This document shows, piece by piece, positions 1-64,000 of a stretch of DNA of 64,000 nucleotides. Position 1 is the first letter of the stretch, and the number at the start of each line of letters is the position of its first letter. Source of the stretch: Verrucomicrobiaceae bacterium E54 (GTDB taxonomy: Bacteria; Verrucomicrobiota; Verrucomicrobiia; Verrucomicrobiales; Akkermansiaceae); NCBI GenBank assembly GCA_022548915.1, contig JAKZES010000003.1, forward strand, positions 124,001 through 188,000, read 5' to 3'. The notes beneath the pieces were generated by a model, which saw nothing but the letters and a program-made list of their open reading frames with translations, had not been told where the DNA came from and searched no databases. Both the position numbers and the translations under genes were made by a program.

Positions 1-47
1 TAATCCGCCGGTCCAGGCGCCCGATGACCTCGCCGGAGGCGCGGGAT

Positions 48-275
48 CTACCAGATCACTTCGACGCCCAGGCTGGGAAAAGCACGATCCCGCGTGAGGA
101 TCACCAGTCCTTCACTCAGGGCCTGGGCCGCAAGCATCCGGTCGAATGGATCGCGGTGGGGGTGTTCGATGGAAGCGGCGTCCGCGGCATTGGGCAAAGT
201 GAGGGGGAGGGGAATCCAGCCTTCCTGAACCACGGCCCGAGCGAGGCTCTGACCGTCAACACGTGAAGCAGCCAA
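48..275 (-). pseudogene. Truncated PIN-domain (VapC-like) toxin remnant
   Basis: This reading frame of 75 codons matches only the C-terminal half of a VapC-type PIN ribonuclease: the conserved stretch HRDPFDRMLAAQA is followed by a strand ending in LTRD and a terminal GVEVIW. Full VapC proteins have about 130 residues and start with a strand carrying the first catalytic aspartate (LLLDTH-type). That part is absent here. The frame begins at a TTG directly next to the tsf terminator hairpin, so the 5' half seems to have been lost there. No antitoxin gene is visible on either side within the window. It is probably inactive; a short intact protein cannot be excluded. Confidence 0.6.
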
Positions 276-309
276 GAAAAACGCCCGCTTCCGAAATGGA
301 AGCGGGCGT
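276..309 (-). terminator. Rho-independent terminator of rpsB-tsf
   Basis: A perfect 12-bp stem (281-292 paired with 298-309) with a 5-base loop lies 47 bp downstream of the tsf stop codon. Read on the minus strand it is followed by TTTTC. It probably ends the rpsB-tsf transcript. Confidence 0.8.
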
Positions 310-355
310 TCTTGGAGGTTTGGAGCGGGTGTCAGACCGAAATGTCTGACCTCCC

Positions 356-1222
356 TTATTCGCCGAGTCCGAAGCGGACGAAGCGGCGGATGACCAGTTC
401 GTCGCCGAGGGTCTTGCCGGTGGCTTCGACCAGCTTGCCGACCTTCTGGTCGGGATCCTTCACGAAGGCCTGCTCGAGGAGGCAGCTCTCGGCGAAGAAT
501 TTCCCGATCTTGCCCATGATGATTTTCTCGATGATCTCGGCGGGCTTGCCCTCTTCCTGCATCTGTCCGCGATAGACGTCCTTCTCCTTCTCGACCAGTT
601 CGGCCGGGATGTCGTCGCGCGACAGGCCCTGCGGCGCGGCGGCGGCGATGTGGAGGGTGATGTCCTTGACGAGATCCTGGAACTCCTCCTTGGCAGCGGT
701 GTCGCCCTTGTCGGCGCCGACTTCGACGAGCACGCCGACCTTGCCGCCCATGTGGATGTACTGGGCGATGGCACCACCACCTTCGAGGTCGAAGCGCTCG
801 AACTTGCGGAGCTGCATGTTCTCACCGAGTTCGATGACCTTCGATTTCACGAATTCGTCGATGGTCATGTCGCCGTGCCGGACCTGAAGGGCTTCTTCGA
901 GGGTCTTGGCATCGCTGGCAGCCAGCGCGTCGGCGATGGCGTCGACGAAGCCGACGAAGTTGTCGTTGCGCGACACGAAGTCGGTCTCGCAGTTGACCTC
1001 GACGAGGATGCCGGATTTTCCGTCCTCGGAGAGACGGGCGGTGATGATGCCCTCGGAAGCCTCGCGATCGGCCTTGCCGGCGGCTTTGGAGATGCCCTTC
1101 TTGCGGAGGTAGTCGACGGCTGCTTCCAGGTCACCGTTGGTTTCGGTGAGCGCCTTCTTGCAGTCCATCATGCCCGCGTTGGTCTTGTCGCGGAGTTCCT
1201 TGACGAGTGATGCAGTGATCAT
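356..1222 (-). CDS. tsf: Translation elongation factor Ts
   Basis: EF-Ts is the cytoplasmic guanine-nucleotide exchange factor that recycles EF-Tu-GDP to EF-Tu-GTP. The 288-residue product has the family's full length and its N-terminal UBA-like signature LRDKTNAGMMDCKKAL. The core follows, with VEVNCETDFVSRN and then IAAAAPQ. It starts at an ATG in the C-rich context CATCCCATG. The gene lies 69 bp downstream of rpsB on the same strand, the usual rpsB-tsf order, and is followed by a strong terminator. Nothing looks unusual, and this segment can be taken as chromosomal backbone. Confidence 0.97.
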   Translation of the reverse strand: MITASLVKELRDKTNAGMMDCKKALTETNGDLEAAVDYLRKKGISKAAGKADREASEGIITARLSEDGKSGILVEVNCETDFVSRNDNFVGFVDAIADALAASDAKTLEEALQVRHGDMTIDEFVKSKVIELGENMQLRKFERFDLEGGGAIAQYIHMGGKVGVLVEVGADKGDTAAKEEFQDLVKDITLHIAAAAPQGLSRDDIPAELVEKEKDVYRGQMQEEGKPAEIIEKIIMGKIGKFFAESCLLEQAFVKDPDQKVGKLVEATGKTLGDELVIRRFVRFGLGE

Positions 1223-1291
1223 GGGATGGGATGGTGAATTGGCTTCGGGAGGGGACCGCCCTTGCCAAAGGCGGGCGGTCCGGTCACCGGC

Positions 1292-1969
1292 TCAGCCCTT
1301 CTTGACGAGGACGTCGACGATGTTCTGGAGGATGATGCGGATCGAGCGGACCGAGTCGTCGTTGCCCGGGATCGGGTAGTCGACGATCGACGGGTCGGCA
1401 TTCGAATCGACGATGGCGACGATCGGGATGTTCAGGCGGCGGGCTTCGGCGACGGCGATCGACTCACGGGCGGAGTCGACGATCACCAGCGCGTCGGGCA
1501 GGCCGTCCATGCCGCGGATGCCGTTGAGGTTGCGGCGGAGCTTGTTCTTTTCGCGGGTCAGCGCGGCGAACTCCTTCTTGGAGATCGTCTTGAATTCTGG
1601 CGACTTCTCAAGGCCTTCGAGCCACTTGAGGCGCTCGATCGACTTCTTGACCGTCGACATGTTGGTCAGCATGCCGCCGAGCCAGCGATGGTTGACGTAG
1701 AATTGCTTGGTCGCCTCGGCGGCCTGCTCGACCGCCTCCTGGGCCTGGCGCTTGCAGCCGACGAAGAGGATCTTCTTGTCCTTCGAGGCGAGGCCGGAGA
1801 GGAAGTCGGTGGCCTTGTCGAGGCACTTGACCGTCTGCTCCAGGTTGATGATGTAGATCCCGCCCTTGTCCTTCATGAGGTAGGGCTTCATCTGGGGATT
1901 CCACTTCTTCGTCTGGTGACCGTAGTGGACGCCGGCGTCCACCATTTCGCTGATGAGTTCGTTGATCAT
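1292..1969 (-). CDS. rpsB: 30S ribosomal protein S2
   Basis: S2 binds the head-body hinge of the small ribosomal subunit and needs S1 for assembly. The 225-residue product shows the family hallmarks: the N-terminal AGVHYGHQTKKWNP signature, FVGCKRQAQEAV in the middle, and PDALVIVDS with IPIVAIVDSNADP near the C-terminus. It begins at an ATG preceded by CCATCCC rather than a clear Shine-Dalgarno sequence, the same context as tsf. That suggests C-rich leaders are normal in this lineage. It is the first gene of the rpsB-tsf unit. Confidence 0.97.
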   Translation of the reverse strand: MINELISEMVDAGVHYGHQTKKWNPQMKPYLMKDKGGIYIINLEQTVKCLDKATDFLSGLASKDKKILFVGCKRQAQEAVEQAAEATKQFYVNHRWLGGMLTNMSTVKKSIERLKWLEGLEKSPEFKTISKKEFAALTREKNKLRRNLNGIRGMDGLPDALVIVDSARESIAVAEARRLNIPIVAIVDSNADPSIVDYPIPGNDDSVRSIRIILQNIVDVLVKKG

Positions 1970-2207
1970 GGGATGGGGTCCCGCCTTGATTCAGGTCGGG
2001 CGATTCTTGGGAAACCCGCCGCGTGGTCGGTCCCTCCGGCTTCCCGTTGCTTGCTGGCGGCGTTTGAAGGGACGCGCGGGATAGGGACGCAGCCGACTCT
2101 TGGCAAGCCGGAAGTCGGAAAATCAGGGTGGGGAGCGCCGGCATCCTGCCGGCATCACCGGTCTTTCCGCCCGGTGTCGGAACAATGGGTCCTCCAGCGA
2201 CGGGCCG

Positions 2208-3068
2208 TCACCACCAGGCGAGGCCGTGGCGGTCCCAGAAGGCGTTCAAGTCGCCGACGCTGCCCTTGAAGACGTTGCGCTCCATCGGATGGGCCATGTT
2301 GCCGAAGTAGCGGGGGCTGCGCCAGCGGGCCGTGTCGTAGTGTTTCGCGTTCGACCGGCCGTTCTTCCAGATCACGCCACCATACTGCCACATCGCCCAG
2401 TCGCTCCAGATCCCGTACTGGTCGGTCAGGTCATCCGGGGTGAGATCCCCCGATCCCATGCTGCGCTCGGTGCCGGCGGGGCCGTAGAGGGCGATCCAGT
2501 AGGGTGCGCGACGGATGACCCGCTTCTGGGCCGGGCTCGCGCCGTTCAGTCTCGTCCGCAGGCCGGCGCTGTTCTCGAGGTAAACGACGGGAGTGACGCC
2601 CGTGCGTTGCTCGACGCGGCGGATGAAGTCGACCAGCCGGTCGGGCGTCGATTGCGTGTCGAAGTCCCCGACCAGGAGGATCTTGCGCCGCGAAATTCCG
2701 CGGGCCCGGGCGACGGCCTCAACGCGATCGACGAAGGCATCGGCCTGGGCGGTGGCCGAGGGGGACATCGTGACGAAGTGGTAGGCTCCGAGCAGCATGC
2801 CCTCGCGGTCGGCGGATTCCAGGAAGTCCGCGAACTTGGTATCGAGCTCGTTGCCCTTGGCCGAGCGGGCGATGAGGCCCAGCGCCCCGTTGCGTCGCAG
2901 GGCCGAGACATTGTTTTCGCTGTAGCGGTCGCCTCCGCGCTGGACCTCCTTCGGATCCCAGCCGGAAACATTCAGCACTGCCGGGGATTGACTGACCGAG
3001 GTGCCGCCAAAACCGCCGCACTGGCAGAGGAGGAGGGGGAGCAAGAGCAGGGCGATGATTCTCAGCAT
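2208..3068 (-). CDS. Putative GH25-type (lysozyme-like) lipoprotein
   Basis: The 286-residue product starts with a short hydrophobic signal (LLLLPLLLCQC) whose cysteines suggest lipid attachment, though the lipobox is not canonical. The mature part resembles the GH25 N-acetylmuramidase barrel. It opens with VSGWDPKEVQ, has GAYHFVT in the third strand (GH25 enzymes have a YHF-type motif here) and VVYLEN, and ends with a WAMWQYGG stretch typical of the last strand. It would then act on peptidoglycan from the periplasm or outer membrane. The gene stands alone upstream of rpsB on the same strand. Catalytic acid residues are not obvious to me, so activity is an inference. Confidence 0.6.
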   Translation of the reverse strand: MLRIIALLLLPLLLCQCGGFGGTSVSQSPAVLNVSGWDPKEVQRGGDRYSENNVSALRRNGALGLIARSAKGNELDTKFADFLESADREGMLLGAYHFVTMSPSATAQADAFVDRVEAVARARGISRRKILLVGDFDTQSTPDRLVDFIRRVEQRTGVTPVVYLENSAGLRTRLNGASPAQKRVIRRAPYWIALYGPAGTERSMGSGDLTPDDLTDQYGIWSDWAMWQYGGVIWKNGRSNAKHYDTARWRSPRYFGNMAHPMERNVFKGSVGDLNAFWDRHGLAWW

Positions 3069-3210
3069 GCTTCATCCCACCATGGCGGCGGAGCATCCGG
3101 CAAGTCCCCGGTAGCGGGGCAGGGGGGATCAAGTTCCCGTTTCGAAATTCTTGACACCCGGCCATTGGAAACGCTTTCTTCCGGCCCCGCGCCGCGTGCG
3201 GCCGGTCACA

Positions 3211-3287
<77 letters not shown>

Positions 3288-3292
3288 CTTTC

Positions 3293-3329
3293 AAGGCCCT
3301 GTAAATCCTTGGTTTACAGGGCCTTTTCT
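3293..3329 (+). terminator. tRNA-Arg terminator
   Basis: Perfect 13-bp arms (3293-3305 and 3313-3325) lie six bases after the tRNA CCA and are followed by a T-rich TTCTTT tract. It would end the tRNA transcript. Confidence 0.85.
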
Positions 3330-3560
3330 TTGCTTGGACGTCTGCGAGCACGATTCCGAGGAAGTCCACAAAGTCCGCCTGAATCTGCAAAATTGGGGAT
3401 TTTTGGGCAACTCTCGTGGCAACTGTCTAAGGTTCCCAAAATAGTCTTGGTCATCATTCGGCGGACCCCGGGCGTTAAGCGGGATCCAGGAACTGGCAGG
3501 CAATTTACGGTGGATGAACTTGGAGCTGCGAGCCCGCGATTTGTGAGGCATCCTCCGACC

Positions 3561-4043
3561 ATGTCTCGACAAGCCAAGAAGAAGCAGAACCCGAAGGACT
3601 TCCCCGAGTTCCCGGTGAAACGGGAGGTGATCTGTTCGATGTTCACTCCGCCCCTGCCCAAGAGCACTTTCTACGACCGGGTGGAGGAGGGGAAGATCAT
3701 CCGCATGGCGGAGATGCCAGGGTTCTACCTGTTAAATGCGACGCTTCACCGTCTGGGTCTACCTCTGGTGACTCAGCCTCCGGTGGAGATTGAAACGCGG
3801 AGCATTGAGGATATCGTCTGCCTAGCTTTCTCCCTGATCGACCCGAGGGTCTTCCCGGAGCCCGCGTGGCTGTTGAACTGCGAAGCGATTGACATGAAGG
3901 ATGTTGATCATGCTCGACGGATCGCAAGGCAGCATAGAGATGCCGTTGAGACCTGCGAGCCGGTGCAAGTCAAGCTGGCCTACTTCCAAGGCGTCCTCGA
4001 TGCCCGGCACGCAATCCGGAAGGAAACCGAGGGCGACGACTGA
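3561..4043 (+). CDS. Hypothetical protein, 160 aa, next to tRNA-Arg
   Basis: I do not recognise a family. The ATG at 3561 is preferred over an upstream in-frame start at 3309, because the earlier codons run through the tRNA terminator and because GAGG lies about 14 bp before 3561. The product opens with a lysine-rich stretch (RQAKKKQNPK). A region follows that could fold as a winged helix (PLPKSTFYDRVEEGKI, reminiscent of HTH_17-type 'choose this block' helices). The C-terminus is acidic. It is the first gene after the tRNA on the accessory side, where an integrase or excision-control gene would be expected, but it has no recombinase motifs. Confidence 0.5.
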   Translation: MSRQAKKKQNPKDFPEFPVKREVICSMFTPPLPKSTFYDRVEEGKIIRMAEMPGFYLLNATLHRLGLPLVTQPPVEIETRSIEDIVCLAFSLIDPRVFPEPAWLLNCEAIDMKDVDHARRIARQHRDAVETCEPVQVKLAYFQGVLDARHAIRKETEGDD

Positions 4044-4108
4044 CGCCGGCTCAAACGAGCCCCCTGTCACCTGTCGGTTCGAGACGCAATCCATTCCGCC
4101 TCGTTTAC

Positions 4109-4717
4109 TCAGCCGCTATGAGGAGCGGATTTGCGCCTCGAGAACTCCAAGCCTGTGCTGGTTGGAGCAGCCAACAGTCTTTTCTCCGCAGCCTTGGCTT
4201 CTCCATCTGACAGCTCGTAGTCGGCGCGAAAGAGACCGACAACGTGGTTCTCCAGGGCAAAGGACTCTATGGTTGAGGCGAGCGACTGCTCCAGCGCATG
4301 GGCCACGGCGGGGAGCCGTTTTGCTTTCCTTGCCGCTTGCGCAACGAGCGTGACAGCACTCGCGAGTCCCTCTTCCCAGAGGCCGTCCCGCTCCTCCATT
4401 ATGGCACTCAGCATCGCGCGATGGTTGGTGTAGTCTTTCTGGACGTAGTCCGATCTCGTCCCGTCCTCCCGGGTCTTCTTGTCACTGACGTCCCACACCT
4501 TCTTCTGGCTGCCCTTGTCCTTCCTGAAGACAATTTCGCAGCCCAACTGGTGGCGGATTCTGACGGCCATGTCGTGGGACATCTTGAGACGCTTGTTTTC
4601 GAGCTTCTCTACGGTGTCCCTTGCCAGACCAATCTGATCGGCCAGCTGCTGCTGGGTTAATCCTGCGGCCTGGCGGACTCGGCGAAGGGAGCTGGTGACT
4701 GACGGTTGGCGAGGCAT
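4109..4717 (-). CDS. XRE-family transcriptional regulator
   Basis: The 202-residue product begins with a Cro/cI-type helix-turn-helix at residues ~8-50: SLRRVRQAAGLTQQQLADQI, then a recognition helix around LARDTVEKLEN. A long helical C-terminal part of unknown type follows. The ATG at 4717 is chosen because the HTH starts right after it; upstream codons of the longer frame look non-coding. It is transcribed divergently from the HTH-primase-RepA genes, the layout of a phage or satellite repressor controlling its own and the rightward promoter. Its exact operators are not identified. Confidence 0.8.
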   Translation of the reverse strand: MPRQPSVTSSLRRVRQAAGLTQQQLADQIGLARDTVEKLENKRLKMSHDMAVRIRHQLGCEIVFRKDKGSQKKVWDVSDKKTREDGTRSDYVQKDYTNHRAMLSAIMEERDGLWEEGLASAVTLVAQAARKAKRLPAVAHALEQSLASTIESFALENHVVGLFRADYELSDGEAKAAEKRLLAAPTSTGLEFSRRKSAPHSG

Positions 4718-4856
4718 CGGCGTAGCGGAGTGGTGCGTATCAAACTGATCCCGGCAGCGAAACGGATGTAGTACCAGGGCGGCGTTGCGGATAAGGTGCG
4801 TTACGTGCTCGCAGGGACAGCTATTTCTCATGATTCCCCTCGGCGCGTCTGATCCT
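4718..4856. promoter_or_regulatory. Divergent control region between repressor and replication genes
   Basis: These 139 bp separate the minus-strand XRE gene from the plus-strand HTH-primase-RepA genes. They must hold both promoters and, by analogy with temperate-phage switches, probably repressor operators. I see no unambiguous -35/-10 pair or clear inverted-repeat operator, so the call rests on gene arrangement. Confidence 0.4.
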
Positions 4857-5063
4857 ATGAATAACCAGAGCATTGAAACGAGATTGGTGGACGCCGCCCG
4901 GATGGCGGCGATCCTGAGCGTGTCTCCCCGCACGGTCCTGTACTGGGCTGAGCGGGATGAGATTCCGGTTGCGATTCGGAAGGGCCGGGTGATTCGGTTC
5001 GACCCGGAGGAGGTCTTTGAGGCGCTACGAAACACGCCGCTTAACAGAGAGGAGGGCCAATGA
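4857..5063 (+). CDS. Small helix-turn-helix (excisionase/MerR-like) protein
   Basis: This 68-residue protein has a winged helix-turn-helix of the HTH_17/excisionase type. The helix DAARMAAILSVSPRTVLYWA is followed by a basic wing, VAIRKGRVIRFDPEEVFEAL. Such proteins act as recombination directionality factors or small regulators in phages and integrative elements. The ATG at 4857 is favoured; ATG 4830 and 4785 in the same frame would add residues unlike the family. The stop codon overlaps the start of the primase-like gene, so the two are probably co-translated. Confidence 0.7.
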   Translation: MNNQSIETRLVDAARMAAILSVSPRTVLYWAERDEIPVAIRKGRVIRFDPEEVFEALRNTPLNREEGQ

Positions 5064-6067
5064 ACCGGGAGACTGCGTTGCCCCTCACCGAGCTTCGAGG
5101 GAGCGCCGATCTGACGCGGACCCCGGAGGCCCGGATTGTCAGGGCTGCTGAACAGGACGGCGATGTTGCGTCGATCTCGCCCGAGCGCCTCGGACTGGAA
5201 GACTGCCCTCACGCAGGGGGTGGAGTGCATGACTGGCTCTTCTCCACCGCCTGTCAGCTCGTCCGCATGGGCGTGACTGACGATCAGATCGCCAAGCTAC
5301 TCACCGAATGGACGACGCACGTCAACCGGTGCATCTACGACCGCGAGGTGCAGGATGCCGTTGGCAACGCCCGGCGAATCGTCACCGGGCTGGACTCCGA
5401 GAGGGTGGGGTGGAAGCACCGCGTGCAGAAACCATCCTGGCAGGAGAAGCTCCATGCCCTTGCCAGAGCGAAGCGGGAAACCGGGATCACAAGCCTCGAT
5501 GGGCTGATTGCATCTTCTCCTTCTGCGCCACCTGAAGCCACGGACGACTTCATCGACGCGTTGTTCCCTGCTGAGAGCCTGATCTGTGCCGGAAGTGAGG
5601 TTTGGAACTGCAAGGTCTCGCCACGTGAGGAACTGCGTGGTTGCTGGGACAGCCTCCGGCACATCGTGCCATCCCCGATGAGTGCTGAAACCGGGATCAA
5701 TCTTCAGGGCGAGGTTTCAAGTCGCTGTCTGGACAACACGGGTCCTCGCCGGTTCCTCGTGCTCGAGTCTGACGAGTTGAACTTCGACGACGCCTCAGCC
5801 ATGCTGATGTGGATCGGGCGTCGGCTGCCCCTAGTTGCGGTCGTCTACAGCGGCAACAAGTCGCTCCATGGCTGGTATTACGTCGAAGGGCGGGACGAGG
5901 ACGAGATCGACCGCCTACGTTCGGAACACGAGCTGCTGTGGCTTGACCCCAATACGTTCACTGTATGTCACCCTGTTCGCACGCCGGGTGTCGTGCGCAA
6001 AGATACAGGGCGGATGCAACGCTGCCTGTGGTTCGCAGACCTCGAAGGGGAAAGGGGTTCCCAATGA
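5060..6067 (+). CDS. Primase-like replication protein (archaeo-eukaryotic primase type)
   Basis: The 335-residue product has a helical N-terminal part (~60-115) resembling the DNA-binding segments of plasmid and phage primases. A C-terminal part follows with LVLESDELNFDDA and then AVVYSGNKSLHGWYYVEG (~275-292). In archaeo-eukaryotic primases, an SGxKSxH-type strand carries the nucleotide-binding His after an acidic catalytic strand. It would synthesise primers for the mobile element. It overlaps the HTH gene upstream and the RepA gene downstream by 4 bp (ATGA), so the three form one operon. Assignment is from motif reading only. Confidence 0.65.
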   Translation: MNRETALPLTELRGSADLTRTPEARIVRAAEQDGDVASISPERLGLEDCPHAGGGVHDWLFSTACQLVRMGVTDDQIAKLLTEWTTHVNRCIYDREVQDAVGNARRIVTGLDSERVGWKHRVQKPSWQEKLHALARAKRETGITSLDGLIASSPSAPPEATDDFIDALFPAESLICAGSEVWNCKVSPREELRGCWDSLRHIVPSPMSAETGINLQGEVSSRCLDNTGPRRFLVLESDELNFDDASAMLMWIGRRLPLVAVVYSGNKSLHGWYYVEGRDEDEIDRLRSEHELLWLDPNTFTVCHPVRTPGVVRKDTGRMQRCLWFADLEGERGSQ

Positions 6068-7305
6068 GTGTGTCGCCAAGTGAAGCCCCACCAGCACCAC
6101 CGATTCGTGAGCAGCATTCCAGCAATGGAACCGCAGCATACGGGCTGCAAATGGAGCCGTCTGGGCCGCCGCAGCCACCGCCTGAACGCCTGCGTGCCAG
6201 GAAGCTTAGCGAGCTGGTGGTGCCGCGGGATCAGATCAAGGATCTCTACAAGCCGGTCCTGATCGACGGGTTCCTCCGGAAGGGTGAGATGGCCATCATC
6301 TCGGGTGGATCCAAGACCCAGAAGACCTGGCTGGCCCATGGAATGCTGGTGTCGGTGGCATCCGGGAAGCCGTTCGTGGGGCTTGAGATCTGCGGAGAGC
6401 ACCGCGTGCTGCTGGTGGATTACGAACTAGACGTCAATACGCTCACGGCCCGGCTTTCGATGTTTGCCGGGCCCGGCGACAGGTTTGAGCCGGCAGCAAC
6501 CTGGCTCGACAAGGTGGATGTGGTCTCGGTCCGAAACGAAAGGAAGGAGCGGAAGCTGGAGAGATTCGGTGCCGTCGAGGATATCCGTGCACTGCTCCAG
6601 CAGGCAGAGGACGATCATGCGTCCTATGATCTCGTCGTGATTGACTGCCTGAGCCGGGTGCCCGATGTTCTCGAAGTCCAGAGCGAGATCGACAACCACT
6701 CTCTGACCAAGACCTTGGAGCGATTTCCGGGGCTCTGCGACGAGTTCGGGTGCGGCATGGTCGTCATGCATCATACCGCGAAGGGATCGGGCGTCGGTCG
6801 AGACCTGATCGACCGGGGCAGGGGAGGCAGCGCGCTTGCTGCCGTGCCCGAGACCATCGGATCCCTGATTAAGGACGGGGGTGACGGGACGTGGCGGCAG
6901 TTCGAGTGGGTCGCACGCACCTTCAAGCCGACGCCGAGAAAGGTGATCGTTCTCGATAGCAAGAGTCATCCGGCCCGCTGGGTCGAGACCCATACGGATC
7001 CGGTTCAGCCACCGAAAGGCGGCGAGGGCGTCGGCGACAACCGTCAGGAGATCCTATCGGTGTTGCGGGATCTCGGACCCGAGGAATGGATCACTACTGC
7101 CAAGCTGCAGAAGGAGCTAAGTGACCGCATGGTGGAAATGAAAGACAACACGGTGCGCAATCACCTCAAGGGCCTGGTTGGGTCCAAGGTCGTGGAGAGT
7201 GAGCTGGCCGGGCAGAAGAACACGAAGCGTTACCGGCTAAAGGTGGGCCCCGTGGAACTACAGGTTGGCGGGGGTGCGAGCGGTGAAAAGTCGCCCGAAA
7301 TGTAA
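6064..7305 (+). CDS. RepA-like AAA ATPase (replicative helicase family)
   Basis: This 413-residue protein resembles the RecA-fold, hexameric RepA helicases of plasmids and satellites (AAA_25 type). It has a Walker A GGSKTQKTW (~78-86), DYELD after strand 2, a Walker B YDLVVIDCLSRV (~195-206) and an HHTAKG segment (~238-243) where RepA has its sensor. The C-terminal ~90 residues look like a winged helix (WITTAKLQKELSD). It starts at the ATG that overlaps the primase stop. With the primase it forms a replication pair common in phage satellites and integrative plasmids. Confidence 0.8.
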   Translation: MSVSPSEAPPAPPIREQHSSNGTAAYGLQMEPSGPPQPPPERLRARKLSELVVPRDQIKDLYKPVLIDGFLRKGEMAIISGGSKTQKTWLAHGMLVSVASGKPFVGLEICGEHRVLLVDYELDVNTLTARLSMFAGPGDRFEPAATWLDKVDVVSVRNERKERKLERFGAVEDIRALLQQAEDDHASYDLVVIDCLSRVPDVLEVQSEIDNHSLTKTLERFPGLCDEFGCGMVVMHHTAKGSGVGRDLIDRGRGGSALAAVPETIGSLIKDGGDGTWRQFEWVARTFKPTPRKVIVLDSKSHPARWVETHTDPVQPPKGGEGVGDNRQEILSVLRDLGPEEWITTAKLQKELSDRMVEMKDNTVRNHLKGLVGSKVVESELAGQKNTKRYRLKVGPVELQVGGGASGEKSPEM

Positions 7306-7317
7306 ACGGCTAGGTAA

Positions 7318-7343
7318 ACGGCACCCCGGTTCCGGGGTGCCGT
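7318..7343 (+). terminator. Perfect GC-rich inverted repeat after repA
   Basis: Arms of 12 bp (ACGGCACCCCGG and its exact complement) with a 2-base spacer lie just after the RepA stop codon. There is no T run, so it may be a factor-assisted terminator or a protein-binding palindrome rather than a classical terminator. Confidence 0.5.
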
Positions 7344-8069
7344 GGAACCCCTGAGAAATGGAGGTTTCCAGCAAATGGTAAACGGCAAGTCCCCTATAGA
7401 CACATGCTGTTTGAAATATCCATCGGCCCGGAGGCAAATAGGACGGACGGGTCTACGACCGTCCATTTGCTCCCTTCTGGGCCTATGCGCACCCGGAGGA
7501 GGAACATGGACGTTTTCGCACCAAAACCAGATTCCGGGCCCTCGGATTCACTGCGACGAGGGGGGCAGCGCTGTGAATCTTGGAATGGGTTGGTATGGGG
7601 CTCTCTCGTACGCGCTGGCCTACGCGACACCCGATCCGGTACTTGCACCCTCCCGGAGCGTTCGCGTACGTCAGAATCGATCCTCGTACGAAATACACCG
7701 CAATCTGACCCGTTCATCGGGGATCTTCCTCGTCGCCGGCTCCGTGACATCGGAATCCGGGCGAATGGTGTCAAAATGACCTGTGTAGGTTCAGCACGTA
7801 TGTTCCCGGTTTCTCGGCAAAATGTGTGTAGGACGAGCACCTACCTTCTTGTCCCGGGAATCCGAAGCTGAAGGCCCGAAAAGCTAGGTTTTTCCGGGCT
7901 TCCAGCGCCCGGAGGTGGATCTGGCGGAAGAGGCGTTGGCACGAAAGGGCCATGAGGCGGAGAAAATACGGATGATGGTGGGCTTTTGCGCGATGCCCGG
8001 ATGATCGTCGGGCAGGCGGATCCGCCGAGAGTGCAACATTAGCCGACGGATTGCCTCGGGTTTGATGAC
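7344..8069. other. Gene-poor stretch
   Basis: About 725 bp between the replication module and the first secreted-protein gene. Three overlapping open frames exist (up to 155 codons), but their predicted products are Arg/Ser/Pro-rich with no recognisable domain and no consistent start signal. I treat it as non-coding or decayed. It could hold the boundary of the 3.3-7.3 kb module. Confidence 0.4.
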
Positions 8070-9053
8070 TCATGGAGCAGCAATGAGAACGAAACGGTAG
8101 AATCGGCTCGCGGTTGCGGAGGGGTGACTCTCCGTCTTTGGCGGCCCGCTATCGATCCATTGCAATCGGTTGGCAGGTGCAGTGATGCTCGGAAGCACCC
8201 GCATCCAAGTGGTCATGTCCGGGCTGTACTCCACCGCGTAGGTGGCGCCAGGTATGCTCGCAATCTCGATCAGATGGTCGCCATTGCCCAACTTTTCATT
8301 CCGGGTGACATCAATCCCGGAGTCCGCCGCAACGGGTGGGGTCTCAGGGACCGGGAGCAAGTCGATCTTGTAGGTTGGATTGAAGTTGGGATCAAGCGAC
8401 GGACGGTAGAACTCGACAGCGAGGGTGACGGAGTCACTTGGGCCGAGGGACTGGTTGTAAAGGAGGTAGGACAGGATCTCTGGAGGCGATCCCAAGCTGG
8501 CAGTTCCTGACGCGTTGTAGACGATGACGTCGTCAGGAAGGCCATCCACGAATAGTCGTATGGCGGGGATGGGATCAGCGTTTCCGTTGGTGATGGTGAC
8601 TTTGCTGAAGAAGAGCCCGCTCTGGAGGTTGATGGCTGGAGAGGCGATGACGCCGACTTCGGTATCTGCCGCACTAATGATGGAGGCGGCTGCGGAGGCG
8701 CTGTTGTTGGTGCCGTCCGGATCGGGTTCATTGACAGCAGTCACCGCAAAGGCGACCGGAACATTTTCGGTACCACTCGCAGCACCGGCATCTGCGCGAA
8801 TTGTCAACATCAGGGAGGAAGAGGATCCGCTCTCAAGGTCTCCCACCGTCCAGACACCCCCGGAGAAGGTGCCGGCGGAGGTGCTTGTTGCGGTGATCGC
8901 GACGCCTGGAAGCATGGACGAAGTTTGGGTCAGTTCGACTCCGGTTGCATTGGTTGGACCTTTGTTTGTTATTGTCACGCGGAAGGCTTCGGACGCATCG
9001 CCGCCTGCTACTAGCGTCGGCTGAAGTATGTCTATGGATGCCTCCAGATCGCA
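8070..9053 (-). repeat. 984-bp 3' cassette, copy 1
   Basis: This region encodes the 327-residue DUF11-containing tail. It matches 10756-11739 over exactly the same length (984 bp with stop codon), with long identical DNA runs such as CCCCCGGAGAAGGTGCCGG. By eye the protein identity is well over half. Confidence 0.85.
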
Positions 9054-9638
9054 TTGCGGATCCGGTATTCGAATGATGGACATCGTATCGAAAAGAGTTC
9101 CATCGGTGACCGCGTTCGAACGAATTATTCTTGCTCCACCGATCAATTCGTTGGGCGAGTAGTCGGTCCCCGAGAAGAAGCCTGAGGTGGTCGCGCCCCA
9201 AGCCACCCTGTAGCCGTAGCCGTAAAAGAGAGGAGCGCTTCCTTGATTCCATTGGATGGCTCCGAGATCCGGTCCGATGAATGCCCAAGTCGAGCCAATC
9301 GAAAACGTACCAAACTCATCCGGAACGTCGAAGCGTGTACCGTCTGAGCTTTGAGCGTGCATGATGATCGGAAGTGAAGAAGCGCGGGGCGTCCATGTGT
9401 CGGGCAGCCCGGGACGTTCAATCCACGACTCAAGCGTGAACGTGTCAGATTGCGTGTCTAGGATTCCGATCCATTGCACCTGAAATCGAGAATCCAGCTC
9501 TACCCGGTAGCGGGCTGCTTCTGCAGCGTGAGTGGCGATTCCCCACGCAACCAATGCCACAATTTGAAGTCTTGAGGGGGGTGTGCTGTGCCTCGTAACG
9601 ACAGGTTTGACGGAGGCATTGCAGTTCCAATTCTTCAT
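8070..9638 (-). CDS. Secreted protein with PEP-like motif fused to a DUF11-type tail
   Basis: The 522-residue product starts at the ATG at 9638, preceded by an AGGCGAG stretch. A signal-like hydrophobic segment (LQIVALVAWGIATHAAEA) comes first. A ~170-residue beta-rich domain follows, with YGYGYRVAWG. It ends in IIRIPDPQ, a place where PEP-CTERM proteins end in IPEP plus a membrane anchor. Instead, a 327-residue tail begins. It holds a DUF11 cell-surface repeat (FRVTITNKGPTNATGVELT) and a terminal domain with YAVEYSPDMTTW and SRFYRFVL that recurs in Verrucomicrobia secretomes. The tail is nearly the same as in the gene at 10756. It is likely surface-exposed; its ligand is unknown. Confidence 0.7.
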   Translation of the reverse strand: MKNWNCNASVKPVVTRHSTPPSRLQIVALVAWGIATHAAEAARYRVELDSRFQVQWIGILDTQSDTFTLESWIERPGLPDTWTPRASSLPIIMHAQSSDGTRFDVPDEFGTFSIGSTWAFIGPDLGAIQWNQGSAPLFYGYGYRVAWGATTSGFFSGTDYSPNELIGGARIIRSNAVTDGTLFDTMSIIRIPDPQCDLEASIDILQPTLVAGGDASEAFRVTITNKGPTNATGVELTQTSSMLPGVAITATSTSAGTFSGGVWTVGDLESGSSSSLMLTIRADAGAASGTENVPVAFAVTAVNEPDPDGTNNSASAAASIISAADTEVGVIASPAINLQSGLFFSKVTITNGNADPIPAIRLFVDGLPDDVIVYNASGTASLGSPPEILSYLLYNQSLGPSDSVTLAVEFYRPSLDPNFNPTYKIDLLPVPETPPVAADSGIDVTRNEKLGNGDHLIEIASIPGATYAVEYSPDMTTWMRVLPSITAPANRLQWIDSGPPKTESHPSATASRFYRFVLIAAP

Positions 9639-9667
9639 AGCTACTCGCCTTTGCAACAAACGCCGTA

Positions 9668-10738
9668 TTAGTAGCGAAATCCAAGACCGATGCCGAGGCT
9701 CCAGCCTGAGAGGTCGATCTCGAACCGGCTTGGTCCAACGTTTCCATGCAAGGTCTCATTCCAGTCGTAGCGGAAGAAGCTCTCAACGCTCCATTGATCA
9801 TTGAAGAGGTATCCCGCACCTCCTTTCACGTAGAGCCCCCAGAGGAACTCGTCGCCGCTTGACGCTCTGGCGTAGGTCCGAAGCGTGTTGACTGCAGGAT
9901 CAACCAGCTGTGCGTTCCACGCGGCCTCCCAATCGGCGTGGTTGATCACCGCGCCTGCACCAAAGCCGACGTAGCAGTTCGTCGCAGGGCTCCACTGGAG
10001 TTCGCCGCCCAGCGCAAGACTGTAGAGGTCGGTCGAACTGTCGAAAAGATAGCTTGAGGTGCCTCCCGTGGGGGTGAGGACCGTCATTCGGCTGGTCGGT
10101 TGATTTCCAATCAAGGGTCCGGGTCCGGCAAAGCTGCCGACATAGCCCGGGGCGGGTGGGATGACTCCGTTCAGGGCGTAGCTGTCGAGTGTGGTGACCC
10201 CGGAGATAGGCATCCGGCTGACTGTGGTGCCGCCCAGGCCCACGAACGAAAAGTTGGCACCGAATCCCGCGACGAGGTGGTCTCCGATGGGTCGAAGATA
10301 CGATGCCTCGATGTAAGGTGCGATCTCCGTGTTGGCATCGTCCTGTCCGATCCCGGGGGGAGCGAGGGCAATCCCGCCGGTCGAAGTGTAGGTAAGATTA
10401 CCCCCGGCAACCTGCCCAGCGTTCTGATATCCCCAGAAGGTCGTCAAGCCGGTGAGCGGCGTCGCGGCCCCCTCGTTGACAAAACCGTCGTCGTAGGCGC
10501 GGTCAGCGTTTACCCCAGCTGGTCCGGTCGCCGGATTCGGTGAGAAGAAGTTTCCGGCGAAGGGGCCGGTTTGCAGGTTCGGGTTCACCGAGAGCTCGCC
10601 GATGTTCCTCCACATGACGCCGGTTCCAAATTGCCACGGACTCACCTCAGTGGGTCCTTCGATAGGAGACTCGGGCAGGACATTCCCGGCGAACAACGGG
10701 GTCGCGAGGAGGGAGGCGATGACGGGACGTGTGGTCAT
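9668..10738 (-). CDS. Outer-membrane beta-barrel protein
   Basis: The 356-residue product has a short signal peptide (TRPVIASLLATPLFAGNV) and many alternating strands. Its last strand ends in an aromatic residue (WSLGIGLGFRY), the usual C-terminal signal for BAM-dependent insertion. Strands such as HLVAGFGANFSFVGLG and YVGFGAGAVINHADW fit an OmpA/OmpW-like or autotransporter-type barrel. The ATG at 10738 is chosen because the signal peptide starts there. It lies between two secreted proteins that share a tail, 17 bp after the larger one and 29 bp before the smaller one, so the three are probably co-transcribed. Confidence 0.7.
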   Translation of the reverse strand: MTTRPVIASLLATPLFAGNVLPESPIEGPTEVSPWQFGTGVMWRNIGELSVNPNLQTGPFAGNFFSPNPATGPAGVNADRAYDDGFVNEGAATPLTGLTTFWGYQNAGQVAGGNLTYTSTGGIALAPPGIGQDDANTEIAPYIEASYLRPIGDHLVAGFGANFSFVGLGGTTVSRMPISGVTTLDSYALNGVIPPAPGYVGSFAGPGPLIGNQPTSRMTVLTPTGGTSSYLFDSSTDLYSLALGGELQWSPATNCYVGFGAGAVINHADWEAAWNAQLVDPAVNTLRTYARASSGDEFLWGLYVKGGAGYLFNDQWSVESFFRYDWNETLHGNVGPSRFEIDLSGWSLGIGLGFRY

Positions 10739-10755
10739 TGTCGGAGTGGTCGGGC

Positions 10756-11739
10756 TTAGCGGGAGGTAATGAGGACGAAGCGGTAGAATCGACTGCCGAC
10801 CGTCGAAGGGTGGCTCTCCGTTTTGGGTGGTCCGTTGTCGATCCACTGAAGCCGATTGGCCGGCGCGGTCACGGTTGGGCTCACCCTTTTCCATGTGACC
10901 ATGTCAGCGCTGTATTCCACCGCGTAGGTTGCCCCTGGAATGCTGGCAATCTCTACGAGGTGATCCCCATTACCCAGCCTCTCGTTCCGGGTGACATCGA
11001 TCCCGGAGTCCGCAGCAATGGGCGGTGTCTCGGGTTCGGGGAGCAACTGGAGCACGTATATCGGCGTGAAAGTCGGATCGAGAGAGGGTCGGAAGAACTC
11101 GACGCTGAGTGTGACCGAGGAGGTCGGCGCAAGCGACTGGTTGTAGAGCAGGTAGGGGAGGTCCGCCGGGGGTGAGCCGAAGCTTGAGGTTCCCGTGGCG
11201 TTGTAGGCTACGACATCGTCCGGGAGGTTCTTCACATAGAGCCGGAATGCAGAAACGGGCTCAGAATTGCCGTTGGTGACCGTGACCTGGCTCACGAAGA
11301 GGCCACTCTGTAGATCGACAGCTGGGGCAACGGTGATGTCGACGCCGGCATCCGCGGCGCTGATGATCGAGGCCGTTGCTGCCGCGCTGTCGTTGGTTTC
11401 ATCCGGGTCGGGCTCGTTGAGTGCGGTGACCGAGAACGCGAGAGGCACGACCCCGGTTCCACTCGCTGCGGCGGGCTCGGCCCTGACTGTCACCACCAAC
11501 GTAGCCGACGCTCCGCAAGCGAGGGAGTCCAACGTCCATACACCCCCGGAGAAGGTGCCGGCGGAGGTGCTCGTGGAGGTGATCGCAACACCCTGGGGCA
11601 TTGACGAGGTTTGGGTCAGTTCGACTCCGGTGGCACCATCTGGGCCGTTGTTCGCTACCGTCACGCGGAAGGTGTCGAGAGCATCGCCGCCAGCAACCAG
11701 CGTCGGGCGCAATACGTCGATCACGGTCGTGAGGTCGCT
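10756..11739 (-). repeat. 984-bp 3' cassette, copy 2
   Basis: Second copy of the tail-coding cassette at 8070-9053. It starts two to three codons after the PEP-like motif in both genes and ends at the stop codon. Confidence 0.85.
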
Positions 11740-12648
11740 TCGTGGTTCAGGGACGGCAGATGCGACACGGAAGCCCATCGACGAAGCTCCCTTGGCCACC
11801 CCGATGCCATGCCGAGCAGAGGCCTTCAGGTAATCGAGCGTGTTGCCGAAACCAAGATTCGTAAAAGATCCCCCCCTGACTGATCGAGGCTCAAGTGCAT
11901 CGTCATTGAGTCCGAGGTACGCTGATTCGACGAGTTCTTCCACGTTGCCATTCTGCGCCATCGTCCCCCACGGGCTCAATCCACCGGCATTCGTGATGAT
12001 GGCCGGAGACGCAAAGTATGGTCTCCCATAAACGGCTGTGCCCGGGGTGGTGCCTTCCGAAACGCGTGTCGGCAGGGAGTCGGTGCCCGTGGCGTAATCC
12101 CAATACGTCCCGTTGCCGTTGTTTGGGATCGGATCAAAATACGCCGCCTTGTACCACTCGTTCTCACTGGGCAAAAAATAGAGCGCTCCGGAATTGCGGA
12201 ATGGATTCTTTGGGTCATAGCCTGCATCTCCTTGCTCCCAAAGGAATATTCGGTCGTTACTACCTGCGACTGGATCAACCTTGTAGGCTGGTGGGTAGCA
12301 ATGCTGCGTGTTTAGCCAATTCACGAACCGCGCTGCTTGGTTCCAATTGATGTTTGTGACCGGATGGTCGAGACTTGCTGAAGTCGGGAATATTGAGGGA
12401 AGACCCTTCTCGATGGCGTCGGCGTTGTAGGAGGCCAGCATGCGACCACTTACCTCATATTTTCCAATCCGGTAATCGTAGCCCACTGATCCATATCCGG
12501 TGTCATCCGGGGCGTTGCCTGGGGAGCCGATGACTACGAAATCAATGTCGAACTGGTTTTGACCAGTGCCGAATGTGTCTCCCGCCGCAGACGTAGTCAG
12601 GAATAGGGCCGACAGAATGCTGCCGAAGACCGCGTGAACCGGGCTCAT
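10756..12648 (-). CDS. FGE/SUMF1-domain secreted protein fused to a DUF11-type tail
   Basis: The 630-residue product has a signal peptide (VFGSILSALFLTTSAAG). A formylglycine-generating-enzyme-type (C-type-lectin-like) domain spans ~30-300: YRIGKYEVSGRMLASY, HPVTNINWNQAARFVNWLN, LPSENEWYKAAYF, GNVEELVES and SVRGGSF, closing with MGFRVASAVPEP. In related PEP-CTERM proteins the VPEP would be followed by a membrane anchor. Here it leads into the 327-residue tail shared with the gene at 8070. The catalytic cysteines of true formylglycine-generating enzymes are not evident, so a binding role at the cell surface is more likely than sulfatase activation. Confidence 0.75.
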   Translation of the reverse strand: MSPVHAVFGSILSALFLTTSAAGDTFGTGQNQFDIDFVVIGSPGNAPDDTGYGSVGYDYRIGKYEVSGRMLASYNADAIEKGLPSIFPTSASLDHPVTNINWNQAARFVNWLNTQHCYPPAYKVDPVAGSNDRIFLWEQGDAGYDPKNPFRNSGALYFLPSENEWYKAAYFDPIPNNGNGTYWDYATGTDSLPTRVSEGTTPGTAVYGRPYFASPAIITNAGGLSPWGTMAQNGNVEELVESAYLGLNDDALEPRSVRGGSFTNLGFGNTLDYLKASARHGIGVAKGASSMGFRVASAVPEPRSDLTTVIDVLRPTLVAGGDALDTFRVTVANNGPDGATGVELTQTSSMPQGVAITSTSTSAGTFSGGVWTLDSLACGASATLVVTVRAEPAAASGTGVVPLAFSVTALNEPDPDETNDSAAATASIISAADAGVDITVAPAVDLQSGLFVSQVTVTNGNSEPVSAFRLYVKNLPDDVVAYNATGTSSFGSPPADLPYLLYNQSLAPTSSVTLSVEFFRPSLDPTFTPIYVLQLLPEPETPPIAADSGIDVTRNERLGNGDHLVEIASIPGATYAVEYSADMVTWKRVSPTVTAPANRLQWIDNGPPKTESHPSTVGSRFYRFVLITSR

Positions 12649-12675
12649 GACAAGCGCACTGCTGCCCTTTGGAAA

Positions 12676-13212
12676 CTACAGCGTCACCTTGATGCGGTCG
12701 AACTGCGCCCGGAGGTCCGCAAGCTGCTTCTCGGTGCGCAGGATGTCGGCATGAATCGATCCCAGCTTGGCGAGCTTCTGCTCAAGGCTGGCCGAGGCTG
12801 CCGGGGCCTTCGTTGCGGTCTTCTTCCCGGAAGGGGCGGGGGAGGCTGCAGGAGATTTCTTGGCCCAGCGACCGATGGTGATCTGCGTGATGCCGAACTT
12901 GCGTGACGCTGCGGCGGCACCACCCCGGCCCTTGTCCGCGTTCACCTCGTTTACAAACGCGATCACCTCGGCCTTCGCCTTGGCGGTGTAGCGCTTGCCC
13001 CGGGATCCGGTCTTCTTCTTGGCAACCGGTTCGGGTGCCGGGGTCGCAGGTGTCGGAGTCGCAGGTGCCGGGGTCGTCGGCGCTTCCGCGGCAGGTTTGG
13101 CGACCTTCTTGCGCCGGGCCCTCTTGGTGACGGCTTTCTTAGCGGGAGCCTTCTTGGTGGCGGTCTTCTTCCCGGCAGGCTTCTTCGACGGTGCTTTCTT
13201 CTTCGCAGGCAT
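12676..13212 (-). CDS. Lysine/alanine-rich histone H1-like protein with helix-turn-helix
   Basis: The 178-residue product starts with an H1-like tail of AKK and PAKK repeats (residues 1-45) and a Pro/Ala/Thr hinge of PATP repeats. A likely helix-turn-helix follows at ~72-110 (AEVIAFVNEV, SRKFGITQITIGRWAKK). A C-terminal amphipathic helix (LEQKLAKLGSIHADIL) may dimerise. Such proteins bind DNA non-specifically through the tail. The HTH part resembles transposase-type homeodomain-like helices. The ATG at 13212 is set by the basic tail. It is divergent from the plus-strand cluster beginning at 13456. Chromatin-like packaging or regulation of the element is an inference. Confidence 0.65.
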   Translation of the reverse strand: MPAKKKAPSKKPAGKKTATKKAPAKKAVTKRARRKKVAKPAAEAPTTPAPATPTPATPAPEPVAKKKTGSRGKRYTAKAKAEVIAFVNEVNADKGRGGAAAASRKFGITQITIGRWAKKSPAASPAPSGKKTATKAPAASASLEQKLAKLGSIHADILRTEKQLADLRAQFDRIKVTL

Positions 13213-13455
13213 GGAGTTCAGTTGGTTGATTGGACTGGGCCTTGTTCCATACGCGACCCATGCCGACAAGTGCGATTGTAGGCATGCAGCACTCGCATTG
13301 GTGACGTGGGGCGGCGCTAGGCGTTAGGCGAAACCATGGAGCGCAACGAGCCCCGTGACGGGGTTATGTACGAGTGATCGCCCCGGGATGGTTCCGCGGT
13401 GCGCATCGCCCGGTCGGGCGGTTCCGACCGGTCTAAATCATCAACCTCAATCCCC

Positions 13456-13653
13456 ATGCCCCGAAACACCACCTACCAACCACCCTTGTCCCGGTTCCTG
13501 ATCAAGGCGCTCCACCACGAAGCAAGGCTTCGCAAGGAGCCCATGACCCGGCTCCTCGCCCGCATCGTGTCCGATGCCCTCGAACACAGCGAGGGCATGC
13601 GAAAGGCCCGTGCCGAAATGGCTGAATCCGCACCAGCCAGGATCGCCGCCTAA
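13456..13653 (+). CDS. Small basic helical protein, 65 aa
   Basis: I do not recognise it with certainty. The ATG at 13456 follows a C/A-rich leader (CATCAACCTCAATCCCC) like those of downstream genes. The product has one long helical block (LSRFLIKALHHEARLRKEPMT, then LLARIVSDALEH). This resembles the helices of small ribbon-helix-helix regulators, but the preceding strand is weak. It is the first gene of the plus-strand backbone and is followed by a hairpin terminator. Confidence 0.5.
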   Translation: MPRNTTYQPPLSRFLIKALHHEARLRKEPMTRLLARIVSDALEHSEGMRKARAEMAESAPARIAA

Positions 13654-13671
13654 GCCTTCTGTCCCATCTCT

Positions 13672-13702
13672 GGCCCGTCCCGCCATCCCGGCGAGGCGGG
13701 CC
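13672..13702 (+). terminator. GC-rich hairpin with T tract
   Basis: An imperfect ~12-bp stem (GGCCCG...CGGGCC) is followed by TTTT. It ends the 65-residue gene and is directly followed by the C/A-rich leader of the next gene. Confidence 0.65.
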
Positions 13703-13737
13703 TTTTCACGTACTGAAACCACCAACCAAACCAGCCA

Positions 13738-14244
13738 ATGGCCATCAAGTTAATCGCCAACTACAGCAAACGCCTGGGCCTTCCCGGGTATTCCAGCCAC
13801 CAGTTCTCCGTCTCGGTTGAGACCGAGCTGGTCGCCATCGACAACGTTCCCGATGAGGCGGAACGCATCTACCACCTGCTCCAGACGAATGTCGACGAAC
13901 AGATCAAGGCCACCGGATTCGTTCCGCCCGGAGATTACGGCATGGATGACGCCCCGGCTTCATCCAACGGCACCAATGGTACAGCCCGGGCTATTTCAAA
14001 TTGGCACTGCTCGGACAAGCAGCGCGACCTGATCCTGAAGCTGGTCGACGAGCACAGCCTCGACAAGGACGAGGTCGACCACCTCGCCCGCCAACGCTTC
14101 GGCAAGGGCGTGAAGCAGCTCAACAAGATGGAGGCGTCCGGGCTCATCGATGAGTTGCTCGAAACCCACGGTGGAGGCAACGGCAAGGCCCGTTCCAACG
14201 GCACCCGCCGCAACGCCTACGCACGGAACGGAGGTGGACGATGA
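13738..14244 (+). CDS. Hypothetical protein, 168 aa, upstream of nuclease
   Basis: No family is recognised with confidence. The N-terminal ~70 residues are mixed strand and helix (SSHQFSVSVETEL, then DEAERIYHLLQTNVDEQI). A Ser/Asn/Gly linker follows. The C-terminal ~60 residues (CSDKQRDLILKLVDEHSLDK, then GKGVKQLNKMEASGLIDELL) resemble the helical tails seen after recombination-mediator or single-strand-annealing proteins of phages. The gene starts after a leader rich in ACCAAC and overlaps the nuclease gene by 4 bp. The pairing with a RecB-type nuclease makes a recombination role plausible but unproven. Confidence 0.5.
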   Translation: MAIKLIANYSKRLGLPGYSSHQFSVSVETELVAIDNVPDEAERIYHLLQTNVDEQIKATGFVPPGDYGMDDAPASSNGTNGTARAISNWHCSDKQRDLILKLVDEHSLDKDEVDHLARQRFGKGVKQLNKMEASGLIDELLETHGGGNGKARSNGTRRNAYARNGGGR

Positions 14245-15086
14245 GTCTGACGCTTGTCGAGCAGATCGCCCGGCAGAGTCCTGCACCCCCGGTCGAACCG
14301 GTCACTTCCGAAGTGCCCGATCACATCAGCCCCACGGCGGCGAAGAGTTACCTCGCGTGCAGCCTTCGCTTCTACTTCGAGCGGGTCTTGTGCCTGCCGA
14401 GGCCGACTTCGCCGGCACTCCATCTGGGCAAGAGTATCCACGCCGCCCTCCAGTGCTTCCACATCGCCTTGTGGAGGGGAGGGGACTGTTCTCCAGAAAC
14501 CATCGCTCTGGCCTTTGACGGGGCCTTCAACGCCTTGGAAAAGGACGAGGGTCCCATCGCGTGGACTGCGAAGAAGACGCGTGAGAAGGCGCGTGAGGAC
14601 GGCCTGCGGGTCGTTGCCGCCTACCTCGATAGTCCGGAGGTCGCAAAGGAGCCGCCCAAGGCCGTGGAAGTGTTCCTGCATGAGAACATCGACGGTTTGT
14701 CGGTGCCCTTGACCGGCGCCATGGATCTGGTTCGCCAGGACCTTACGCCGGTCGACTTCAAGAGCGCCGCTGCCCGCCCGGATTCGGACACTGCGGCATT
14801 CGAGCATGAGATCCAGCTCGTCAGCTATCAGCTCATGCTGGAAGCGGCTACGGGGGAAAGCCCTCCGTCACTGGAGTTGGTCTACCTCGTGAAGACCAAG
14901 ACGCCGCAGGTCATCAAGGTGACGTCGCCCCCGGCTGACCGGCATCGCAAGGAGCGTGTTGTGCGCCTGCTCGAAACTGCGGTGAAGGGGATCACGGCAG
15001 CGCGGTTCCATCCCCAACCAGGCATGCAATGCTCGTGGTGCCAGTTCAGGAAGGAGTGCGCCGCCTGGAAAGGAGGTGCTTCGTGA
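14241..15086 (+). CDS. PD-(D/E)XK nuclease with Fe-S-type cysteines (RecB/Cas4/AddB-like)
   Basis: The 281-residue product matches the PDDEXK_1 (RecB-like) family. It has an N-terminal SPTAAKSYLACSLRFYFE helix, the conserved HLGKSIHAALQ, the catalytic aspartate and lysine in LTPVDFKS (~169-176), and QLVSYQLM (motif with Q and Y). One cysteine near residue 38 and three near the end (CSWCQFRKEC) match the four-cysteine Fe-S layout of AddB and Cas4. It would process DNA ends as an exonuclease. It overlaps its neighbours on both sides by 4 bp. No cas genes or CRISPR repeats are nearby, so a phage-type recombination role is more likely. Confidence 0.8.
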   Translation: MSLTLVEQIARQSPAPPVEPVTSEVPDHISPTAAKSYLACSLRFYFERVLCLPRPTSPALHLGKSIHAALQCFHIALWRGGDCSPETIALAFDGAFNALEKDEGPIAWTAKKTREKAREDGLRVVAAYLDSPEVAKEPPKAVEVFLHENIDGLSVPLTGAMDLVRQDLTPVDFKSAAARPDSDTAAFEHEIQLVSYQLMLEAATGESPPSLELVYLVKTKTPQVIKVTSPPADRHRKERVVRLLETAVKGITAARFHPQPGMQCSWCQFRKECAAWKGGAS

Positions 15087-15220
15087 ATCCGCTCGAGCTG
15101 TGGCCCTGGGCTGTGCTGATCGGCTTGGCGATCTTTGCCTTCCTCCTGATGGGTCCAATCGTGTCAGGGATACTGCTGCTAATTGTCCTGGCAGTGGTCG
15201 TTGCAAACCTTCTGGACTAA
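15083..15220 (+). CDS. Small membrane protein, 45 aa
   Basis: A GTG start overlaps the nuclease stop codon and is preceded at ideal spacing by AAAGGAGGTG, one of the best Shine-Dalgarno sequences in the window. The product is almost entirely hydrophobic, with two predicted transmembrane helices around WAVLIGLAIFAFLLMG and ILLLIVLAVVVANLL. Function is unknown; the family is not recognised. The strong ribosome binding site and tight overlap argue that it is a real gene. Confidence 0.65.
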   Translation: MNPLELWPWAVLIGLAIFAFLLMGPIVSGILLLIVLAVVVANLLD

Positions 15221-15230
15221 GTCGGTTCAC

Positions 15231-15263
15231 ACGCCCGCTTCGGATCATCTCCGGAGCGGGCGT
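15231..15263 (+). terminator. Hairpin terminator with T-rich tail
   Basis: A stem of ACGCCCGCTtCGG paired with CCGgAGCGGGCGT is followed by TTTCTACTTTTC. It separates the nuclease operon from the DUF3150 gene. Confidence 0.75.
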
Positions 15264-15335
15264 TTCTACTTTTCAGCGCCCGGAATTCACCGGGCGAATC
15301 AACGAAACCAAACAACAACAACCAGCCATCATACC

Positions 15336-16358
15336 ATGTCCCAAGAATACAACCTCCCGCTCCTCGAGGCCGTGTGCCGCCGGGGAGTCCTGTGCAACGT
15401 CAGCGTCCGCTACTGGCGCGGTTGCAAAAAGCTCCGGCCCGAAGACCTCGGACTCGATCCGAGTCACGTCTCCGACCGGCTCATCCAGCTCGGCCACAAG
15501 AGGCTTGTGCCGAAGGAAGCGCTGCAACGCTTCGCCCTGATCGAAAGCCGCGCCCACTCGCTGGTTGAGGCGGCGTCGTTTCCGTTCCTCGGCGGCATCG
15601 CCCGCTTCGTGCCGAATCCCCGGCTCGTCGATCTGACCGACAAGCTCGACGCCCTGCGCGACGAGTTCCGCGAGGCGACCCTCGACTTCGTCGCCGGCTA
15701 CTCCGGCCTGCGCGACGAGGCGCTGGACGAGTGGCGCGACGCCGCGCGGCAGATGAACCTCAACGGCAGCGCCGAACAGCTTCTCGCCACCATCGAGCAG
15801 TCGTTTCCACCCGCCGGGGACATCACCAGGCGCTTCGCCTTCGAGACGCGGCTGTTTCAGGTCGCGGCACCCGAAGGTCTGCGAATCGACGTTGCCGAGT
15901 CCATCGATCAGATGGAGATCGCCGACGAACGCAGCCGCATCGCCCAAGATGCCTCCCGACGCCTTCAAGGGGACCTCGACTCGTTCATCCGGGAAAGTGT
16001 CACCACACTGCGTCAGGAGACCGCAAAGCTCGCTGCGGATGTTCTCGCCACCATCGACGGCAGCGAGAACGGTGTCCACCAGCGCACGCTCAACCGGCTC
16101 ACCACGTTCATCGACAGCTTCCGCAGCCTGAACTTCGCCGGCGATGCGCAACTCGAAGGCACTCTCGAACGCTTCCGTCAGCAATTGCTGAGTCGAAGCG
16201 CCGAGGACTACCGCAATGACAACGGTGCGATGCGGAGCCTGACCGAAGGGCTCAGCCGTCTCCACGACACCGCCATGGCCATGGTGCGCAACGATGGCCG
16301 GGACGTGCTCACACGCTTCGGACAAATGGGCAGTCGCCGACTTGAAGCGGTGAGCTGA
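15336..16358 (+). CDS. DUF3150-family protein
   Basis: The 340-residue product has the DUF3150 opening: a short strand, then WRGCKKLRPEDLGLD, LGHKRLVPKEALQRF and FPFLGGIARFVP. A long, mostly helical body follows that is rich in Glu/Arg and probably coiled coil (~200-260). DUF3150 proteins occur in phages and mobile elements and often sit near AAA/MoxR-like ATPases; their activity is unknown. The ATG at 15336 follows an unstructured A/C-rich leader without Shine-Dalgarno. The next genes include an AAA ATPase, so it could be a partner of that set. Confidence 0.7.
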   Translation: MSQEYNLPLLEAVCRRGVLCNVSVRYWRGCKKLRPEDLGLDPSHVSDRLIQLGHKRLVPKEALQRFALIESRAHSLVEAASFPFLGGIARFVPNPRLVDLTDKLDALRDEFREATLDFVAGYSGLRDEALDEWRDAARQMNLNGSAEQLLATIEQSFPPAGDITRRFAFETRLFQVAAPEGLRIDVAESIDQMEIADERSRIAQDASRRLQGDLDSFIRESVTTLRQETAKLAADVLATIDGSENGVHQRTLNRLTTFIDSFRSLNFAGDAQLEGTLERFRQQLLSRSAEDYRNDNGAMRSLTEGLSRLHDTAMAMVRNDGRDVLTRFGQMGSRRLEAVS

Positions 16359-16535
16359 TCCCCCGCCACTGCCTCCACCGGCAGTGGCGACCCTTTCTCC
16401 CGAAACACGGAACCCCTCCCCGACAAGCCTGACTCCGTCTCCACACGCCTGATTTTCCAACCACTCCAACCTCTCCGACTGCCACTTCCTGACACGCTGA
16501 ATCCTACTCCTGAAACCTCCTGACTCCCCCACGCG

Positions 16536-16574
16536 CGAAGGGCGGCTCCTCCACACCGGAAGAGCCGCCCTTCG
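16536..16574 (+). terminator. Strong hairpin after the DUF3150 gene
   Basis: A long stem (CGAAGGGCGGCTC paired with GAGCCGCCCTTCG, 16536-16574) is not followed by a T run. A C/A-rich leader to the next ATG begins shortly after. It fits the recurring hairpin-then-leader layout of this region. Confidence 0.6.
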
Positions 16575-16633
16575 TGCATCCAGTTCTCTCAACCCCACGC
16601 AAACGACAACCACCAACGAACAACGAAACCACC

Positions 16634-17023
16634 ATGTCTCACTTCACCACCATCCAGACCCAGGTCCGCGACCTCGAGGCCCTGAGCGACGCCTGCGTCG
16701 AGCTCGGCCTCGAACTCCGGGCCGACACGCCATGCCGCGGCTATGCCGGCGTCACCCGCACCTCCCACCGAACCATCGTGCTCAAGGGCCCCTACGACAT
16801 CGCCGTCGATCCCGCCCCGGAGAACAACGACACCTACGGCCTGACCACCGACTGGTGGGATGGTCACGTCGCCCGGGAGGTCGGCAAAGGCTTCGGTCGT
16901 CTGCTGCAATCCTACGGCATCCACAAGACGACCCGCGAGGCCCGCTCCCGGGGGCTGCGCGTGCGCCGCCAACAGGAACAGGACGGCAGCGTCCTGCTCA
17001 CCCTGGAAGGAGGTGCGCTGTGA
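16634..17023 (+). CDS. DUF1257 (Ycf35-like) protein
   Basis: The 129-residue product begins with the family signature MSHFTTIQTQVRDLEAL and continues with ELGLELR. DUF1257 includes the chloroplast/cyanobacterial Ycf35 family, of unknown biochemical function. It is often encoded beside DUF2997 and an AAA ATPase, as here. Its stop overlaps the GTG of the DUF2997 gene. The ATG at 16634 follows an AACGAAACCACC leader. The conserved neighbourhood implies a shared complex, but no activity can be assigned from sequence. Confidence 0.8.
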   Translation: MSHFTTIQTQVRDLEALSDACVELGLELRADTPCRGYAGVTRTSHRTIVLKGPYDIAVDPAPENNDTYGLTTDWWDGHVAREVGKGFGRLLQSYGIHKTTREARSRGLRVRRQQEQDGSVLLTLEGGAL

Positions 17024-17229
17024 GCCGCCGCATCCTTGTGAGGGTTTCTCCCACCGGGGAAACCACCGTCGAGGCCGAGGGCTACCAGGGCAGGGGCTGC
17101 GAGGCCGCGACCCAGGCCATCGAGCAGGCTCTCGGCAGCGTCCGCGACCGCACCCGCAAGCCGGACTTCTGGCGTCAGGCGCGGAGCACACGCAACGAGC
17201 AGCAGCTCGGGGGAGGAGGTGGCGCGTGA
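17020..17229 (+). CDS. DUF2997 family small protein
   Basis: The 69-residue product opens with a strand RILVRVSPTGETTVEAEGYQ and then GRGCEAATQAIEQALG. This is the DUF2997 pattern: two strands, then a helix with a conserved Cys. The C-terminus is Gly-rich. It starts at a GTG overlapping the DUF1257 stop codon, with AAGGAGGTG just upstream, and its own stop overlaps the next gene. Function is unknown; it is a regular companion of DUF1257 and AAA ATPases. Confidence 0.75.
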   Translation: MSRRILVRVSPTGETTVEAEGYQGRGCEAATQAIEQALGSVRDRTRKPDFWRQARSTRNEQQLGGGGGA

Positions 17230-17480
17230 GCGAGCCCTCCACCGCCTCGCTGCGCCTGTCCCCGGACGGTCGCATCGACTGCCTCTACACCGAGGCCATC
17301 GACCTCCGCGCGCTCGGACGGCTGGAAGTCGTCCGGGCGACGGAGATCGTCTTCGACCCCGAATCGCAATGCTGGGAGGTCCGCTCGTTCGCATTCGGCG
17401 GGCTCCTCTTCAGCGATCCCTCCCGCGAGGCATGCCTTCGCTGGGAACGGGAAAACCTCCAACCATCGTCAACTCCATGA
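17226..17480 (+). CDS. Small protein in the DUF1257-DUF2997-AAA set, 84 aa
   Basis: No family is recognised. A GTG start overlaps the DUF2997 stop and has GGAGGTGG close upstream. The product is predicted to be mostly beta-strand: LRLSPDGRIDCLY, RATEIVFDPESQCWEVR, FGGLLF. In cyanobacterial versions of this cluster a small ferredoxin-like protein sits at this position. Here only three scattered cysteines are present, so it is not a canonical ferredoxin. Four-base overlaps at both ends suggest translational coupling within the set. Confidence 0.55.
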   Translation: MSEPSTASLRLSPDGRIDCLYTEAIDLRALGRLEVVRATEIVFDPESQCWEVRSFAFGGLLFSDPSREACLRWERENLQPSSTP

Positions 17481-19012
17481 ACCTGCAAACCTACCTCCGC
17501 GCCGGACACCCCGGACTCGCGGTCATCAGCTCCGAGGAAGTGCGGGCCGAGGCGGAAATCGCTTCGGCCTGCGCCGCCCTCGGACGCTCCCTCCACGCCT
17601 GGTCCTCCACCGAGGGCCTGGTCGATACCGGCGAGGGACGGGTCACCCCGTGCCCCGATCCCCTCGAAGCCCTGCAACAACTCGACGGCCTGTTCGCCGC
17701 CGATTCTTCATCCGAGCCCCAACACGTCGTGCTTCTGCGCGACCTGCAGCTCCACCTCGACCAGAGCGACCCGATGCTGGTCCGTCGCATCAAGGACACG
17801 CTGCGTGTGGCCAAGGCCCACGGCCATGCCATCATCCTGCTTGGCTGTCGGCTCAAGCTGCCCGCCGAACTGGAGCATGAGTTCACGCACATCGACTTCA
17901 ACCTGCCCGGGCCGGAGCAACTGGGTGTCGTCCTCGACGGCATCGCCAAGTCGGCGAACCTGAAGGACCTGCCCGACGAACTCCGCGAGGCCGCCCTGCA
18001 AAGCGCGCTTGGTCTCACCACCACCGAGGCGGAGAATGCCTTCGCCCTGTCGGTCGTGGAAACCTCCGGCATCGACCCTGTGGTCATCGCCCGCGAGAAG
18101 GCCCGCACGCTCAAGCGCAACGGTCTGGTGGAGGTCGTCGAGGCGTCCACCTCGCTGGAGGACATCGGCGGTCTTGATCAGCTCAAGGCCTGGCTCGACC
18201 GCCGCGCCGGGGCCTTCAGCACCGAGGCGCGTTCCTACGGGTTACCCGCTCCGAAGGGACTGCTCATCGTCGGCATTCCCGGAACCGGGAAATCGCTGAC
18301 CGCCAAGGCCACCGCCGGCGCCTTCGGCCTGCCGCTGCTTCGCCTCGACATGGGGCGCGTCTTCGGTGGGATCGTCGGCCAGAGCGAGGCCAACCTGCGC
18401 TCGGTCATCCAGACCGCCGAGGCCATCGCGCCGTGCGTCCTGTGGATCGACGAGATCGAGAAGGGCTTTTCCGGAAGCCAGAGCAGCGGCAGCACCGACG
18501 GCGGAACCTCCTCCCGCGTCTTCGGATCGTTCCTGAGCTGGATGCAGGAGAAAACGAAAGCTGTGTTCGTTGTGGCCACGGCCAACGACGTGAGCAAGCT
18601 CCCACCCGAGTTCCTTCGCAAGGGACGCTTCGACGAGATGTTCTTCGTCGACCTGCCCGACAGCCGGGAGCGTGCGGCAATCTGGGACATCGTGATCGCG
18701 AAGTATGGCCGCAAGCCGACCGACTTCGACACCGTGGTCCTGGCCCGCGCCTGCGAGCAGTTCACCGGTGCGGAGATCGAGGCGGTGTTCATCGATGCGC
18801 TCCACGAGGCCTTCGCCGAGGGAGCCGAGCCGAGCGAGCGGAAGCACATCGTCACCGGCATCGGCAACACCGTGCCGCTGGCCAACCTGATGGACGGCCA
18901 GATCGCCGCCCTGCGCCACTGGGCGAAGGGACGGGCGCGGGAGGCGGGAGCGTCTGCGACGAATCCATCGTCCGCGCCGCGTCGTCGCAGGATCGATCCG
19001 AGGGCGAACTGA
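17477..19012 (+). CDS. AAA ATPase (Ycf46-like)
   Basis: The 511-residue product has an N-terminal Ycf46-type domain (HPGLAVISSEEVRAEAEI, EALQQLDGLF, HVVLLRDLQLHLD) and a classical AAA module. Walker A is GIPGTGKS (266-273) and Walker B is CVLWIDEIEKGF (~320-331). ATANDVSKLPPEFLRKGRFDE carries sensor 1 and the arginine finger, and a C-terminal lid contains FTGAEIEAVF. Ycf46-like ATPases are unfoldase- or remodelling-type AAA proteins of unclear substrate. It is translationally coupled (ATGA) to the three preceding small genes, which I infer to be adaptors or substrates. Confidence 0.85.
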   Translation: MNLQTYLRAGHPGLAVISSEEVRAEAEIASACAALGRSLHAWSSTEGLVDTGEGRVTPCPDPLEALQQLDGLFAADSSSEPQHVVLLRDLQLHLDQSDPMLVRRIKDTLRVAKAHGHAIILLGCRLKLPAELEHEFTHIDFNLPGPEQLGVVLDGIAKSANLKDLPDELREAALQSALGLTTTEAENAFALSVVETSGIDPVVIAREKARTLKRNGLVEVVEASTSLEDIGGLDQLKAWLDRRAGAFSTEARSYGLPAPKGLLIVGIPGTGKSLTAKATAGAFGLPLLRLDMGRVFGGIVGQSEANLRSVIQTAEAIAPCVLWIDEIEKGFSGSQSSGSTDGGTSSRVFGSFLSWMQEKTKAVFVVATANDVSKLPPEFLRKGRFDEMFFVDLPDSRERAAIWDIVIAKYGRKPTDFDTVVLARACEQFTGAEIEAVFIDALHEAFAEGAEPSERKHIVTGIGNTVPLANLMDGQIAALRHWAKGRAREAGASATNPSSAPRRRRIDPRAN

Positions 19013-19013
19013 C

Positions 19014-19193
19014 ATGGACGCTCAACGATTCCTGTGCCGGGAGACCGACACCGAGCCTTCCGAATGGGAGGAAATCGATGGTCCGCAATCGCGCGTCGGC
19101 ATCGACTGGTGGTTCCGACATCCGGAGCGGGGCATCTGGCTCGTCAACGACGACCAGGGCCACCTGAGCGTCTCCGGCGAAGAACCCGAGTGA
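19014..19193 (+). CDS. Hypothetical protein, 59 aa
   Basis: This short frame begins one base after the AAA ATPase stop codon and shares its codon use. The product is acidic with a tryptophan-rich centre (IDWWFRHPERGIWLVNDDQG). No family is recognised. Its position at the end of the DUF1257-DUF2997-AAA operon is the main support for it being real. Confidence 0.5.
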   Translation: MDAQRFLCRETDTEPSEWEEIDGPQSRVGIDWWFRHPERGIWLVNDDQGHLSVSGEEPE

Positions 19194-19261
19194 AGCCCGT
19201 CGGTGCCGGGTCCGCAAAAGGCCTCCGGTCTGCCTGTCCCGGCAGGCCGGAGGCCAACCCC

Positions 19262-19302
19262 TTTCCAAACCAAAGCCCGCCCGGTCCGTGCCGCCGGCGG
19301 GC
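19262..19302 (+). repeat. 41-bp direct repeat, left copy (contains hairpin)
   Basis: It matches 26361-26401 with two mismatches in 41 bp. It includes the hairpin CCCGCCCGGTCCGTGCC...CCGGCGGG. The two copies bracket the whole minus-strand secreted-protein block. Confidence 0.85.
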
Positions 19303-19343
19303 ACGCCCTTGAAATGATCCCTTCCACAGGCGCATCGACATGC

Positions 19344-19592
19344 TCACGCTTGGCTGATCCGCTTCATCCGATGGTCGCAGCGCACGCAGACCGTCTCGTC
19401 ATCGGCGCAGGAGTCGGTCCTGTAAGAGCAGATCGAGCAGTACATCGAATTGCAGTTGGCACACCAATAGACGGCGGTGGCGCGGTTGCGGCCCGGATCT
19501 TCGCCAGCTTCGCTCACTTCGCCGGCGCTGGCACCGCAGAACATGCACCACGGTTCCTGATCCTCCACCAGCCAGCTGGGTTTCCTTTTCAT
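19344..19592 (-). CDS. Small zinc-ribbon protein
   Basis: The 82-residue product contains CMFC, CANC, CSIC and CVRC pairs, enough for two zinc-binding knuckles of the rubredoxin or treble-clef type. It has no signal peptide. The ATG at 19592 overlaps the stop of the protease gene upstream (ATGA), so it is probably expressed with it. Function is unknown; a protein-protein interaction role is a guess. Confidence 0.6.
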   Translation of the reverse strand: MKRKPSWLVEDQEPWCMFCGASAGEVSEAGEDPGRNRATAVYWCANCNSMYCSICSYRTDSCADDETVCVRCDHRMKRISQA

Positions 19593-20473
19593 CGCTTGAA
19601 GATTCCCACTCGAACACGCCGCCACACCAGCGGCAGGATGCCCATCAGCAGCAACGCACCTGCGCCTGGCTCCGGAATCCCGGTGGTCTCAAGGATCCAT
19701 CCCTCGTAAGGCTCCACCAACACCCCGCCGCCGATGTCGCCGAAGCGACCGCCATAGCCCTCCGTGAAGGTGTTGATGCCCACGAGCACCCACTGGTTTC
19801 CGTCCCACATCAGGGCGGCACCGCCCGAGTCGCCGGGGCCGATGATGGTTTCGAGGTCGTTGCCAAGGCTCCCGTCCGTCTGCCCGGTGGTGGAAGGATC
19901 GTCAAAGTCGTAGCGGAACACCTCCGCCACGCCCGAGCCCTCATCATCGAGGGATAGGGTGTCGATGACGTTGCTGCCGAAGCGACGGTCGGTCAGCGTG
20001 GCGCTACTGGTGTAGCCGTAGCTGCCGTAGCCGGACCTGCCAAAGCCCACCAAGGTCACGATGTCACCGATGTCGGTCGATCCGAGCGAGGGATAGACCA
20101 GGCCGGGAGGGAGCGGGTTGGCGAGACGCATCAGGGCGATGTCGTCGTTGATCGACGGATTGGCGAAGCCGGTGAAGGCCGGGTGGGTGAAGGCCTCGGC
20201 AACGGCATACGAACCGTAGCCGGGCAGATGGAGGTTTCCGGACCAAATGGGGTCGGGAAGGCCATCGTCATTCAGGTCGGCATTGTGGCCAGCGGTGATG
20301 ATCCAGTTTTCAGAGATCGCCACGGCCGAGCCTTTGTAGGTGGAGACACCGTTGGAGATCTCCAGTGCGCCGACGAAAGAAAACCCGCCCCCTGTGTCCA
20401 GTCGGTTACTCGGTGTATCAGGAGGTGAGTCGAATTCTCCCCCAGCAAGGATGTTAGCGGTCAGCGTCGCCAT
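19589..20473 (-). CDS. Trypsin-like serine protease with PEP-CTERM-type tail
   Basis: The 294-residue product has the S1-family triad motifs: ITAGHN (His), NDDIALMRL (Asp) and GPGDSGGA (Ser). It ends with a PEP-CTERM sorting signal: IPEPGAG, a hydrophobic LLLMGILPLVW and a basic RRVRVGIFKR tail. It should be exported and then processed by an exosortase-type system. The visible start (MATLTANILAGG) lacks a proper signal peptide, and no better in-frame start was found, so the 5' end may be truncated. The zinc-ribbon gene overlaps its stop codon. Confidence 0.75.
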   Translation of the reverse strand: MATLTANILAGGEFDSPPDTPSNRLDTGGGFSFVGALEISNGVSTYKGSAVAISENWIITAGHNADLNDDGLPDPIWSGNLHLPGYGSYAVAEAFTHPAFTGFANPSINDDIALMRLANPLPPGLVYPSLGSTDIGDIVTLVGFGRSGYGSYGYTSSATLTDRRFGSNVIDTLSLDDEGSGVAEVFRYDFDDPSTTGQTDGSLGNDLETIIGPGDSGGAALMWDGNQWVLVGINTFTEGYGGRFGDIGGGVLVEPYEGWILETTGIPEPGAGALLLMGILPLVWRRVRVGIFKR

Positions 20474-20502
20474 CGTCCGCTATTCTTGGCTCGTAAGCTG
20501 AC

Positions 20503-23064
20503 TCATTGATAACGGTTGATTTGAAGGCGCAGTCCTCCTATGTTATCGGAATAGGAGCCGCGTTCTACACGGTTATCTGCTACGCCGAAAAACACCGTCG
20601 TAGACTCGTGCAGATGAAGATACACGGATCTGGCTGCGTCGAGAGCTTCTTGAGCGGAATCCCCAGCCCACCGATCCCAGCCTGAGAGGAAAAAGTTGTC
20701 CACGCTGCCGATGGCAAGAGCGTAGTCTGTGAGATAGGGAACGTTTGGATAGGGATTCCATCGCCAATAAACAGGATCTCCGGACTTCAGGTTCGATATG
20801 AGGTACTTTCCTTCCGGAAGCACTACGGTAACAGGGTCTGGATTAATCCACCACTGACCCTCGCCCAGCGGATTGCTGTTTGCGCTGATGGAAACTTCCC
20901 AGGATTCCAGCGGGTCCCCATCAGGAAATACGCCAACCCTCGCGACCTCTGACCAAACCTCTGGGGCGCCTTCTCCATCGCCCTTCACCAGTGCGCGATA
21001 CTCGCCCGAGTGCTCAAGCCTTGCATTACTGACCGTGAGAGTGTTCCCGGTCTGGATTAGTCGCTGATCGTTATGAAACCAACACACAGTGTAGCTGAAT
21101 CCTGAATCGACAGCGACATCAAGCCGGAGGGTATCCCCGGCTGATATGTCAGTGGATTTCGGATGGCTGGAGATTTGCGGCGGGGTCGGCTGTGCAGAAA
21201 AGCTGTCGCCCCACTCTCGGGTGAAGAATCTGAAGGGAGGCAGCGAGGGTAGGCTGCCGGCGTCGAAGCCAATCAGGCTCAACCCCGCGTTGACGTCGGC
21301 GTATCCGCCTAGAAGCCAACTGGCCTCGGTGATTGCACCATCGATCATAGTAGCCGACCCGCTCAGCTCCAACCTCGGATCTACGTTCAGATAAAGCCCG
21401 GCTGCGCCATAAAGACGGACATCGATCTGAGGCACGAGGGAGACACTAGCTCCACCATTACCAGTGATCGTATAGGTGAATGGCACCTGCTGGAAGGGAT
21501 TGAGTTGAAACCAGCGATCCCACTCCACTTCCGGACTCCCGTTCTTCACATAGACACCCTCCATTCCCATCGATGCTGTTTGTCGGAAACCGGTGGTGAA
21601 CACTGCTTCGGCTCCGACTTGGATGGACGCATTGGCGGTGATCGATGCCGCGATCTCGACCCCGACCGGCACGTATCCGACAGCGGTCCATACCCAGAAT
21701 CCGTGTCTCCAGAGCTCCTTGGAAAACTCCTTGGAGTAGCTGTCGCTGATGGTGAGCTGTGGCACGACCGCCAGGTCGAAGCGCCCTTCGGCACGAGCCG
21801 AGAAACGCTCGACCTCGCCTGCCCGGGTTTCGAGTGCCAGTGTGACCGAGGGGTAGAACAGCGCCCGGGCCTCAGGGAGCGTCACTTCAATGTTGCTGTC
21901 ATCACCCTCGTCGACCGGGTAAACCGTGGATCCCGAAAAGTCGGCACCGATACTTGGTAGCTCGATGGTGAGGGAGCGCATCGCCACAAGGTTTCCATCC
22001 TCGTCAAACTCCAGGAGTTCCGCGTCCTCGCCGAAAGTGAACGATCCTTCCGGCATGAGGTCCGCCAACTCGAGGTCGGTCGTCTGGAGGGTGACGGTTT
22101 TCGCCGTCTCATCCACCGCCACTGCCGTGACTTCCCGGTAGAAGATTTCTTCCAACCGGGCCGGGGCGAGGTTCGAGATCTTCTGCCCGACCGAAAAGGT
22201 CGGGGCTACCACGGATGTGTATGCCACCACGACCGTTCCGGCATCCACCGAATCAATCGTCCACTCGGTCGGAGGCTCGTTCATTCGCACCGGGCCGCCG
22301 AAGCGGGCTGCTACGGTGGCGGCCAGACCCGCCAGTTTTTGGCCCGCTCGCACTGCGGCGGGAGAGCCGAAGACGAACAAATCCGGGACAACCTCGACTT
22401 CACGCTCCAGCTCGAAGCTCCAATCGTAAGCCGTCGAATTGCCGAGGAAATCGGCCACAGCGAGGGAGAAAGTGATGGTCGCGCCGTAGCCGCCGAGAGC
22501 GGTCTCACCCTCCAAGTCGTAGACCAAGGCTCCATCCACCAGGCTCAACGCAGGGTCTGCAAGGGTGATCGCAGGACCGCCGTCGATGCTCAGTGAGATG
22601 AGATCTGGATCGATACCCGTCCGGTCGGCGAGTTCCACCGTCACCGAGTTGAAACGTCCGACGCCGAAAGCGCCGTTCCCGGGGCTGAGTTCCACCAGCT
22701 CCGGCGGTTGCTCGTCCAGTTCGGCGACCCGGAAGAAGCGCCGATTCCCCGACATCTCGAAAGCGTGCTGTTGGGCCAAGGCTTCAGCCTCGGTGGGAAA
22801 ACCGGCCACCGTGGTCCAGGAGTCGGGCTCCAGAGTCGTGGATTCCTGAATTTCGTAGCGGATGCCCGGTTCGGTGGACCAGACGACCCGCTTGGGCTTT
22901 TCGGGGTCAGCTCCCGGCTCATCGTTGGGAAGGATGAGCACGACTGAGTCCGGTTCTGCGCCAGAACTTGTTTGGGCGTAGATCGGCATGGTGGCGACAG
23001 GCGCAGCGGCAAACAAAAGAAGCTTCAGGGGCTTCATCAAAGTGGAAATACGGGGCAGCTTCAC
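20503..23064 (-). CDS. Large secreted protein with Ig-like domain, 853 aa
   Basis: A signal peptide (LKLLLFAAAPVATMPIYAQ) precedes a domain with RRFFRVAELDEQPP, shared with the next gene (RKFFRIESLDEQPP). A cadherin/Big-type region follows (FGVGRFNSVTVELADRTGIDPD), then long beta-rich segments. An Ig-like domain lies at ~640-710 (YTVCWFHNDQRLIQTGNTLT), and a divergent C-terminal module comes last. It is a likely cell-surface or matrix protein. The last ~600 bp (20503-21100) look clearly less GC-rich than the rest. Start chosen at the first ATG; the second (MKPLKLL) is equally possible. Confidence 0.7.
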   Translation of the reverse strand: MKLPRISTLMKPLKLLLFAAAPVATMPIYAQTSSGAEPDSVVLILPNDEPGADPEKPKRVVWSTEPGIRYEIQESTTLEPDSWTTVAGFPTEAEALAQQHAFEMSGNRRFFRVAELDEQPPELVELSPGNGAFGVGRFNSVTVELADRTGIDPDLISLSIDGGPAITLADPALSLVDGALVYDLEGETALGGYGATITFSLAVADFLGNSTAYDWSFELEREVEVVPDLFVFGSPAAVRAGQKLAGLAATVAARFGGPVRMNEPPTEWTIDSVDAGTVVVAYTSVVAPTFSVGQKISNLAPARLEEIFYREVTAVAVDETAKTVTLQTTDLELADLMPEGSFTFGEDAELLEFDEDGNLVAMRSLTIELPSIGADFSGSTVYPVDEGDDSNIEVTLPEARALFYPSVTLALETRAGEVERFSARAEGRFDLAVVPQLTISDSYSKEFSKELWRHGFWVWTAVGYVPVGVEIAASITANASIQVGAEAVFTTGFRQTASMGMEGVYVKNGSPEVEWDRWFQLNPFQQVPFTYTITGNGGASVSLVPQIDVRLYGAAGLYLNVDPRLELSGSATMIDGAITEASWLLGGYADVNAGLSLIGFDAGSLPSLPPFRFFTREWGDSFSAQPTPPQISSHPKSTDISAGDTLRLDVAVDSGFSYTVCWFHNDQRLIQTGNTLTVSNARLEHSGEYRALVKGDGEGAPEVWSEVARVGVFPDGDPLESWEVSISANSNPLGEGQWWINPDPVTVVLPEGKYLISNLKSGDPVYWRWNPYPNVPYLTDYALAIGSVDNFFLSGWDRWAGDSAQEALDAARSVYLHLHESTTVFFGVADNRVERGSYSDNIGGLRLQINRYQ

Positions 23065-23198
23065 GAGAGTAAATTGTCATTTTGATTTGGAACAAAATTG
23101 CAGTAGTTAGACGATGTCGTCACGCCCTAAAGACTCGTTCTGTCAGCCAGATCTGCGGGTGCGAAAGAGTGCTCCAGCGAGAGCCCGGCTGCAGCTAA

Positions 23199-26100
23199 TC
23201 AGGGATTCGGTATTGTGAAATCTGCCGGTGCTACTGACGCATACGGTTCAAGCCAACTGGTCACCGAAGGAGTAGATATGGAAAGCGCATCCGCTGCACT
23301 GTCACCGCCTCCCCCGGATGTTGTGTAGACATCGAACTGGAAGGTTTCACCAAGGGAGAGCCCGAGAGACCCTAAAGATGTAGAAATCGCGACAGTCTTT
23401 CCATTTATTGAAATATTTGCCTGAGTGTTTGCTGCTCCACTAGGCGCTGCGCCCCAATTCCCATCTTGATATGCCCACACACCAGCCCAACCGCCGGTAT
23501 CCACCCAACTGCCGATCCAGTGGGTCATTCCCGAAGGCATGGAGATTGGCCTTTCCCATGCGCTCCCAGCTGTATCGCCCCCATTACTGGATCGAATGCC
23601 AATACAATATTTACCCCAACCCAAATCGAAAACATCTCCCTCCAGCTCAATTTTGAAAGTAATTCTCTGCCTCCAATCATCTACAATCACTGTTACCGAT
23701 CTTACATCAAGCGCTGGAAAGCTACCGACTGAAACGTCTCCTATCGCATCGGGAAAACTTTCGGCCACGGGAGTGAGGTCCGAAGATGGATCTCGTCCCA
23801 GATCAATTTCTCGCTTGTCGTTGACCCCATCACCGTCGGTGTCCCATTCGTTTGGATCGGTTCCGGTGTCGCCACGCGAGACATAGCTGCGGGTGTTGGT
23901 TTCCGCCCCATCAGAAAGCCCGTCGCCATCGCTGTCCCACCGGTAAGGGTTGGTGCCGCGGTCGGTGTCCGAGACCCACACACCAGTGTTCGTTTCGTGG
24001 ATATCCGGTACACCGTCGCCGTCGCTATCGACGTTTTTCGGAGCTTCCTCCTGCACGGTGAGCGTGGCGACCTCCGAATCAGCGATCAGGTCTTCGAGCG
24101 GAGACGTCCGATCAACCGTCGCCCGCACGAAGTAGCCGCCCGCGTGGCCGGCATTCACCCGCGGCAGGAACAGGCTGCGCGAGGTCTGCCCGGGAATCGG
24201 CGAGCCGTTGTGGAACCACTGGAAGGAGGGTGGCGAGGGCGCATCCATGGCACAGGTGAACGACACGCCTGCATTGGGCGCCACGGTCTGGCTCGACGGT
24301 TGGGTCTTGAAGACCAGCTCCTGATCCGTCAGCGGCCATTCGTCATGCCAGACATTGAGGCTCAACTCCGCCTCCGGGAGCAGTCCCGCAGTGCCGAGCA
24401 CGAAATCGAGGTCGGCCTCCAACTGCCCACCGTAGTCCCCGGAGGTCGAGGCCCACGTATGCAGCCCTCCCGACGGCTCGATGGAAGCCCTCATTCCAGC
24501 CAATCCATACACGAGGAACTCAAGTCTGGGCTCGAGGATCAGCTTCAGGTCGAACTCTCCGGTCAAATCGAGTGTCGTGGGCTCGATGTCCGGCGCGCTT
24601 GCCTGAAAGGAGCGAATCCATTCCAGACCCTCCGCCTGGGTGTAGTCCACGCCGAAGCTCGCGTTGAACTCCTGCCGCCAGGCAAATCCGCTTTCGAGTA
24701 GAACCTGTGCCTCGGCCTCCGACTTCACCAGAAAATCGAAACCCAGCACCCCGTAGACCGGGATCCCGAACGGTGGAATCGGAATCGGGACCACGCCGAT
24801 GAGCACGACGTGCTTCGGCTCACTTGCCTCGGGCAGGTCGAACAGGGTGGTTTCCGTCTTGGCCCCGACCAGCAGCGCGGAAATGTCCAGCGCGAGTGCC
24901 GTCGATACTTGTCCGCTGGCGATGGCCTCGAAGGACTTGACGCCGAAGCCCTGGGTTTCGAGCGCCACGTTGAGACGCGGCGTCAGCCACCAGAACCACT
25001 CGTCGGCCGTCACCGTGAGGAAATCGGGATCGTCGCCCACCGACACCGTGGCGAGATCCGCGAGGGTGAACTCGAAGCCGTCCTCACGCAGTGCCAGGCT
25101 GGTGCCCGAAAGGTCGTAGCCGACCCGGGGGAAGGTCACCTCCCCGTCCACGCTCAGGGCCCTGACTAGGGTTCCGTCGGCTCCGGTCTCGTACACCACC
25201 GAATCCGGGGAAAATGCCACCGCGCCCTGGGGGAGGAACTCGGTGAGGTCGGCGTCCTCCGTCATCACCGTGAGTTCAAGATTGGCTGCATCGTCAGTGG
25301 TCGAGAGCACCCGCCGGTAGAAGATCTCACTTTCCGTGGCGGGGGCCAGATTGCAAATCAACTGACCGTCGCTGAATGCAGGCGCTCCACCCGCCTCGTA
25401 GGTGATGACAATGCGGTCCGCCAGCACCTCATCGATCTCCCACGGCGGCGGATCGTTCGCCCGTTGCGGCCCCGCCGGCGCCGGGAAACGCGACGCGAGC
25501 GCGGCGGCCGGACCCACGACCCTCTGTCCCGCCCGCTGCGCGGTCGGCGAGCCGAAGACAAAGATACCCTCCGCCGCCTGAGGCTCGGGCTCCAAGCGGA
25601 AGCTCCACGTGTGGGTGAGCCTGTTACCCAGTGTGTCGTCCACCACCAGGGTGGCGGTGATCGTCTCTCCCCAGCCGCCGAGGGCCGTGTCACCTCCGCT
25701 GTCGAAGGTGATCGTCTCGGCGGCGAAAGTGAGCTCGGTGCTGCTTTCGGCGAAAGTTCCAAGGGCACCGACAGTGAGTTGGATCGTCGCAGGATCGATG
25801 CCGGTGGCATCCTCCAGCTTGACGGTGATGTCGGCAAACCTGCCGACTGCGAAGCCATCCACCGCCGGATACTGCCCCGCCACCAACGGAGGCTGCTCGT
25901 CGAGCGACTCGATTCGGAAGAACTTCCGGGTATCCGGCGTGAAGGCATACTCCATCGAGAGCCCGGTCGCCTCCATGGGGAAGCCATCGACCCTTTGCCA
26001 GTCATCGAGGTCGCCGGATTCCCAGAGGTCGTAGCGCACCCCAGGATCGGTGGCCCAGATGAAGGTGTCGGGGGACGTTGAAGGCGGCTCCGACTCAAGG

Positions 26101-26201
26101 AGGTAAGGGATGGTTTCGGCGGAGCCGGGCAGGAAGGCTGCCGCAGCAAAAAGGAAGGAGGCGACGACACCTCCCGACATGAGGCAGTGGATGGTCTTCA
26201 T
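23199..26201 (-). CDS. Large secreted protein with Ig-like domain and TSP3 repeats, 1000 aa
   Basis: This is a paralogue of the preceding 853-residue protein. It has a signal peptide (VVASFLFAAAAFLPGSAE), the RKFFRIESLDEQPP segment, FAVGRFADITVKLEDATGID, and an Ig-like domain (FTCAMDAPSPPSFQWFHNGS). Then come three calcium-binding thrombospondin type-3 repeats (DSDGDGVPD, DSDGDGLSD, DTDGDGVND). A C-terminal module follows the repeats; it is encoded by markedly AT-richer DNA (about 23199-23760) and has a DWRQRITFKIEL strand. The ATG at 26201 is used since the signal peptide starts there. The function is probably surface binding or adhesion. Confidence 0.75.
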   Translation of the reverse strand: MKTIHCLMSGGVVASFLFAAAAFLPGSAETIPYLLESEPPSTSPDTFIWATDPGVRYDLWESGDLDDWQRVDGFPMEATGLSMEYAFTPDTRKFFRIESLDEQPPLVAGQYPAVDGFAVGRFADITVKLEDATGIDPATIQLTVGALGTFAESSTELTFAAETITFDSGGDTALGGWGETITATLVVDDTLGNRLTHTWSFRLEPEPQAAEGIFVFGSPTAQRAGQRVVGPAAALASRFPAPAGPQRANDPPPWEIDEVLADRIVITYEAGGAPAFSDGQLICNLAPATESEIFYRRVLSTTDDAANLELTVMTEDADLTEFLPQGAVAFSPDSVVYETGADGTLVRALSVDGEVTFPRVGYDLSGTSLALREDGFEFTLADLATVSVGDDPDFLTVTADEWFWWLTPRLNVALETQGFGVKSFEAIASGQVSTALALDISALLVGAKTETTLFDLPEASEPKHVVLIGVVPIPIPPFGIPVYGVLGFDFLVKSEAEAQVLLESGFAWRQEFNASFGVDYTQAEGLEWIRSFQASAPDIEPTTLDLTGEFDLKLILEPRLEFLVYGLAGMRASIEPSGGLHTWASTSGDYGGQLEADLDFVLGTAGLLPEAELSLNVWHDEWPLTDQELVFKTQPSSQTVAPNAGVSFTCAMDAPSPPSFQWFHNGSPIPGQTSRSLFLPRVNAGHAGGYFVRATVDRTSPLEDLIADSEVATLTVQEEAPKNVDSDGDGVPDIHETNTGVWVSDTDRGTNPYRWDSDGDGLSDGAETNTRSYVSRGDTGTDPNEWDTDGDGVNDKREIDLGRDPSSDLTPVAESFPDAIGDVSVGSFPALDVRSVTVIVDDWRQRITFKIELEGDVFDLGWGKYCIGIRSSNGGDTAGSAWERPISMPSGMTHWIGSWVDTGGWAGVWAYQDGNWGAAPSGAANTQANISINGKTVAISTSLGSLGLSLGETFQFDVYTTSGGGGDSAADALSISTPSVTSWLEPYASVAPADFTIPNP

Positions 26202-26360
26202 GGGGGCGATTTGTTCGGTCAAATCGTCCGCAGGCTACCGAACGACGCTGCATTTGTCAGCAACAGACGCCACCGGGGTGATGCGGGAACTCGGATTCCG
26301 TGTGCATGGATTGATCCACCGGGCACCGAGCCATTCCGAAGAACCAGATCAGCAAAAGAT

Positions 26361-26401
26361 TTTCCAAGCCAAAGCCCGCCCGGTCCGTGCCACCGGCGGG
26401 C
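26361..26401 (+). repeat. 41-bp direct repeat, right copy (contains hairpin)
   Basis: Near-identical to 19262-19302. Here the hairpin is followed by TTCTTC and the C/A-rich leader of the sliding-clamp gene, so this copy seems to sit in its native context. Confidence 0.85.
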
Positions 26402-26446
26402 TTCTTCACATCTCCAGGCACGTCACGAATCCAAACCACCAACATC

Positions 26447-27619
26447 ATGATCGAAATCCCCACCGATGCGCTCAAGGCCGCCGGGCGAATGCTCAAGCGG
26501 CTGCGCACCAAGCACTGCACCCTGCCGGTGCTCAACCACATCCTCGTCGAGGCTAACTCCGGTGAAGCTATCCGCCTCACCGTCTGCAATCTGGACCAGT
26601 GGCTCAGCACCCACGTCCCGACCGACCGGCCGTCCGACACCCCGGAAGTCCTGCTAGTCCCCACCGAGGCCTTCGAGGCTTCGCTCAAGGCCGACAAGGG
26701 TTCCTCGGTCACCTTCACCCGCAAGGGCACGAAGAAGGACCGGCGCGTCCGCCTGAAGATGCTGCGTGGCGGCATCACCGTCGAAACCCACCACCCGACG
26801 CTGGAGTCCGATGAGTTTCCACCCTGTCCGCAGGTCCCGGAGAACATCGAGGCCACTCCCGTCCCCGGTCGCACCTTCGAGATGCTCACCGAGATCGCCG
26901 GCTGCGCCTCGAAGGACTCCACGCGCTACATCCTCAACAGCGTGCTGCTCACGCCCGAAGACGGCGGCATGGTCGTCGCCACCGACGGACGCCGGCTCGC
27001 CGCCACACCCGCCAGCGTGCCCGACCGCAAGCTGGTCATCCCGACCCCGGCAGTCCATGCCCTCGGCCATCCGGACTTCCAGCAGGGAGTCATTCAGGTC
27101 ACGCCGTTCCACCGTCCTGAGACGACGACCGAGACGGACGGGAAAGCCCAGGGCAAACCCGGCGATCCCGACCACGTCCGCATCGAGGCCGGCGGCCATG
27201 TCCTGGTCACCCGTCTCATCGACGGCCACTACCCGAACTGGAAGCAGGTCGTGCCCACCGACCGTGTCGCCTCGGCCAGCTTCGAGGAAAGCCACCGTCC
27301 GGCGGTGATCGACTGGCTCAAGGCGCTGTCGAAGGGAGGCAAGGAAGCCTCGGTCATCCTGCGTCCGGGCAAGCGGGGACACCTCGAACTTGCCCATGCG
27401 CCGGACACCAGCCACGCCTCACGCATCGAGGTGCCCGCCGAGATCACCGGGAAGCCGCAACCGGTGGCGCTCAACGCCGCCTACCTGGCCGACGCGCTGA
27501 CCATTGCGCCGACGCTCTGGTTCATCGACGAGATGAGCCCGGTCGTGGCACGCAGGCTCGACGGCACCCTGTGCGTCGTCATGCCAATACGGATCGATGT
27601 CGCGGCCTGTGCCGCCTGA
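26447..27619 (+). CDS. DNA polymerase III beta subunit (sliding clamp), element-encoded
   Basis: The 390-residue product has the three-domain clamp plan: ALKAAGRMLKRL and LPVLNHILVEA in domain I, then MVVATDGRRLAATPA in domain II. DGHYPNWKQVVP starts domain III, and VVMPIRI ends it, matching the VVMPMR-type C-terminus of DnaN. It would tether a DNA polymerase. Two insertions (around the TETDGKAQGKPGDPD loop) make it slightly longer than the usual ~370 residues. It starts at an ATG after a C/A-rich leader. It sits with a ligase rather than dnaA/recF, so it is a second, mobile-element copy, not the housekeeping gene. Confidence 0.85.
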   Translation: MIEIPTDALKAAGRMLKRLRTKHCTLPVLNHILVEANSGEAIRLTVCNLDQWLSTHVPTDRPSDTPEVLLVPTEAFEASLKADKGSSVTFTRKGTKKDRRVRLKMLRGGITVETHHPTLESDEFPPCPQVPENIEATPVPGRTFEMLTEIAGCASKDSTRYILNSVLLTPEDGGMVVATDGRRLAATPASVPDRKLVIPTPAVHALGHPDFQQGVIQVTPFHRPETTTETDGKAQGKPGDPDHVRIEAGGHVLVTRLIDGHYPNWKQVVPTDRVASASFEESHRPAVIDWLKALSKGGKEASVILRPGKRGHLELAHAPDTSHASRIEVPAEITGKPQPVALNAAYLADALTIAPTLWFIDEMSPVVARRLDGTLCVVMPIRIDVAACAA

Positions 27620-27653
27620 TCCCGTCTTTCCCAGCGCAGACATGGCAACCCTG

Positions 27654-27685
27654 ACGCCCGCCCGGCTTTGTTCCGTGGCGGGCGT
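27654..27685 (+). terminator. Hairpin between clamp and ligase genes
   Basis: ACGCCCGCC pairs with GGCGGGCGT around a CCGGCTTTGTTCCGT loop, then TCTTC. A C/A-rich leader to the ligase start follows. Confidence 0.65.
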
Positions 27686-27749
27686 CTTCATTCTCCTGCC
27701 CAACGCATTCCGCGACGGGCAATCCAACCCCGAAACCACAACCATCAAC

Positions 27750-28856
27750 ATGCCCAATACCACCATCGACTCGGCCTCCCTCCATTGCTGCGAGGGAGGC
27801 TCCGACAAAGTCTATCACGCTGCCATCGAGCCCGTTCCTGGCACTCCTGATGCCTACATCGTCACCTTCGCCTATGGCCGGCGTGGCAGCACCCTCACCA
27901 CAGGCACCAAGACCCCGCAGCCCGTTCCGCTGGAGCAGGCCCGCAAGGTCTTCGAGAAGCTGGTGAAGTCCAAGCTCCGCAAGGGATACCGTCACACGGA
28001 TGCGCCCGCTCAATCCCACTGCCACAACGACGGGGAGGGTCTCGACACCGGGATCCGCCCGCAGCTCCTCAATCCCATCGAGGAGAGCGAGGTTGGTCGC
28101 CTGATCGGCTCGCCGAAATTCTGCCTCCAGCAGAAGCACGACGGACGGCGGATGCTTGTGCTCAAGCAGGGCGACACCATCACCGGCATCAACCGCCGGG
28201 GACTGGCAATTTCCATCCCGGAACCCATCCGCGAAGCTGTCGCCGTCATTCCCTGCGACGTGCTCATCGACGGAGAGGCCGTCGGTGAAACGCTGCACGC
28301 CTTCGACCTCCTCGAGTTCGAGGGCACCAGCCTGCGCCAGCACGGCTACCTTGACCGCTTCAAGGTTCTCATGGGAATCGTTCCGATGGGAAACGGAGCC
28401 CTGTGCTGGATCGCCACACCCGTCGATCCGGAAGACAAACTGGCGACCTTCGAGGAACTCCGGGCGGAGGGAGCCGAGGGAGTCGTATTCAAGGACATCG
28501 ACGCTCCCTACAGTCCCGGTCGCCCCAACAGGGGAGGGTCTCAGCTGAAGTTCAAGTTCGTCGAGACCGCCTCGTTCATCGTCGCCGGAAGGAACGGGAC
28601 CAGGCGCAGCGTCGGGCTTGAACTGATCGCCGCTGATGGTGGTCGTGTCCCCGCCGGCAACGTCACCATCCCGGCCAACCACGAGGTGCCGGGGAAGGGG
28701 AGCGTGGTCGAGGTGCGCTTTCTCTACGCCCATCGCGAGAGCGGCGCGGTGTATCAGCCGGTCTACCTCGGCCCCCGGGATGACATCCCCGCTGACGAAT
28801 GCACGGCGGATCAGCTGAAGTTCAAGGCCGAGCCGCTCGCTGCGGCGACGCCATGA
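27750..28856 (+). CDS. WGR-domain ATP-dependent DNA ligase
   Basis: The 368-residue product has an N-terminal WGR domain (YIVTFAYGRRGSTLTTGTK, then ARKVFEKLVKSKLRKGY). An adenylation domain follows: motif I is KHDGR (lysine nucleophile), IDGEAVGE is motif III-like, GAEGVVFKD is motif IV, and LKFKFVETASFIV is motif V. An OB-fold domain comes last. WGR domains bind DNA or RNA ends, so this is probably a nick-sealing repair or replication ligase of the mobile element. It starts after a CCACAACCATCAAC leader and overlaps the next small gene by 4 bp. Confidence 0.85.
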   Translation: MPNTTIDSASLHCCEGGSDKVYHAAIEPVPGTPDAYIVTFAYGRRGSTLTTGTKTPQPVPLEQARKVFEKLVKSKLRKGYRHTDAPAQSHCHNDGEGLDTGIRPQLLNPIEESEVGRLIGSPKFCLQQKHDGRRMLVLKQGDTITGINRRGLAISIPEPIREAVAVIPCDVLIDGEAVGETLHAFDLLEFEGTSLRQHGYLDRFKVLMGIVPMGNGALCWIATPVDPEDKLATFEELRAEGAEGVVFKDIDAPYSPGRPNRGGSQLKFKFVETASFIVAGRNGTRRSVGLELIAADGGRVPAGNVTIPANHEVPGKGSVVEVRFLYAHRESGAVYQPVYLGPRDDIPADECTADQLKFKAEPLAAATP

Positions 28857-29077
28857 GCGGGCCCGACCGCAACGCCGCACCCGGATCCTTCCGGGTCGGC
28901 GACCGGGTGCGGATCCACCCAGGCTGGCAGGATCCGGGTGACGGCGACTTCATGCGTGTCGTGATCGAGGCTCCGGAAGACAGCCCACGTGTCCTCATCC
29001 GGACCCTGATCCCCGGCTTCGAGCATCCTCCCACCGAATGGATCGAGGTCGAGAAGCTACTGCACCAAACGGATTGA
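28853..29077 (+). CDS. Small protein downstream of ligase, 74 aa
   Basis: The ATG overlaps the ligase stop codon. The product looks like a small SH3-like barrel: FRVGDRVRIHPGWQDPGDG, then FMRVVIEAP and EWIEVEKLL. No named family is recognised. Translational coupling implies expression with the ligase. It is followed by an intrinsic terminator 100 bp downstream. Confidence 0.55.
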   Translation: MSGPDRNAAPGSFRVGDRVRIHPGWQDPGDGDFMRVVIEAPEDSPRVLIRTLIPGFEHPPTEWIEVEKLLHQTD

Positions 29078-29175
29078 TGGCTCAGTCCACGAATGACGTG
29101 AGCCGAGCCTGACGCTCGCCCGCAGCGAGGCTCTTCACGGGCTCGGCGATGGTGTGGTGGGACTGGCGAACTAGA

Positions 29176-29211
29176 GAGAAAGCCCGTCCAAAGTGGCGGG
29201 CTTTCTTTTAG
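29176..29211 (+). terminator. Rho-independent terminator of clamp-ligase region
   Basis: GAAAGCCCG pairs with CGGGCTTTC, followed by TTTTA. It ends the plus-strand backbone before the giant surface-protein gene. Confidence 0.8.
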
Positions 29212-29409
29212 GTAGGAATGGAGAGCGTCAGACCACCCGAATCTCTCCTTTGGCAGTGTCCCGTCGACTGGCAACCTAACGAGCAAGGGCTGCGCGGAGC
29301 GCCTGCTTTCTATCGGGTTGCATCAGCGATGCTCCGTAATTGGAGTCCCGGACCGAGCGCATGTTTGAACTCGACGGCTGTTGGGGCCAGATCTATTTTC
29401 TTAAGCGTT

Positions 29410-32400
29410 ATGAGCTTCGCTCCCTCAACCCCCTTGGTTTGTGCAATTTTTCTAGGCTTGAATGCTGTCTCTGGTTGGTCCGGGGATTCGCCACTGCCTT
29501 ACGTTGTGCCAGCAGAGGAACGTGCAGCAGAGGTTTTGGCGCCATCATACATTGCGACGATCGGACTGACTACTCCCGGAGAGCGTGAGCAGGCGATGGC
29601 TTTGATTGAGCAGTTCGAGGAAGAGGAGATCAAATTGATCTCTAGAACTGAAAGCGAGGCGAAGTTCCATATTTCGGGGGCACTGGTGGAGGATCTGGTG
29701 AAGAAGAGGATCTCGTTCCGGTCACTGACTCCCACTCTATCGCAAGTAGGCACGGTTGCGCGTTCGGATTTGTCCTACATTGAGATGGACCAAGACGGAG
29801 ATCAGCTGACGGATACCGAGGAACGCTGGTGGGGGACCAATCCAAGCAACCCGGATACGGATGGCGACGGCGTCAAGGACGGTCAGGAAATTCGGCAGCT
29901 CCGAAGTGGAGACACATCATCCGGCATCCCTTGGCCAAACTGGCCGATCTGGGGCCAACGACCGAATGCCAACCCTGGTTGGGGGTGGGGCGACGAAGAC
30001 GAAGCTCCTATCGTCGATCTTGATCAGGATTCCATCCCGGATGCGGCTGAGCGGTTTGTGCTAGGGTTCAATCCATATCGTGAGTCCACGGACAACGATC
30101 GCTACGATGACGGCCAGGAATTTTGGGGTATTACCCAGATTAACCGTGGCTCACTTCCCCGTGCAGTGGATAGCGATTTTCTATTGGCCGAGATGCCCAA
30201 TTTTGTCGATGCCCCGGGCAATAGTCCCTTGGTCGCTGCCTACCCAGACATCAAGATCAAGATCCCCGACAACACCATCACGGTGACAACCAGGCAGGTG
30301 ATTACCTCCGAGTCCAAGGAGATCAATGAGCAGGAGAACGTGTATGAGACGACAACCACGGAGGAGAACGTAGAAAGGACCTTTCCGGAGCAATCACCCC
30401 AGTTGACGGCGATTCAGAATCAGCTTGGCAACGCTCTTACTGAACTCAGCACCAGTCTGAGTCGTTTGGCGACAAGTCTTGATGGTGGGCAACTCATGAC
30501 ACCTGCCTCTCCTGAAAGTGGCTTCCAGCCCTATTCAAATTTGCACATCACCCAACCCAAGTGTAATGCTTCCCTATTGGCTGAAGTCCAAGAAAACATC
30601 GGATTTTATCAGCACCAACGAGGTGATTTACTGGACTCTTACTCTTTACAAGTTGCAGAATTGGCTACCGCAGAGAGGTATCGCGCAATTGGTCTTGAGA
30701 ATGTTACCGGGCTTGATTCGGTTACTCTGAGTGCAGACGCTGGCGCAAGTGTGGAAGCCGGATGGAGCAAGAGCTTTAAGGGAATCGGCAAACTTTCGGC
30801 GCTGGGAAAAGCCGGTGGTGGTGTGGGCGCCGGTCTGACAACCTCAATTTCTCGACTAGCCTTTGGTTTTTCCGATACATTAAGCGGCCAGCGAGAAGAA
30901 ATCGCTGAGCGCAGGGGAAAAGTTGCACTTACGGAGTCGAAGCTTGGAGCGATCGAGGCGGATCTTAATCGCCAATACGAGCTACTTGGAAAATTCGCAA
31001 CATGCGACCCGGGAGCAAGTGGTCGCAGCCTGAGTCGAAGCTTGGTGGTCAGTAGAACCGAACCTGATGAGCCTGCCACACAGAATTTTAAGAGCCAGCG
31101 AACAAGCCGGACCACCTCACGAAACTATCAGCGCATCTTCAACCGCACAGAATGGTCTCACGCCACCACGACGGACACCTCGCATGCCGCAGACCTTACG
31201 TTTGATATCGAATTCAAGAACGCTGGCACGGACGTGGTGCGAGAAATTAGCTCCGTGATTGCGAATGTCTATATCGGAGAAAGCGAAGACGTTGCAAAAA
31301 CTGTGATACTGGTCGGGGGGGGATCGGGAGTCTCCTCGGTCACGAACCTCTTCCCGGGAGCTGCTTTCCGTATTAATACTCCGGTGACAATCCCCCTCAC
31401 GCTGGAACAAACCAAGGAGATTGACTTGGGTAATGCGATTCGTGTGGAGATCGTTCGAGTGGAGTATGGTGATGACCAGCTATTCTACGAAAATGCCTAT
31501 ACGGGCGGAGTCTATGTTATGGTCGATAATGGGGTGGACGATGGCAACGAAGAGGTTCGTCCGTATCTGATCCCAACGTGGGGAGATGAAACCTACATGG
31601 ATGTTTTGTCTCGAATTCAGGACGTGGTGAAGTTCGAGTTTCTTAGCAACGGCGCGATCAATTACATCGAACTCCCCGAGATGAACGGGCAGGGCCGGAT
31701 CATTGGTTCCAAAAGGTATCCCAATTCCGAAAACTCAGCATGGGCGATCTACTCTCAAGGGCCGGATGGGCGGAGTTTTGGTGAGATGACCGCAGAGCCG
31801 GAATCCTCTGTAATGCTCAAATTCTTCAAGGACGAGGATCAGGACGGCTATCTGGACAGAGAAGAGCTTCGCTACGGCACCGACATGCAGGATCCCACGG
31901 ATGCTCCATCGCCACGATTAATTGCGGGTTATGTGGATGAGACTGCCGCTGATGGGAAAAAACACCGCACCTTGGTCATTAAGAATGTCGGCAACTACCC
32001 CGCGACGGATATTGAGGCAGTGACATATTCCCCGGACGAGAGCGTGGAAATCACGAACAATATCTCGGGGGTCGGCGGCTACATACACCCAGGACAAAAG
32101 GTGGTGCTCGGACCACGCTTCACCGGTCTCAACCTTGAGGGATGGAGAGGAACCGGAGTCCCCGCTTTTGACGGCATCTATAAAGGGGATGAGACGACAA
32201 CCTACACCTTTACCGTTACCTCCGGAGGTAACGTTGGAGCAGAGGCCAATACCGTAACGGTGGCGGCGACATGGGGAGCCAGTGGCGCCACCACTTTGAA
32301 TTTTGGGGATGGGTATGAAGCGCCTGGGCCGCAAGCAGTTGGACCTGACGGACTCCAGCTTGGATTTAGCTCTGGCAATCTCAAGGAGGGCGACACTTTC

Positions 32401-35400
32401 CAAATCACCGCCAACCCATACGCAGACAGCTTCGCCTACGCGGCCACGGACTCACCAGTTTTGGAAACGATCATAGGTTTCAACTCCGCCCGGGGACACA
32501 ACAAGATCCAAGTGAGCCAGATGCTTGCCACTCGAGACGAGGAACCAGAAGACAAGCCGGAGGCGCGCGGAACTCACGTCAAAATCCTGATGCCAAACCG
32601 ATTGGCAATGGATCAACCAGCTCTGCCATACTCCATTGCCTGCTACAACGGATCCCAATTAGACTTAAAAGTGAAAATGCTGGTGGAACTGGTCCGAGTG
32701 AAAGACGGCGTATCCACGCTCATGCAGACGGCGTCGGTGACGGATGTCATCCCGTATGGTCAGCAAGTAATCCCAAGTAGCATCGATCTCTCCTCCTTGT
32801 CCGGGGGAAGCGTGGCAGAGGGAGACAATTTGCTGCTATCTGTCACCATGGCAGAAGACGGTGTTTCCAGTGAGCAGTCATCATACATTGATTCCGCAAT
32901 GGGAGTAATCACAATGGTGCAGACCAACGAGTCGGGGCAATTGTTCGCAATGAATTCGGGCCTAGACCTCGGTGATGTTCAATTGGGTGAGAATTCAGCA
33001 GTGAATTTTATTTTCGGCAATAATGGGGATCTCCCGAATGGAATCTACCTTGAACCACTAAATGGCTCCGTGTCTTCAGCGGGTTTGAGTGACATTTGGT
33101 ATTTAGAGCGTGGTGACCTCGGTGAAGTTGAGTTACTGATCGACACCTCGACCTTGGGTATTGGTGATCACTCGATCCCAGTTCGATTTAGGTCCCTCGA
33201 TGGTGAGGTGTATGATTACAACATTCTGATTCATGTGGACGATTCGATCGGCGGAAGTGTGGTTTTGTTTCCCGTCGAGAATCGGCCGTGGGAGTTGGAT
33301 ATGGTGATTAATGGGCCCGTCGGCCTGGATCAGGAGGTGGTTGTGGTGCTTCCAGAAAAATTCAGGGCAAAAAGCTTTGAGCCAATTGGTGTCTATGATC
33401 GCCAAGAGACAAAGATTGTTGGTGGCCAGTTTACCCCAAATTTTGCGACAAGCGGAGCACGAAGAGTAGAGTCCAACTCATTCACGCCGCATGTCGTGAT
33501 GTTTCCTTGTCCCCAAGAGCTACAAGCTGGGGATAGTGCTCGATGGCGGCTAAAAATGGGCCAACTTGTCACTTTTGGTCTAATAGAGTCGGTTGATTTG
33601 TCTGATTTCCTCACTTCGCCAAGCCAGCCTTTTGAATGTGATTTCATTTCAGCGACACAAGGGAGAGATCCGACTGATGTATTTTACCGTGCTGCCATCA
33701 GGACGGCCGGAGTGGCTTCGGCATCGGTGTCTTTTGATGAAGAGTTACGTGAGTTGAATCTGGACGTTAGCGACAACCTCAAGCTGCCACACGCAGTCAT
33801 TGCGCCGGTTGGCTATGCTGAATCTCAGATTTATGTAGATTTGGATTGCAAAGCGACGCCTGTTGATAAGCTTAGTTTTGATTATTCGTGCACTGGTGGA
33901 GCGATCGCGAAGCTTTTGATCTTTAGTGGTGGGCAGGATGAGTTGGTTCTCGCGGAGGTCATTACGATTCCCAATGGTCAAAATAGGCTTGATCTAATAT
34001 TTGACCGGGTTGGTGGTCAGGTTGATCTTCAAGTTGATGGCCAACTGATCGACACGCTAATGTTGGTCGGGTCTGAGTGGAAATTCGGGCTTGGAGCGTA
34101 TGCGCATGACACCAACGATTCGAGTGCCTCGGTAGCTCAAGGCACCATGCGAGTTTCACAGGTGTTTGTGGATGATGACGGTTTTGGCGTCGGCGATGGC
34201 CAATCCTTGAGTATGAGTGCAAATATTGGGCAGTATGGAAATGCGTCGATCGATCGCTCTTTGAGGTTAATTGTCGATGGTAGAGATCAAGCTCTTCGGA
34301 GCGGCCTGGTTAACTTAATGTATCCCCATGATTACAATAGTTATTCAGTTGACTACTCGTTTGCGAATTATCAAAACTGGATTGAGTCTTTGGTTTACAC
34401 AGGAGTTAATGGTGGTGCGGATCTCATCCATAATGTTGCAGACGGAGATATTGGTGATAGCCTTAGATATGTAAGTGGGACAACAGTCGATCCGTTCTTA
34501 TCCCTTAATCATGCGATCAGTCACTTGACGTTCGGGAATATCTCGTTCACTTCAAACTCTGCTCAGGGTGTGCTTTTGCATACGCAAACTATTAATGAAG
34601 ATTCTAGAGTCTTTGAATCCTTGAGTAGTGAGGGTATTGGCGAGGAGTCTAGCCCGGCCCTTGAATTCAGCGCTCAGAACTTTGACGGTTTTCGATTTAT
34701 GGTTGGAAATCTTGTCACCGGTGAGGAGGGTCCTGACTATGCGATCAAGCAGGTGACGGCTGGCGTTGATGGCCAGTCTTTAGACCTGGTGATCAGCGGG
34801 TCTGTAACCGAGGATCCCCTCGTTGTCTCATTAATTGGCCGAGAGGGTTTCTTGATTTCAAGCGAATTTGTCGTGCCGGTTTCTGGAGGGGACTTAAGCC
34901 TTAATATCCCTGTGCCGAACAGCGCCCTCGGCTATGGTGAGAACACGCTCACATTGAAAGTGGAAACATTGCTTGAAGACAGCGATTTGAGTAATAATTC
35001 AATGACCATCTCCTCTGCTAATGGTTTTGAGTTTTACAAGCCTTATCCCGAGAGTGTCGAGTTTGACTGCGGTAATGGCGTGACTGAAGCGGCCTATTTC
35101 GCGAATGGGGATGGATACCTGGATGGATCTGCCTTTACATGGGGTGGTGATTTGCAGTTGGAAACCGTTCGGATGGGTTTTGGGGGCGAGGTATCGTATC
35201 GTTTTGACTCGGTTGATCCAGCCGCGAGCTACGCGCTCTCACTGTCCCATTATCAGCCCGATAGTATGGAGGTTTCGTATCAGATCTACGCGGATGGTTT
35301 TCTGATGACCCCGATTATTGGAGATCGGTCTGCCGCTGAGCCTTCTGCAACAATCGATCTGAATCAGAACGGTGCCGGCATCACGGCGTTTGCCACGGCC

Positions 35401-36375
35401 TACTTGCCCGCTGCCGCGATTGCAGATGGTAGCGTGACGATCAAGGTCAAGAGCGTTGGGCCCTACCCTGCTTCGGTTTCCTCCATCGCATTGCATCGAG
35501 GGAGGTCTCTCTTTGTTGATTGCGGATTGATTTCCGCTGATCCTCCCTACGGAGAAGTAGATTCGGCGACGGGGATTGCCTTTGGTCACACAGGTCCGAT
35601 GAGTATTCCTTACGGCTCTGGAGCGTCCTCGATCGATACTCGTCGCTATGCCCCGGGTAGCACCTTGTCATATCGATTCTCAGGTGGTGGGCTGGACGCC
35701 TTTGAGAACGCCTACGTCGTCAGGACGATCCTGCAGAGTGACGCCCCGATGTTTGTGCGTCGCCGCTTGGGTGATTCAGCAGTCATTGATGTGGATCCGC
35801 TAGAAGTCGGTGCACAGTTCAAGGGCCATTACCTGCAACTGAGTTCTGTATGGAACTCTGACTTCACCCTTCACGTGGACCGCGTGGACGAGGGTGGCAA
35901 CCCGATTGTCGGTCCGGTCTCGATTGTAGATTTGGAACTCCTCGAGTTCCCCGGACTCTTCAATGCCAGGAATAGAGACACCGACGAGGATGGGATTCCC
36001 GACTTCTGGGAGCTTGATGACGCTCCTTTGGCTTTGCAGCTTTCGGCCACGGTTGCCGATTCGTCTCTCGATCATGATCACGATGGTCAGAGCACGCTTC
36101 AGGAGTATGAGGCGGGCACGGATCCACTCGACGGCAGCTCCAGGTTTGAACTTGTATCCTTTAGTAAGACCGAACTGGAAGGTGATTGGGTGATCAGCTG
36201 GACCAGCCGTCCTGATCGATTCTACGTCGTGGAGAAATCCAGTGACATGCTGAATTGGAATCGTGCAGCGGATCCAGTGTCAGGCAGTATTACCGGAGTG
36301 AGTAACTTGACGGTTCCTGGTAATGGTGAAGCAAGATGCTTCTTCCGCGTTTATGTGACTTCCTCTAGTCAGTAG
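29410..36375 (+). CDS. Giant secreted/surface protein, 2321 aa
   Basis: The ATG at 29410 starts a good signal peptide (STPLVCAIFLGLNAVSGWSG); the frame is open to 29218 but earlier codons look non-coding. Thrombospondin type-3 repeats lie near residues 123-160 (DQDGDQLTD, DTDGDGVKDG) and ~200-240. A helical, probably coiled-coil region follows (~490-540, REEIAERRGKVALTESK). Long beta-rich stretches of CARDB or DUF11 type come next (LVIKNVGNYPATDIEAVTY). The C-terminus has two more TSP3 repeats and the shared domain with FYVVEKSSDMLNW. It is clearly less GC-rich than its neighbours, suggesting separate origin. Probable adhesin or matrix protein. Confidence 0.75.
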   Translation: MSFAPSTPLVCAIFLGLNAVSGWSGDSPLPYVVPAEERAAEVLAPSYIATIGLTTPGEREQAMALIEQFEEEEIKLISRTESEAKFHISGALVEDLVKKRISFRSLTPTLSQVGTVARSDLSYIEMDQDGDQLTDTEERWWGTNPSNPDTDGDGVKDGQEIRQLRSGDTSSGIPWPNWPIWGQRPNANPGWGWGDEDEAPIVDLDQDSIPDAAERFVLGFNPYRESTDNDRYDDGQEFWGITQINRGSLPRAVDSDFLLAEMPNFVDAPGNSPLVAAYPDIKIKIPDNTITVTTRQVITSESKEINEQENVYETTTTEENVERTFPEQSPQLTAIQNQLGNALTELSTSLSRLATSLDGGQLMTPASPESGFQPYSNLHITQPKCNASLLAEVQENIGFYQHQRGDLLDSYSLQVAELATAERYRAIGLENVTGLDSVTLSADAGASVEAGWSKSFKGIGKLSALGKAGGGVGAGLTTSISRLAFGFSDTLSGQREEIAERRGKVALTESKLGAIEADLNRQYELLGKFATCDPGASGRSLSRSLVVSRTEPDEPATQNFKSQRTSRTTSRNYQRIFNRTEWSHATTTDTSHAADLTFDIEFKNAGTDVVREISSVIANVYIGESEDVAKTVILVGGGSGVSSVTNLFPGAAFRINTPVTIPLTLEQTKEIDLGNAIRVEIVRVEYGDDQLFYENAYTGGVYVMVDNGVDDGNEEVRPYLIPTWGDETYMDVLSRIQDVVKFEFLSNGAINYIELPEMNGQGRIIGSKRYPNSENSAWAIYSQGPDGRSFGEMTAEPESSVMLKFFKDEDQDGYLDREELRYGTDMQDPTDAPSPRLIAGYVDETAADGKKHRTLVIKNVGNYPATDIEAVTYSPDESVEITNNISGVGGYIHPGQKVVLGPRFTGLNLEGWRGTGVPAFDGIYKGDETTTYTFTVTSGGNVGAEANTVTVAATWGASGATTLNFGDGYEAPGPQAVGPDGLQLGFSSGNLKEGDTFQITANPYADSFAYAATDSPVLETIIGFNSARGHNKIQVSQMLATRDEEPEDKPEARGTHVKILMPNRLAMDQPALPYSIACYNGSQLDLKVKMLVELVRVKDGVSTLMQTASVTDVIPYGQQVIPSSIDLSSLSGGSVAEGDNLLLSVTMAEDGVSSEQSSYIDSAMGVITMVQTNESGQLFAMNSGLDLGDVQLGENSAVNFIFGNNGDLPNGIYLEPLNGSVSSAGLSDIWYLERGDLGEVELLIDTSTLGIGDHSIPVRFRSLDGEVYDYNILIHVDDSIGGSVVLFPVENRPWELDMVINGPVGLDQEVVVVLPEKFRAKSFEPIGVYDRQETKIVGGQFTPNFATSGARRVESNSFTPHVVMFPCPQELQAGDSARWRLKMGQLVTFGLIESVDLSDFLTSPSQPFECDFISATQGRDPTDVFYRAAIRTAGVASASVSFDEELRELNLDVSDNLKLPHAVIAPVGYAESQIYVDLDCKATPVDKLSFDYSCTGGAIAKLLIFSGGQDELVLAEVITIPNGQNRLDLIFDRVGGQVDLQVDGQLIDTLMLVGSEWKFGLGAYAHDTNDSSASVAQGTMRVSQVFVDDDGFGVGDGQSLSMSANIGQYGNASIDRSLRLIVDGRDQALRSGLVNLMYPHDYNSYSVDYSFANYQNWIESLVYTGVNGGADLIHNVADGDIGDSLRYVSGTTVDPFLSLNHAISHLTFGNISFTSNSAQGVLLHTQTINEDSRVFESLSSEGIGEESSPALEFSAQNFDGFRFMVGNLVTGEEGPDYAIKQVTAGVDGQSLDLVISGSVTEDPLVVSLIGREGFLISSEFVVPVSGGDLSLNIPVPNSALGYGENTLTLKVETLLEDSDLSNNSMTISSANGFEFYKPYPESVEFDCGNGVTEAAYFANGDGYLDGSAFTWGGDLQLETVRMGFGGEVSYRFDSVDPAASYALSLSHYQPDSMEVSYQIYADGFLMTPIIGDRSAAEPSATIDLNQNGAGITAFATAYLPAAAIADGSVTIKVKSVGPYPASVSSIALHRGRSLFVDCGLISADPPYGEVDSATGIAFGHTGPMSIPYGSGASSIDTRRYAPGSTLSYRFSGGGLDAFENAYVVRTILQSDAPMFVRRRLGDSAVIDVDPLEVGAQFKGHYLQLSSVWNSDFTLHVDRVDEGGNPIVGPVSIVDLELLEFPGLFNARNRDTDEDGIPDFWELDDAPLALQLSATVADSSLDHDHDGQSTLQEYEAGTDPLDGSSRFELVSFSKTELEGDWVISWTSRPDRFYVVEKSSDMLNWNRAADPVSGSITGVSNLTVPGNGEARCFFRVYVTSSSQ

Positions 36376-37456
36376 GTTGATCGGGAGAGGTCGCTTGCCG
36401 AGTTGCTGCAGGGAAGGGCCTGTTCCTTATTCTTGCAGCGAAGGCGATCATTCCGAGGAGAGTGAGAAGACTGCTGCTCACTTCGGGAATCTGTGTCGTG
36501 GATTGGATCCAGTCACTGTGCTGGGCTACGTCGGTGTAAAAGGCGACATCACCGTAGATGGAGTTTTGTCGGTCCAAGCCGTCTTCCAGGAGCGGGTTGG
36601 TTCCCCATGAAGTGATTCCGGCGACCTCCCATTCCCCGGTGAGGGGGTTCAGAACATACAGGGGGCCACCGCTGTCGCCTGCAGCGGTGGTTCCCTCCAG
36701 AAAGGTGTCCGGCAGGCCATCAAAGAGGTCAGCTGCTGAGGGCGTCGTAGGGAAGGCGGCCAGACTTAGGGAGGTGGAATCAGGAATGAGGGCATTCTGT
36801 AGGCCTGGAAAGCCGTCGTCGTAGTGAATCGTTGGAGCAGTGGGTTGATTCAAAGAGTTGAAGAATGAGCTGCCATTATCAAAATCAGTCACCAAGAAGC
36901 TCCCGGATGCTCCACCCGGAAGCACTCGGTCGATCAGATTCATGGCGGCAAGGATCGTGCCGGCATCATCAGAAGATCCAGTGTATCCGGTCCCACTTCT
37001 TCCGCTTCCGAGTGTGATGCCCACACTTCCAATTAAAGGAGCGTTCTGAGCGATGGAGGAACTGAAGGTGGATGGCCCGCTAAACCTGATGAGTGCTAGA
37101 TCAGACCCTTGGCTGAGGCCCACGGATGGTGAGCTAATCCAGTCTGGGTGATGCACGATCTGCGATGCGGCATAATCGATCCCGTCGTAGGCAATGGCGA
37201 CCGAACCAGCCGATTGGCTCCCCCAAGTCACGTGGGCCGCAGTGAGAACCCAACCATCACCGATCATGACGCCACCTCCAGACCGTTGTAGAAGTCCGCT
37301 CGAATACGTCACTTCCACGAAACTCCCGAAAGGAGTCTGGGCTGCCATTGCTTCGTAGCTTGAGCTTGGCACATCGTGCCTAATCGTTACGCCTTTCACT
37401 CCTCCAAGAGCAAATATGGCGAGAACTGAAAGGCGAGGGAGCATCCGACGGGCCAT
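36365..37456 (-). CDS. Trypsin-like serine protease with PEP-CTERM-like end
   Basis: The 363-residue product has a signal peptide (LPRLSVLAIFALGGVKG) and triad motifs LTAAHVTWG (His), GSDLALIRFSG (Asp) and AAGDSGGPLY (Ser). A tail follows with IPEVSSS, a hydrophobic LLTLLGMIAFAA and arginines, which is PEP-CTERM-like though not perfect. It should be exported. Its 3' end overlaps the 3' end of the giant gene by 11 bp in convergent orientation. A second PEP-CTERM protease lies at 19589. Start 37456 or 37444 are both possible. Confidence 0.75.
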   Translation of the reverse strand: MARRMLPRLSVLAIFALGGVKGVTIRHDVPSSSYEAMAAQTPFGSFVEVTYSSGLLQRSGGGVMIGDGWVLTAAHVTWGSQSAGSVAIAYDGIDYAASQIVHHPDWISSPSVGLSQGSDLALIRFSGPSTFSSSIAQNAPLIGSVGITLGSGRSGTGYTGSSDDAGTILAAMNLIDRVLPGGASGSFLVTDFDNGSSFFNSLNQPTAPTIHYDDGFPGLQNALIPDSTSLSLAAFPTTPSAADLFDGLPDTFLEGTTAAGDSGGPLYVLNPLTGEWEVAGITSWGTNPLLEDGLDRQNSIYGDVAFYTDVAQHSDWIQSTTQIPEVSSSLLTLLGMIAFAARIRNRPFPAATRQATSPDQPTD

Positions 37457-37511
37457 GCTCTTGCCAATGTCGTCGAGCCCACGCCAGAGGTCCAGATCGA
37501 ATCCCAGAGTT

Positions 37512-37637
37512 GCCGTTTAGGCGCGCTTGCCTGAGGGCGATCTCCGCTGCCGTGGTGTTGCCCTTGATGATGTCCATCACCACCGTGGCCGTGCGACGGG
37601 CCGTCCAGCGTTTGATCTCTTCGGGTTCCTCGCTCAT
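37512..37637 (-). pseudogene. Transposase (DUF1153/IS3 OrfA-like) N-terminal remnant
   Basis: The stretch IKRWTARRTATVVMDIIKGN, followed by TTAAEIALRQ, matches the start of OrfA-like transposase proteins. It then runs into unrelated sequence that lies under the protease gene's promoter. Only ~40 of the usual ~90-100 codons remain, so it is a decayed fragment. Confidence 0.6.
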
Positions 37638-37689
37638 GACCAAGTCGGAGTGTAAGCGTTTGCGCGAAGTGCGTCGATCTCGTCGCCGC

Positions 37690-37732
37690 CGGACAAAGTC
37701 CCCGACTTCGTCTCATGGGGGACCTTTGTCCG
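37690..37732. repeat. Inverted repeat next to transposase remnant
   Basis: CGGACAAAGTCCCC and the complement of GGGGACCTTTGTCCG form 14/15-bp arms separated by about 13 bp. It may be the end of the lost insertion element or a terminator; there is no T run. Confidence 0.5.
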
Positions 37733-37767
37733 TCGCTCCTCAATCTCCTTATTCCCTGACCAACTCT

Positions 37768-38172
37768 TCAAGGGGAGGCTTTCACAGCCTTGGCCCGGGG
37801 CGTGCCGGCCATCTCAAGGGCGTCGTGGGTCTCGTCGATGACAGAGGCAGGGTCGTGCCCCTCCCTCCGGGCGGATTCGAGAACGAAGCAGACCCGCCGC
37901 AGGCTGCGGTTGGCTGCGCGCTTGCCCTGGAGTCCGTCGAGGCGGTCCGGGTCGATCAGCCCGATGACCTCGCCAACGATCTCGAAGGGGATTTCTGGGG
38001 CTTCCGGTTCCGCCAACTGCCGGGTGGATTCCGGAATGGGGGGAGGGGGCGTCTGAATGCGCTGCTGGGCTTCTGTAGAAGCCTCCACACGCGACGGAAT
38101 CGGGTTGCTGCGGTCGCAGGACGGGAATAGCAAGAGGAACCCCAGAATGGCCGCCTGACGCTTCAGAACCAT
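37768..38172 (-). CDS. Putative lipoprotein, 134 aa
   Basis: A signal with a near-lipobox (LGFLLLFPSC) precedes a Pro-rich spacer and a helical C-terminal half (GKRAANRSLRRVCFVLESARR). No family is recognised. The start overlaps the stop of the 85-residue gene upstream by 10 bp, indicating an operon. Outer-membrane or periplasmic location is inferred from the lipobox. Confidence 0.5.
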   Translation of the reverse strand: MVLKRQAAILGFLLLFPSCDRSNPIPSRVEASTEAQQRIQTPPPPIPESTRQLAEPEAPEIPFEIVGEVIGLIDPDRLDGLQGKRAANRSLRRVCFVLESARREGHDPASVIDETHDALEMAGTPRAKAVKASP

Positions 38173-38420
38173 GACGCTGGCGTGGTGTTCATGGCGAGGG
38201 ACGCCTCTCCACTACCCGGCATCACGCGCTCCTGCGTGGAGCCGTCCGCGCGATGCACGAGCAGCCTCGAATCCTTGGCCAGCATCCCGGCGCGGTGACG
38301 GGCGTAGTCTGCTGCACTGCGGACGTTTCGGAACCAGTGGGTGCCGACGCCTCCCAGCATCTCGCCGGACAGGTTCACGCCGTCCCGGGTCGGGCGCGGA
38401 TGGATCTTAAAGGTGTGCAT
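38163..38420 (-). CDS. Small DUF2188-like protein, 85 aa
   Basis: The product has a short beta-hairpin start (TFKIHPRPTRDGVNLS), then HWFRNVRSAADYARHRAGM and LLVHRADGSTQER. This layout recalls DUF2188-type proteins (strand, helix, HxxDGxxxE). A decayed copy, HWLRSVRGAADYARHRAGML, lies at 41430-41515 in the same orientation. Function unknown. It forms the left flank of the first of two similarly bracketed loci. Confidence 0.55.
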   Translation of the reverse strand: MHTFKIHPRPTRDGVNLSGEMLGGVGTHWFRNVRSAADYARHRAGMLAKDSRLLVHRADGSTQERVMPGSGEASLAMNTTPASWF

Positions 38421-38478
38421 GCGCAGATCTTGCGTTCATTTGCTGGTCGATTTCCAGCCCGCCTGTCAGAAATCCGGC

Positions 38479-39234
38479 GTGAAAAGCGCGATTCAATCCA
38501 TCACAGGCAGGCTGGGTGTTGGGAATGCTCTGCTTGGTGCCATTTTGCTCTGCGGAACCTCCGGGCTGTGCCTGTCGGCGGAATACAAGACGCTGATGCG
38601 ACCGGGGCAGGGTGAACACGTTTTGCTGGAAGTCGAAGCGGGTTCCGTCGTCGAGGTGACGGCAGGCGGTGGAGTCTTTTATGGAGGAGACCTAGGGGAC
38701 TACACTGAACAAGGGGTCGATTTGTTCGACATTGGAATAGTGAATCGGGGCGACTACATGATGGGCTTCGAGAAGTTCTCGCTGACCTACTACGGTGGCC
38801 CGGGATTCGTTACTCTTAAGATTATGACTTCCGAAGAGGCTTCACTGGGAGACGTGATCGTCTCCTCGCCAGATCAAATGAATCAAATTGATGTGCCTAA
38901 TGGCTACGGTCTGAGAGTTATCGTGGCACCGGTTGAGAGCTGGCAAGGCGAACGAAACGGCACCCTTATCGCTGTGACACCGGGCGAGGGAGTTGAAGAG
39001 GAAGTGCAATACCTCAATGGTGTTAAGAGCGGCGACCTCATTGCAGGCTTCCCTCAGTTCCGGATGTGGGGATACGGCATCTTCAAGTTGGTGCTCTTGA
39101 ATCCACAAGCAATGACATTGACGATTGAGCAAAGCGACAACGCCCAAGCCTGGGAAACTCTTGAGAGCAAACGAATCGAGGCAACGGAAGCGAAGCAGTT
39201 CTTTCGTGCGCGTCTTGAGTCGGTAGGCGAATGA
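38479..39234 (+). CDS. Secreted protein, 251 aa
   Basis: The GTG at 38479 is chosen because a signal peptide follows (LGVGNALLGAILLCGTSGLCLSA); upstream in-frame codons overlap the divergent small gene. The mature part is beta-rich with VLLEVEAGSVVEV and repeated GDL/GDY turns. It ends in a segment (ARLESV) like the terminal strand of other secreted proteins here. No family is recognised. Its stop overlaps the start of the TPR-like gene. Confidence 0.55.
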   Translation: MKSAIQSITGRLGVGNALLGAILLCGTSGLCLSAEYKTLMRPGQGEHVLLEVEAGSVVEVTAGGGVFYGGDLGDYTEQGVDLFDIGIVNRGDYMMGFEKFSLTYYGGPGFVTLKIMTSEEASLGDVIVSSPDQMNQIDVPNGYGLRVIVAPVESWQGERNGTLIAVTPGEGVEEEVQYLNGVKSGDLIAGFPQFRMWGYGIFKLVLLNPQAMTLTIEQSDNAQAWETLESKRIEATEAKQFFRARLESVGE

Positions 39235-39587
39235 GTTCAGAAGCAGAAGGACTGGCCGATCTCGGCCTCTGGCAGGACGCGTGGGATGCGCTCGAATCCC
39301 TCCCAGCAGAGGATCGAGCCGAACCTGCCGCCCTGCGTGTCCGGATGAGGTGCTGCCCCGGGGTCGGTGCCTGGGAGATTGGCGAGCACCTTGCCCGGGT
39401 GCTCCGTGATGGCGGGGAGGAGGATCGGGAGGTCGCGGCCCGGTTCTACCACCAGCTGGCGGTGTTCCATGCCCGGGTCGGCAACCGGGAGGCGGCGGAG
39501 GGGGCGATCAAGTCAGCCGTGGATGCCTGGCCCGACATCCGGATTGAGCTGATCGAGGGCCCGGTGCTGGCGGAGGAGATCTGGTAA
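39231..39587 (+). CDS. TPR-like helical protein, 118 aa
   Basis: Helical hairpins of TPR type are visible: LGLWQDAWDALESLPAEDR, AWEIGEHLARVLRDGGEED, FYHQLAVFHARVGNREAAEG. It has no signal peptide. The ATG overlaps the stop of the secreted protein. The last 36 codons reappear, slightly diverged, at 43662-43772 (GNRDAAEGPIKSAVDAWPD). Function is unknown; TPRs usually bind partner proteins. Confidence 0.6.
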   Translation: MSSEAEGLADLGLWQDAWDALESLPAEDRAEPAALRVRMRCCPGVGAWEIGEHLARVLRDGGEEDREVAARFYHQLAVFHARVGNREAAEGAIKSAVDAWPDIRIELIEGPVLAEEIW

Positions 39588-39597
39588 GGGGGGGGGG
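39588..39597 (+). repeat. Poly-G tract (10 G)
   Basis: Ten consecutive G directly follow the TAA of the TPR-like gene. Such tracts are prone to slippage; since it lies after the stop codon it cannot change that gene's frame. Confidence 0.8.
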
Positions 39598-39664
39598 TCG
39601 CCCTCTGGGGGCCTTCGTCTCGGGGTTGGCGTTGACCCTTAGACTTGGAGAGCTAGAAGTAGTC

Positions 39665-39886
39665 GTGAAGCCGTCACCAGTGAAGATCTTCTGCGTAACC
39701 GACGAGCCCGAGCGGATCCTTGAGTCGGGTTTCACCGACGAGGAGGTGATGGACTTCGGATCGGGAATGTTTTGCAGCAATAACCCAGCTGCCGAGGCGA
39801 CCTTGAAGACAGGAGCAAAGAGCCTTAGCTTAACGCTTCCGGATTCACGTTCGATGAGAGCCGGTCCCGCGAAACGGAGCCAGTGA
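39665..39886 (+). pseudogene. Possible 5' fragment of a gene interrupted near the IS3 element
   Basis: A GTG-initiated frame encodes VKIFCVTDEPERILESGFTD and then ~45 more residues before stopping 4 bp from the insertion element. The first ~35 residues look like genuine protein sequence, while the remainder does not. It may be the start of a gene whose rest was lost on IS insertion or an earlier deletion. Confidence 0.3.
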
Positions 39887-39912
39887 GCTTGTTATGATGT
39901 GGTAGGCTTCGG

Positions 39913-40254
39913 GTGGCGTCAGCCAACCGAAGAACCGTGAAGAGAAAGAGAAGAACGCACAGCGCCGAGTTCAAGGCGCGCATCGCCTTGGAAGCCCTGA
40001 AGGGCATCAAGACCATCAGCCAGATCGCCCAGGACGAGGGGATTCACCCCGTCCAGGTCAGCCAGTGGAAGAAGGACCTGCAGGAGCGGCTTCCCGAGGT
40101 GTTCGCCTCGGGCAAGGCCGGTCGTGACGAGGCCCGCAGGGCCGAGCGCGACCGGGAGCGCCTGGAGCGCAAGGTCGGCCAGCTGGTCATCGAGAAGGAA
40201 TTCCTCGAAAAAAAGTGCGGGGAGCTGGGAATCGATCTGAACGAAAGGCCATGA
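39913..40254 (+). CDS. IS3-family transposase OrfA
   Basis: The 113-residue product has the OrfA helix-turn-helix (THSAEFKARIALEALKGIKT, ISQIAQDEGIHPVQVSQWKK), which recognises the terminal repeats, followed by a leucine-zipper-like helix. It starts at a GTG. Near the 3' end a run A AAA AAG at 40209-40215 lies in the correct frame for -1 slippage into orfB. This would yield the OrfAB fusion transposase. Confidence 0.85.
   Translation: MASANRRTVKRKRRTHSAEFKARIALEALKGIKTISQIAQDEGIHPVQVSQWKKDLQERLPEVFASGKAGRDEARRAERDRERLERKVGQLVIEKEFLEKKCGELGIDLNERP
40209..40215 (+). promoter_or_regulatory. Programmed -1 frameshift site (A AAA AAG)
   Basis: Seven-A slippery heptamer in the orfA frame. The orfB frame is open across it (-1 relative), as is typical of IS3 elements. 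Confidence 0.75.
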
Positions 40255-41081
40255 TCGAGAGAGAGCATCCCCAGCTGAGCATCCGCAAACAGGCCAAGAT
40301 GCTCGGAGTGAACCGCAACCGCCTCGAAGCGAAGGAGCGGATCAGCGACGAGGATCGCGCGATCATGCGCGATCTCGACGAACTGCACACGCGCCGACCG
40401 GTCTATGGCCAGCGCAAGCTGGCCGTGGAGCTGCGCAAGCGTGGCTGGAAGATCGGGCGCAAGCGGGTCAGGCGACTCATGGAGATCATGGGCATCGTGG
40501 CGGTGGCACCGAAACCGCGCACCAGCGTGCCGGACAAGTCCCACCGCACCTATCCGTACCTGCTGCGGGGCCGGGAGGTGTCCGCGCCTGACGAAGTCTG
40601 GTGCGCGGACATCACCTACATTCCGATGGGCCGCGGCTTCGCCTACCTGGTGGCCATCATGGACTGGAAGAGCCGAGCCGTGCTCTCGTGGCGGATCTCC
40701 AATACCGCCGACACTCGCTTCTGCCTGGAGGCGCTTGCCGAGGCGGTGGCGGTTGCCGGGCGCGCGCCTGACATCTTCAACACCGACCAGGGCTGCCAGT
40801 TCACCAGCCGCGAATGGACCGGTACGCTGGAGGAACTCGGCGTGAGGATCAGCATGGACGGTAAGGGCCGCTGGATGGACAACGTCTTCATCGAGCGTCT
40901 CTGGCGCAGCCTGAAGTGCGAGGACATCTACCTGCGGGACTACCGGAATCTGGCGGAGCTGGAGGCCGGGGTCTCACGCTGGATGGTCGATTACAACCGG
41001 GAGCGCATCCACGAGGCGCTCGACTACGAGACGCCTTGGTCGATCTACCGGCCGCAACCCGAGCTTGCCGAGGCGGCCTGA
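40251..41081 (+). CDS. IS3-family transposase OrfB (DDE integrase domain)
   Basis: The 276-residue product has an HTH_21-type N-terminus (IRKQAKMLGV, RRPVYGQRKLAVELRKRG) and the DDE core. The aspartates lie in VWCADITYIP and FNTDQGCQFTS, and the glutamate in DNVFIERLWRSLK. It can start at the ATG overlapping the orfA stop, or be produced by frameshift as OrfAB. It cuts and joins DNA strands during transposition. Confidence 0.9.
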   Translation: MIEREHPQLSIRKQAKMLGVNRNRLEAKERISDEDRAIMRDLDELHTRRPVYGQRKLAVELRKRGWKIGRKRVRRLMEIMGIVAVAPKPRTSVPDKSHRTYPYLLRGREVSAPDEVWCADITYIPMGRGFAYLVAIMDWKSRAVLSWRISNTADTRFCLEALAEAVAVAGRAPDIFNTDQGCQFTSREWTGTLEELGVRISMDGKGRWMDNVFIERLWRSLKCEDIYLRDYRNLAELEAGVSRWMVDYNRERIHEALDYETPWSIYRPQPELAEAA

Positions 41082-41429
41082 AGAGATGAAAACCAGCTCC
41101 GGAAAGTTGCCCACAAGAACCCGTCGCTCCGACGAGCTTCGTCCCGGCCCATTCTCGCGCCGGAACCTTGTGGACAACTTTCCTCCAAGGGCGGAACCAA
41201 CCGAACCAAAACCACCAGCCACCCGGGCCACCGCATCATAACTTAAATCCGCCCGGCACTGGCTCCGGGCAGGGGACCGGCTCTATGTGGGGCACGACAC
41301 CGCTGTGCATCGAAATCAATGAGTTGCTCCTCGATGATTTTCTCGTTTCAAGCTATCCCTACTGGGATCCCGTTGAAGCCCCGGAAGAGGCGGCGGATAT
41401 CCCCTGTCCAACTCCTCAGGGGGACGCTC

Positions 41430-41515
41430 CACGGTCAACATCCCGGCGCGATGACGGGCGTAGTCCGCCGCGCCGCGAACCGAGCGGAGCCAGTGGATGC
41501 CGAAGTGCAGATCCT
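41430..41515 (-). pseudogene. Remnant of the DUF2188-like small gene
   Basis: Read on the minus strand this encodes HWLRSVRGAADYARHRAGML, matching HWFRNVRSAADYARHRAGML of the gene at 38163. No start, stop or rest of the gene is preserved. The remnant directly abuts the 3' end of the 675-residue protein gene. Confidence 0.75.
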
Positions 41516-43542
41516 TATGGCGTGACTACAACCTTCAGCCTCGCAAAAAGCTGATCGCCATCGGAAATGCTGGCGGGCAGCGAAACCGTCACCTTGTCAA
41601 TACCGCGAGCAAATCCATTAGGCTCTTCCGTGATTGTAATCTGATCCTTGCCTGGTCCCTGATGGACCGCTGCCGTCCATCCAACAAGATCGCTACAATA
41701 CTCCAACTGAATTTCTGTGCTCGCGTCATCTTTTGCCTCAACGAAGCGGCGGAACACGATCTCGACCTTGTTATCCTCCGAATCGGTGTCGAGTACCTCA
41801 GGCCCCAATGATCCATCGTCACCTCCATTGGTTGGATCACCTCCGAGGACCCACTCTAGACCGGTCGCAAGTCCTCCATGATCAAAATCATGCTCTGGAT
41901 CTGTGTTCGTCAATCGGTTCTGGAATATGGAGCCAACCCATGCGCTGTAGCGACTGGCAAGGGCAGACGCTTCGTGGAGTCCAATCATTGATCGGCCCAT
42001 CGCGTCTCCAACAAGCATGTATGTCTCAGCGTTGTAGTTGTATCGTCGTAAATAATTTCCGGGAGAAATACCTGAATCTCGCCAATATGGACGAGTGTCA
42101 ACGGACATTACATTGTTTTTGAACTCAGGGTAGTTAGCTGAATCACCATCCACAGCCATTTGTGCATTAGCAATCTGCAAAAAATTTCCACTCTGAGCAT
42201 CGCCAAGAAAGCCTATAGTGGCCACAACAAAGGGAGTGGATAAACTGGATCGCCCAGGGTATCGATCAGCGAAGTATTGTCTCAAACTCTTAATCAACCT
42301 TACAAGGTTCTCCTCGTATTTGATGGTGTGTGCCGCCTGCGTCTCAACCTTTCCGGCAGCGTCACGATACCCTTGCCACCACACGTAGCCGGCAATTTCA
42401 AATCCCTGGCCCGACCAATCTGGGTACTCAGTCGAAAAATTGTCGAGAATATCGACGACGTTGTCTACCGAGTAGACAGACCAGAAATTAGTCCACGATA
42501 AACCAAAGCCAGGCTCTGAATCACTATCTGAAAAATGAGCCGATTTACTAACGTAAAGTACTCCATTATGAAGAACAGGAAAATTGGAATTGTACAAGTA
42601 AGAATCTTGCCATGATCGGGATACAAACATATCGTTCTCATCGAGAAAATAATCATTGTAGTCCTTGCCAGCATACCACCCGATGGGTATTGGGTTTGAG
42701 CCCGTAGCCCAATATTCGGGTGATTCTCCGTGACCGGGATAAGTTAAGCCAGTGCCGGCGTCAAACCTAGGACTAGATGGTGGGAGCAGGTCCCATCCGA
42801 GCGCTCTGTTTCCTGTAGAGGCCCGGATCAAAAGGACGGGTTCGTCGTGAAACCAGCCAAGGACGCTACCGAAACCTAGCTCTGGACCAAAGTATCCCGG
42901 TCGCGCGTCGTACCATGTCGGAGAAAGCAGGCTCTTCTCGGCGTTGTTTCCGTTTGATTCGTAGGCGTGTATTCGAACATCCTGCCTGGTCTCCCATCCC
43001 CAATCAGGTTCACTGACTGAGGTCTGAAGGTAAGTGAACTTGTGTTCACTTCTAACGATTTGTTCGAGACTTCCTTGTAGCGTTCCTCCGACAAAGCCCC
43101 AGCCATTCATCCCGTAGGATCCTGACATGATGTAGACTTTTACGGGCTTTGTGGTTTCTCCGGGAGATTGATCGGGATTGGGAAGAGGGTAAGGTATGCG
43201 CGGCTTTTTGGATGAATCATTTGGATCTGTGAAAGAGGCATAGACCTCGTACCAGTCACCTGCACCGTCTTCATCGGAATCTGGGTTTCTTGGAGACGTT
43301 CCGGTATTTTCAGGAGAAACGTAGATCCCTGTTCCAGTCTCGGCGAAGTCTTCCAAGCCGTCATGATCAGTATCAAACCCGAGGACATTGAATGTGCTGG
43401 AAAGGAATGCAACCGCTGCCAAATAATGGGGTAGCGGAAGAACAAATTGGTTGTACGAACCTTCCCTTTTTACGGCTAGGACGATGGAGGACCAGAGGCA
43501 GCGGATGGAGGATTTGGATGTTGTGGAAGGGGTGAATTTCAT
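41515..43542 (-). CDS. Secreted SGNH/sialate-O-acetylesterase-like protein, 675 aa
   Basis: A signal-like segment (LPHYLAAVAFLSSTF) and two TSP3 calcium repeats (DTDHDGLEDF, DSDEDGAGDW) precede a ~400-residue domain like the carbohydrate esterases of the SASA (DUF303) group. Block I is VYIMSGSYGMNGWG, and a later block is GYVWWQGYRDAAG. In active enzymes block I reads GQSNM with the nucleophilic serine; here that position seems to be tyrosine. The C-terminus has the shared IQLEYCSDLVGWTAAV domain. DNA is less GC-rich than the backbone. Enzyme activity is doubtful. Confidence 0.6.
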   Translation of the reverse strand: MKFTPSTTSKSSIRCLWSSIVLAVKREGSYNQFVLPLPHYLAAVAFLSSTFNVLGFDTDHDGLEDFAETGTGIYVSPENTGTSPRNPDSDEDGAGDWYEVYASFTDPNDSSKKPRIPYPLPNPDQSPGETTKPVKVYIMSGSYGMNGWGFVGGTLQGSLEQIVRSEHKFTYLQTSVSEPDWGWETRQDVRIHAYESNGNNAEKSLLSPTWYDARPGYFGPELGFGSVLGWFHDEPVLLIRASTGNRALGWDLLPPSSPRFDAGTGLTYPGHGESPEYWATGSNPIPIGWYAGKDYNDYFLDENDMFVSRSWQDSYLYNSNFPVLHNGVLYVSKSAHFSDSDSEPGFGLSWTNFWSVYSVDNVVDILDNFSTEYPDWSGQGFEIAGYVWWQGYRDAAGKVETQAAHTIKYEENLVRLIKSLRQYFADRYPGRSSLSTPFVVATIGFLGDAQSGNFLQIANAQMAVDGDSANYPEFKNNVMSVDTRPYWRDSGISPGNYLRRYNYNAETYMLVGDAMGRSMIGLHEASALASRYSAWVGSIFQNRLTNTDPEHDFDHGGLATGLEWVLGGDPTNGGDDGSLGPEVLDTDSEDNKVEIVFRRFVEAKDDASTEIQLEYCSDLVGWTAAVHQGPGKDQITITEEPNGFARGIDKVTVSLPASISDGDQLFARLKVVVTP

Positions 43543-43661
43543 GGGGAATAGGGTCTCCGCAAATCGCCTAATCCAAAATCAGGAGCGGAACAAGTTTGAA
43601 CTTAGGAGTGTGTCGGTTCCAGGTGCCAGGAGTATTTTTGGGCCCTCGATTTCTCAAGAGG

Positions 43662-43772
43662 ATCGGCAACCGGGACGCGGCGGAGGGGCCGATCAAGTCG
43701 GCAGTGGATGCCTGGCCGGACATCCGGATTGAGCTGATCGAGGATTCGGTGCTGGCGGAGGACGTGTTTTAG
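43662..43772 (+). pseudogene. Remnant of the TPR-like gene (3' end)
   Basis: The last 36 codons and stop of the gene at 39231 recur here (IGNRDAAEGPIKSAVDAWPD...), with the same reading direction. The upstream two thirds are missing. Confidence 0.8.
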
Positions 43773-43985
43773 GGAGAGGTGAGGATGGCGACCCGCCTCC
43801 AGTCACCCGCAAACGAGGTTCTCGCGCAACTTCGCGCCCGGTGCTGAAGCGCTCCCATCCGGATCACCCGGAAGATCGCAGAGGGCGCAAACGGGAACGT
43901 TTGGGCGGCGATGGGGGATTTGGAGGTGTGGATGGGGTGACGTGCGGCGCTCAGCCTGATCGCGACCGGACCGCCGAAGGGCTGC

Positions 43986-45113
43986 TCAGGGATCGGGTTG
44001 GAGGGGGTATGATCCGTCCGTTTGGCTCTTCCCGGGCGTCCTGTCAGCTACGGCGGAGTCCTTGTGTCCGTTGAGAAGAAATGGAACCACTGCGTAGGCA
44101 ATCCCTAAGACTAAGAGGAGGATGAAGAGTTTGCCGAGGCACCCGGACCGCTTTTTCTCCTGGCTCGATCCGATCTCATCATCGTAGGGAGGCTTGTTTA
44201 TGATGTCCGCAAGAGGCACATGGCAACTACTGCAAGTAGTCGTTCCTCGCGCCCAAGGGGCATCGCACCTTGGACATTTGAACCACTTGAAGCCACAAGA
44301 GAGACAAGTGAGGGCACGCGGGTGTAGGCCTCTTCCGCATTTCGGGCAGGGTGTTTCTATTCCTTCCTCGCGTGGGCGCTCTCCTCGGCTGCACGGCGTG
44401 CAAACACCAGCGTTTCTTTCCGAAATTGCCACGAAAATTAGCGTGCCGCAGTTTGTGCAAGGAACTTGAGTTTCAATATCTATTCCCGGATTTCCGCGTC
44501 TTAAGATCTCCCTTTTCGCTATTTGCCGAAATGAAGAGCAATCGATCTTATCTTTCTCAATTGACTTTGTTGTTTCATCAATCCAGCCAAATGCATCCTC
44601 GTATTTGTAGTGGTCCTCCTTAATAAGGTTGTAATTAATATCTTCTATTGTTGCTAGTTCGAGCAGTGTTTCGTCAGATAAAACAAAAGAAGTTCGTTCG
44701 AGAATTTTGCTTATCCGCTTCGCGACTACCGAGACCTCATCGAGGGATTCTACCTCGATAGTTTCGCATTTACTTACTAGCTTTCGCAGCAAACCGGGGG
44801 TAAGCAATTTGGCAAATACACCCAAGGAATCTACAACCTCGGTTTCGCTGTAACGGTTTGAGGCGACTCTAACCTGAATAAACGCAAATAGTGGTATTGT
44901 TGGGCTATTGTCCTTTAACGGGTCTATTGCGTAGCTGTCTTTTATTCTAGCTAGGACTTTGATGACCCTGAACATTCTCTCAATGCTCACGGTGTTTAAT
45001 GCCTGGACCAGTGGATCTATAGCCGGTTCCCCGACTGAAACTAAGTCATCCGATGCTTTGGCCCGTAGCCTGTAGTCCTTTTCGTTAATCAGCGTGTTTA
45101 CAAGGGAGTGCAT
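43986..45113 (-). CDS. HEAT-repeat, zinc-ribbon membrane protein, 375 aa
   Basis: The N-terminal ~220 residues are helical with HEAT-like repeats (DYRLRAKASDDLVSVGEPAIDPLVQAL). A zinc-ribbon array follows with CTNCG, CTPC, CPKCG, CLSCG, CPRC and CSSC pairs. A single transmembrane helix (LFILLLVLGIAYAVVPFLL) lies near the C-terminus, with a short polar tail. It is probably an inner-membrane protein with its ribbons in the cytoplasm. The DNA of the N-terminal half is AT-rich relative to surroundings. No operon partner is visible. Function unknown. Confidence 0.6.
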   Translation of the reverse strand: MHSLVNTLINEKDYRLRAKASDDLVSVGEPAIDPLVQALNTVSIERMFRVIKVLARIKDSYAIDPLKDNSPTIPLFAFIQVRVASNRYSETEVVDSLGVFAKLLTPGLLRKLVSKCETIEVESLDEVSVVAKRISKILERTSFVLSDETLLELATIEDINYNLIKEDHYKYEDAFGWIDETTKSIEKDKIDCSSFRQIAKREILRRGNPGIDIETQVPCTNCGTLIFVAISERNAGVCTPCSRGERPREEGIETPCPKCGRGLHPRALTCLSCGFKWFKCPRCDAPWARGTTTCSSCHVPLADIINKPPYDDEIGSSQEKKRSGCLGKLFILLLVLGIAYAVVPFLLNGHKDSAVADRTPGKSQTDGSYPLQPDP

Positions 45114-45623
45114 TAGATATCCTAATTAGGTGCTAGAAAATTGCATTTTCACCCTGCTCGTCATGCCCCGGATCGAAGGGCTGTCGGGTCGGTGTTAGGG
45201 GGTTGCATGAGGGGAGAGAGGAGGCGGTGGAGTCTGAGAAGCTGATATGCTGTATGGTGCCTGGTGGTTGGCGGGCGCGGTTTGGGGCTCAAACGCGGCA
45301 TTTACTTCTGTTTTGTGTTGGTTGCGGCATGGCCTGGGCGATTGGCAAGCTGCTTCTAGCAGCGCATCGACTGCCTTTACAAGGCATTGACCCTCATAAG
45401 GAAATCTATTCCCGCCCCCGCCAAAGTCCTTGGGTCTCCCCACCCCCATCCAAATCCTGACAAAGTTGCCAAACGTGCTTTACACCTTTTCGGGGCCTAC
45501 GACGGGCCGCTCAGGGGAAGCTGGTTTTGGCTCACCATCCAGGTAAGTCGCTGACTTCAAGGTGCTCGCAAAGGCTCGGCTGGTAGCTCGCCAGAAGCGG
45601 CCCGGTGACCTATCATTCCGGCA
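45114..45623. other. Intergenic stretch without recognisable gene
   Basis: About 510 bp between divergent genes. The first ~60 bp before 45113 are AT-rich (ATATCCTAATTAGG) and may hold the promoter of the HEAT/zinc-ribbon gene. Open frames of up to 85 codons on both strands show no domain. Confidence 0.4.
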
Positions 45624-46094
45624 ATGATCAAGCGCATCGTCAGTGGAGGTCAGACCGGAGCCGACCGGGCCGGGCTGGATGCCGCGATTGCCGCAGGCGT
45701 GCCGCACGGCGGGTGGTGTCCCAGGGGGCGGAAGGCCGAGGACGGACCGATTCCCGAACGCTACAACCTGACAGAGACGAAGTCGGCATCCTGCCTGACC
45801 CGCACGGAATTGAATGCGAGGGATTCAGACGGGACGGTGATCCTCACCATGGGAGCGCTCTCGGGCGGCTCGAAGTGGACGGCGGAGTTCGCCGACAAGC
45901 ACGGTCGCCCGTGGCTGCACCTGCGGCTCGACGGGATGACCGACGAGGGCGCTCAGGCGGCGGTTAGAGCCTTTGTTGAGGAGAACGGGATTCGGGCGCT
46001 GAACGTGGCAGGATCCCGGGGCAGCAAGGAGCCTGAGCTCAATGGGCGGGTGAGATCGATTCTCGTGGCTGTTCTGCGCGAGTTGGGCGGATGA
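45624..46094 (+). CDS. YpsA/SLOG-type (putative molybdenum carrier) protein
   Basis: The 156-residue product has the Rossmann-like start IVSGGQTGADRAGLDAAI and then HGGWCPRGRKAEDG, ERYNLTET and DGTVILT. These are hallmarks of the PF12694-type, circularly permuted YpsA-like SLOG family. SLOG domains bind nucleotides or nucleotide-derived ligands and appear in several phage-conflict systems. It stands alone on the plus strand and converges on the DUF4326 gene across a shared hairpin. The old 'molybdenum carrier' name should not be taken as evidence of function. Confidence 0.75.
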   Translation: MIKRIVSGGQTGADRAGLDAAIAAGVPHGGWCPRGRKAEDGPIPERYNLTETKSASCLTRTELNARDSDGTVILTMGALSGGSKWTAEFADKHGRPWLHLRLDGMTDEGAQAAVRAFVEENGIRALNVAGSRGSKEPELNGRVRSILVAVLRELGG

Positions 46095-46149
46095 AGAGAC
46101 CGGGGACACACATCCCCCTATCCCCATGTTGGCCGCCACGGGGTGGAGA

Positions 46150-46177
46150 AGGCTCGGCAGCCCCTGCCGCCGAGCCT
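46150..46177. terminator. Hairpin between convergent genes
   Basis: GGCTCGGC at 46151-46158 pairs with GCCGAGCC at 46169-46176. The plus side continues CTCCTGTTCTTC. It probably serves both the YpsA-like gene and the DUF4326 gene. Confidence 0.55.
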
Positions 46178-46185
46178 CCTGTTCT

Positions 46186-46539
46186 TCATTCGTCTTCCCT
46201 GTTCGCCATCTCCAGCAGGATGTCGGCGTGGCATTGCTCACCGGGCTTGCAGTAGCAGGCCAGGTCCATGCCACGAATTTCCGGAAGGGAATCGAGGAGC
46301 TTCTGTCTCCTTTCCGCTTCGAAGTCCGGCATGTCGCCATTGATCCAGCGCTTGAACATGGCGATGGCTTCGGATCGAGTCATGCCGTTCTCGCCAATCT
46401 TGAAGGGATTTCCGAATCGGGATCGGCGGGCCACTCGCTTGGTGTTCGGCGGCAGCTTCTTGTACATGCCGCATTGGATGCGCTTGGGCATGGTCTTCTC
46501 GGTGCTCTGAGTTTCGGGACAACTTTCTGTATCGTTCAT
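46186..46539 (-). CDS. DUF4326 family protein
   Basis: The 117-residue product contains SRFGNPFKIG and the C-terminal LACYCKPGEQCHADILLEM, the two hallmarks of DUF4326, a phage- and plasmid-associated family of unknown function. The Cys/His set in the second motif may bind metal. It lies 51 bp downstream of the DUF5131 gene on the same strand. The first ~15 residues are not conserved, so the start could be the MPKRIQ methionine. Confidence 0.75.
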   Translation of the reverse strand: MNDTESCPETQSTEKTMPKRIQCGMYKKLPPNTKRVARRSRFGNPFKIGENGMTRSEAIAMFKRWINGDMPDFEAERRQKLLDSLPEIRGMDLACYCKPGEQCHADILLEMANREDE

Positions 46540-46590
46540 CGTCGTGTGATGGTGGTGCCCCGGGGGGATTGGACCCCGGGGCTGTGCTAT

Positions 46591-48063
46591 TCATGCAAGC
46601 AGTCGCTCCAGCTTCTCAAGCAGGGCTACGAGCTTGTTCTTGGGGAGTCCCTTCTCGACCGCTTCGCGGAGCTCCCGGTAGGCGGCGAGCCGCTGCTCGC
46701 CCACACTGGGATCCTTGGGCTGCTTCGGTTCTTCATCCGTTTCTTCGCCGATGGTCTCGATAACCACCGCTTCGACAGTCTTCGCAGATGGAACGCCTCC
46801 ATCACGCTTCACCGCCTCAGCCCACACTTCGGACTGTTGGTCACGATTCTTGAGTCGGGCGAGGGGACGAACTTGGGATTCAGCTGTGGGTAGGACGACC
46901 TTCTCGCCGGCACCAACTGGTACCGCCTCGGCCAGATGCCCCGCGATCTGTGTAGCCTTGATCAGCCGGTTCGCATGGGTCTTGGAGAGGTCCTCGTACT
47001 GCTTGCAGTACTCGTCCCACGAGTTGAAGTCTCCCGCACGCCACAGCTTGCGCTCGCGGATCTCAGCCAGCGCGCTGCCGACCTCGAAGAACGCCCGCAT
47101 GCCCTTGCGGACCTTGCTGTCGAGCTTCCTGAAGTCGGCCTTTTCCTCGGAAGTCAGCTCCTTCTTGGGCCGCTTCTGTTCCCGACGGCGGGCCAGGGCG
47201 CTCGGGCGGTCGAGGTCCACCTCGTCACCGAATGGGTGCTCGTGCCAGCGCTTCCCGTCGAGCAAGGCTGGATGAGCCTTGTCCCGCTTGTTCGTGCCGG
47301 CGAAGTAGAGGGTCAGGCCCTCCCATTCGGTCGTGGTCGGGTTCTTGACCCCGGGAGTTGGTGTTTCCGCCCACGACCCCCACTGCTTGAAGAAGAAGGG
47401 GACTTCAGCTTCGACGCAGGCATCGCGAAGGGCGCGTGCCCAGTCGGGATGCATCGGGCGGGTTTCCTTAGGGTCGGCCTCCCTGTGGCTTTCCCCGCCG
47501 CAGACCACCATGTGGATCCCGTCCAGGTTGCCCCGCAGATCCACGGGACCGATCATCGGCTCGACCGAGAGCATCCGCCACCGGGCAGGGACCGCCCTAA
47601 GGATCTCGATGCGCTCCAGAACCTTCTTGTCGGAGTTCTCCACGGTGGCGGCGAGGCAGACGTTCTCGTAGCCGCTCTCGCCCCAGTCCGGCGGGAGCAT
47701 CTTGGCAATGTTCTCCGGACGCTTGGTCAGGATGATCCAGATCAGGTTCGGCGTGTCCCGGATCGTCTTCCAGGCCTCTACCCTCCATGGTCCGACCTCC
47801 TCCTTTTCTTCGAAGAAGTCGGAGAGCGACGAGCAGAAGACCACGTCCTTGCAACCCATCTCGCGGGCGGCGGCGTCGAACTTCCGTGCATTTTCGTGAG
47901 CGTTCTCGACGAATCGGCGGGGGGCTATTGGGCTCCAATTCGCGCGATCAAAACGCTCGCAGAAGACTTCCGCGTAACACACGCGGCAGCCTTCGCTTAC
48001 CTTGGTGCAGCCCTCCCACCAGTTGACGGTGTGATGGGTCCAGCTGATTTCACTGTCGTCCAT
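46591..48063 (-). CDS. DUF5131 (phage Gp37/Gp68) protein with extra C-terminal domain
   Basis: The 490-residue product starts with ISWTHHTVNWWEGCTKVSEG and then CRVCYAE, the cysteine cluster of DUF5131. FCSSLSDFFE, WIILTKRPENI, LSVEPMIGP and VVCGGESH follow. The cysteines and barrel-like order suggest a radical-SAM-related fold. About residues 310-490 form a second part (FFEVGSALAEIRERKLW, then KTHANRLIKATQIA) that resembles ParB/KorB-type DNA-binding helices. Its phage role is unknown. The overall length exceeds the ~250 residues of stand-alone Gp37/Gp68. Confidence 0.8.
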   Translation of the reverse strand: MDDSEISWTHHTVNWWEGCTKVSEGCRVCYAEVFCERFDRANWSPIAPRRFVENAHENARKFDAAAREMGCKDVVFCSSLSDFFEEKEEVGPWRVEAWKTIRDTPNLIWIILTKRPENIAKMLPPDWGESGYENVCLAATVENSDKKVLERIEILRAVPARWRMLSVEPMIGPVDLRGNLDGIHMVVCGGESHREADPKETRPMHPDWARALRDACVEAEVPFFFKQWGSWAETPTPGVKNPTTTEWEGLTLYFAGTNKRDKAHPALLDGKRWHEHPFGDEVDLDRPSALARRREQKRPKKELTSEEKADFRKLDSKVRKGMRAFFEVGSALAEIRERKLWRAGDFNSWDEYCKQYEDLSKTHANRLIKATQIAGHLAEAVPVGAGEKVVLPTAESQVRPLARLKNRDQQSEVWAEAVKRDGGVPSAKTVEAVVIETIGEETDEEPKQPKDPSVGEQRLAAYRELREAVEKGLPKNKLVALLEKLERLLA

Positions 48064-48071
48064 ATTCTCGT

Positions 48072-48269
48072 TTAGTTGGTGGTTTTACGTTTGGTTGCCC
48101 CCCGGCCACCGTGGCTCGGGTTGGGTTTGCTGCGCGTTCGCGCAGGCGGATTATCTTTTCGGGTGGTTCCCGTATCCCATTGCGCTAGTAATGGAGCCGC
48201 GTAGTCAAAACGGCAGCCAGCGTTCGCGTATGCGGAATCCGTCAACCAGACAATTTCTGTGTCTTTCAT
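48072..48269 (-). CDS. Hypothetical protein, 65 aa
   Basis: A short frame between the DUF3987 and DUF5131 genes, same strand, 8 bp upstream of the latter. The product has a WLTDSAYANAGCRFDY segment and a basic C-terminus (GGRGATKRKTTN). No family is recognised and its reality rests only on position. Confidence 0.35.
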   Translation of the reverse strand: MKDTEIVWLTDSAYANAGCRFDYAAPLLAQWDTGTTRKDNPPARTRSKPNPSHGGRGATKRKTTN

Positions 48270-48289
48270 GTTACTGTAATTGTAGTAGT

Positions 48290-49945
48290 TTACTTTTGAA
48301 TTGTCTCCCGTTCATCGCGGGAGGGTAGGGTTGGTTCTTGTCCGCAAAGGCGGATCACTTTCTTGGGTTGTCCCCGTAGGCCGGTTCGTTCCGGCACGAT
48401 CTCGAAGACCTCGGGATACTTCTCCGCAAGGCCCTTCAGGCGGGCCACTGAGAGCCCGCTCGCGTTTCGGCTGACCACGTGGAGTGGTCCGTCGTGTCCC
48501 ATCAGGAACAATTTCAGATCATCCCTCTCGGCTTCGTCCGGTGTTCGGTCGTCCAGGTGGATGATTTCGTAGGTGTCGAGGTGCGCGCGGAACACGATTC
48601 GGCACGCGGCCTCGACATCATTCTCGGTCACCTCCGGCATGGAGGCTCCGATCTCCTTCAATGCCGCCAGCACCACGGCCATTCGAGCCGCGTTTTCGCG
48701 CCAGCGCACTGCCAGCAAGTCCCGGAGCGAATGCTTCGGCACGCCCGCATCTTCGAACGGGTGACGGATGGCCTTGAGGCGCTCCATGGCACCGGGCGTG
48801 AAGCTGATCTCAAGGGGGGCACCAGAACGATTGGCCAGAGTGCGGTGACGCCAGATGCCGATGTGACGTTTCCAGCTCGCTGAGGCCTCGTTGATCGCGC
48901 CGCCCGCAGAGAGCCAGCAACCCGGCTGCTCCCCTTCGACCGTGAAGGCAAGGAAGCGTCCGAGAACGCCCGACATACGCAGGAGGCGGTCCTGCCAGAA
49001 CCGCTCGGCAATGTCCGGCTGGATTCCGAACAGGCAGCTTATCGTCGCCCTCTCTGCGCGGCGGTTCAAATGCTTGGTGACCCGGATGGCATGAAGGGGG
49101 TCTCCGCTGTATCCGCGCAGCCATACGTTGCGCTCGGCCTCGCCAGGTTTGCCCTTCGAGCTGATCATCGCCTCCAGATGGGGGCGACCATCGGCGGTCA
49201 CCACGAAGATCGCGTTCCGGAGGGCGTCCGCCAACGCCGCCTCCCGTGCCTGTGGGGTGGCGTCATCCACGATGAACCGGAACTGACGAGTCAGGTCCTT
49301 CGACCGCTCGTTCTCCAGTCGTCTTTCGAGGTGCGCGGTGTGTTGCGCGATCTCGAATGCTTCGGGATCATCGGCGAGCTTTCGCTTCGCCTGTGCCAGC
49401 TTGGCTTCCAGCTGCAGGATCCGTGGCCGGATCTCGACATCTCTGCGCCGTGAGACGCTGCGGATCGTCCGCTCCTGCAGCTCGTGGACCGGGCGCACGA
49501 CGGCATCGTGCGAGCGCGATTTGCCGCTTCCGGTGGCCCCGATCTGCTGGATGAACAGGTTAACAGGGACAATCCCGCCGTCATAATTGCCAACCACATG
49601 GCCGGCCAGGACGCCCGACATGGTGCCGAGCATGGCCGAGGCGGTCATGTCGGATGGGATGCCAAGGTGCTCCTCGTGAAGGCGGCAAAACTCCTCCGCC
49701 CACGGTGGAAGCAGTGGAGCAAGAGGCTCCTTCGTTACGCCGGCGACACATGGAGCGTGCTCGACGTTGCCCTTGGCCTCGTCACGAATCTGGGAGAGGA
49801 CTTCAGGCCAATCTCCATCGCCAGACGCGGCGCCTGGATCAGGCGAGTCGGTCTGGTTCTCTCCGGCGGCGGTGCCGTTAATCAGGCCGACTGGTGCGTC
49901 GGCGTCATCGTTCGGGACCTCGAGGGTCTCGGGTTGTTGTTGCAT
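48290..49945 (-). CDS. DUF3987-family ATPase
   Basis: The 551-residue product matches the DUF3987 family, often annotated as primase-associated or YfjI-like. It has LPPWAEEFCRLHEEHLGIP, then ASAMLGTMSGVLAG, and a Walker A IGATGSGKSRSH (~135-146). A coiled coil follows (~170-215), then FIVDDATPQA, SCLFGIQPDIAERFW and RMSGVLGRFLAF. Members are found in phages, satellites and conjugative elements, typically near primases. It heads the minus-strand group with the DUF5131 and DUF4326 genes. The exact replication role is not established. Confidence 0.75.
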   Translation of the reverse strand: MQQQPETLEVPNDDADAPVGLINGTAAGENQTDSPDPGAASGDGDWPEVLSQIRDEAKGNVEHAPCVAGVTKEPLAPLLPPWAEEFCRLHEEHLGIPSDMTASAMLGTMSGVLAGHVVGNYDGGIVPVNLFIQQIGATGSGKSRSHDAVVRPVHELQERTIRSVSRRRDVEIRPRILQLEAKLAQAKRKLADDPEAFEIAQHTAHLERRLENERSKDLTRQFRFIVDDATPQAREAALADALRNAIFVVTADGRPHLEAMISSKGKPGEAERNVWLRGYSGDPLHAIRVTKHLNRRAERATISCLFGIQPDIAERFWQDRLLRMSGVLGRFLAFTVEGEQPGCWLSAGGAINEASASWKRHIGIWRHRTLANRSGAPLEISFTPGAMERLKAIRHPFEDAGVPKHSLRDLLAVRWRENAARMAVVLAALKEIGASMPEVTENDVEAACRIVFRAHLDTYEIIHLDDRTPDEAERDDLKLFLMGHDGPLHVVSRNASGLSVARLKGLAEKYPEVFEIVPERTGLRGQPKKVIRLCGQEPTLPSRDERETIQK

Positions 49946-50447
49946 GCTTTCTCGTACTCAAGATTCGACCCAAAACCCGTGACCCGGAAGCTCCCGCCGG
50001 TTGTCCGGCGGGCCAGGTAGTTCAGGAGTTGGGTGAACCAAGCGAGAAAGTGGGCATTAGCCCGGCATCTTGATTCGAGTGCCCGGTTGCCCGAGCACGG
50101 GAGACGATTTCCATCACTCGGGATAGTTTGCAACCTGAAAATCCCTCCCGCTAATTCTTTGAATTCTTCGCATTCGATTTTCCCAACCGGGCGCCGGGTC
50201 GATCAAATGGGGGGGGACCAAGTCGGTGAAACTGAATTCCGAGTATTCGGAGTAATCACCCACCGGCTCCGGCTGGAACCACTTGGTGTCGGGGTATCAG
50301 TGTCGGTGGAGCGTTGACCGCGAAGGACGGGTCCGCTGCTGGCTGGGGAATTCCGCAGGCGATGGTTGCAGAGCCGAACTGGGGACGCATTCCGCCCTCG
50401 AAGCAGCCCTGACTGCTTGAGCTTGAGCACAGAGATCCGAGCAGCGA
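49946..50447. other. Intergenic region between BREX operon and DUF3987 gene
   Basis: Roughly 500 bp. It is relatively AT-rich in 50100-50190 (CTAATTCTTTGAATTCTTCG), which may contain the promoter of the DUF3987 group. It holds a run of eight G near 50211. I see no convincing gene or intrinsic terminator for brxL. Confidence 0.4.
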
Positions 50448-52556
50448 TCAGACTTTCAGGTATGTGACCTCGACCCCCCGCGTCAGTCGCGCCTCCTGCA
50501 TCGCCTGTTCGAGGGAGAACGGCCCGGTCTCGTACTTCTGGAAGATGTCGAGGCCGCGGTCCATGGTGATCTTCCAGCCGGTGTCGGTGGTGATGTTCCG
50601 GGCGTGGAAGTTCGGGTTGTGGTCGAATTCCCAGCTGAAGGACACCTTGGATCCAGTAAAGGTGTCCACGAGTTGATTGAGATTCTCCTCCTGCTTCACG
50701 CAGGAGTCCGGGTCGGATTGGGTGACCAGGTGCACGGCTACCTCGTCGCCTTCATCGACAAGATCGTGAACCATCTGCAGGAACTCCATGAGATTCCGGG
50801 CCTGGAAGAACATCCGAACGTAGGGGTCCCGGATGGTGATCTCGGAGGCCCCCTTCAGATGATCGGCAAAGAGCCGGCGGTAGCTCCATCCCTTGGAATT
50901 CTCAGGCACGACAACGTGCCCGGTCTCGGGAGCCGCCTCTTGGGGCTCCGATGCGGCTGCAGACGGCTCATCGCCCCCAGCAGGTTCGCCTTCATCTCTC
51001 GCTTCGTCGGGATTCGGAACAAGGCGCGGGGCAGCGAAGGCAGGATACTGGATCTCCTCCGGGGTAATGACCGTGACCTCCTTGTTGTCGGCCGCTCGGC
51101 GGAAGATGAAGTCGTGTCGCTTGAAGGTGTCGTCGATCCGGAGGATGTGCTCGCGGACCCTCCGGCGGCACTCCATCGAGAACTGGAGCAGCTCCTCGAC
51201 CTCCTCCGCCGTGGCCTCCGCGTTCGGGTAGATCACCTTCATGAGCCCGGAGAAGGTCTTCTCGAAGCCGGTCTGGTCGCGGGTGGAGACCTCGGAGACG
51301 ATCTTCAGGTGGTCCTTGTAGGCGCTGGTGAAGTCCTCGGTCCGCTGGTGTTTGAGGATCTCCGCCAGGTAGTCGACGATGAAGCCGTAGCCGCTGGTGA
51401 ACAGCTCGTTGCGTACCGGTGAGACCTCCCATCCCGGGCTGAAGGCGTGGAGGCGGTCGAGGAAGGCGGAATCGATGTATTTGTCGGGCAGCTGGTCGAA
51501 GAAGTGAGAGTGCTTGAGCATGTAGGCGACCGACTTTTTGGTGTTGCCCATGAAGACCATCGAGGCCTCGGCACTGAGCTGCTCGATCCCCCGCGAAAAG
51601 GACCGGTTGGCCATGTAGTTCTTCATGATGTCGACCAATCCCTTGTCCACTTTCTTGTCCTTCCCCGCGAACTCGTCGAAGCAGATGGCATCCCAGAATC
51701 CGACCAGACCGATCTTGCCGTTGGAATTGTTGACGAAGAGCTTGGCCGAGCTGACCTCGGAGCCGGAAATGAGGATCCCGTGTGGGGAAAACTCGGCGTA
51801 GATGTGGGACTTGCCGGTGCCCTTCGGACCGAGTTCGATCAGGTTGTAGTTCCGCTCGCAGAAGGGAACGAGGCGGACCAAGGCCATGAGCTTCGCCCGA
51901 CGGCTGAAATGCTCGGGATTCAGTCCGATGCTCTGGAGGAGGACACCGAGCCATTCGTCGGTCGTGAACTTCGCCCTCGCAGCAAGAAACTCTTCCCGGT
52001 CCACTTTCGCCACCTGGATTGGCTTGAGGGTGTCGATGTGCCAAGCGCTTGCCTTGGGATCTTCCGGGACCTCGTAGGTGGCGTCCACGATGCACCAGAT
52101 GCCCCCGACCAGCAGCTTCGGATAGCGGCGGACGAAGTCCTCGGAAACGGGCACCTTCTTGAGCCCCAGGTTGGTGAATTCGGCCTCGTAGTAGCCACCC
52201 TTGTCGTTCAAATCGACCGTCAGCTTGTCGATGACCTTGTGCCGCCCCTTTTCCTTGATGGTCGATCTCACAAGGGCGGCCTCGTTGCGGTGCACGTAGT
52301 GCTTGGCGAGGATCCGCTGGACCGACTCCAGACCTGACTTCAACACCTCTGGGTCATCCGTAGCACAGTGCTGCCCCAGCAGGTATTCGAGCACATAGGT
52401 CGGCACCACGGCGTTTTGCTTGAGCCCCTTGGTGAGATCCTTCCGGACGACCAGTCCGGGGAACACCTCGACGATCTTGCGGTCGAGCTCGGTGAGCGTG
52501 CTGGGTTCGGCTGAGAGGATCTCCGCCGGGTCGGGAGTGTTGTCTTCAGAAGTCAT
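50448..52556 (-). CDS. brxL: BREX protein BrxL with C-terminal MIT_C-like domain
   Basis: BrxL is the AAA+ effector of BREX, long called Lon-like. The 702-residue product has a helical N-terminal DNA-binding-type region and an AAA+ core. Walker A is ELGPKGTGKSHIYAEFS (GPKGTGKS ~243-250), Walker B is AICFDEFAGKD (~291-296), followed by VFMGNTKKS and FLDRLHAF. After an acidic Pro/Ala linker (~515-550), the last ~150 residues match the MIT_C (MITD1 C-terminal, phospholipase-D-like) domain, not a Lon protease: KGWSYRRLFADHLKGA, RNITTDTGWKI and RGLDIFQKYE. The ATG at 52556 overlaps pglZ by 11 bp. Confidence 0.85.
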   Translation of the reverse strand: MTSEDNTPDPAEILSAEPSTLTELDRKIVEVFPGLVVRKDLTKGLKQNAVVPTYVLEYLLGQHCATDDPEVLKSGLESVQRILAKHYVHRNEAALVRSTIKEKGRHKVIDKLTVDLNDKGGYYEAEFTNLGLKKVPVSEDFVRRYPKLLVGGIWCIVDATYEVPEDPKASAWHIDTLKPIQVAKVDREEFLAARAKFTTDEWLGVLLQSIGLNPEHFSRRAKLMALVRLVPFCERNYNLIELGPKGTGKSHIYAEFSPHGILISGSEVSSAKLFVNNSNGKIGLVGFWDAICFDEFAGKDKKVDKGLVDIMKNYMANRSFSRGIEQLSAEASMVFMGNTKKSVAYMLKHSHFFDQLPDKYIDSAFLDRLHAFSPGWEVSPVRNELFTSGYGFIVDYLAEILKHQRTEDFTSAYKDHLKIVSEVSTRDQTGFEKTFSGLMKVIYPNAEATAEEVEELLQFSMECRRRVREHILRIDDTFKRHDFIFRRAADNKEVTVITPEEIQYPAFAAPRLVPNPDEARDEGEPAGGDEPSAAASEPQEAAPETGHVVVPENSKGWSYRRLFADHLKGASEITIRDPYVRMFFQARNLMEFLQMVHDLVDEGDEVAVHLVTQSDPDSCVKQEENLNQLVDTFTGSKVSFSWEFDHNPNFHARNITTDTGWKITMDRGLDIFQKYETGPFSLEQAMQEARLTRGVEVTYLKV

Positions 52557-55041
52557 CGAAGTCGGAGGCAAAGGGTTTCTGGATCTTGATGGGTTGTGAC
52601 CGGTAAGTCACGGTTTGTCGGGTGCCCGGGAGCGTTTCCTCCAAGCGGACCTCGACCGTCTGGTCATTGTATCCGTCTGCGGCCGCCGAAAGCACCACGA
52701 CGTGCGTCGTTTCCCGCGCACGAGTTTCCTCGCTGGTGGAATCGCAGGCGAGGGTCTTCAGTTCGGACAGCACGGTCCCGTCCTTCGCATAGACCCCTAG
52801 TTTGAGCTGCCGCGGCAGGACCTTCGCCGACACCGGTTCTTCCTGGTAGATCGAGAGGGACAGTTGCCCGGTCGTCACCTTGGCCGGCACCCGCATGAAT
52901 TCGACTTCAACCCGACGGGTATCATCGGACCGAGCCTTGTGGATCTTGACGATGGGAACGACCACCTCCTGCAGGCTGAATCCCCCATGCACGTAGCGCT
53001 TGCCCGACCCCTGTCGCGGGAATCGCCCGAGCGAGCGGGGAAATGCGACCTGCCAGTCGCCTTCCAAGCCCAGTGCCTCCGCCGCAAACACCTTCACCGC
53101 CGGGGAATCCGAGATCCCCTTGCCGATGGCGAAACGGCGATTCTTGTTCAGCCACTCTTCCGCATCAGGGAATGCAGCCGCGTCCCCCTCGTGGAGCTGG
53201 TTCTGCTGGAAGAGAAACCCGTGATCGGCGGTGAGCACCATGGTCGTCCAGTTGATGCTGGCCGCCTTCTTCACTATCTGTTCCAGCTCCTCGAAACATT
53301 GCTCCACGGCGTCTGAGGTTTTCGCTTCGGTCGTCGACTGGTCGCCGATCTTGTCGATCACGTTGTGGAACACGTAGACCACGTCGTGGTCCTTCATCAG
53401 CGGTCGGCCTTCGGTCTTTGAGTTCAGTTCCAGGAAATGCTCGGCCTGGACGGCGGTTGCCCGGCCCTCGTTGGCGCGGCCGAGGATGTCCTTCCGGCCC
53501 TCCAGACCCGTGGCGCTGCGCCCATCCACCGAGACGGTGGCATCAGACGCCGAGATCGCGAACCCGCTTCCGGGAAGCAGCGAGGCCATTCCGAGCTGTG
53601 TGTAGGAAGGAAGCGAGGCCAGCATCGCCTCGATGCCCGTCGTCCACCGGTTCTCCGACTTCAACCGCTCGGCGAAGTCTGCCGCCGCCTCGAAGCGCAG
53701 GGCATCCGAGACGATCACCAGCACCTTCTGCCCCTTGCCGGTCACTGCCTTGATCGTCTCCGGGTAGAAGCTCCGCTGAGCCGGCACCGATCCCACCTGC
53801 CAGGATGGCATTCCGACCACCAGATCCGACCATCGGTCGGACAGCGGGAGGAGGAAGTTGTTCAAGTAGCTGCCCTCAACCCATTCCACCACCGCTTCCA
53901 TGACGTTGACCTGCCCGTACTTCCGCTGGTGGTAGCAGAACCGGCGGTAAGCGGTGTCTATCCGCCACCAGCTCTTCGTGTAGCGGCGGAACCCCGCCTC
54001 GGCCGACTCCATGCCCAGCTCGGCACCTTCGAGCAGTTCCCGCAGTTCGATGGCTTGATCCAGCGCCTCGTAGCCATGTCGGTGAGCCTCATGCCAGAAC
54101 GACTGCCGCCGGGCGGTGATCCACTGGCGGAGGTCAGACGCTCGCTCTCCCCGCTGGAAGGCCGTGCAGATACGATGGACGGCGAAGCGCTCGAAGACCT
54201 CAAAAGCATCCGACTTCCCGAGACGCGCAGGGTTCTCGATCCCCGACAGACGATCTTTGATATGGAGCTCCCGCTCCATCAACCCGGACCACGTCTTGAA
54301 GGATTCCCGGTGCGACTTGCTGTCCTTCCAGCGCTGGAGAAATACCTGCGCGTGAGGATGCAACGGAACCCCGTCGTCCAAGGGATTGGCACCACGGAAC
54401 AATTCGACCACGAAATCCCGCATCCCGGGCTCCTGCGGGGCGTAGCCGAACAAACGCCCGACATCCCGCCAGAAGGCGATGACCAGATCGGCGGGGCCGA
54501 GGCAGTCCACCACTGGATCGAGCAAAGGTTCGGCGGCCGACGCATCGAGGAACTTCAACAGCATCCCGTCGATCTCGACGGCCGTCCCGGCAAGCACCGC
54601 CATCATCTTCACCCGGATGTCCTCGACCTCGTCGTCCGACTCGATCAGCTCCTTGAGCCGGCGGGTGTTCTCCGCCTTACGAAAAAAGCCGACATGCTGC
54701 TCGGCAAGGCCGCGGAAGTCGTAGGACACGCCGAGTTCCTGCACCGCCAGCGAAGCCCGGTCGGCCTTGAACTCGTGCCCCTGTAGCACGAGATCCAGCA
54801 GCCAGTTCTCGCCATCGTCCGGCCGGGCCGCGGGAGCGTAAATCAGGAACTTCGCATCCTTCGGGCTCTCCGCGAGGACATGAACCTTGATCCCGAAATC
54901 GTTGTCTGCAAGCCGCAGCTTCTCGACCTCCTCGCTCTCGAACGAATCAAACGCCGATTCCCACTCCTTGGCATCGTCATACCAGAAGATCAGCCGGTGT
55001 CGGCGGAAGAGGTCGGTGAGGCTGTCGTGGATGCGTTTCAT
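52546..55041 (-). CDS. pglZ: BREX protein PglZ (alkaline-phosphatase superfamily)
   Basis: PglZ is a core BREX component with an alkaline-phosphatase-like fold. The 831-residue product has the PglZ metal-binding motifs VLVIVSDALRFEAAADFAE (~440-458) and LTADHGFLFQQ (~603-613). Its N-terminal half is helical, with WYDDAKEWESAF-type BREX start features (FWYDDAKEWE), and a beta-rich C-terminal domain follows. It overlaps the 325-residue gene upstream by 4 bp and brxL downstream, so it is in the middle of one long operon. Length and motifs are typical, and nothing seems broken. Confidence 0.92.
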   Translation of the reverse strand: MKRIHDSLTDLFRRHRLIFWYDDAKEWESAFDSFESEEVEKLRLADNDFGIKVHVLAESPKDAKFLIYAPAARPDDGENWLLDLVLQGHEFKADRASLAVQELGVSYDFRGLAEQHVGFFRKAENTRRLKELIESDDEVEDIRVKMMAVLAGTAVEIDGMLLKFLDASAAEPLLDPVVDCLGPADLVIAFWRDVGRLFGYAPQEPGMRDFVVELFRGANPLDDGVPLHPHAQVFLQRWKDSKSHRESFKTWSGLMERELHIKDRLSGIENPARLGKSDAFEVFERFAVHRICTAFQRGERASDLRQWITARRQSFWHEAHRHGYEALDQAIELRELLEGAELGMESAEAGFRRYTKSWWRIDTAYRRFCYHQRKYGQVNVMEAVVEWVEGSYLNNFLLPLSDRWSDLVVGMPSWQVGSVPAQRSFYPETIKAVTGKGQKVLVIVSDALRFEAAADFAERLKSENRWTTGIEAMLASLPSYTQLGMASLLPGSGFAISASDATVSVDGRSATGLEGRKDILGRANEGRATAVQAEHFLELNSKTEGRPLMKDHDVVYVFHNVIDKIGDQSTTEAKTSDAVEQCFEELEQIVKKAASINWTTMVLTADHGFLFQQNQLHEGDAAAFPDAEEWLNKNRRFAIGKGISDSPAVKVFAAEALGLEGDWQVAFPRSLGRFPRQGSGKRYVHGGFSLQEVVVPIVKIHKARSDDTRRVEVEFMRVPAKVTTGQLSLSIYQEEPVSAKVLPRQLKLGVYAKDGTVLSELKTLACDSTSEETRARETTHVVVLSAAADGYNDQTVEVRLEETLPGTRQTVTYRSQPIKIQKPFASDFDDF

Positions 55042-56015
55042 GCAGGGGGATCTTCGGAGGTTGGAGGCTGCTCGGAGTTCGCCTTCATTTGGGAGACGGA
55101 TACTAACTCAACTTCATCTCCCTCGACGAGAATCAGGTCGGGTTCCTCATCCCCGAATGGTTTGCCCCCTCTAATCGAGCACTTGTCCGTAACAAACTCG
55201 ACCAGCTCTTCAAAGTGGAAGCCGTATCGATCGAGTCCTTTGCCATACAATCCATCAATTCCCTTGGGGTAGTTCGGATACTTCTTCTCGTTGTATTTTG
55301 AATCCATAATGTTGACCAATGCCTTCTCCGCATCCGCTGCATAGGTCTGTTGATCCGGGAATTGCCCAGGCTCAAGCCACATTGATTCAATGTCCTCCTC
55401 AGTAATGCAGGTTTCAAACGTCGACGGTTCTACTTGAAACATGAAAAGCACAAGCTCGTCTGAAACCCTTGCTTCCGGGGTGATTTGCCGTTCATTGGTC
55501 AGGATGGAGGTCCTAGCCTTGTGGCCAGTTCCGAAAAGCCTTTGAAAGCTATCGTTCTCTTTTGAAATCCCGACGTAATGCATTCTGAAGCGCATCAATT
55601 CCCATGGCGACTCAATGCCATTGAGCTCAACCAAATCGTTGAACCACTCGGTCAGGAGAGTATTTGGTGTACACCAGTAGATCGGCTCTTCCTCTGGATT
55701 GATCGGGCTCTTTCTAACCTTGAAGCACCTCGGGCCGATCTCGACCTGGAATGTGTCCGGAAGGTCAAACTGGTCTAGCGCCAAGGAAACTGGACCCACT
55801 TGAATCCCTCCACATTTCAGATTAAACGCGAGAACGCGCGTCTCCTCATCGACCGAGCATTCGTCAAACAAAAGCTCTTCCCTCTGACCCAATACGTAGA
55901 GTTTGCTACTGCGAAGGATATCCCGAACTTCTGGCACCTTGTATAGCCATTCGCCCTCCTGATTCGTGATCGGAGGGTAAACCAGCTTTAGGGCGTGAAA
56001 TCCGAACCTCTTCAC
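55038..56015 (-). CDS. BREX accessory protein, possibly GIY-YIG-like, 325 aa
   Basis: The GTG at 56015 is chosen because AAAGGAGGT lies six bases upstream and the codon overlaps the preceding stop; a longer open frame upstream is a shadow of the 798-residue gene. The N-terminal ~140 residues are beta-rich and unknown. The second half shows YVGIS (147-151), RLFGTGH (159-165), a conserved glutamate in DAEKAL (E230) and YNEKKYP (N242). This spacing resembles the second half of a GIY-YIG nuclease, but the first GIY strand is not clear. Position between the candidate nuclease and pglZ supports a BREX accessory role. Confidence 0.55.
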   Translation of the reverse strand: MKRFGFHALKLVYPPITNQEGEWLYKVPEVRDILRSSKLYVLGQREELLFDECSVDEETRVLAFNLKCGGIQVGPVSLALDQFDLPDTFQVEIGPRCFKVRKSPINPEEEPIYWCTPNTLLTEWFNDLVELNGIESPWELMRFRMHYVGISKENDSFQRLFGTGHKARTSILTNERQITPEARVSDELVLFMFQVEPSTFETCITEEDIESMWLEPGQFPDQQTYAADAEKALVNIMDSKYNEKKYPNYPKGIDGLYGKGLDRYGFHFEELVEFVTDKCSIRGGKPFGDEEPDLILVEGDEVELVSVSQMKANSEQPPTSEDPPA

Positions 56016-58408
56016 TTTGGACCTCCTTTGCTCCGTCTTGGCTGTTTGGTGGCAGCGACCACTCTTGGCCTCCTCTGCCGATTGACGTAATCGTGGGAGT
56101 CGAAGGCGAGGTAGAGGTATTGGGTCGCCTCGGCGAGCCCCTCGATTTCGTCTTCGTGGTATGGCCAGTGAGCAAATCGCTCGTACCGCCCTCCTAACTG
56201 CCGCCAGGTGTTCCAAGGCTCGGTGGAACTGAAGAGTTCGTTGCCTGTGAGGATCACCAATGGCGAAAAAGCGTCCCCCTTGAGCCTCGTGCGCCAGCCT
56301 CGCTTGGCCACCCGGGCCAGCATGCTGACCTCGCTGGGGGTCAATTCCCTGCGAAGGGTGGAGAACACCATTGCGGCACCCGGAAACTGCTGCGCGAAGC
56401 TCTCCATCTTCTCGATGTCGGCTCGGGTGAACTCGTTGTAGCTCTTGCATTCCGCGAAGATCACACCCTGCTCCGGAAAGCCCCCTCGGATTCGCCGCGT
56501 GTGCAGCGCGAGGTCCACCTCCATTTTCGGCCCTCCCTTCGTGGCATTGAAGCTCAGCATCGGAGTCACCTGATCCAGTGAGTGCCCCTTGAACAAGCGA
56601 AGCGTGAGGATCACAGCTAGGCCGCCTTGAGTTCCATGCCTGGAAGTGAACGCGCCGTGCCCGCGATAGGCCCACCGGATCTCCTTGGGTGACTCCGTGG
56701 GTAAGGCGAAATCCTCTAGGCATTGACCGCACCGAAGTTCGTAGTCCGAGTCCGCAATCGAATACCACGACCGCTGGCGGCACTGTGGACACTGAAGCTC
56801 CACTCCGAGCTTGATGATCTTGGCGTCGACCAACCACTTGGTCAGGCGATCCACATCCGCAAACTGGATCTGATTGGCCGCTTTGTGAATGAGACTTCGG
56901 AACGTTTCGGCCGTCAGCCACTTTTTCGAGGCGATCTCATGCAGGAGTTGGATAACGCACTCCTCGGTCAACCAATTGGTGCCCCACAGGCCGCCAAACT
57001 GTTTGAGCACATGCTTCACGATGTAGCCGTTGTCAGAGAGCTCCACACTCCAGCCGCGTTCCTTAAACCACGCCTTGAAGATCGGCTCCGCCTCGGGCAG
57101 ATCCAAGCGGTGTTCAAACCTGCGGTGATCCACCAGCAGGACGGGACCATCTGCTGAGCAGCGAAGATCCCGCAGTATATAGCCGCCTACCGCACGAACA
57201 AGATCGTCGCCTCCCTGCGGGATCGCCTCTGCGTGGAGGCCCGTCTCACCATAGACCCGTGGCTCCAGCTCATTCGCGCACCTGGGAGTGCAATGGCGGG
57301 AGAACTCCGCGGCGAATTTCGGCAGCAGCGGGGCTAGGTAGAAGCGGTTCTCGACCGGGGCCAAGCGGACCTCCCGCCTCTCTACCGAGATCTCTCCACG
57401 ACCCCCGCCATTGCGCCGCCTGTCCCACTCGCTCCAGACTCTTGGAATCCATGGTTGCCGCGTCAGCTTACCAAAGCCGTCCTGTTTGGCGGGCTTCAGA
57501 TTCAGTGAGTTCGCGAATGCCTCGTGATCCTTCTCATCGACGGAAGGCGCCTTCAGCAGCGTGGTGTGGTTGAACATCGAAGGGTTGTTCCGGTAGGGCC
57601 AGTAGTTGTCTTCGACAAACTGCTCGACGAATGCCCGGACTTTATCGAGGTTCCTCGCCGCCAGCGGAACTGGAAGGATCCGCCAACCGAGTGCCCGCAG
57701 GTTCCAATAGAAGACGATGTCCTCGACGCTGCTCCCGTCCATCAGGTAGATCCAATCGTCTCTAAACGCCCTGACCCTGCACTCAATGTCCAAATTGGTG
57801 AGACGTCTGAGGAAGTGATTCTCGCTTCGGAAGTGGTCGAGGTAGGAATCATTCCCGCAGGCTACCCGCTGATAGTCGGGAAAGCGCTTGAGGTAATTCT
57901 CCGAGTCGCTTTGAAGCGAGGACGGAAGGCCACCGAAAATGCTGGTCCAAAGGAGGCTGTCGGCGACGTCAGGAATATCGAACGTCACCTTGTCGCGGCG
58001 GACGAATCGGAACTCTTCTGCCAGGAGATGGTTGAGGATCTCAAACAGTCCGACACCGTAGCGGGGCGTTCCATCCTCCGATATTCCGCTGAGGATCTCC
58101 TCCGCTTCAATCTCACGATAGCTTCCGAGATCGACATCCAACTCCTTCGTTGAACCGAGCCGAACAACGAAGTCCGGATCGTATGCCTGTAGGTATCCGT
58201 CAAAAACCTCACGGGCGTTCTTCGCTCCCATGAAGAAACGGTTTTTGCGGTCGAGTCGCCGGTGGAACGGAATGATCGGATTGTAGGTTCCACCCCACAG
58301 GAAGCTGCTGATCTGCATTGCCTCCAGCGCCGCTTGGCGATCCCAAGGCGGGATCACGAACCCAATCCGAATGGGTCGAAGCGTGGAAGTGAGTGTGCCA
58401 GTGATCAT
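56012..58408 (-). CDS. BREX accessory protein with zinc ribbon and PD-(D/E)XK-like domain, 798 aa
   Basis: I do not recognise the whole protein. The N-terminus begins with a Rossmann-like strand, RIGFVIPPWD, then FLWGGTYNPIIPFHRR. A long middle is followed by a zinc ribbon (CPQC at 540-543, CGQC at 560-563). A C-terminal segment carries EVDLAL (D632) and FAECKSYN (E653, K655), the D...ExK pattern of restriction-type nucleases. The helix after it (RADIEKMESFAQQF) and VVFST-like strand fit that fold. It starts at the first ATG after FRG and overlaps the next gene by 4 bp. I infer a DNA-cleaving BREX partner. Confidence 0.6.
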   Translation of the reverse strand: MITGTLTSTLRPIRIGFVIPPWDRQAALEAMQISSFLWGGTYNPIIPFHRRLDRKNRFFMGAKNAREVFDGYLQAYDPDFVVRLGSTKELDVDLGSYREIEAEEILSGISEDGTPRYGVGLFEILNHLLAEEFRFVRRDKVTFDIPDVADSLLWTSIFGGLPSSLQSDSENYLKRFPDYQRVACGNDSYLDHFRSENHFLRRLTNLDIECRVRAFRDDWIYLMDGSSVEDIVFYWNLRALGWRILPVPLAARNLDKVRAFVEQFVEDNYWPYRNNPSMFNHTTLLKAPSVDEKDHEAFANSLNLKPAKQDGFGKLTRQPWIPRVWSEWDRRRNGGGRGEISVERREVRLAPVENRFYLAPLLPKFAAEFSRHCTPRCANELEPRVYGETGLHAEAIPQGGDDLVRAVGGYILRDLRCSADGPVLLVDHRRFEHRLDLPEAEPIFKAWFKERGWSVELSDNGYIVKHVLKQFGGLWGTNWLTEECVIQLLHEIASKKWLTAETFRSLIHKAANQIQFADVDRLTKWLVDAKIIKLGVELQCPQCRQRSWYSIADSDYELRCGQCLEDFALPTESPKEIRWAYRGHGAFTSRHGTQGGLAVILTLRLFKGHSLDQVTPMLSFNATKGGPKMEVDLALHTRRIRGGFPEQGVIFAECKSYNEFTRADIEKMESFAQQFPGAAMVFSTLRRELTPSEVSMLARVAKRGWRTRLKGDAFSPLVILTGNELFSSTEPWNTWRQLGGRYERFAHWPYHEDEIEGLAEATQYLYLAFDSHDYVNRQRRPRVVAATKQPRRSKGGPK

Positions 58409-58438
58409 CAGTTCATTGCTTCCTGTTGAATCCCGGGA

Positions 58439-58534
58439 TCATGCCGCGCCCCTGCCGATCTTCGGAAAGCGGATATACCCGACATCATCGACGTCGAGAG
58501 CCTCTGTGATGGCGATCTGAATTTGTGGTGACAT
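58439..58534 (-). CDS. Small ORF in the BREX operon, 31 aa
   Basis: An ATG 20 bp after the FRG gene's stop opens a 31-codon frame encoding a peptide with a central ITEALDVDDVGYIRFPKIG. It fills the only gap larger than a few bases in the operon. It could be a leader peptide for translational coupling or a genuine small protein; no homology is recognised. Confidence 0.35.
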   Translation of the reverse strand: MSPQIQIAITEALDVDDVGYIRFPKIGRGAA

Positions 58535-58554
58535 GGATCAGGCGGGGAACGTTT

Positions 58555-59778
58555 TTAGGTGGCTTGCCGGGAAGCGATGCGCTGCTTCCGCCTGGATCTC
58601 TCCAGCATGCATTGTTTGAATCGATCTAGGTTCGGCATGAGGGTGGTGAGCATGATCCGTTCGTCGTCGAGCAACTCCATCAACTGATCGACCTCCGAAT
58701 AGGGCAATGTGACTCTCCGAATGTAGTCCCTGATATTGGGTGCATGGTCGCCAGCCTCGGAATGCTTGGCCCGCCAGGTCGCCATCTTCTCTAAGCCGAG
58801 ATCAATCGTGGGGTATTCACCCGTGAGGATGCGAAATAGATCCGCGTACTCGGGACAAGTGAACAAACCCTCTTGGGCTGCGAGATACGAGGTGGTGTCG
58901 GTTTTCTCGACAAACAAGGAATGCGACGAGAGGAGGACTTCGGCCGCTTCCCTGTCGTCTTCTCCTTCTCCCAGCTCCGACTCGGACAACGTGTGATTCC
59001 GGAGCATGAAGGGGTTTACCGCGAACACTGCGATCTTCTTATCCTCACCCAATGCGTCCTCGCCCAGCCCGGAGCCTGCGAAGAACGCTGCTTTCCGGGA
59101 GTCGTGGCTCCAGTCGAGCAGCCTGGTTGGTACTCCGTGGTGCTGCGCCAGGGCGGCGACCGAGTTCCGCATCGTGAAGTTGGCGACGCTCGGCCAGCTC
59201 CTTTCCAAGGCGCGAAAGTGATGATGCTCTTCCTTCGGGATCTCGCGGTATACTTCTTCCGGGATTTCGATCGCCTGAGTTTGAAGAACCTGATCGAAGA
59301 TCTTGCTCCTGCGATGTTCAAATCCTGGATAAGAGTCTTCGATGTGCTCCGAGAATGAGGCTGCCCAACCAAAATCTTGAACTCGGATGTCGACCGACGA
59401 ATGGGGAAAAGGAAGTCCCGCGTAGTTTGAGTGCACAATGAACTCCTGAAGCATGCCTAGCTCATTGTTGGATTGACGATGAACATCAGCCACTGCTTCT
59501 GGCACGGTTAGCGAGCAGCAATCGAGCATGCAGCTCATGGAGCCGAGGGTATCCACGCCGTAGGTGGCGTTGCTGAGAAGTCGAATCTCCTCACGGGTCG
59601 TGCAGTCGGTGCGCCAAGCCGACGGCAATAGCCTCCAGCTAGCATCACGCTGTCCACGGAAGACCCAACGCAACTTGCCTCGCACGAACGTCCGCCAATG
59701 TGCCCCTGAGGGGCGGAGGTGCGCGAGAAACTCCTCTGCAGTGGCAAGATCGTCCGTGTAGTCTGCTGGAGTGATCAT
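58555..59778 (-). CDS. FRG-domain protein
   Basis: The 407-residue product has the hallmark FRG segment WVFRGQRDASWRLLPSAWR (~38-56) and the family's second block, LAQHHGVPTRLLDWS, near residue 215. A C-terminal helical region follows. FRG proteins are common in phage-defence islands; their molecular role is not settled. The gene begins 4 bp after the pglX stop codon and shares the operon's codon use, so it should be co-expressed with pglX and pglZ. The start at 59778 is the first ATG after pglX. Confidence 0.85.
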   Translation of the reverse strand: MITPADYTDDLATAEEFLAHLRPSGAHWRTFVRGKLRWVFRGQRDASWRLLPSAWRTDCTTREEIRLLSNATYGVDTLGSMSCMLDCCSLTVPEAVADVHRQSNNELGMLQEFIVHSNYAGLPFPHSSVDIRVQDFGWAASFSEHIEDSYPGFEHRRSKIFDQVLQTQAIEIPEEVYREIPKEEHHHFRALERSWPSVANFTMRNSVAALAQHHGVPTRLLDWSHDSRKAAFFAGSGLGEDALGEDKKIAVFAVNPFMLRNHTLSESELGEGEDDREAAEVLLSSHSLFVEKTDTTSYLAAQEGLFTCPEYADLFRILTGEYPTIDLGLEKMATWRAKHSEAGDHAPNIRDYIRRVTLPYSEVDQLMELLDDERIMLTTLMPNLDRFKQCMLERSRRKQRIASRQAT

Positions 59779-59782
59779 CGGT

Positions 59783-62700
59783 TCAATCTTCGCTCTTCAT
59801 CCCCGGGACCGAAGCCAAGGCTTTGCCGAATTTCGGGTAGTTCGCCTTCACGCCGTCATCGAGGTCGATTTCGAGGCGTTGCTGGGCGAGCGGAAGGAGG
59901 ACGTCGCGTTCCCATTCGCGGCATTCCTTGAGGGTCTTCTTGAGCTTGGCTTCCTCCTTGGCCGCCGCATTCTTCTCGCGGGCGCTGCTGGCCGTGTCCT
60001 GGACGTGCTCCAGGTGCTCGATCCGCGATTCCAGCTTCTTGAGGAAGTCGCGGAGGTAGTCGTTGAGCAGGGTGTTGACGGTGTCCCTGGTGTAGCGGTG
60101 GAGGTAGACGAGAGCGCCGAAGCCCTTCTTCGGGCTCTGGAACAGCCAGTAGATCGGGCGCTTCTTGTAGGTCTGGAGGTGGTCCTTGTAAAAGTCGGTG
60201 AGGAAGTACTTCCGCAGGTCCTTGCCGAGCGCGTCCTCGATGAAGCGGAGGTTCTCCTCCAGGGTGTCGTCGCCGAAGGTGACGCGGAGGAGTTCTCTTG
60301 TCCGGGCGACGATGTCGTCGGTGAACCACTCGCCGTCGAGGAGCGGGACGATGGCGTCGTCGTCGGGAGGAAATGTGATTTCATCCCGAGATCGAGGAAT
60401 GCGGTGGGCGAAGCATTTGGCCAGATCAAGGAACGCCCCGAGTGTCTCAGGTTCTGCCCACTCCTGAGTGAGGCCATCTTGCACAGAAAATTGTGTCAGG
60501 GGACGGTTGAGAACGATCCGGTCTGCGTTCTCCGTGGCGCATGATTCGCAATAGATCATCGGGCGCCCTTTGATCTCGCCTTCCTCCCGGTCGTAGAGAT
60601 CCGCGAGGATGAAGCGGGCCTCTTCCGTCGGGCCAACTTTGTCGCAGGCAAAGCAAGAGCATTGTGCATCCGGGATGAGCACCACGGACTCGGGATCTTG
60701 GATCGCACGCTTCTCATCGAGTGGCTCAGTGCGCTGCCAGGTCTTGGCGAGGTAGTTCTCCACCGTGTCGCCGGCGTCGGCGAGGATGAGGCCGGGGTGG
60801 TCGAGGCTGTAGCGGCCCATCATGCAGCCGACGGCGTAGGAGAGGAAGGCGGCCATGTCCTTTTTGGAGTCGGCGCGGGCGAGGGTGATCTCGTCCTCGG
60901 GGACTTCGGGTGTCAGCTCGTCCTGCAGGCCGTAGGCGTCGATCCAGAGGCGGTTGTTTTCGGTCTCCAGCTCCTGCATGCGCCGGATGGCGGCGGTGCA
61001 GTAGGCGACGTAGTTGGCCCACGACTCAGCGAGGGTGCGGCCCTTCCACGGGCCGCCGGGCTGGCCGGGCTCGACTTCCCAATCTCCGGAGCGCAGCAGC
61101 GGCAGGTCGCGGAAGTCCCAACTGGTTTCGAAGTTGTCCCAGTCGGCACGGGCGAGATCTACCAACTCGTCAAAACATTCATTTTTCGAAGCAAGTTGAA
61201 GCACCGGTAATGCACATAGGTGCTCTGCTTCAAAATTGAGAGTTGGGGACAATAGCTGTAAGCCGAGTCGTGAAACGCAGGAATTCAAGAGACTACCGAG
61301 TTTCGAGATTTCTTTGTCAGTTGTCGGAAACAGAGCCGACCCAGCCACGTCGAAGATGAAACCTGTGGGGAAAAATCGGATAGCGAAGTCACCGGCTCCA
61401 ATTTTGGACCACGAGATGCATTTCTTGAAATAGCACTGCTGATTCTTCAGTCTGCCCCCAGGGCTTGTTTTGTTTAGCTCATCGTGGAAGGCCTTTATTT
61501 CCTCTCCATCGTTCAAGTAGTTGATCACAAATTCTTGATTGCCATACCATTTGCGATACTCACCACCTTTGTTGTAGGGAAACCACTTTAAACCACTGCC
61601 TTTGGCAGCCTGCCGACTGTCACAAGCGAATCCAATTTGAGGGAATCCAACCTCATGCCATTGCCGAAGGAACCGAGCATTGTCTGAAGTTGTTGCTCCT
61701 TGCAACGGCTTCGAAACATCTTTTAGTGATGTCCCAGTCTTGAACGAATCTAACATAGCTTCGGGTGCCCAATAGGCCACAGGGCTTCCGGGTATTGAAG
61801 CGAATGCTGAAGACGAGACTGAGTAACTGATAGCTGATCCCTTCTTGGAAATTGCCTTTTTGAATGCTTCTGATTTCTGCTCCTCGGATGCCCCTTCCAC
61901 GAGGCGGAAGTATGTAGCAAGTGATTTTCCGGGAGGGTCATTTTGGACTACAAATGCTGTGGCTTGAACAACTTCTCCGGCGATGGAGTCGAAAGCTCGT
62001 GAGCCCAAGTGCGCCATCGTCAGCATCCGCTTTCTCATGACAATGGATTTCCGAATCAATTCGAAGCTGGAAAGAAACATCCAGCTCTGCATTGTAATCA
62101 TCGCATTGTAACCGTGTTCAGCAGCGAGAGAGAATCCGCGGTCGATGAACATGGAGAACAGATCAGCTTTTGATCCTGGATAGAATTCCTTGGCGAAACT
62201 CTTGAGTGCTTCAGACATTTGCCTTCCTCCGAGATACGGCGGATTCGCCACCACTATCTGATACCGTTGACTGAGCATCTCTGCCTGATCGGCGACGAGG
62301 CGCAGCTTGCGATGCGTGTTTTGCACGAGGAGGTCACCGGCGGGTGGCTGCTCAGCGATCTTCCCCTTGAGGGCGATGAGTTGTTTCCCATCGAGCACAG
62401 GCTGGATGAGCGAGCCGAAGGTCTCGGTGTTCTCCCGGAACTGGTGGATCTGGGCGAGTTCGTCATGGCTGAATTTGATGCCGGTGGCGTCGGTGAAGCC
62501 CTTCACTTCGTCCGGAGTGAGGGCGACGTCTCGCAGGCACATGATCTGCGGCTGGACGGGACGGCGGAAGGCAGTGCGGGATTGTTCGCGGGCCTTGCAG
62601 ACAAGAGCGAACTGGGCGAGCTGGGCGGCACGGGGGCAGATTTCCAGGCCGAAGAGGTTGTGGGTGAGGATCTTTTCCGGGATCTCGCTAGGGGCGTGGC

Positions 62701-63688
62701 CTTCCTCCTCGTAGATTTTCACCAGCAGGTCGAAGGCGTAGGTGAGCATGTGGCCGGAGCCGCAGGCGGGGTCGAGGAGCTTGATTTCCTCGGGCGTGGC
62801 GACGGTGAGGCTGTCGGCGGGCGTTTGTCCCTCCCCCTTCGCCGAGGCTTCGGAGGACGAGTCGGGATCCTCGACGTAGTAGGGCATGTGCTCCTTGAGC
62901 CGGGAGTTCGGGCGGGAGCGCAGCCAGAGGCGGCCGAGGGAGTTCTCGACGAGGTAGCGGACGATCCAGTGCGGGGTGAAGAGCTGGGTGACGGCGGGGA
63001 TGTCCTCGCTGGGCACGGCCTTCTTGCGGGCCATGACGGCGTCCTTTTTCTCGGAGATGTAGAACTGGTAGAGCCAGCCGAGGATCTCGACCTCGGCGCA
63101 GTCGTCGTCGATGATCTCGGTGCGGAAGCCCTCCGCGACGGAGGTGGCGGTGAGCAGGTCGTCGGGCAGGAGCAGCTCGGTTTCGTCGTCGATGGCCTCG
63201 AAGAGGAAGGGCATCAGCGCGTGGTAGCAGCGGCAGGCGGCGAGGATGAGGCCGCGGTAGGCCTCGCCCTGGGGATCGGCCCCGGCAATGGCGGTGGGGA
63301 GGCGACCGTCGAGCAGGTCATTGAGGCGCTGGAGGTCGGTGTGAGGGCGGAGTTCCTCAGGCAGGGAGCCTGAGCGGAGGAGCTTGAGGATTTCCGGCTG
63401 AGTCTCGTCCCGCGTGGCCGGGGTGAGGACGCGGGCCTTGAAGGGATGCCAGCCCCGGGCATCGAGAAAGCGCAGCGCGGCGAGGCGGTTGAACCAGGTG
63501 TAGGCGACGCGTTCGATGAGGGCCTTGCGGTTCTTTTCCGCCTCCCGGCGCAGGGCAGCGACCTGGAGTCCCATCTCCCGGAGGTCCGGGGTGTCGGCGG
63601 TGAGGACGTAATCGAGCTTGCGGTCCACCGCCTCCATGAGCTGGGTGCGGACTTCCGGGGCAAAAGACTTGAGGGAGGAGGTGTTCAT
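59783..63688 (-). CDS. pglX: BREX adenine-specific DNA methyltransferase PglX
   Basis: PglX methylates adenine in host DNA at BREX sites so that self is distinguished from phage. The 1301-residue product has SAM-binding motif I DPACGSGHMLTYAFDLL (306-322) and catalytic motif IV VVANPPYLGG (479-488; NPPY of gamma N6-adenine MTases). A large C-terminal target-recognition region follows, and a CSCFACDKVG-type cysteine cluster lies near residue 1000. The ATG at 63688 begins a conserved start (MNTSSLKSFAPEVR). Upstream in-frame codons overlap the preceding gene and are not used. Size is typical for type-1-like BREX. No frameshift is seen. Confidence 0.92.
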   Translation of the reverse strand: MNTSSLKSFAPEVRTQLMEAVDRKLDYVLTADTPDLREMGLQVAALRREAEKNRKALIERVAYTWFNRLAALRFLDARGWHPFKARVLTPATRDETQPEILKLLRSGSLPEELRPHTDLQRLNDLLDGRLPTAIAGADPQGEAYRGLILAACRCYHALMPFLFEAIDDETELLLPDDLLTATSVAEGFRTEIIDDDCAEVEILGWLYQFYISEKKDAVMARKKAVPSEDIPAVTQLFTPHWIVRYLVENSLGRLWLRSRPNSRLKEHMPYYVEDPDSSSEASAKGEGQTPADSLTVATPEEIKLLDPACGSGHMLTYAFDLLVKIYEEEGHAPSEIPEKILTHNLFGLEICPRAAQLAQFALVCKAREQSRTAFRRPVQPQIMCLRDVALTPDEVKGFTDATGIKFSHDELAQIHQFRENTETFGSLIQPVLDGKQLIALKGKIAEQPPAGDLLVQNTHRKLRLVADQAEMLSQRYQIVVANPPYLGGRQMSEALKSFAKEFYPGSKADLFSMFIDRGFSLAAEHGYNAMITMQSWMFLSSFELIRKSIVMRKRMLTMAHLGSRAFDSIAGEVVQATAFVVQNDPPGKSLATYFRLVEGASEEQKSEAFKKAISKKGSAISYSVSSSAFASIPGSPVAYWAPEAMLDSFKTGTSLKDVSKPLQGATTSDNARFLRQWHEVGFPQIGFACDSRQAAKGSGLKWFPYNKGGEYRKWYGNQEFVINYLNDGEEIKAFHDELNKTSPGGRLKNQQCYFKKCISWSKIGAGDFAIRFFPTGFIFDVAGSALFPTTDKEISKLGSLLNSCVSRLGLQLLSPTLNFEAEHLCALPVLQLASKNECFDELVDLARADWDNFETSWDFRDLPLLRSGDWEVEPGQPGGPWKGRTLAESWANYVAYCTAAIRRMQELETENNRLWIDAYGLQDELTPEVPEDEITLARADSKKDMAAFLSYAVGCMMGRYSLDHPGLILADAGDTVENYLAKTWQRTEPLDEKRAIQDPESVVLIPDAQCSCFACDKVGPTEEARFILADLYDREEGEIKGRPMIYCESCATENADRIVLNRPLTQFSVQDGLTQEWAEPETLGAFLDLAKCFAHRIPRSRDEITFPPDDDAIVPLLDGEWFTDDIVARTRELLRVTFGDDTLEENLRFIEDALGKDLRKYFLTDFYKDHLQTYKKRPIYWLFQSPKKGFGALVYLHRYTRDTVNTLLNDYLRDFLKKLESRIEHLEHVQDTASSAREKNAAAKEEAKLKKTLKECREWERDVLLPLAQQRLEIDLDDGVKANYPKFGKALASVPGMKSED

Positions 63689-63707
63689 TCGGGAGCAGCA
63701 GATTGGT

Positions 63708-64000
63708 TCAGATGATTTCAGCGACGGTGGTGAAGAGATCGTGCATACGCCTAACGGCAAGATTCGCGATCCCGGGCCACGCGGACGGGTCGGTGGTATA
63801 GCCTCCTTGAGTGCTGATGGATAGCGTGCAGGATTTGCCGCCTTTGGAGCCCGTGCCCACAATCCCCCCTCCAAAGTTGTGGCCTGTGATTCCGAGCCGC
63901 TTTCGGAGCGCATTGTAGCGCCGAATTTGGCCCGAAGGGATGAACACAGCGGCCCGAACCTCGTCGCCGACTACGACGTAGTGCCAATTGAGTTCGTTCA
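63708..64000 (-). CDS. 3' end of an upstream operon gene (runs off the window)
   Basis: The minus-strand frame is open from the right edge to a TGA 19 bp before pglX, giving at least 96 codons. The visible part ends with LNWHYVVVGDEVRAAVFIPS, then RRYNALRKRLGI and a Gly/Ser-rich segment, closing in RRMHDLFTTVAEII. I cannot assign a family. The position is where brxC is often found, but I see no BrxC feature here. Confidence 0.6.
   Translation of the reverse strand, partial: NELNWHYVVVGDEVRAAVFIPSGQIRRYNALRKRLGITGHNFGGGIVGTGSKGGKSCTLSISTQGGYTTDPSAWPGIANLAVRRMHDLFTTVAEII

Follow-up and report, generated by a model that had tools for sequence, protein, structure and literature searches.

Unrelated genes between copies of one small gene pair on a tRNA-Arg island of Verrucomicrobiaceae bacterium E54

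How did two different genes come to lie between intact and decayed copies of the same two small genes? The question is raised by a stretch of 64,000 nucleotides from Verrucomicrobiaceae bacterium E54 (the window, to which coordinates refer unless labelled otherwise). A preliminary description proposed cassette replacement by recombination in the conserved flanks. The evidence presented here points to an island module that is present twice and was broken by insertions of single genes, an insertion sequence and decay, a reading that we consider probable. The locus looks like the ordinary patchwork growth of islands and not like a clear case of genes swapped between matching ends.

Locus 1 (37768-39587) consists of a truncated gene for an HNH-like lipoprotein of 134 amino acids (37768-38172, minus strand; lipoprotein signal judged by eye), an intact DUF2188-like gene of 85 amino acids (38163-38420, minus), cargo 1, which is a secreted-protein-like orphan gene (38482-39234, plus, GC 0.54), and an intact TPR-like gene of 118 amino acids (39231-39587, plus; TPR_14 below cut-off), the start of which overlaps the stop of cargo 1 (ATGA). 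The start of cargo 1 is uncertain, with the reading frame being open from 38341. Its product had no match in Pfam or NCBIfam (one scan each) and a single weak C-terminal match among 115 other relatives, and its single-sequence AlphaFold model (mean pLDDT 35.7) was too poor for use. The HNH-like lipoprotein is longer at two other places of the genome, with 238 amino acids in C122 and 236 in C180, and even in these longer copies the HNH_4 match stays under the Pfam cut-off. The DUF2188 name given earlier to the 85-residue protein has to be corrected: neither the window protein (E up to 1) nor the C122 copy (E up to 0.1) hits PF09954, and by Pfam the small gene is not a member of DUF2188.

Locus 2 and the right-hand module copy start with a remnant of the DUF2188-like gene (41428-41503, minus), followed by cargo 2, encoding a SASA-esterase-like protein of 675 amino acids (41515-43542, minus, GC 0.50), a remnant of the TPR-like gene with its last third and a few bases (43660-43779, plus) and a zinc-ribbon/HEAT-like gene (43986-45113, minus, GC 0.49), beyond which lies cpYpsA of the SLOG family (45624-46094, plus; Pfam PF12694, E 4.6e-54). 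The two remnants, which frame locus 2 and are ordered and oriented like the intact pair, had been recognised in the preliminary description and placed correctly to about 15 nt; more precisely, the first comes from the interior of the DUF2188-like gene (profile positions 26-49) and the second from the TPR-like gene, of which it is the 3' third (positions 79-118). The earlier statement that order and orientation are the same around different cargo holds for the flanks, but the two cargo genes differ in strand, cargo 1 being on the plus and cargo 2 on the minus strand. Cargo 2 scores 16.4 bits against Pfam SASA (PF03629), under the cut-off of 24.8, and shares 41-54% identity with its best relatives over long stretches. 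In the SASA family, the GQSN motif holds the nucleophile serine. Of the 16 other loci with an alignment across the site, 15 have this motif (L103 is misaligned there, and three of the 19 loci have no alignment there). In cargo 2 it is replaced by GSYG, so that the "esterase" label belongs to a protein that lacks the serine motif seen in the relatives aligned with it.

A mechanical repeat search returned direct repeats of 120 nt (39475-39594 and 43660-43779, 86%) and of 76 nt (38272-38347 and 41428-41503, 79%). These are not chance repeats, because local BLAST, which took in four contig sequences with 138.8 kb of C189 among them, gave E values of 6e-34 for the TPR repeat (91% over 103 nt) and 5e-10 for the DUF repeat (80% over 71 nt). 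The TPR remnant agrees with locus 1 at 19 sites and with C122 at 5 (5 neither), while the DUF remnant, with 12 sites to 7 for locus 1 (1 neither), shows no clear grouping with locus 1. Where C122 and C180 share a base that differs from locus 1, both remnants are divided nearly evenly, with 8 to 6 for DUF (1 neither) and 6 to 5 for TPR (3 neither). Given the unclear grouping of the DUF remnant and the even division at these sites, the data do not prove a single tandem duplication.

The flanking genes form part of a larger module, with the HNH-like lipoprotein and DUF2188-like genes on one strand and the TPR-like and cpYpsA genes on the other, cpYpsA being its last gene. This module is also found in C122 and C180, where the DUF/TPR pair is adjacent without cargo, the start codons lying some 60 nt apart, and the two pairs are 85% alike over 1.2 kb, intergenic stretch included. 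In all, the genome has the pair at four places, at one of them in decayed form, and C229 carries a half-copy of the module comprising the DUF/HNH side. In C122, cpYpsA follows about 60 nt after the TPR-like gene and is cut short to a frame of 71 amino acids (83% identical to the window copy over 284 nt); in C180, a collinear remnant of cpYpsA comes after two other genes past TPR. Because the same pair frames two unrelated genes and also has two cargo-free copies in the same genome, the variable content of the DUF/TPR slot is real inside this genome. The C122 copy is surrounded by a perfect 54-bp repeat at a tRNA-Leu, 16.75 kb apart, with an integrase gene there too, and an integrase gene lies about 6 kb from the C180 copy.

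The loci in the window are likewise on an island, integrated at a tRNA-Arg gene (ACG; 3211-3287, plus; ARAGORN). An attL-like sequence of 49 bp (3243-3291, plus), lying in the 3' end of this gene, has a direct repeat at 81789-81837 (window numbering, outside the window), which is 100% identical in local BLAST. The island measures 78.5 kb from the tRNA-Arg to the far repeat, and the window, from the tRNA onwards, lies within it. An integrase gene adjoins the far repeat (L125:16287-17537, minus; phrog_1, E 2.9e-30), of which in Pfam the N-terminal SAM-like domain alone passes the cut-off. In the relative G085 a tRNA-Pro follows a few bases after the tRNA-Arg, representing the empty site, whereas the two are 81 kb apart here; among the six relatives compared, shared downstream sequence was seen in G085 and G048 and absent in four. 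The end repeats, one of them in the tRNA 3' end, the adjacent integrase and the uninterrupted site in a relative identify a tRNA-integrated genomic island. Between the far repeat and the tRNA-Pro lie 2.3 kb beyond the repeat-bounded island. Further contents are a DUF3987 primase/helicase-like gene (48290-49945, minus), a relative of which sits on the C122 island, and the BREX genes brxL, pglZ and pglX with two other genes between (50448-63913, minus), followed outside the window by brxC, brxB and brxA (L125:898-5630), the BREX genes being assigned by PADLOC.

Loci 1 and 2 are separated by an IS3-family element (39890-41245, plus; ends approximate, imperfect inverted repeats read by eye) with orfA (39913-40254, plus) and orfB (40251-41081, plus). 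As in other IS3-family insertion sequences, the two frames overlap, the ends are inverted and the Pfam domains are HTH_Tnp_1, HTH_21 and rve. Members of this family generate a target duplication of 3-4 bp. In the present element such a duplication is not clear, its ends not being sharply defined. The element differs in that a search of the assembly at E 1e-3 returned only the element itself. The preliminary description was right about the two framed loci and had missed this element, the longer module with its two cargo-free pairs elsewhere in the genome, and the island setting with its tRNA-Arg, 49-bp repeat, integrase and BREX genes.

On the reading that we favour, the flank genes are pieces of one accessory module carried on several integrase-bearing islands of the genome, and the tRNA-Arg island holds it twice in tandem, with the HNH fragment, DUF and TPR in the left copy and the DUF remnant, TPR remnant and cpYpsA in the right copy. 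Each copy would have received an unrelated low-GC single gene between DUF and TPR, and the right copy another between TPR and cpYpsA. The IS3 element would have inserted itself between the two copies, of which the right one would have decayed. The cargo-free state would be ancestral, the second copy would stem from duplication or from a related island, and insertion would have been illegitimate and non-site-specific. The polarity from cargo-free to filled rests on parsimony, with two cargo-free and two filled copies and no outgroup with the pair. It also counts against this reading that cargo 1 and TPR overlap by ATGA, an arrangement that resembles an organised operon more than the outcome of random insertion. 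On this reading a striking pattern is accounted for by the ordinary growth and decay of an island, and the coexistence of cargo-free and filled copies makes the insertion edges readable.

The inserts also differ from the module in composition, with a GC content of 0.49-0.54 compared to 0.65-0.71 for the module genes in the window and 0.64-0.65 for the chromosome beyond the island. These steps are not sharp, which weighs slightly against the reading: consecutive windows over the left edge of cargo 1 give 0.53, 0.61 and 0.56, and GC remains close to 0.65 for the 200 nt that follow the TPR remnant. A low GC content may also be a trait of the gene class, as other secreted-protein-like genes of the island are low too (0.52 for a gene of 2385 amino acids). 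Phage morons are single genes of other composition between conserved genes. The inserts resemble them as lower-GC single genes at intergenic junctions of a conserved block, which differs here in lying on an integrase-bearing island.

A wider version of this reading would make the HNH lipoprotein/DUF2188-like/TPR-like/cpYpsA block a portable landing pad that travels with different integrating islands and repeatedly takes single low-GC genes at its two inner junctions. This version draws on two insertions at DUF/TPR, which both lie in the window, and on insertions at two of the three TPR/cpYpsA places (the window and C180); it seems unlikely.

Cassette replacement, with the DUF-like and TPR-like genes as homology arms exchanging cargo between loci or strains by homologous recombination, is also rather improbable. 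It draws on flanks in the same order and orientation around two unrelated genes, on the recurrence of the pair, with the half-copy in C229 in addition, and on homology at locus 1 that ends near the start codon of each flank gene; recombination at the two TPR ends could also explain why they share a later ancestry. However, homology at locus 2 breaks inside both flank genes, and the flanks are not nearly identical between the loci, with 77% for DUF-like (61/79) and 87% for TPR-like (94/108). The insert edges are not marked by shared sequence beyond chance, the longest common words being 10 nt compared to a shuffled maximum of 11 (C180 left edge compared over 20 nt only). Further cargo loci were found neither in this genome, where the other two full copies are cargo-free at this junction, nor as a DUF/TPR pair in the family, genus and phylum samples (one genome per species). 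Such a lack of other cargo loci in related genomes is one of two findings that the preliminary description named as speaking against its proposal; the other, an origin of the remnants by independent short duplications, does not follow from the data.

Within these samples only weak matches to the DUF-like gene lie outside this genome: it was found in three of 244 family genomes (E 1e-3) and three of 18 genus genomes (E 0.01), own included, and in one of 288 phylum genomes (E 1e-4), its own. None of the weak places lies next to a match of the TPR family search. The TPR family has matches in 15 of 244 family genomes, own included, with up to 18 in one genome. In 40 regions with TPR copies in relatives the neighbours are mixed (Ku-like, exonuclease/ligase-like, BrxL-like, integrases and small families; names by eye), with no constant partner among those listed; genes were called there with a simple script based on length and composition, and some of the small frames are false. 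The HNH family occurs in 37 of 244 genomes, own included. Of the best 20 HNH loci from these genomes, one is own; among the remaining 19, a TPR-family gene lies nearby in two (L138 and L141) and a DUF-like match (profile A1) in none. In L134 a small gene divergent to HNH matches DUF2188 with 18.6 bits, below the cut-off of 22, and profile comparison gave no support for its kinship with the window gene. The TPR alignment matched a single locus on named relatives' contigs, L050 of Zhihengliuella (33 residues, 45%); searches for TPR in plasmids and for DUF-like in phages gave no match.

A toxin-immunity layout, in which TPR-like proteins would be immunity or partner proteins after variable secreted proteins and the cargo-free pairs orphans, is very improbable. 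It agrees with the ATGA overlap at cargo 1, with the same 4-nt overlap between an HNH-family and a TPR-family gene in G074, with lipoprotein-like genes ending 19-29 nt before a TPR-family gene in G064 and G039, and with the high copy number of the family. Against it, other TPR copies are preceded by Ku-like or exonuclease/ligase-like genes (by eye) or by no convincing codirectional gene, and SASA-like cargo 2 points opposite to TPR and matches no toxin family above cut-off (Tox-HDC 12.2 bits, cut-off 21). Site-specific gene capture by an integron-like or other cassette recombinase, which would suit the three single-gene inserts at intergenic junctions in the window and the two genes at one junction in C180, is likewise very improbable given the edge words within the shuffled range, the one attC-like pattern without a match in 37.6-46.3 kb and inserts in both orientations, in which integron cassettes to our knowledge rarely lie.

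The module is absent from the titles of papers found in a literature search at title level. In the excerpted account of Pseudomonas modular genomic islands with defence hotspots (PMC12629846), defence and variable genes lie among conserved stretches, as they do here; the repeated module of the present island differs in being no known defence system and in having been seen in a single genome. Both the tRNA site and the end repeats are results of the present analysis and do not derive from that account.

Cargo 1, a secreted-protein-like gene, is flanked by two small genes with intact frames, one DUF2188-like (minus strand) and one TPR-like (plus strand), and pieces of both recur around cargo 2 (41515-43542), which encodes a 675-residue SASA-esterase-like protein on the strand opposite to cargo 1. 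The two repeats reported in the preliminary description are both present in the window, as a repeat search and BLAST agree: 120 nt of the TPR-like gene return at 43660-43779 with 86% identity (BLAST: E 6e-34, 91% over 103 nt), while the DUF2188-like repeat, at 41428-41503, covers 76 nt with 79% identity (E 5e-10, 80% over 71 nt). The DUF piece is an internal fragment (profile positions 26-49), and the TPR piece is the 3' third of its gene (profile positions 79-118). A repeat between the two cargo genes was sought in the window and not found. The TPR remnant starts (43660, against 39475-39481 in the intact gene) at about codon 82, and the TPR gene on contig C180 of the same assembly (L002:1730) loses its DNA likeness to the copies in the window and on contig C122 at codons 80-84, which reflects either a common breakpoint or coincidence.

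In a DNA-level search of the own assembly (5.9 Mb, 255 contigs), copies or remnants of the TPR-like gene came up at four places and those of the DUF-like gene at five. On C122 and C180, the DUF and TPR genes are divergent, with start codons some 60 nt apart and without cargo, and the two contigs are 85% alike across 1.2 kb that includes the intergenic gap. A further contig, C229, keeps only half of the DUF-like gene plus the start of the gene beside it, with a cpYpsA-like stretch 15 kb off (67% over 402 nt). The DUF neighbour is, by eye, a lipoprotein with an HNH-like motif, for which the Pfam HNH_4 match stays below the cut-off; in the window it is shortened to 134 residues. An 84-nt hairpin-bearing stretch (37685-37768) ends where this truncated gene ends, and recurs at 77% in the related genome G085 (L172:10190-10273), where it lies about 3.6 kb away from tRNA-Arg. 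The order from TPR to cpYpsA (PF12694 in Pfam) is collinear in the window, C122 and C180: a zinc-ribbon/HEAT-like gene separates the locus-2 TPR remnant from cpYpsA in the window, cpYpsA, truncated to a 71-residue frame, follows TPR by about 60 nt on C122, and two other genes precede a cpYpsA remnant on C180.

The module genes and both remnants in the window have a GC content of 0.65-0.71, and the HNH and TPR genes on C122 and C180 one of 0.64-0.70, compared with 0.64-0.65 for the chromosome outside the island. Cargo 1, cargo 2 and the zinc-ribbon/HEAT-like gene stand at 0.54, 0.50 and 0.49, and the two inserted genes on C180 at 0.49 and 0.54. In a 150-nt profile, the GC drop coincides with the homology break at three of the four cargo edges, the exception being the left edge of cargo 1, where the step is blurred (0.53, 0.61, 0.56); after the TPR remnant, about 200 nt keep a GC near 0.65 before the zinc-ribbon gene. 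Low GC is also a feature of further secreted-protein-like genes on the island, so that composition by itself is no proof of foreign origin.

The most economical history is one in which the module would travel on integrating islands and be present twice in the tRNA-Arg island, single unrelated genes would have entered its inner junctions, an insertion sequence would have entered between the two copies, and the right copy would have decayed. An IS3-family element, its ends set by eye, does lie between locus 1 and locus 2; a single copy was found in the own assembly, whose 255 contigs could hide more. Since the insert edges have no common word beyond the shuffled range and a search with one attC-like pattern gave zero matches, we infer illegitimate insertion. 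Only parsimony suggests that the cargo-free arrangement is the older one.

Sequence comparison is compatible with, but does not prove, an origin of the two window copies by duplication in tandem or by fusion of two related islands. Over 108 nt, the locus-2 TPR remnant resembles locus 1 (87% identity) more than C122 (74%) or C180 (58%), and at the 29 sites where locus 1 differs from C122 it goes with locus 1 at 19, with C122 at 5 and with neither at 5. For the DUF remnant (79 nt), the identities are 77% (locus 1), 71% (C122) and 73% (C180), and it matches locus 1 at 12 sites, the other side at 7 and neither at 1. Restricting the count to sites at which C122 and C180 agree with each other but differ from locus 1 gives a near-even split for both DUF (8 to 6, 1 neither) and TPR (6 to 5, 3 neither), the TPR count carrying less weight since C180 is strongly diverged there. 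The cassette replacement through both flanks that had been proposed is, if recent, at odds with this flank divergence (77% for DUF, 87% for TPR).

Nor did further loci with the same flanks and other cargo turn up in the genomes searched, which comprise one per species, so that strain-level variation is not visible. A weak Amuc_1099 match speaks for the Verrucomicrobiota, perhaps the Akkermansia family, as the lineage concerned. The DUF-like profile gave matches in 3 of 244 genomes of the family (E 1e-3; the two besides the own genome weak, inside 1195-residue frames), 3 of 18 of the genus (E 0.01) and 1 of 288 of the phylum (E 1e-4), the own genome being included each time and alone in the last. 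The TPR profile matched 15 of the 244 family genomes in mixed surroundings, and the HNH profile 37 of 244, with many short matches (own genome included in both). Small TPR-like genes are multi-copy in the genus, with 18, 10 and 8 matches in G006, G079 and G101 in varied contexts. In another genus (L138:1408-2525), HNH-family and TPR-family genes overlap by 4 nt, just like cargo 1 and the intact TPR-like gene.

Cargo 1 gave one short C-terminal match among 115 other relatives. The cargo 2 family is large: among the best candidates scored per genome, 94 of 116 genomes, own included, have matches, and the own genome has 19 matched stretches, with cargo 2 counted among them. Cargo 2 reads GSYG where 15 of 16 other aligned loci read GQSN, in a comparison that left out own-genome paralogues; the sixteenth locus (L103) is misaligned there, and three of the 19 given loci are unaligned at the site. 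If the GQSN serine is the nucleophile, as we assume, cargo 2 probably lacks esterase activity.

The 3' end of tRNA-Arg (3243-3291) has a perfect 49-bp repeat at 81789-81837 (window numbering continued along the same contig), next to an integrase gene of tyrosine type by eye. The C122 copy is framed by a perfect 54-bp repeat of tRNA-Leu spanning 16.75 kb; here too an integrase gene adjoins the far repeat, and a third integrase gene lies about 6 kb from the C180 copy, close to the contig end, where no end repeat was found. The tRNA-Arg island carries brxL, pglZ, pglX, brxC, brxB and brxA, and the C122 island an MmeI-type enzyme. At the tRNA-Arg site, compared in 6 of 17 other genus genomes, two (G085 and G048) have downstream sequence in common with the own genome, which was not seen in the other four. 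tRNA-Pro follows tRNA-Arg within a few bases in G085, the common tRNA-Pro stretch starts some 330 bases past it in G048, and in the own genome tRNA-Pro lies at 84180, about 81 kb away. The 2.3 kb between the far repeat and tRNA-Pro (81838-84179; end of L125 and start of L126, regions beyond the window), unlike G085, hold a methyltransferase-like gene (by eye) and are perhaps a second small insertion. In G093, the tRNA-Arg 3' end occurs a second time (64 nt, 98%, 24.6 kb on; C6:55670-80439), which suggests that a different island occupies this tRNA there. Within the window, the neighbouring genes at 8082-9020 and 10768-11706 have 939 nt in common (72%), and a 41-nt repeat (95%; 19262-19302 and 26361-26401) flanks a stretch with two large genes.
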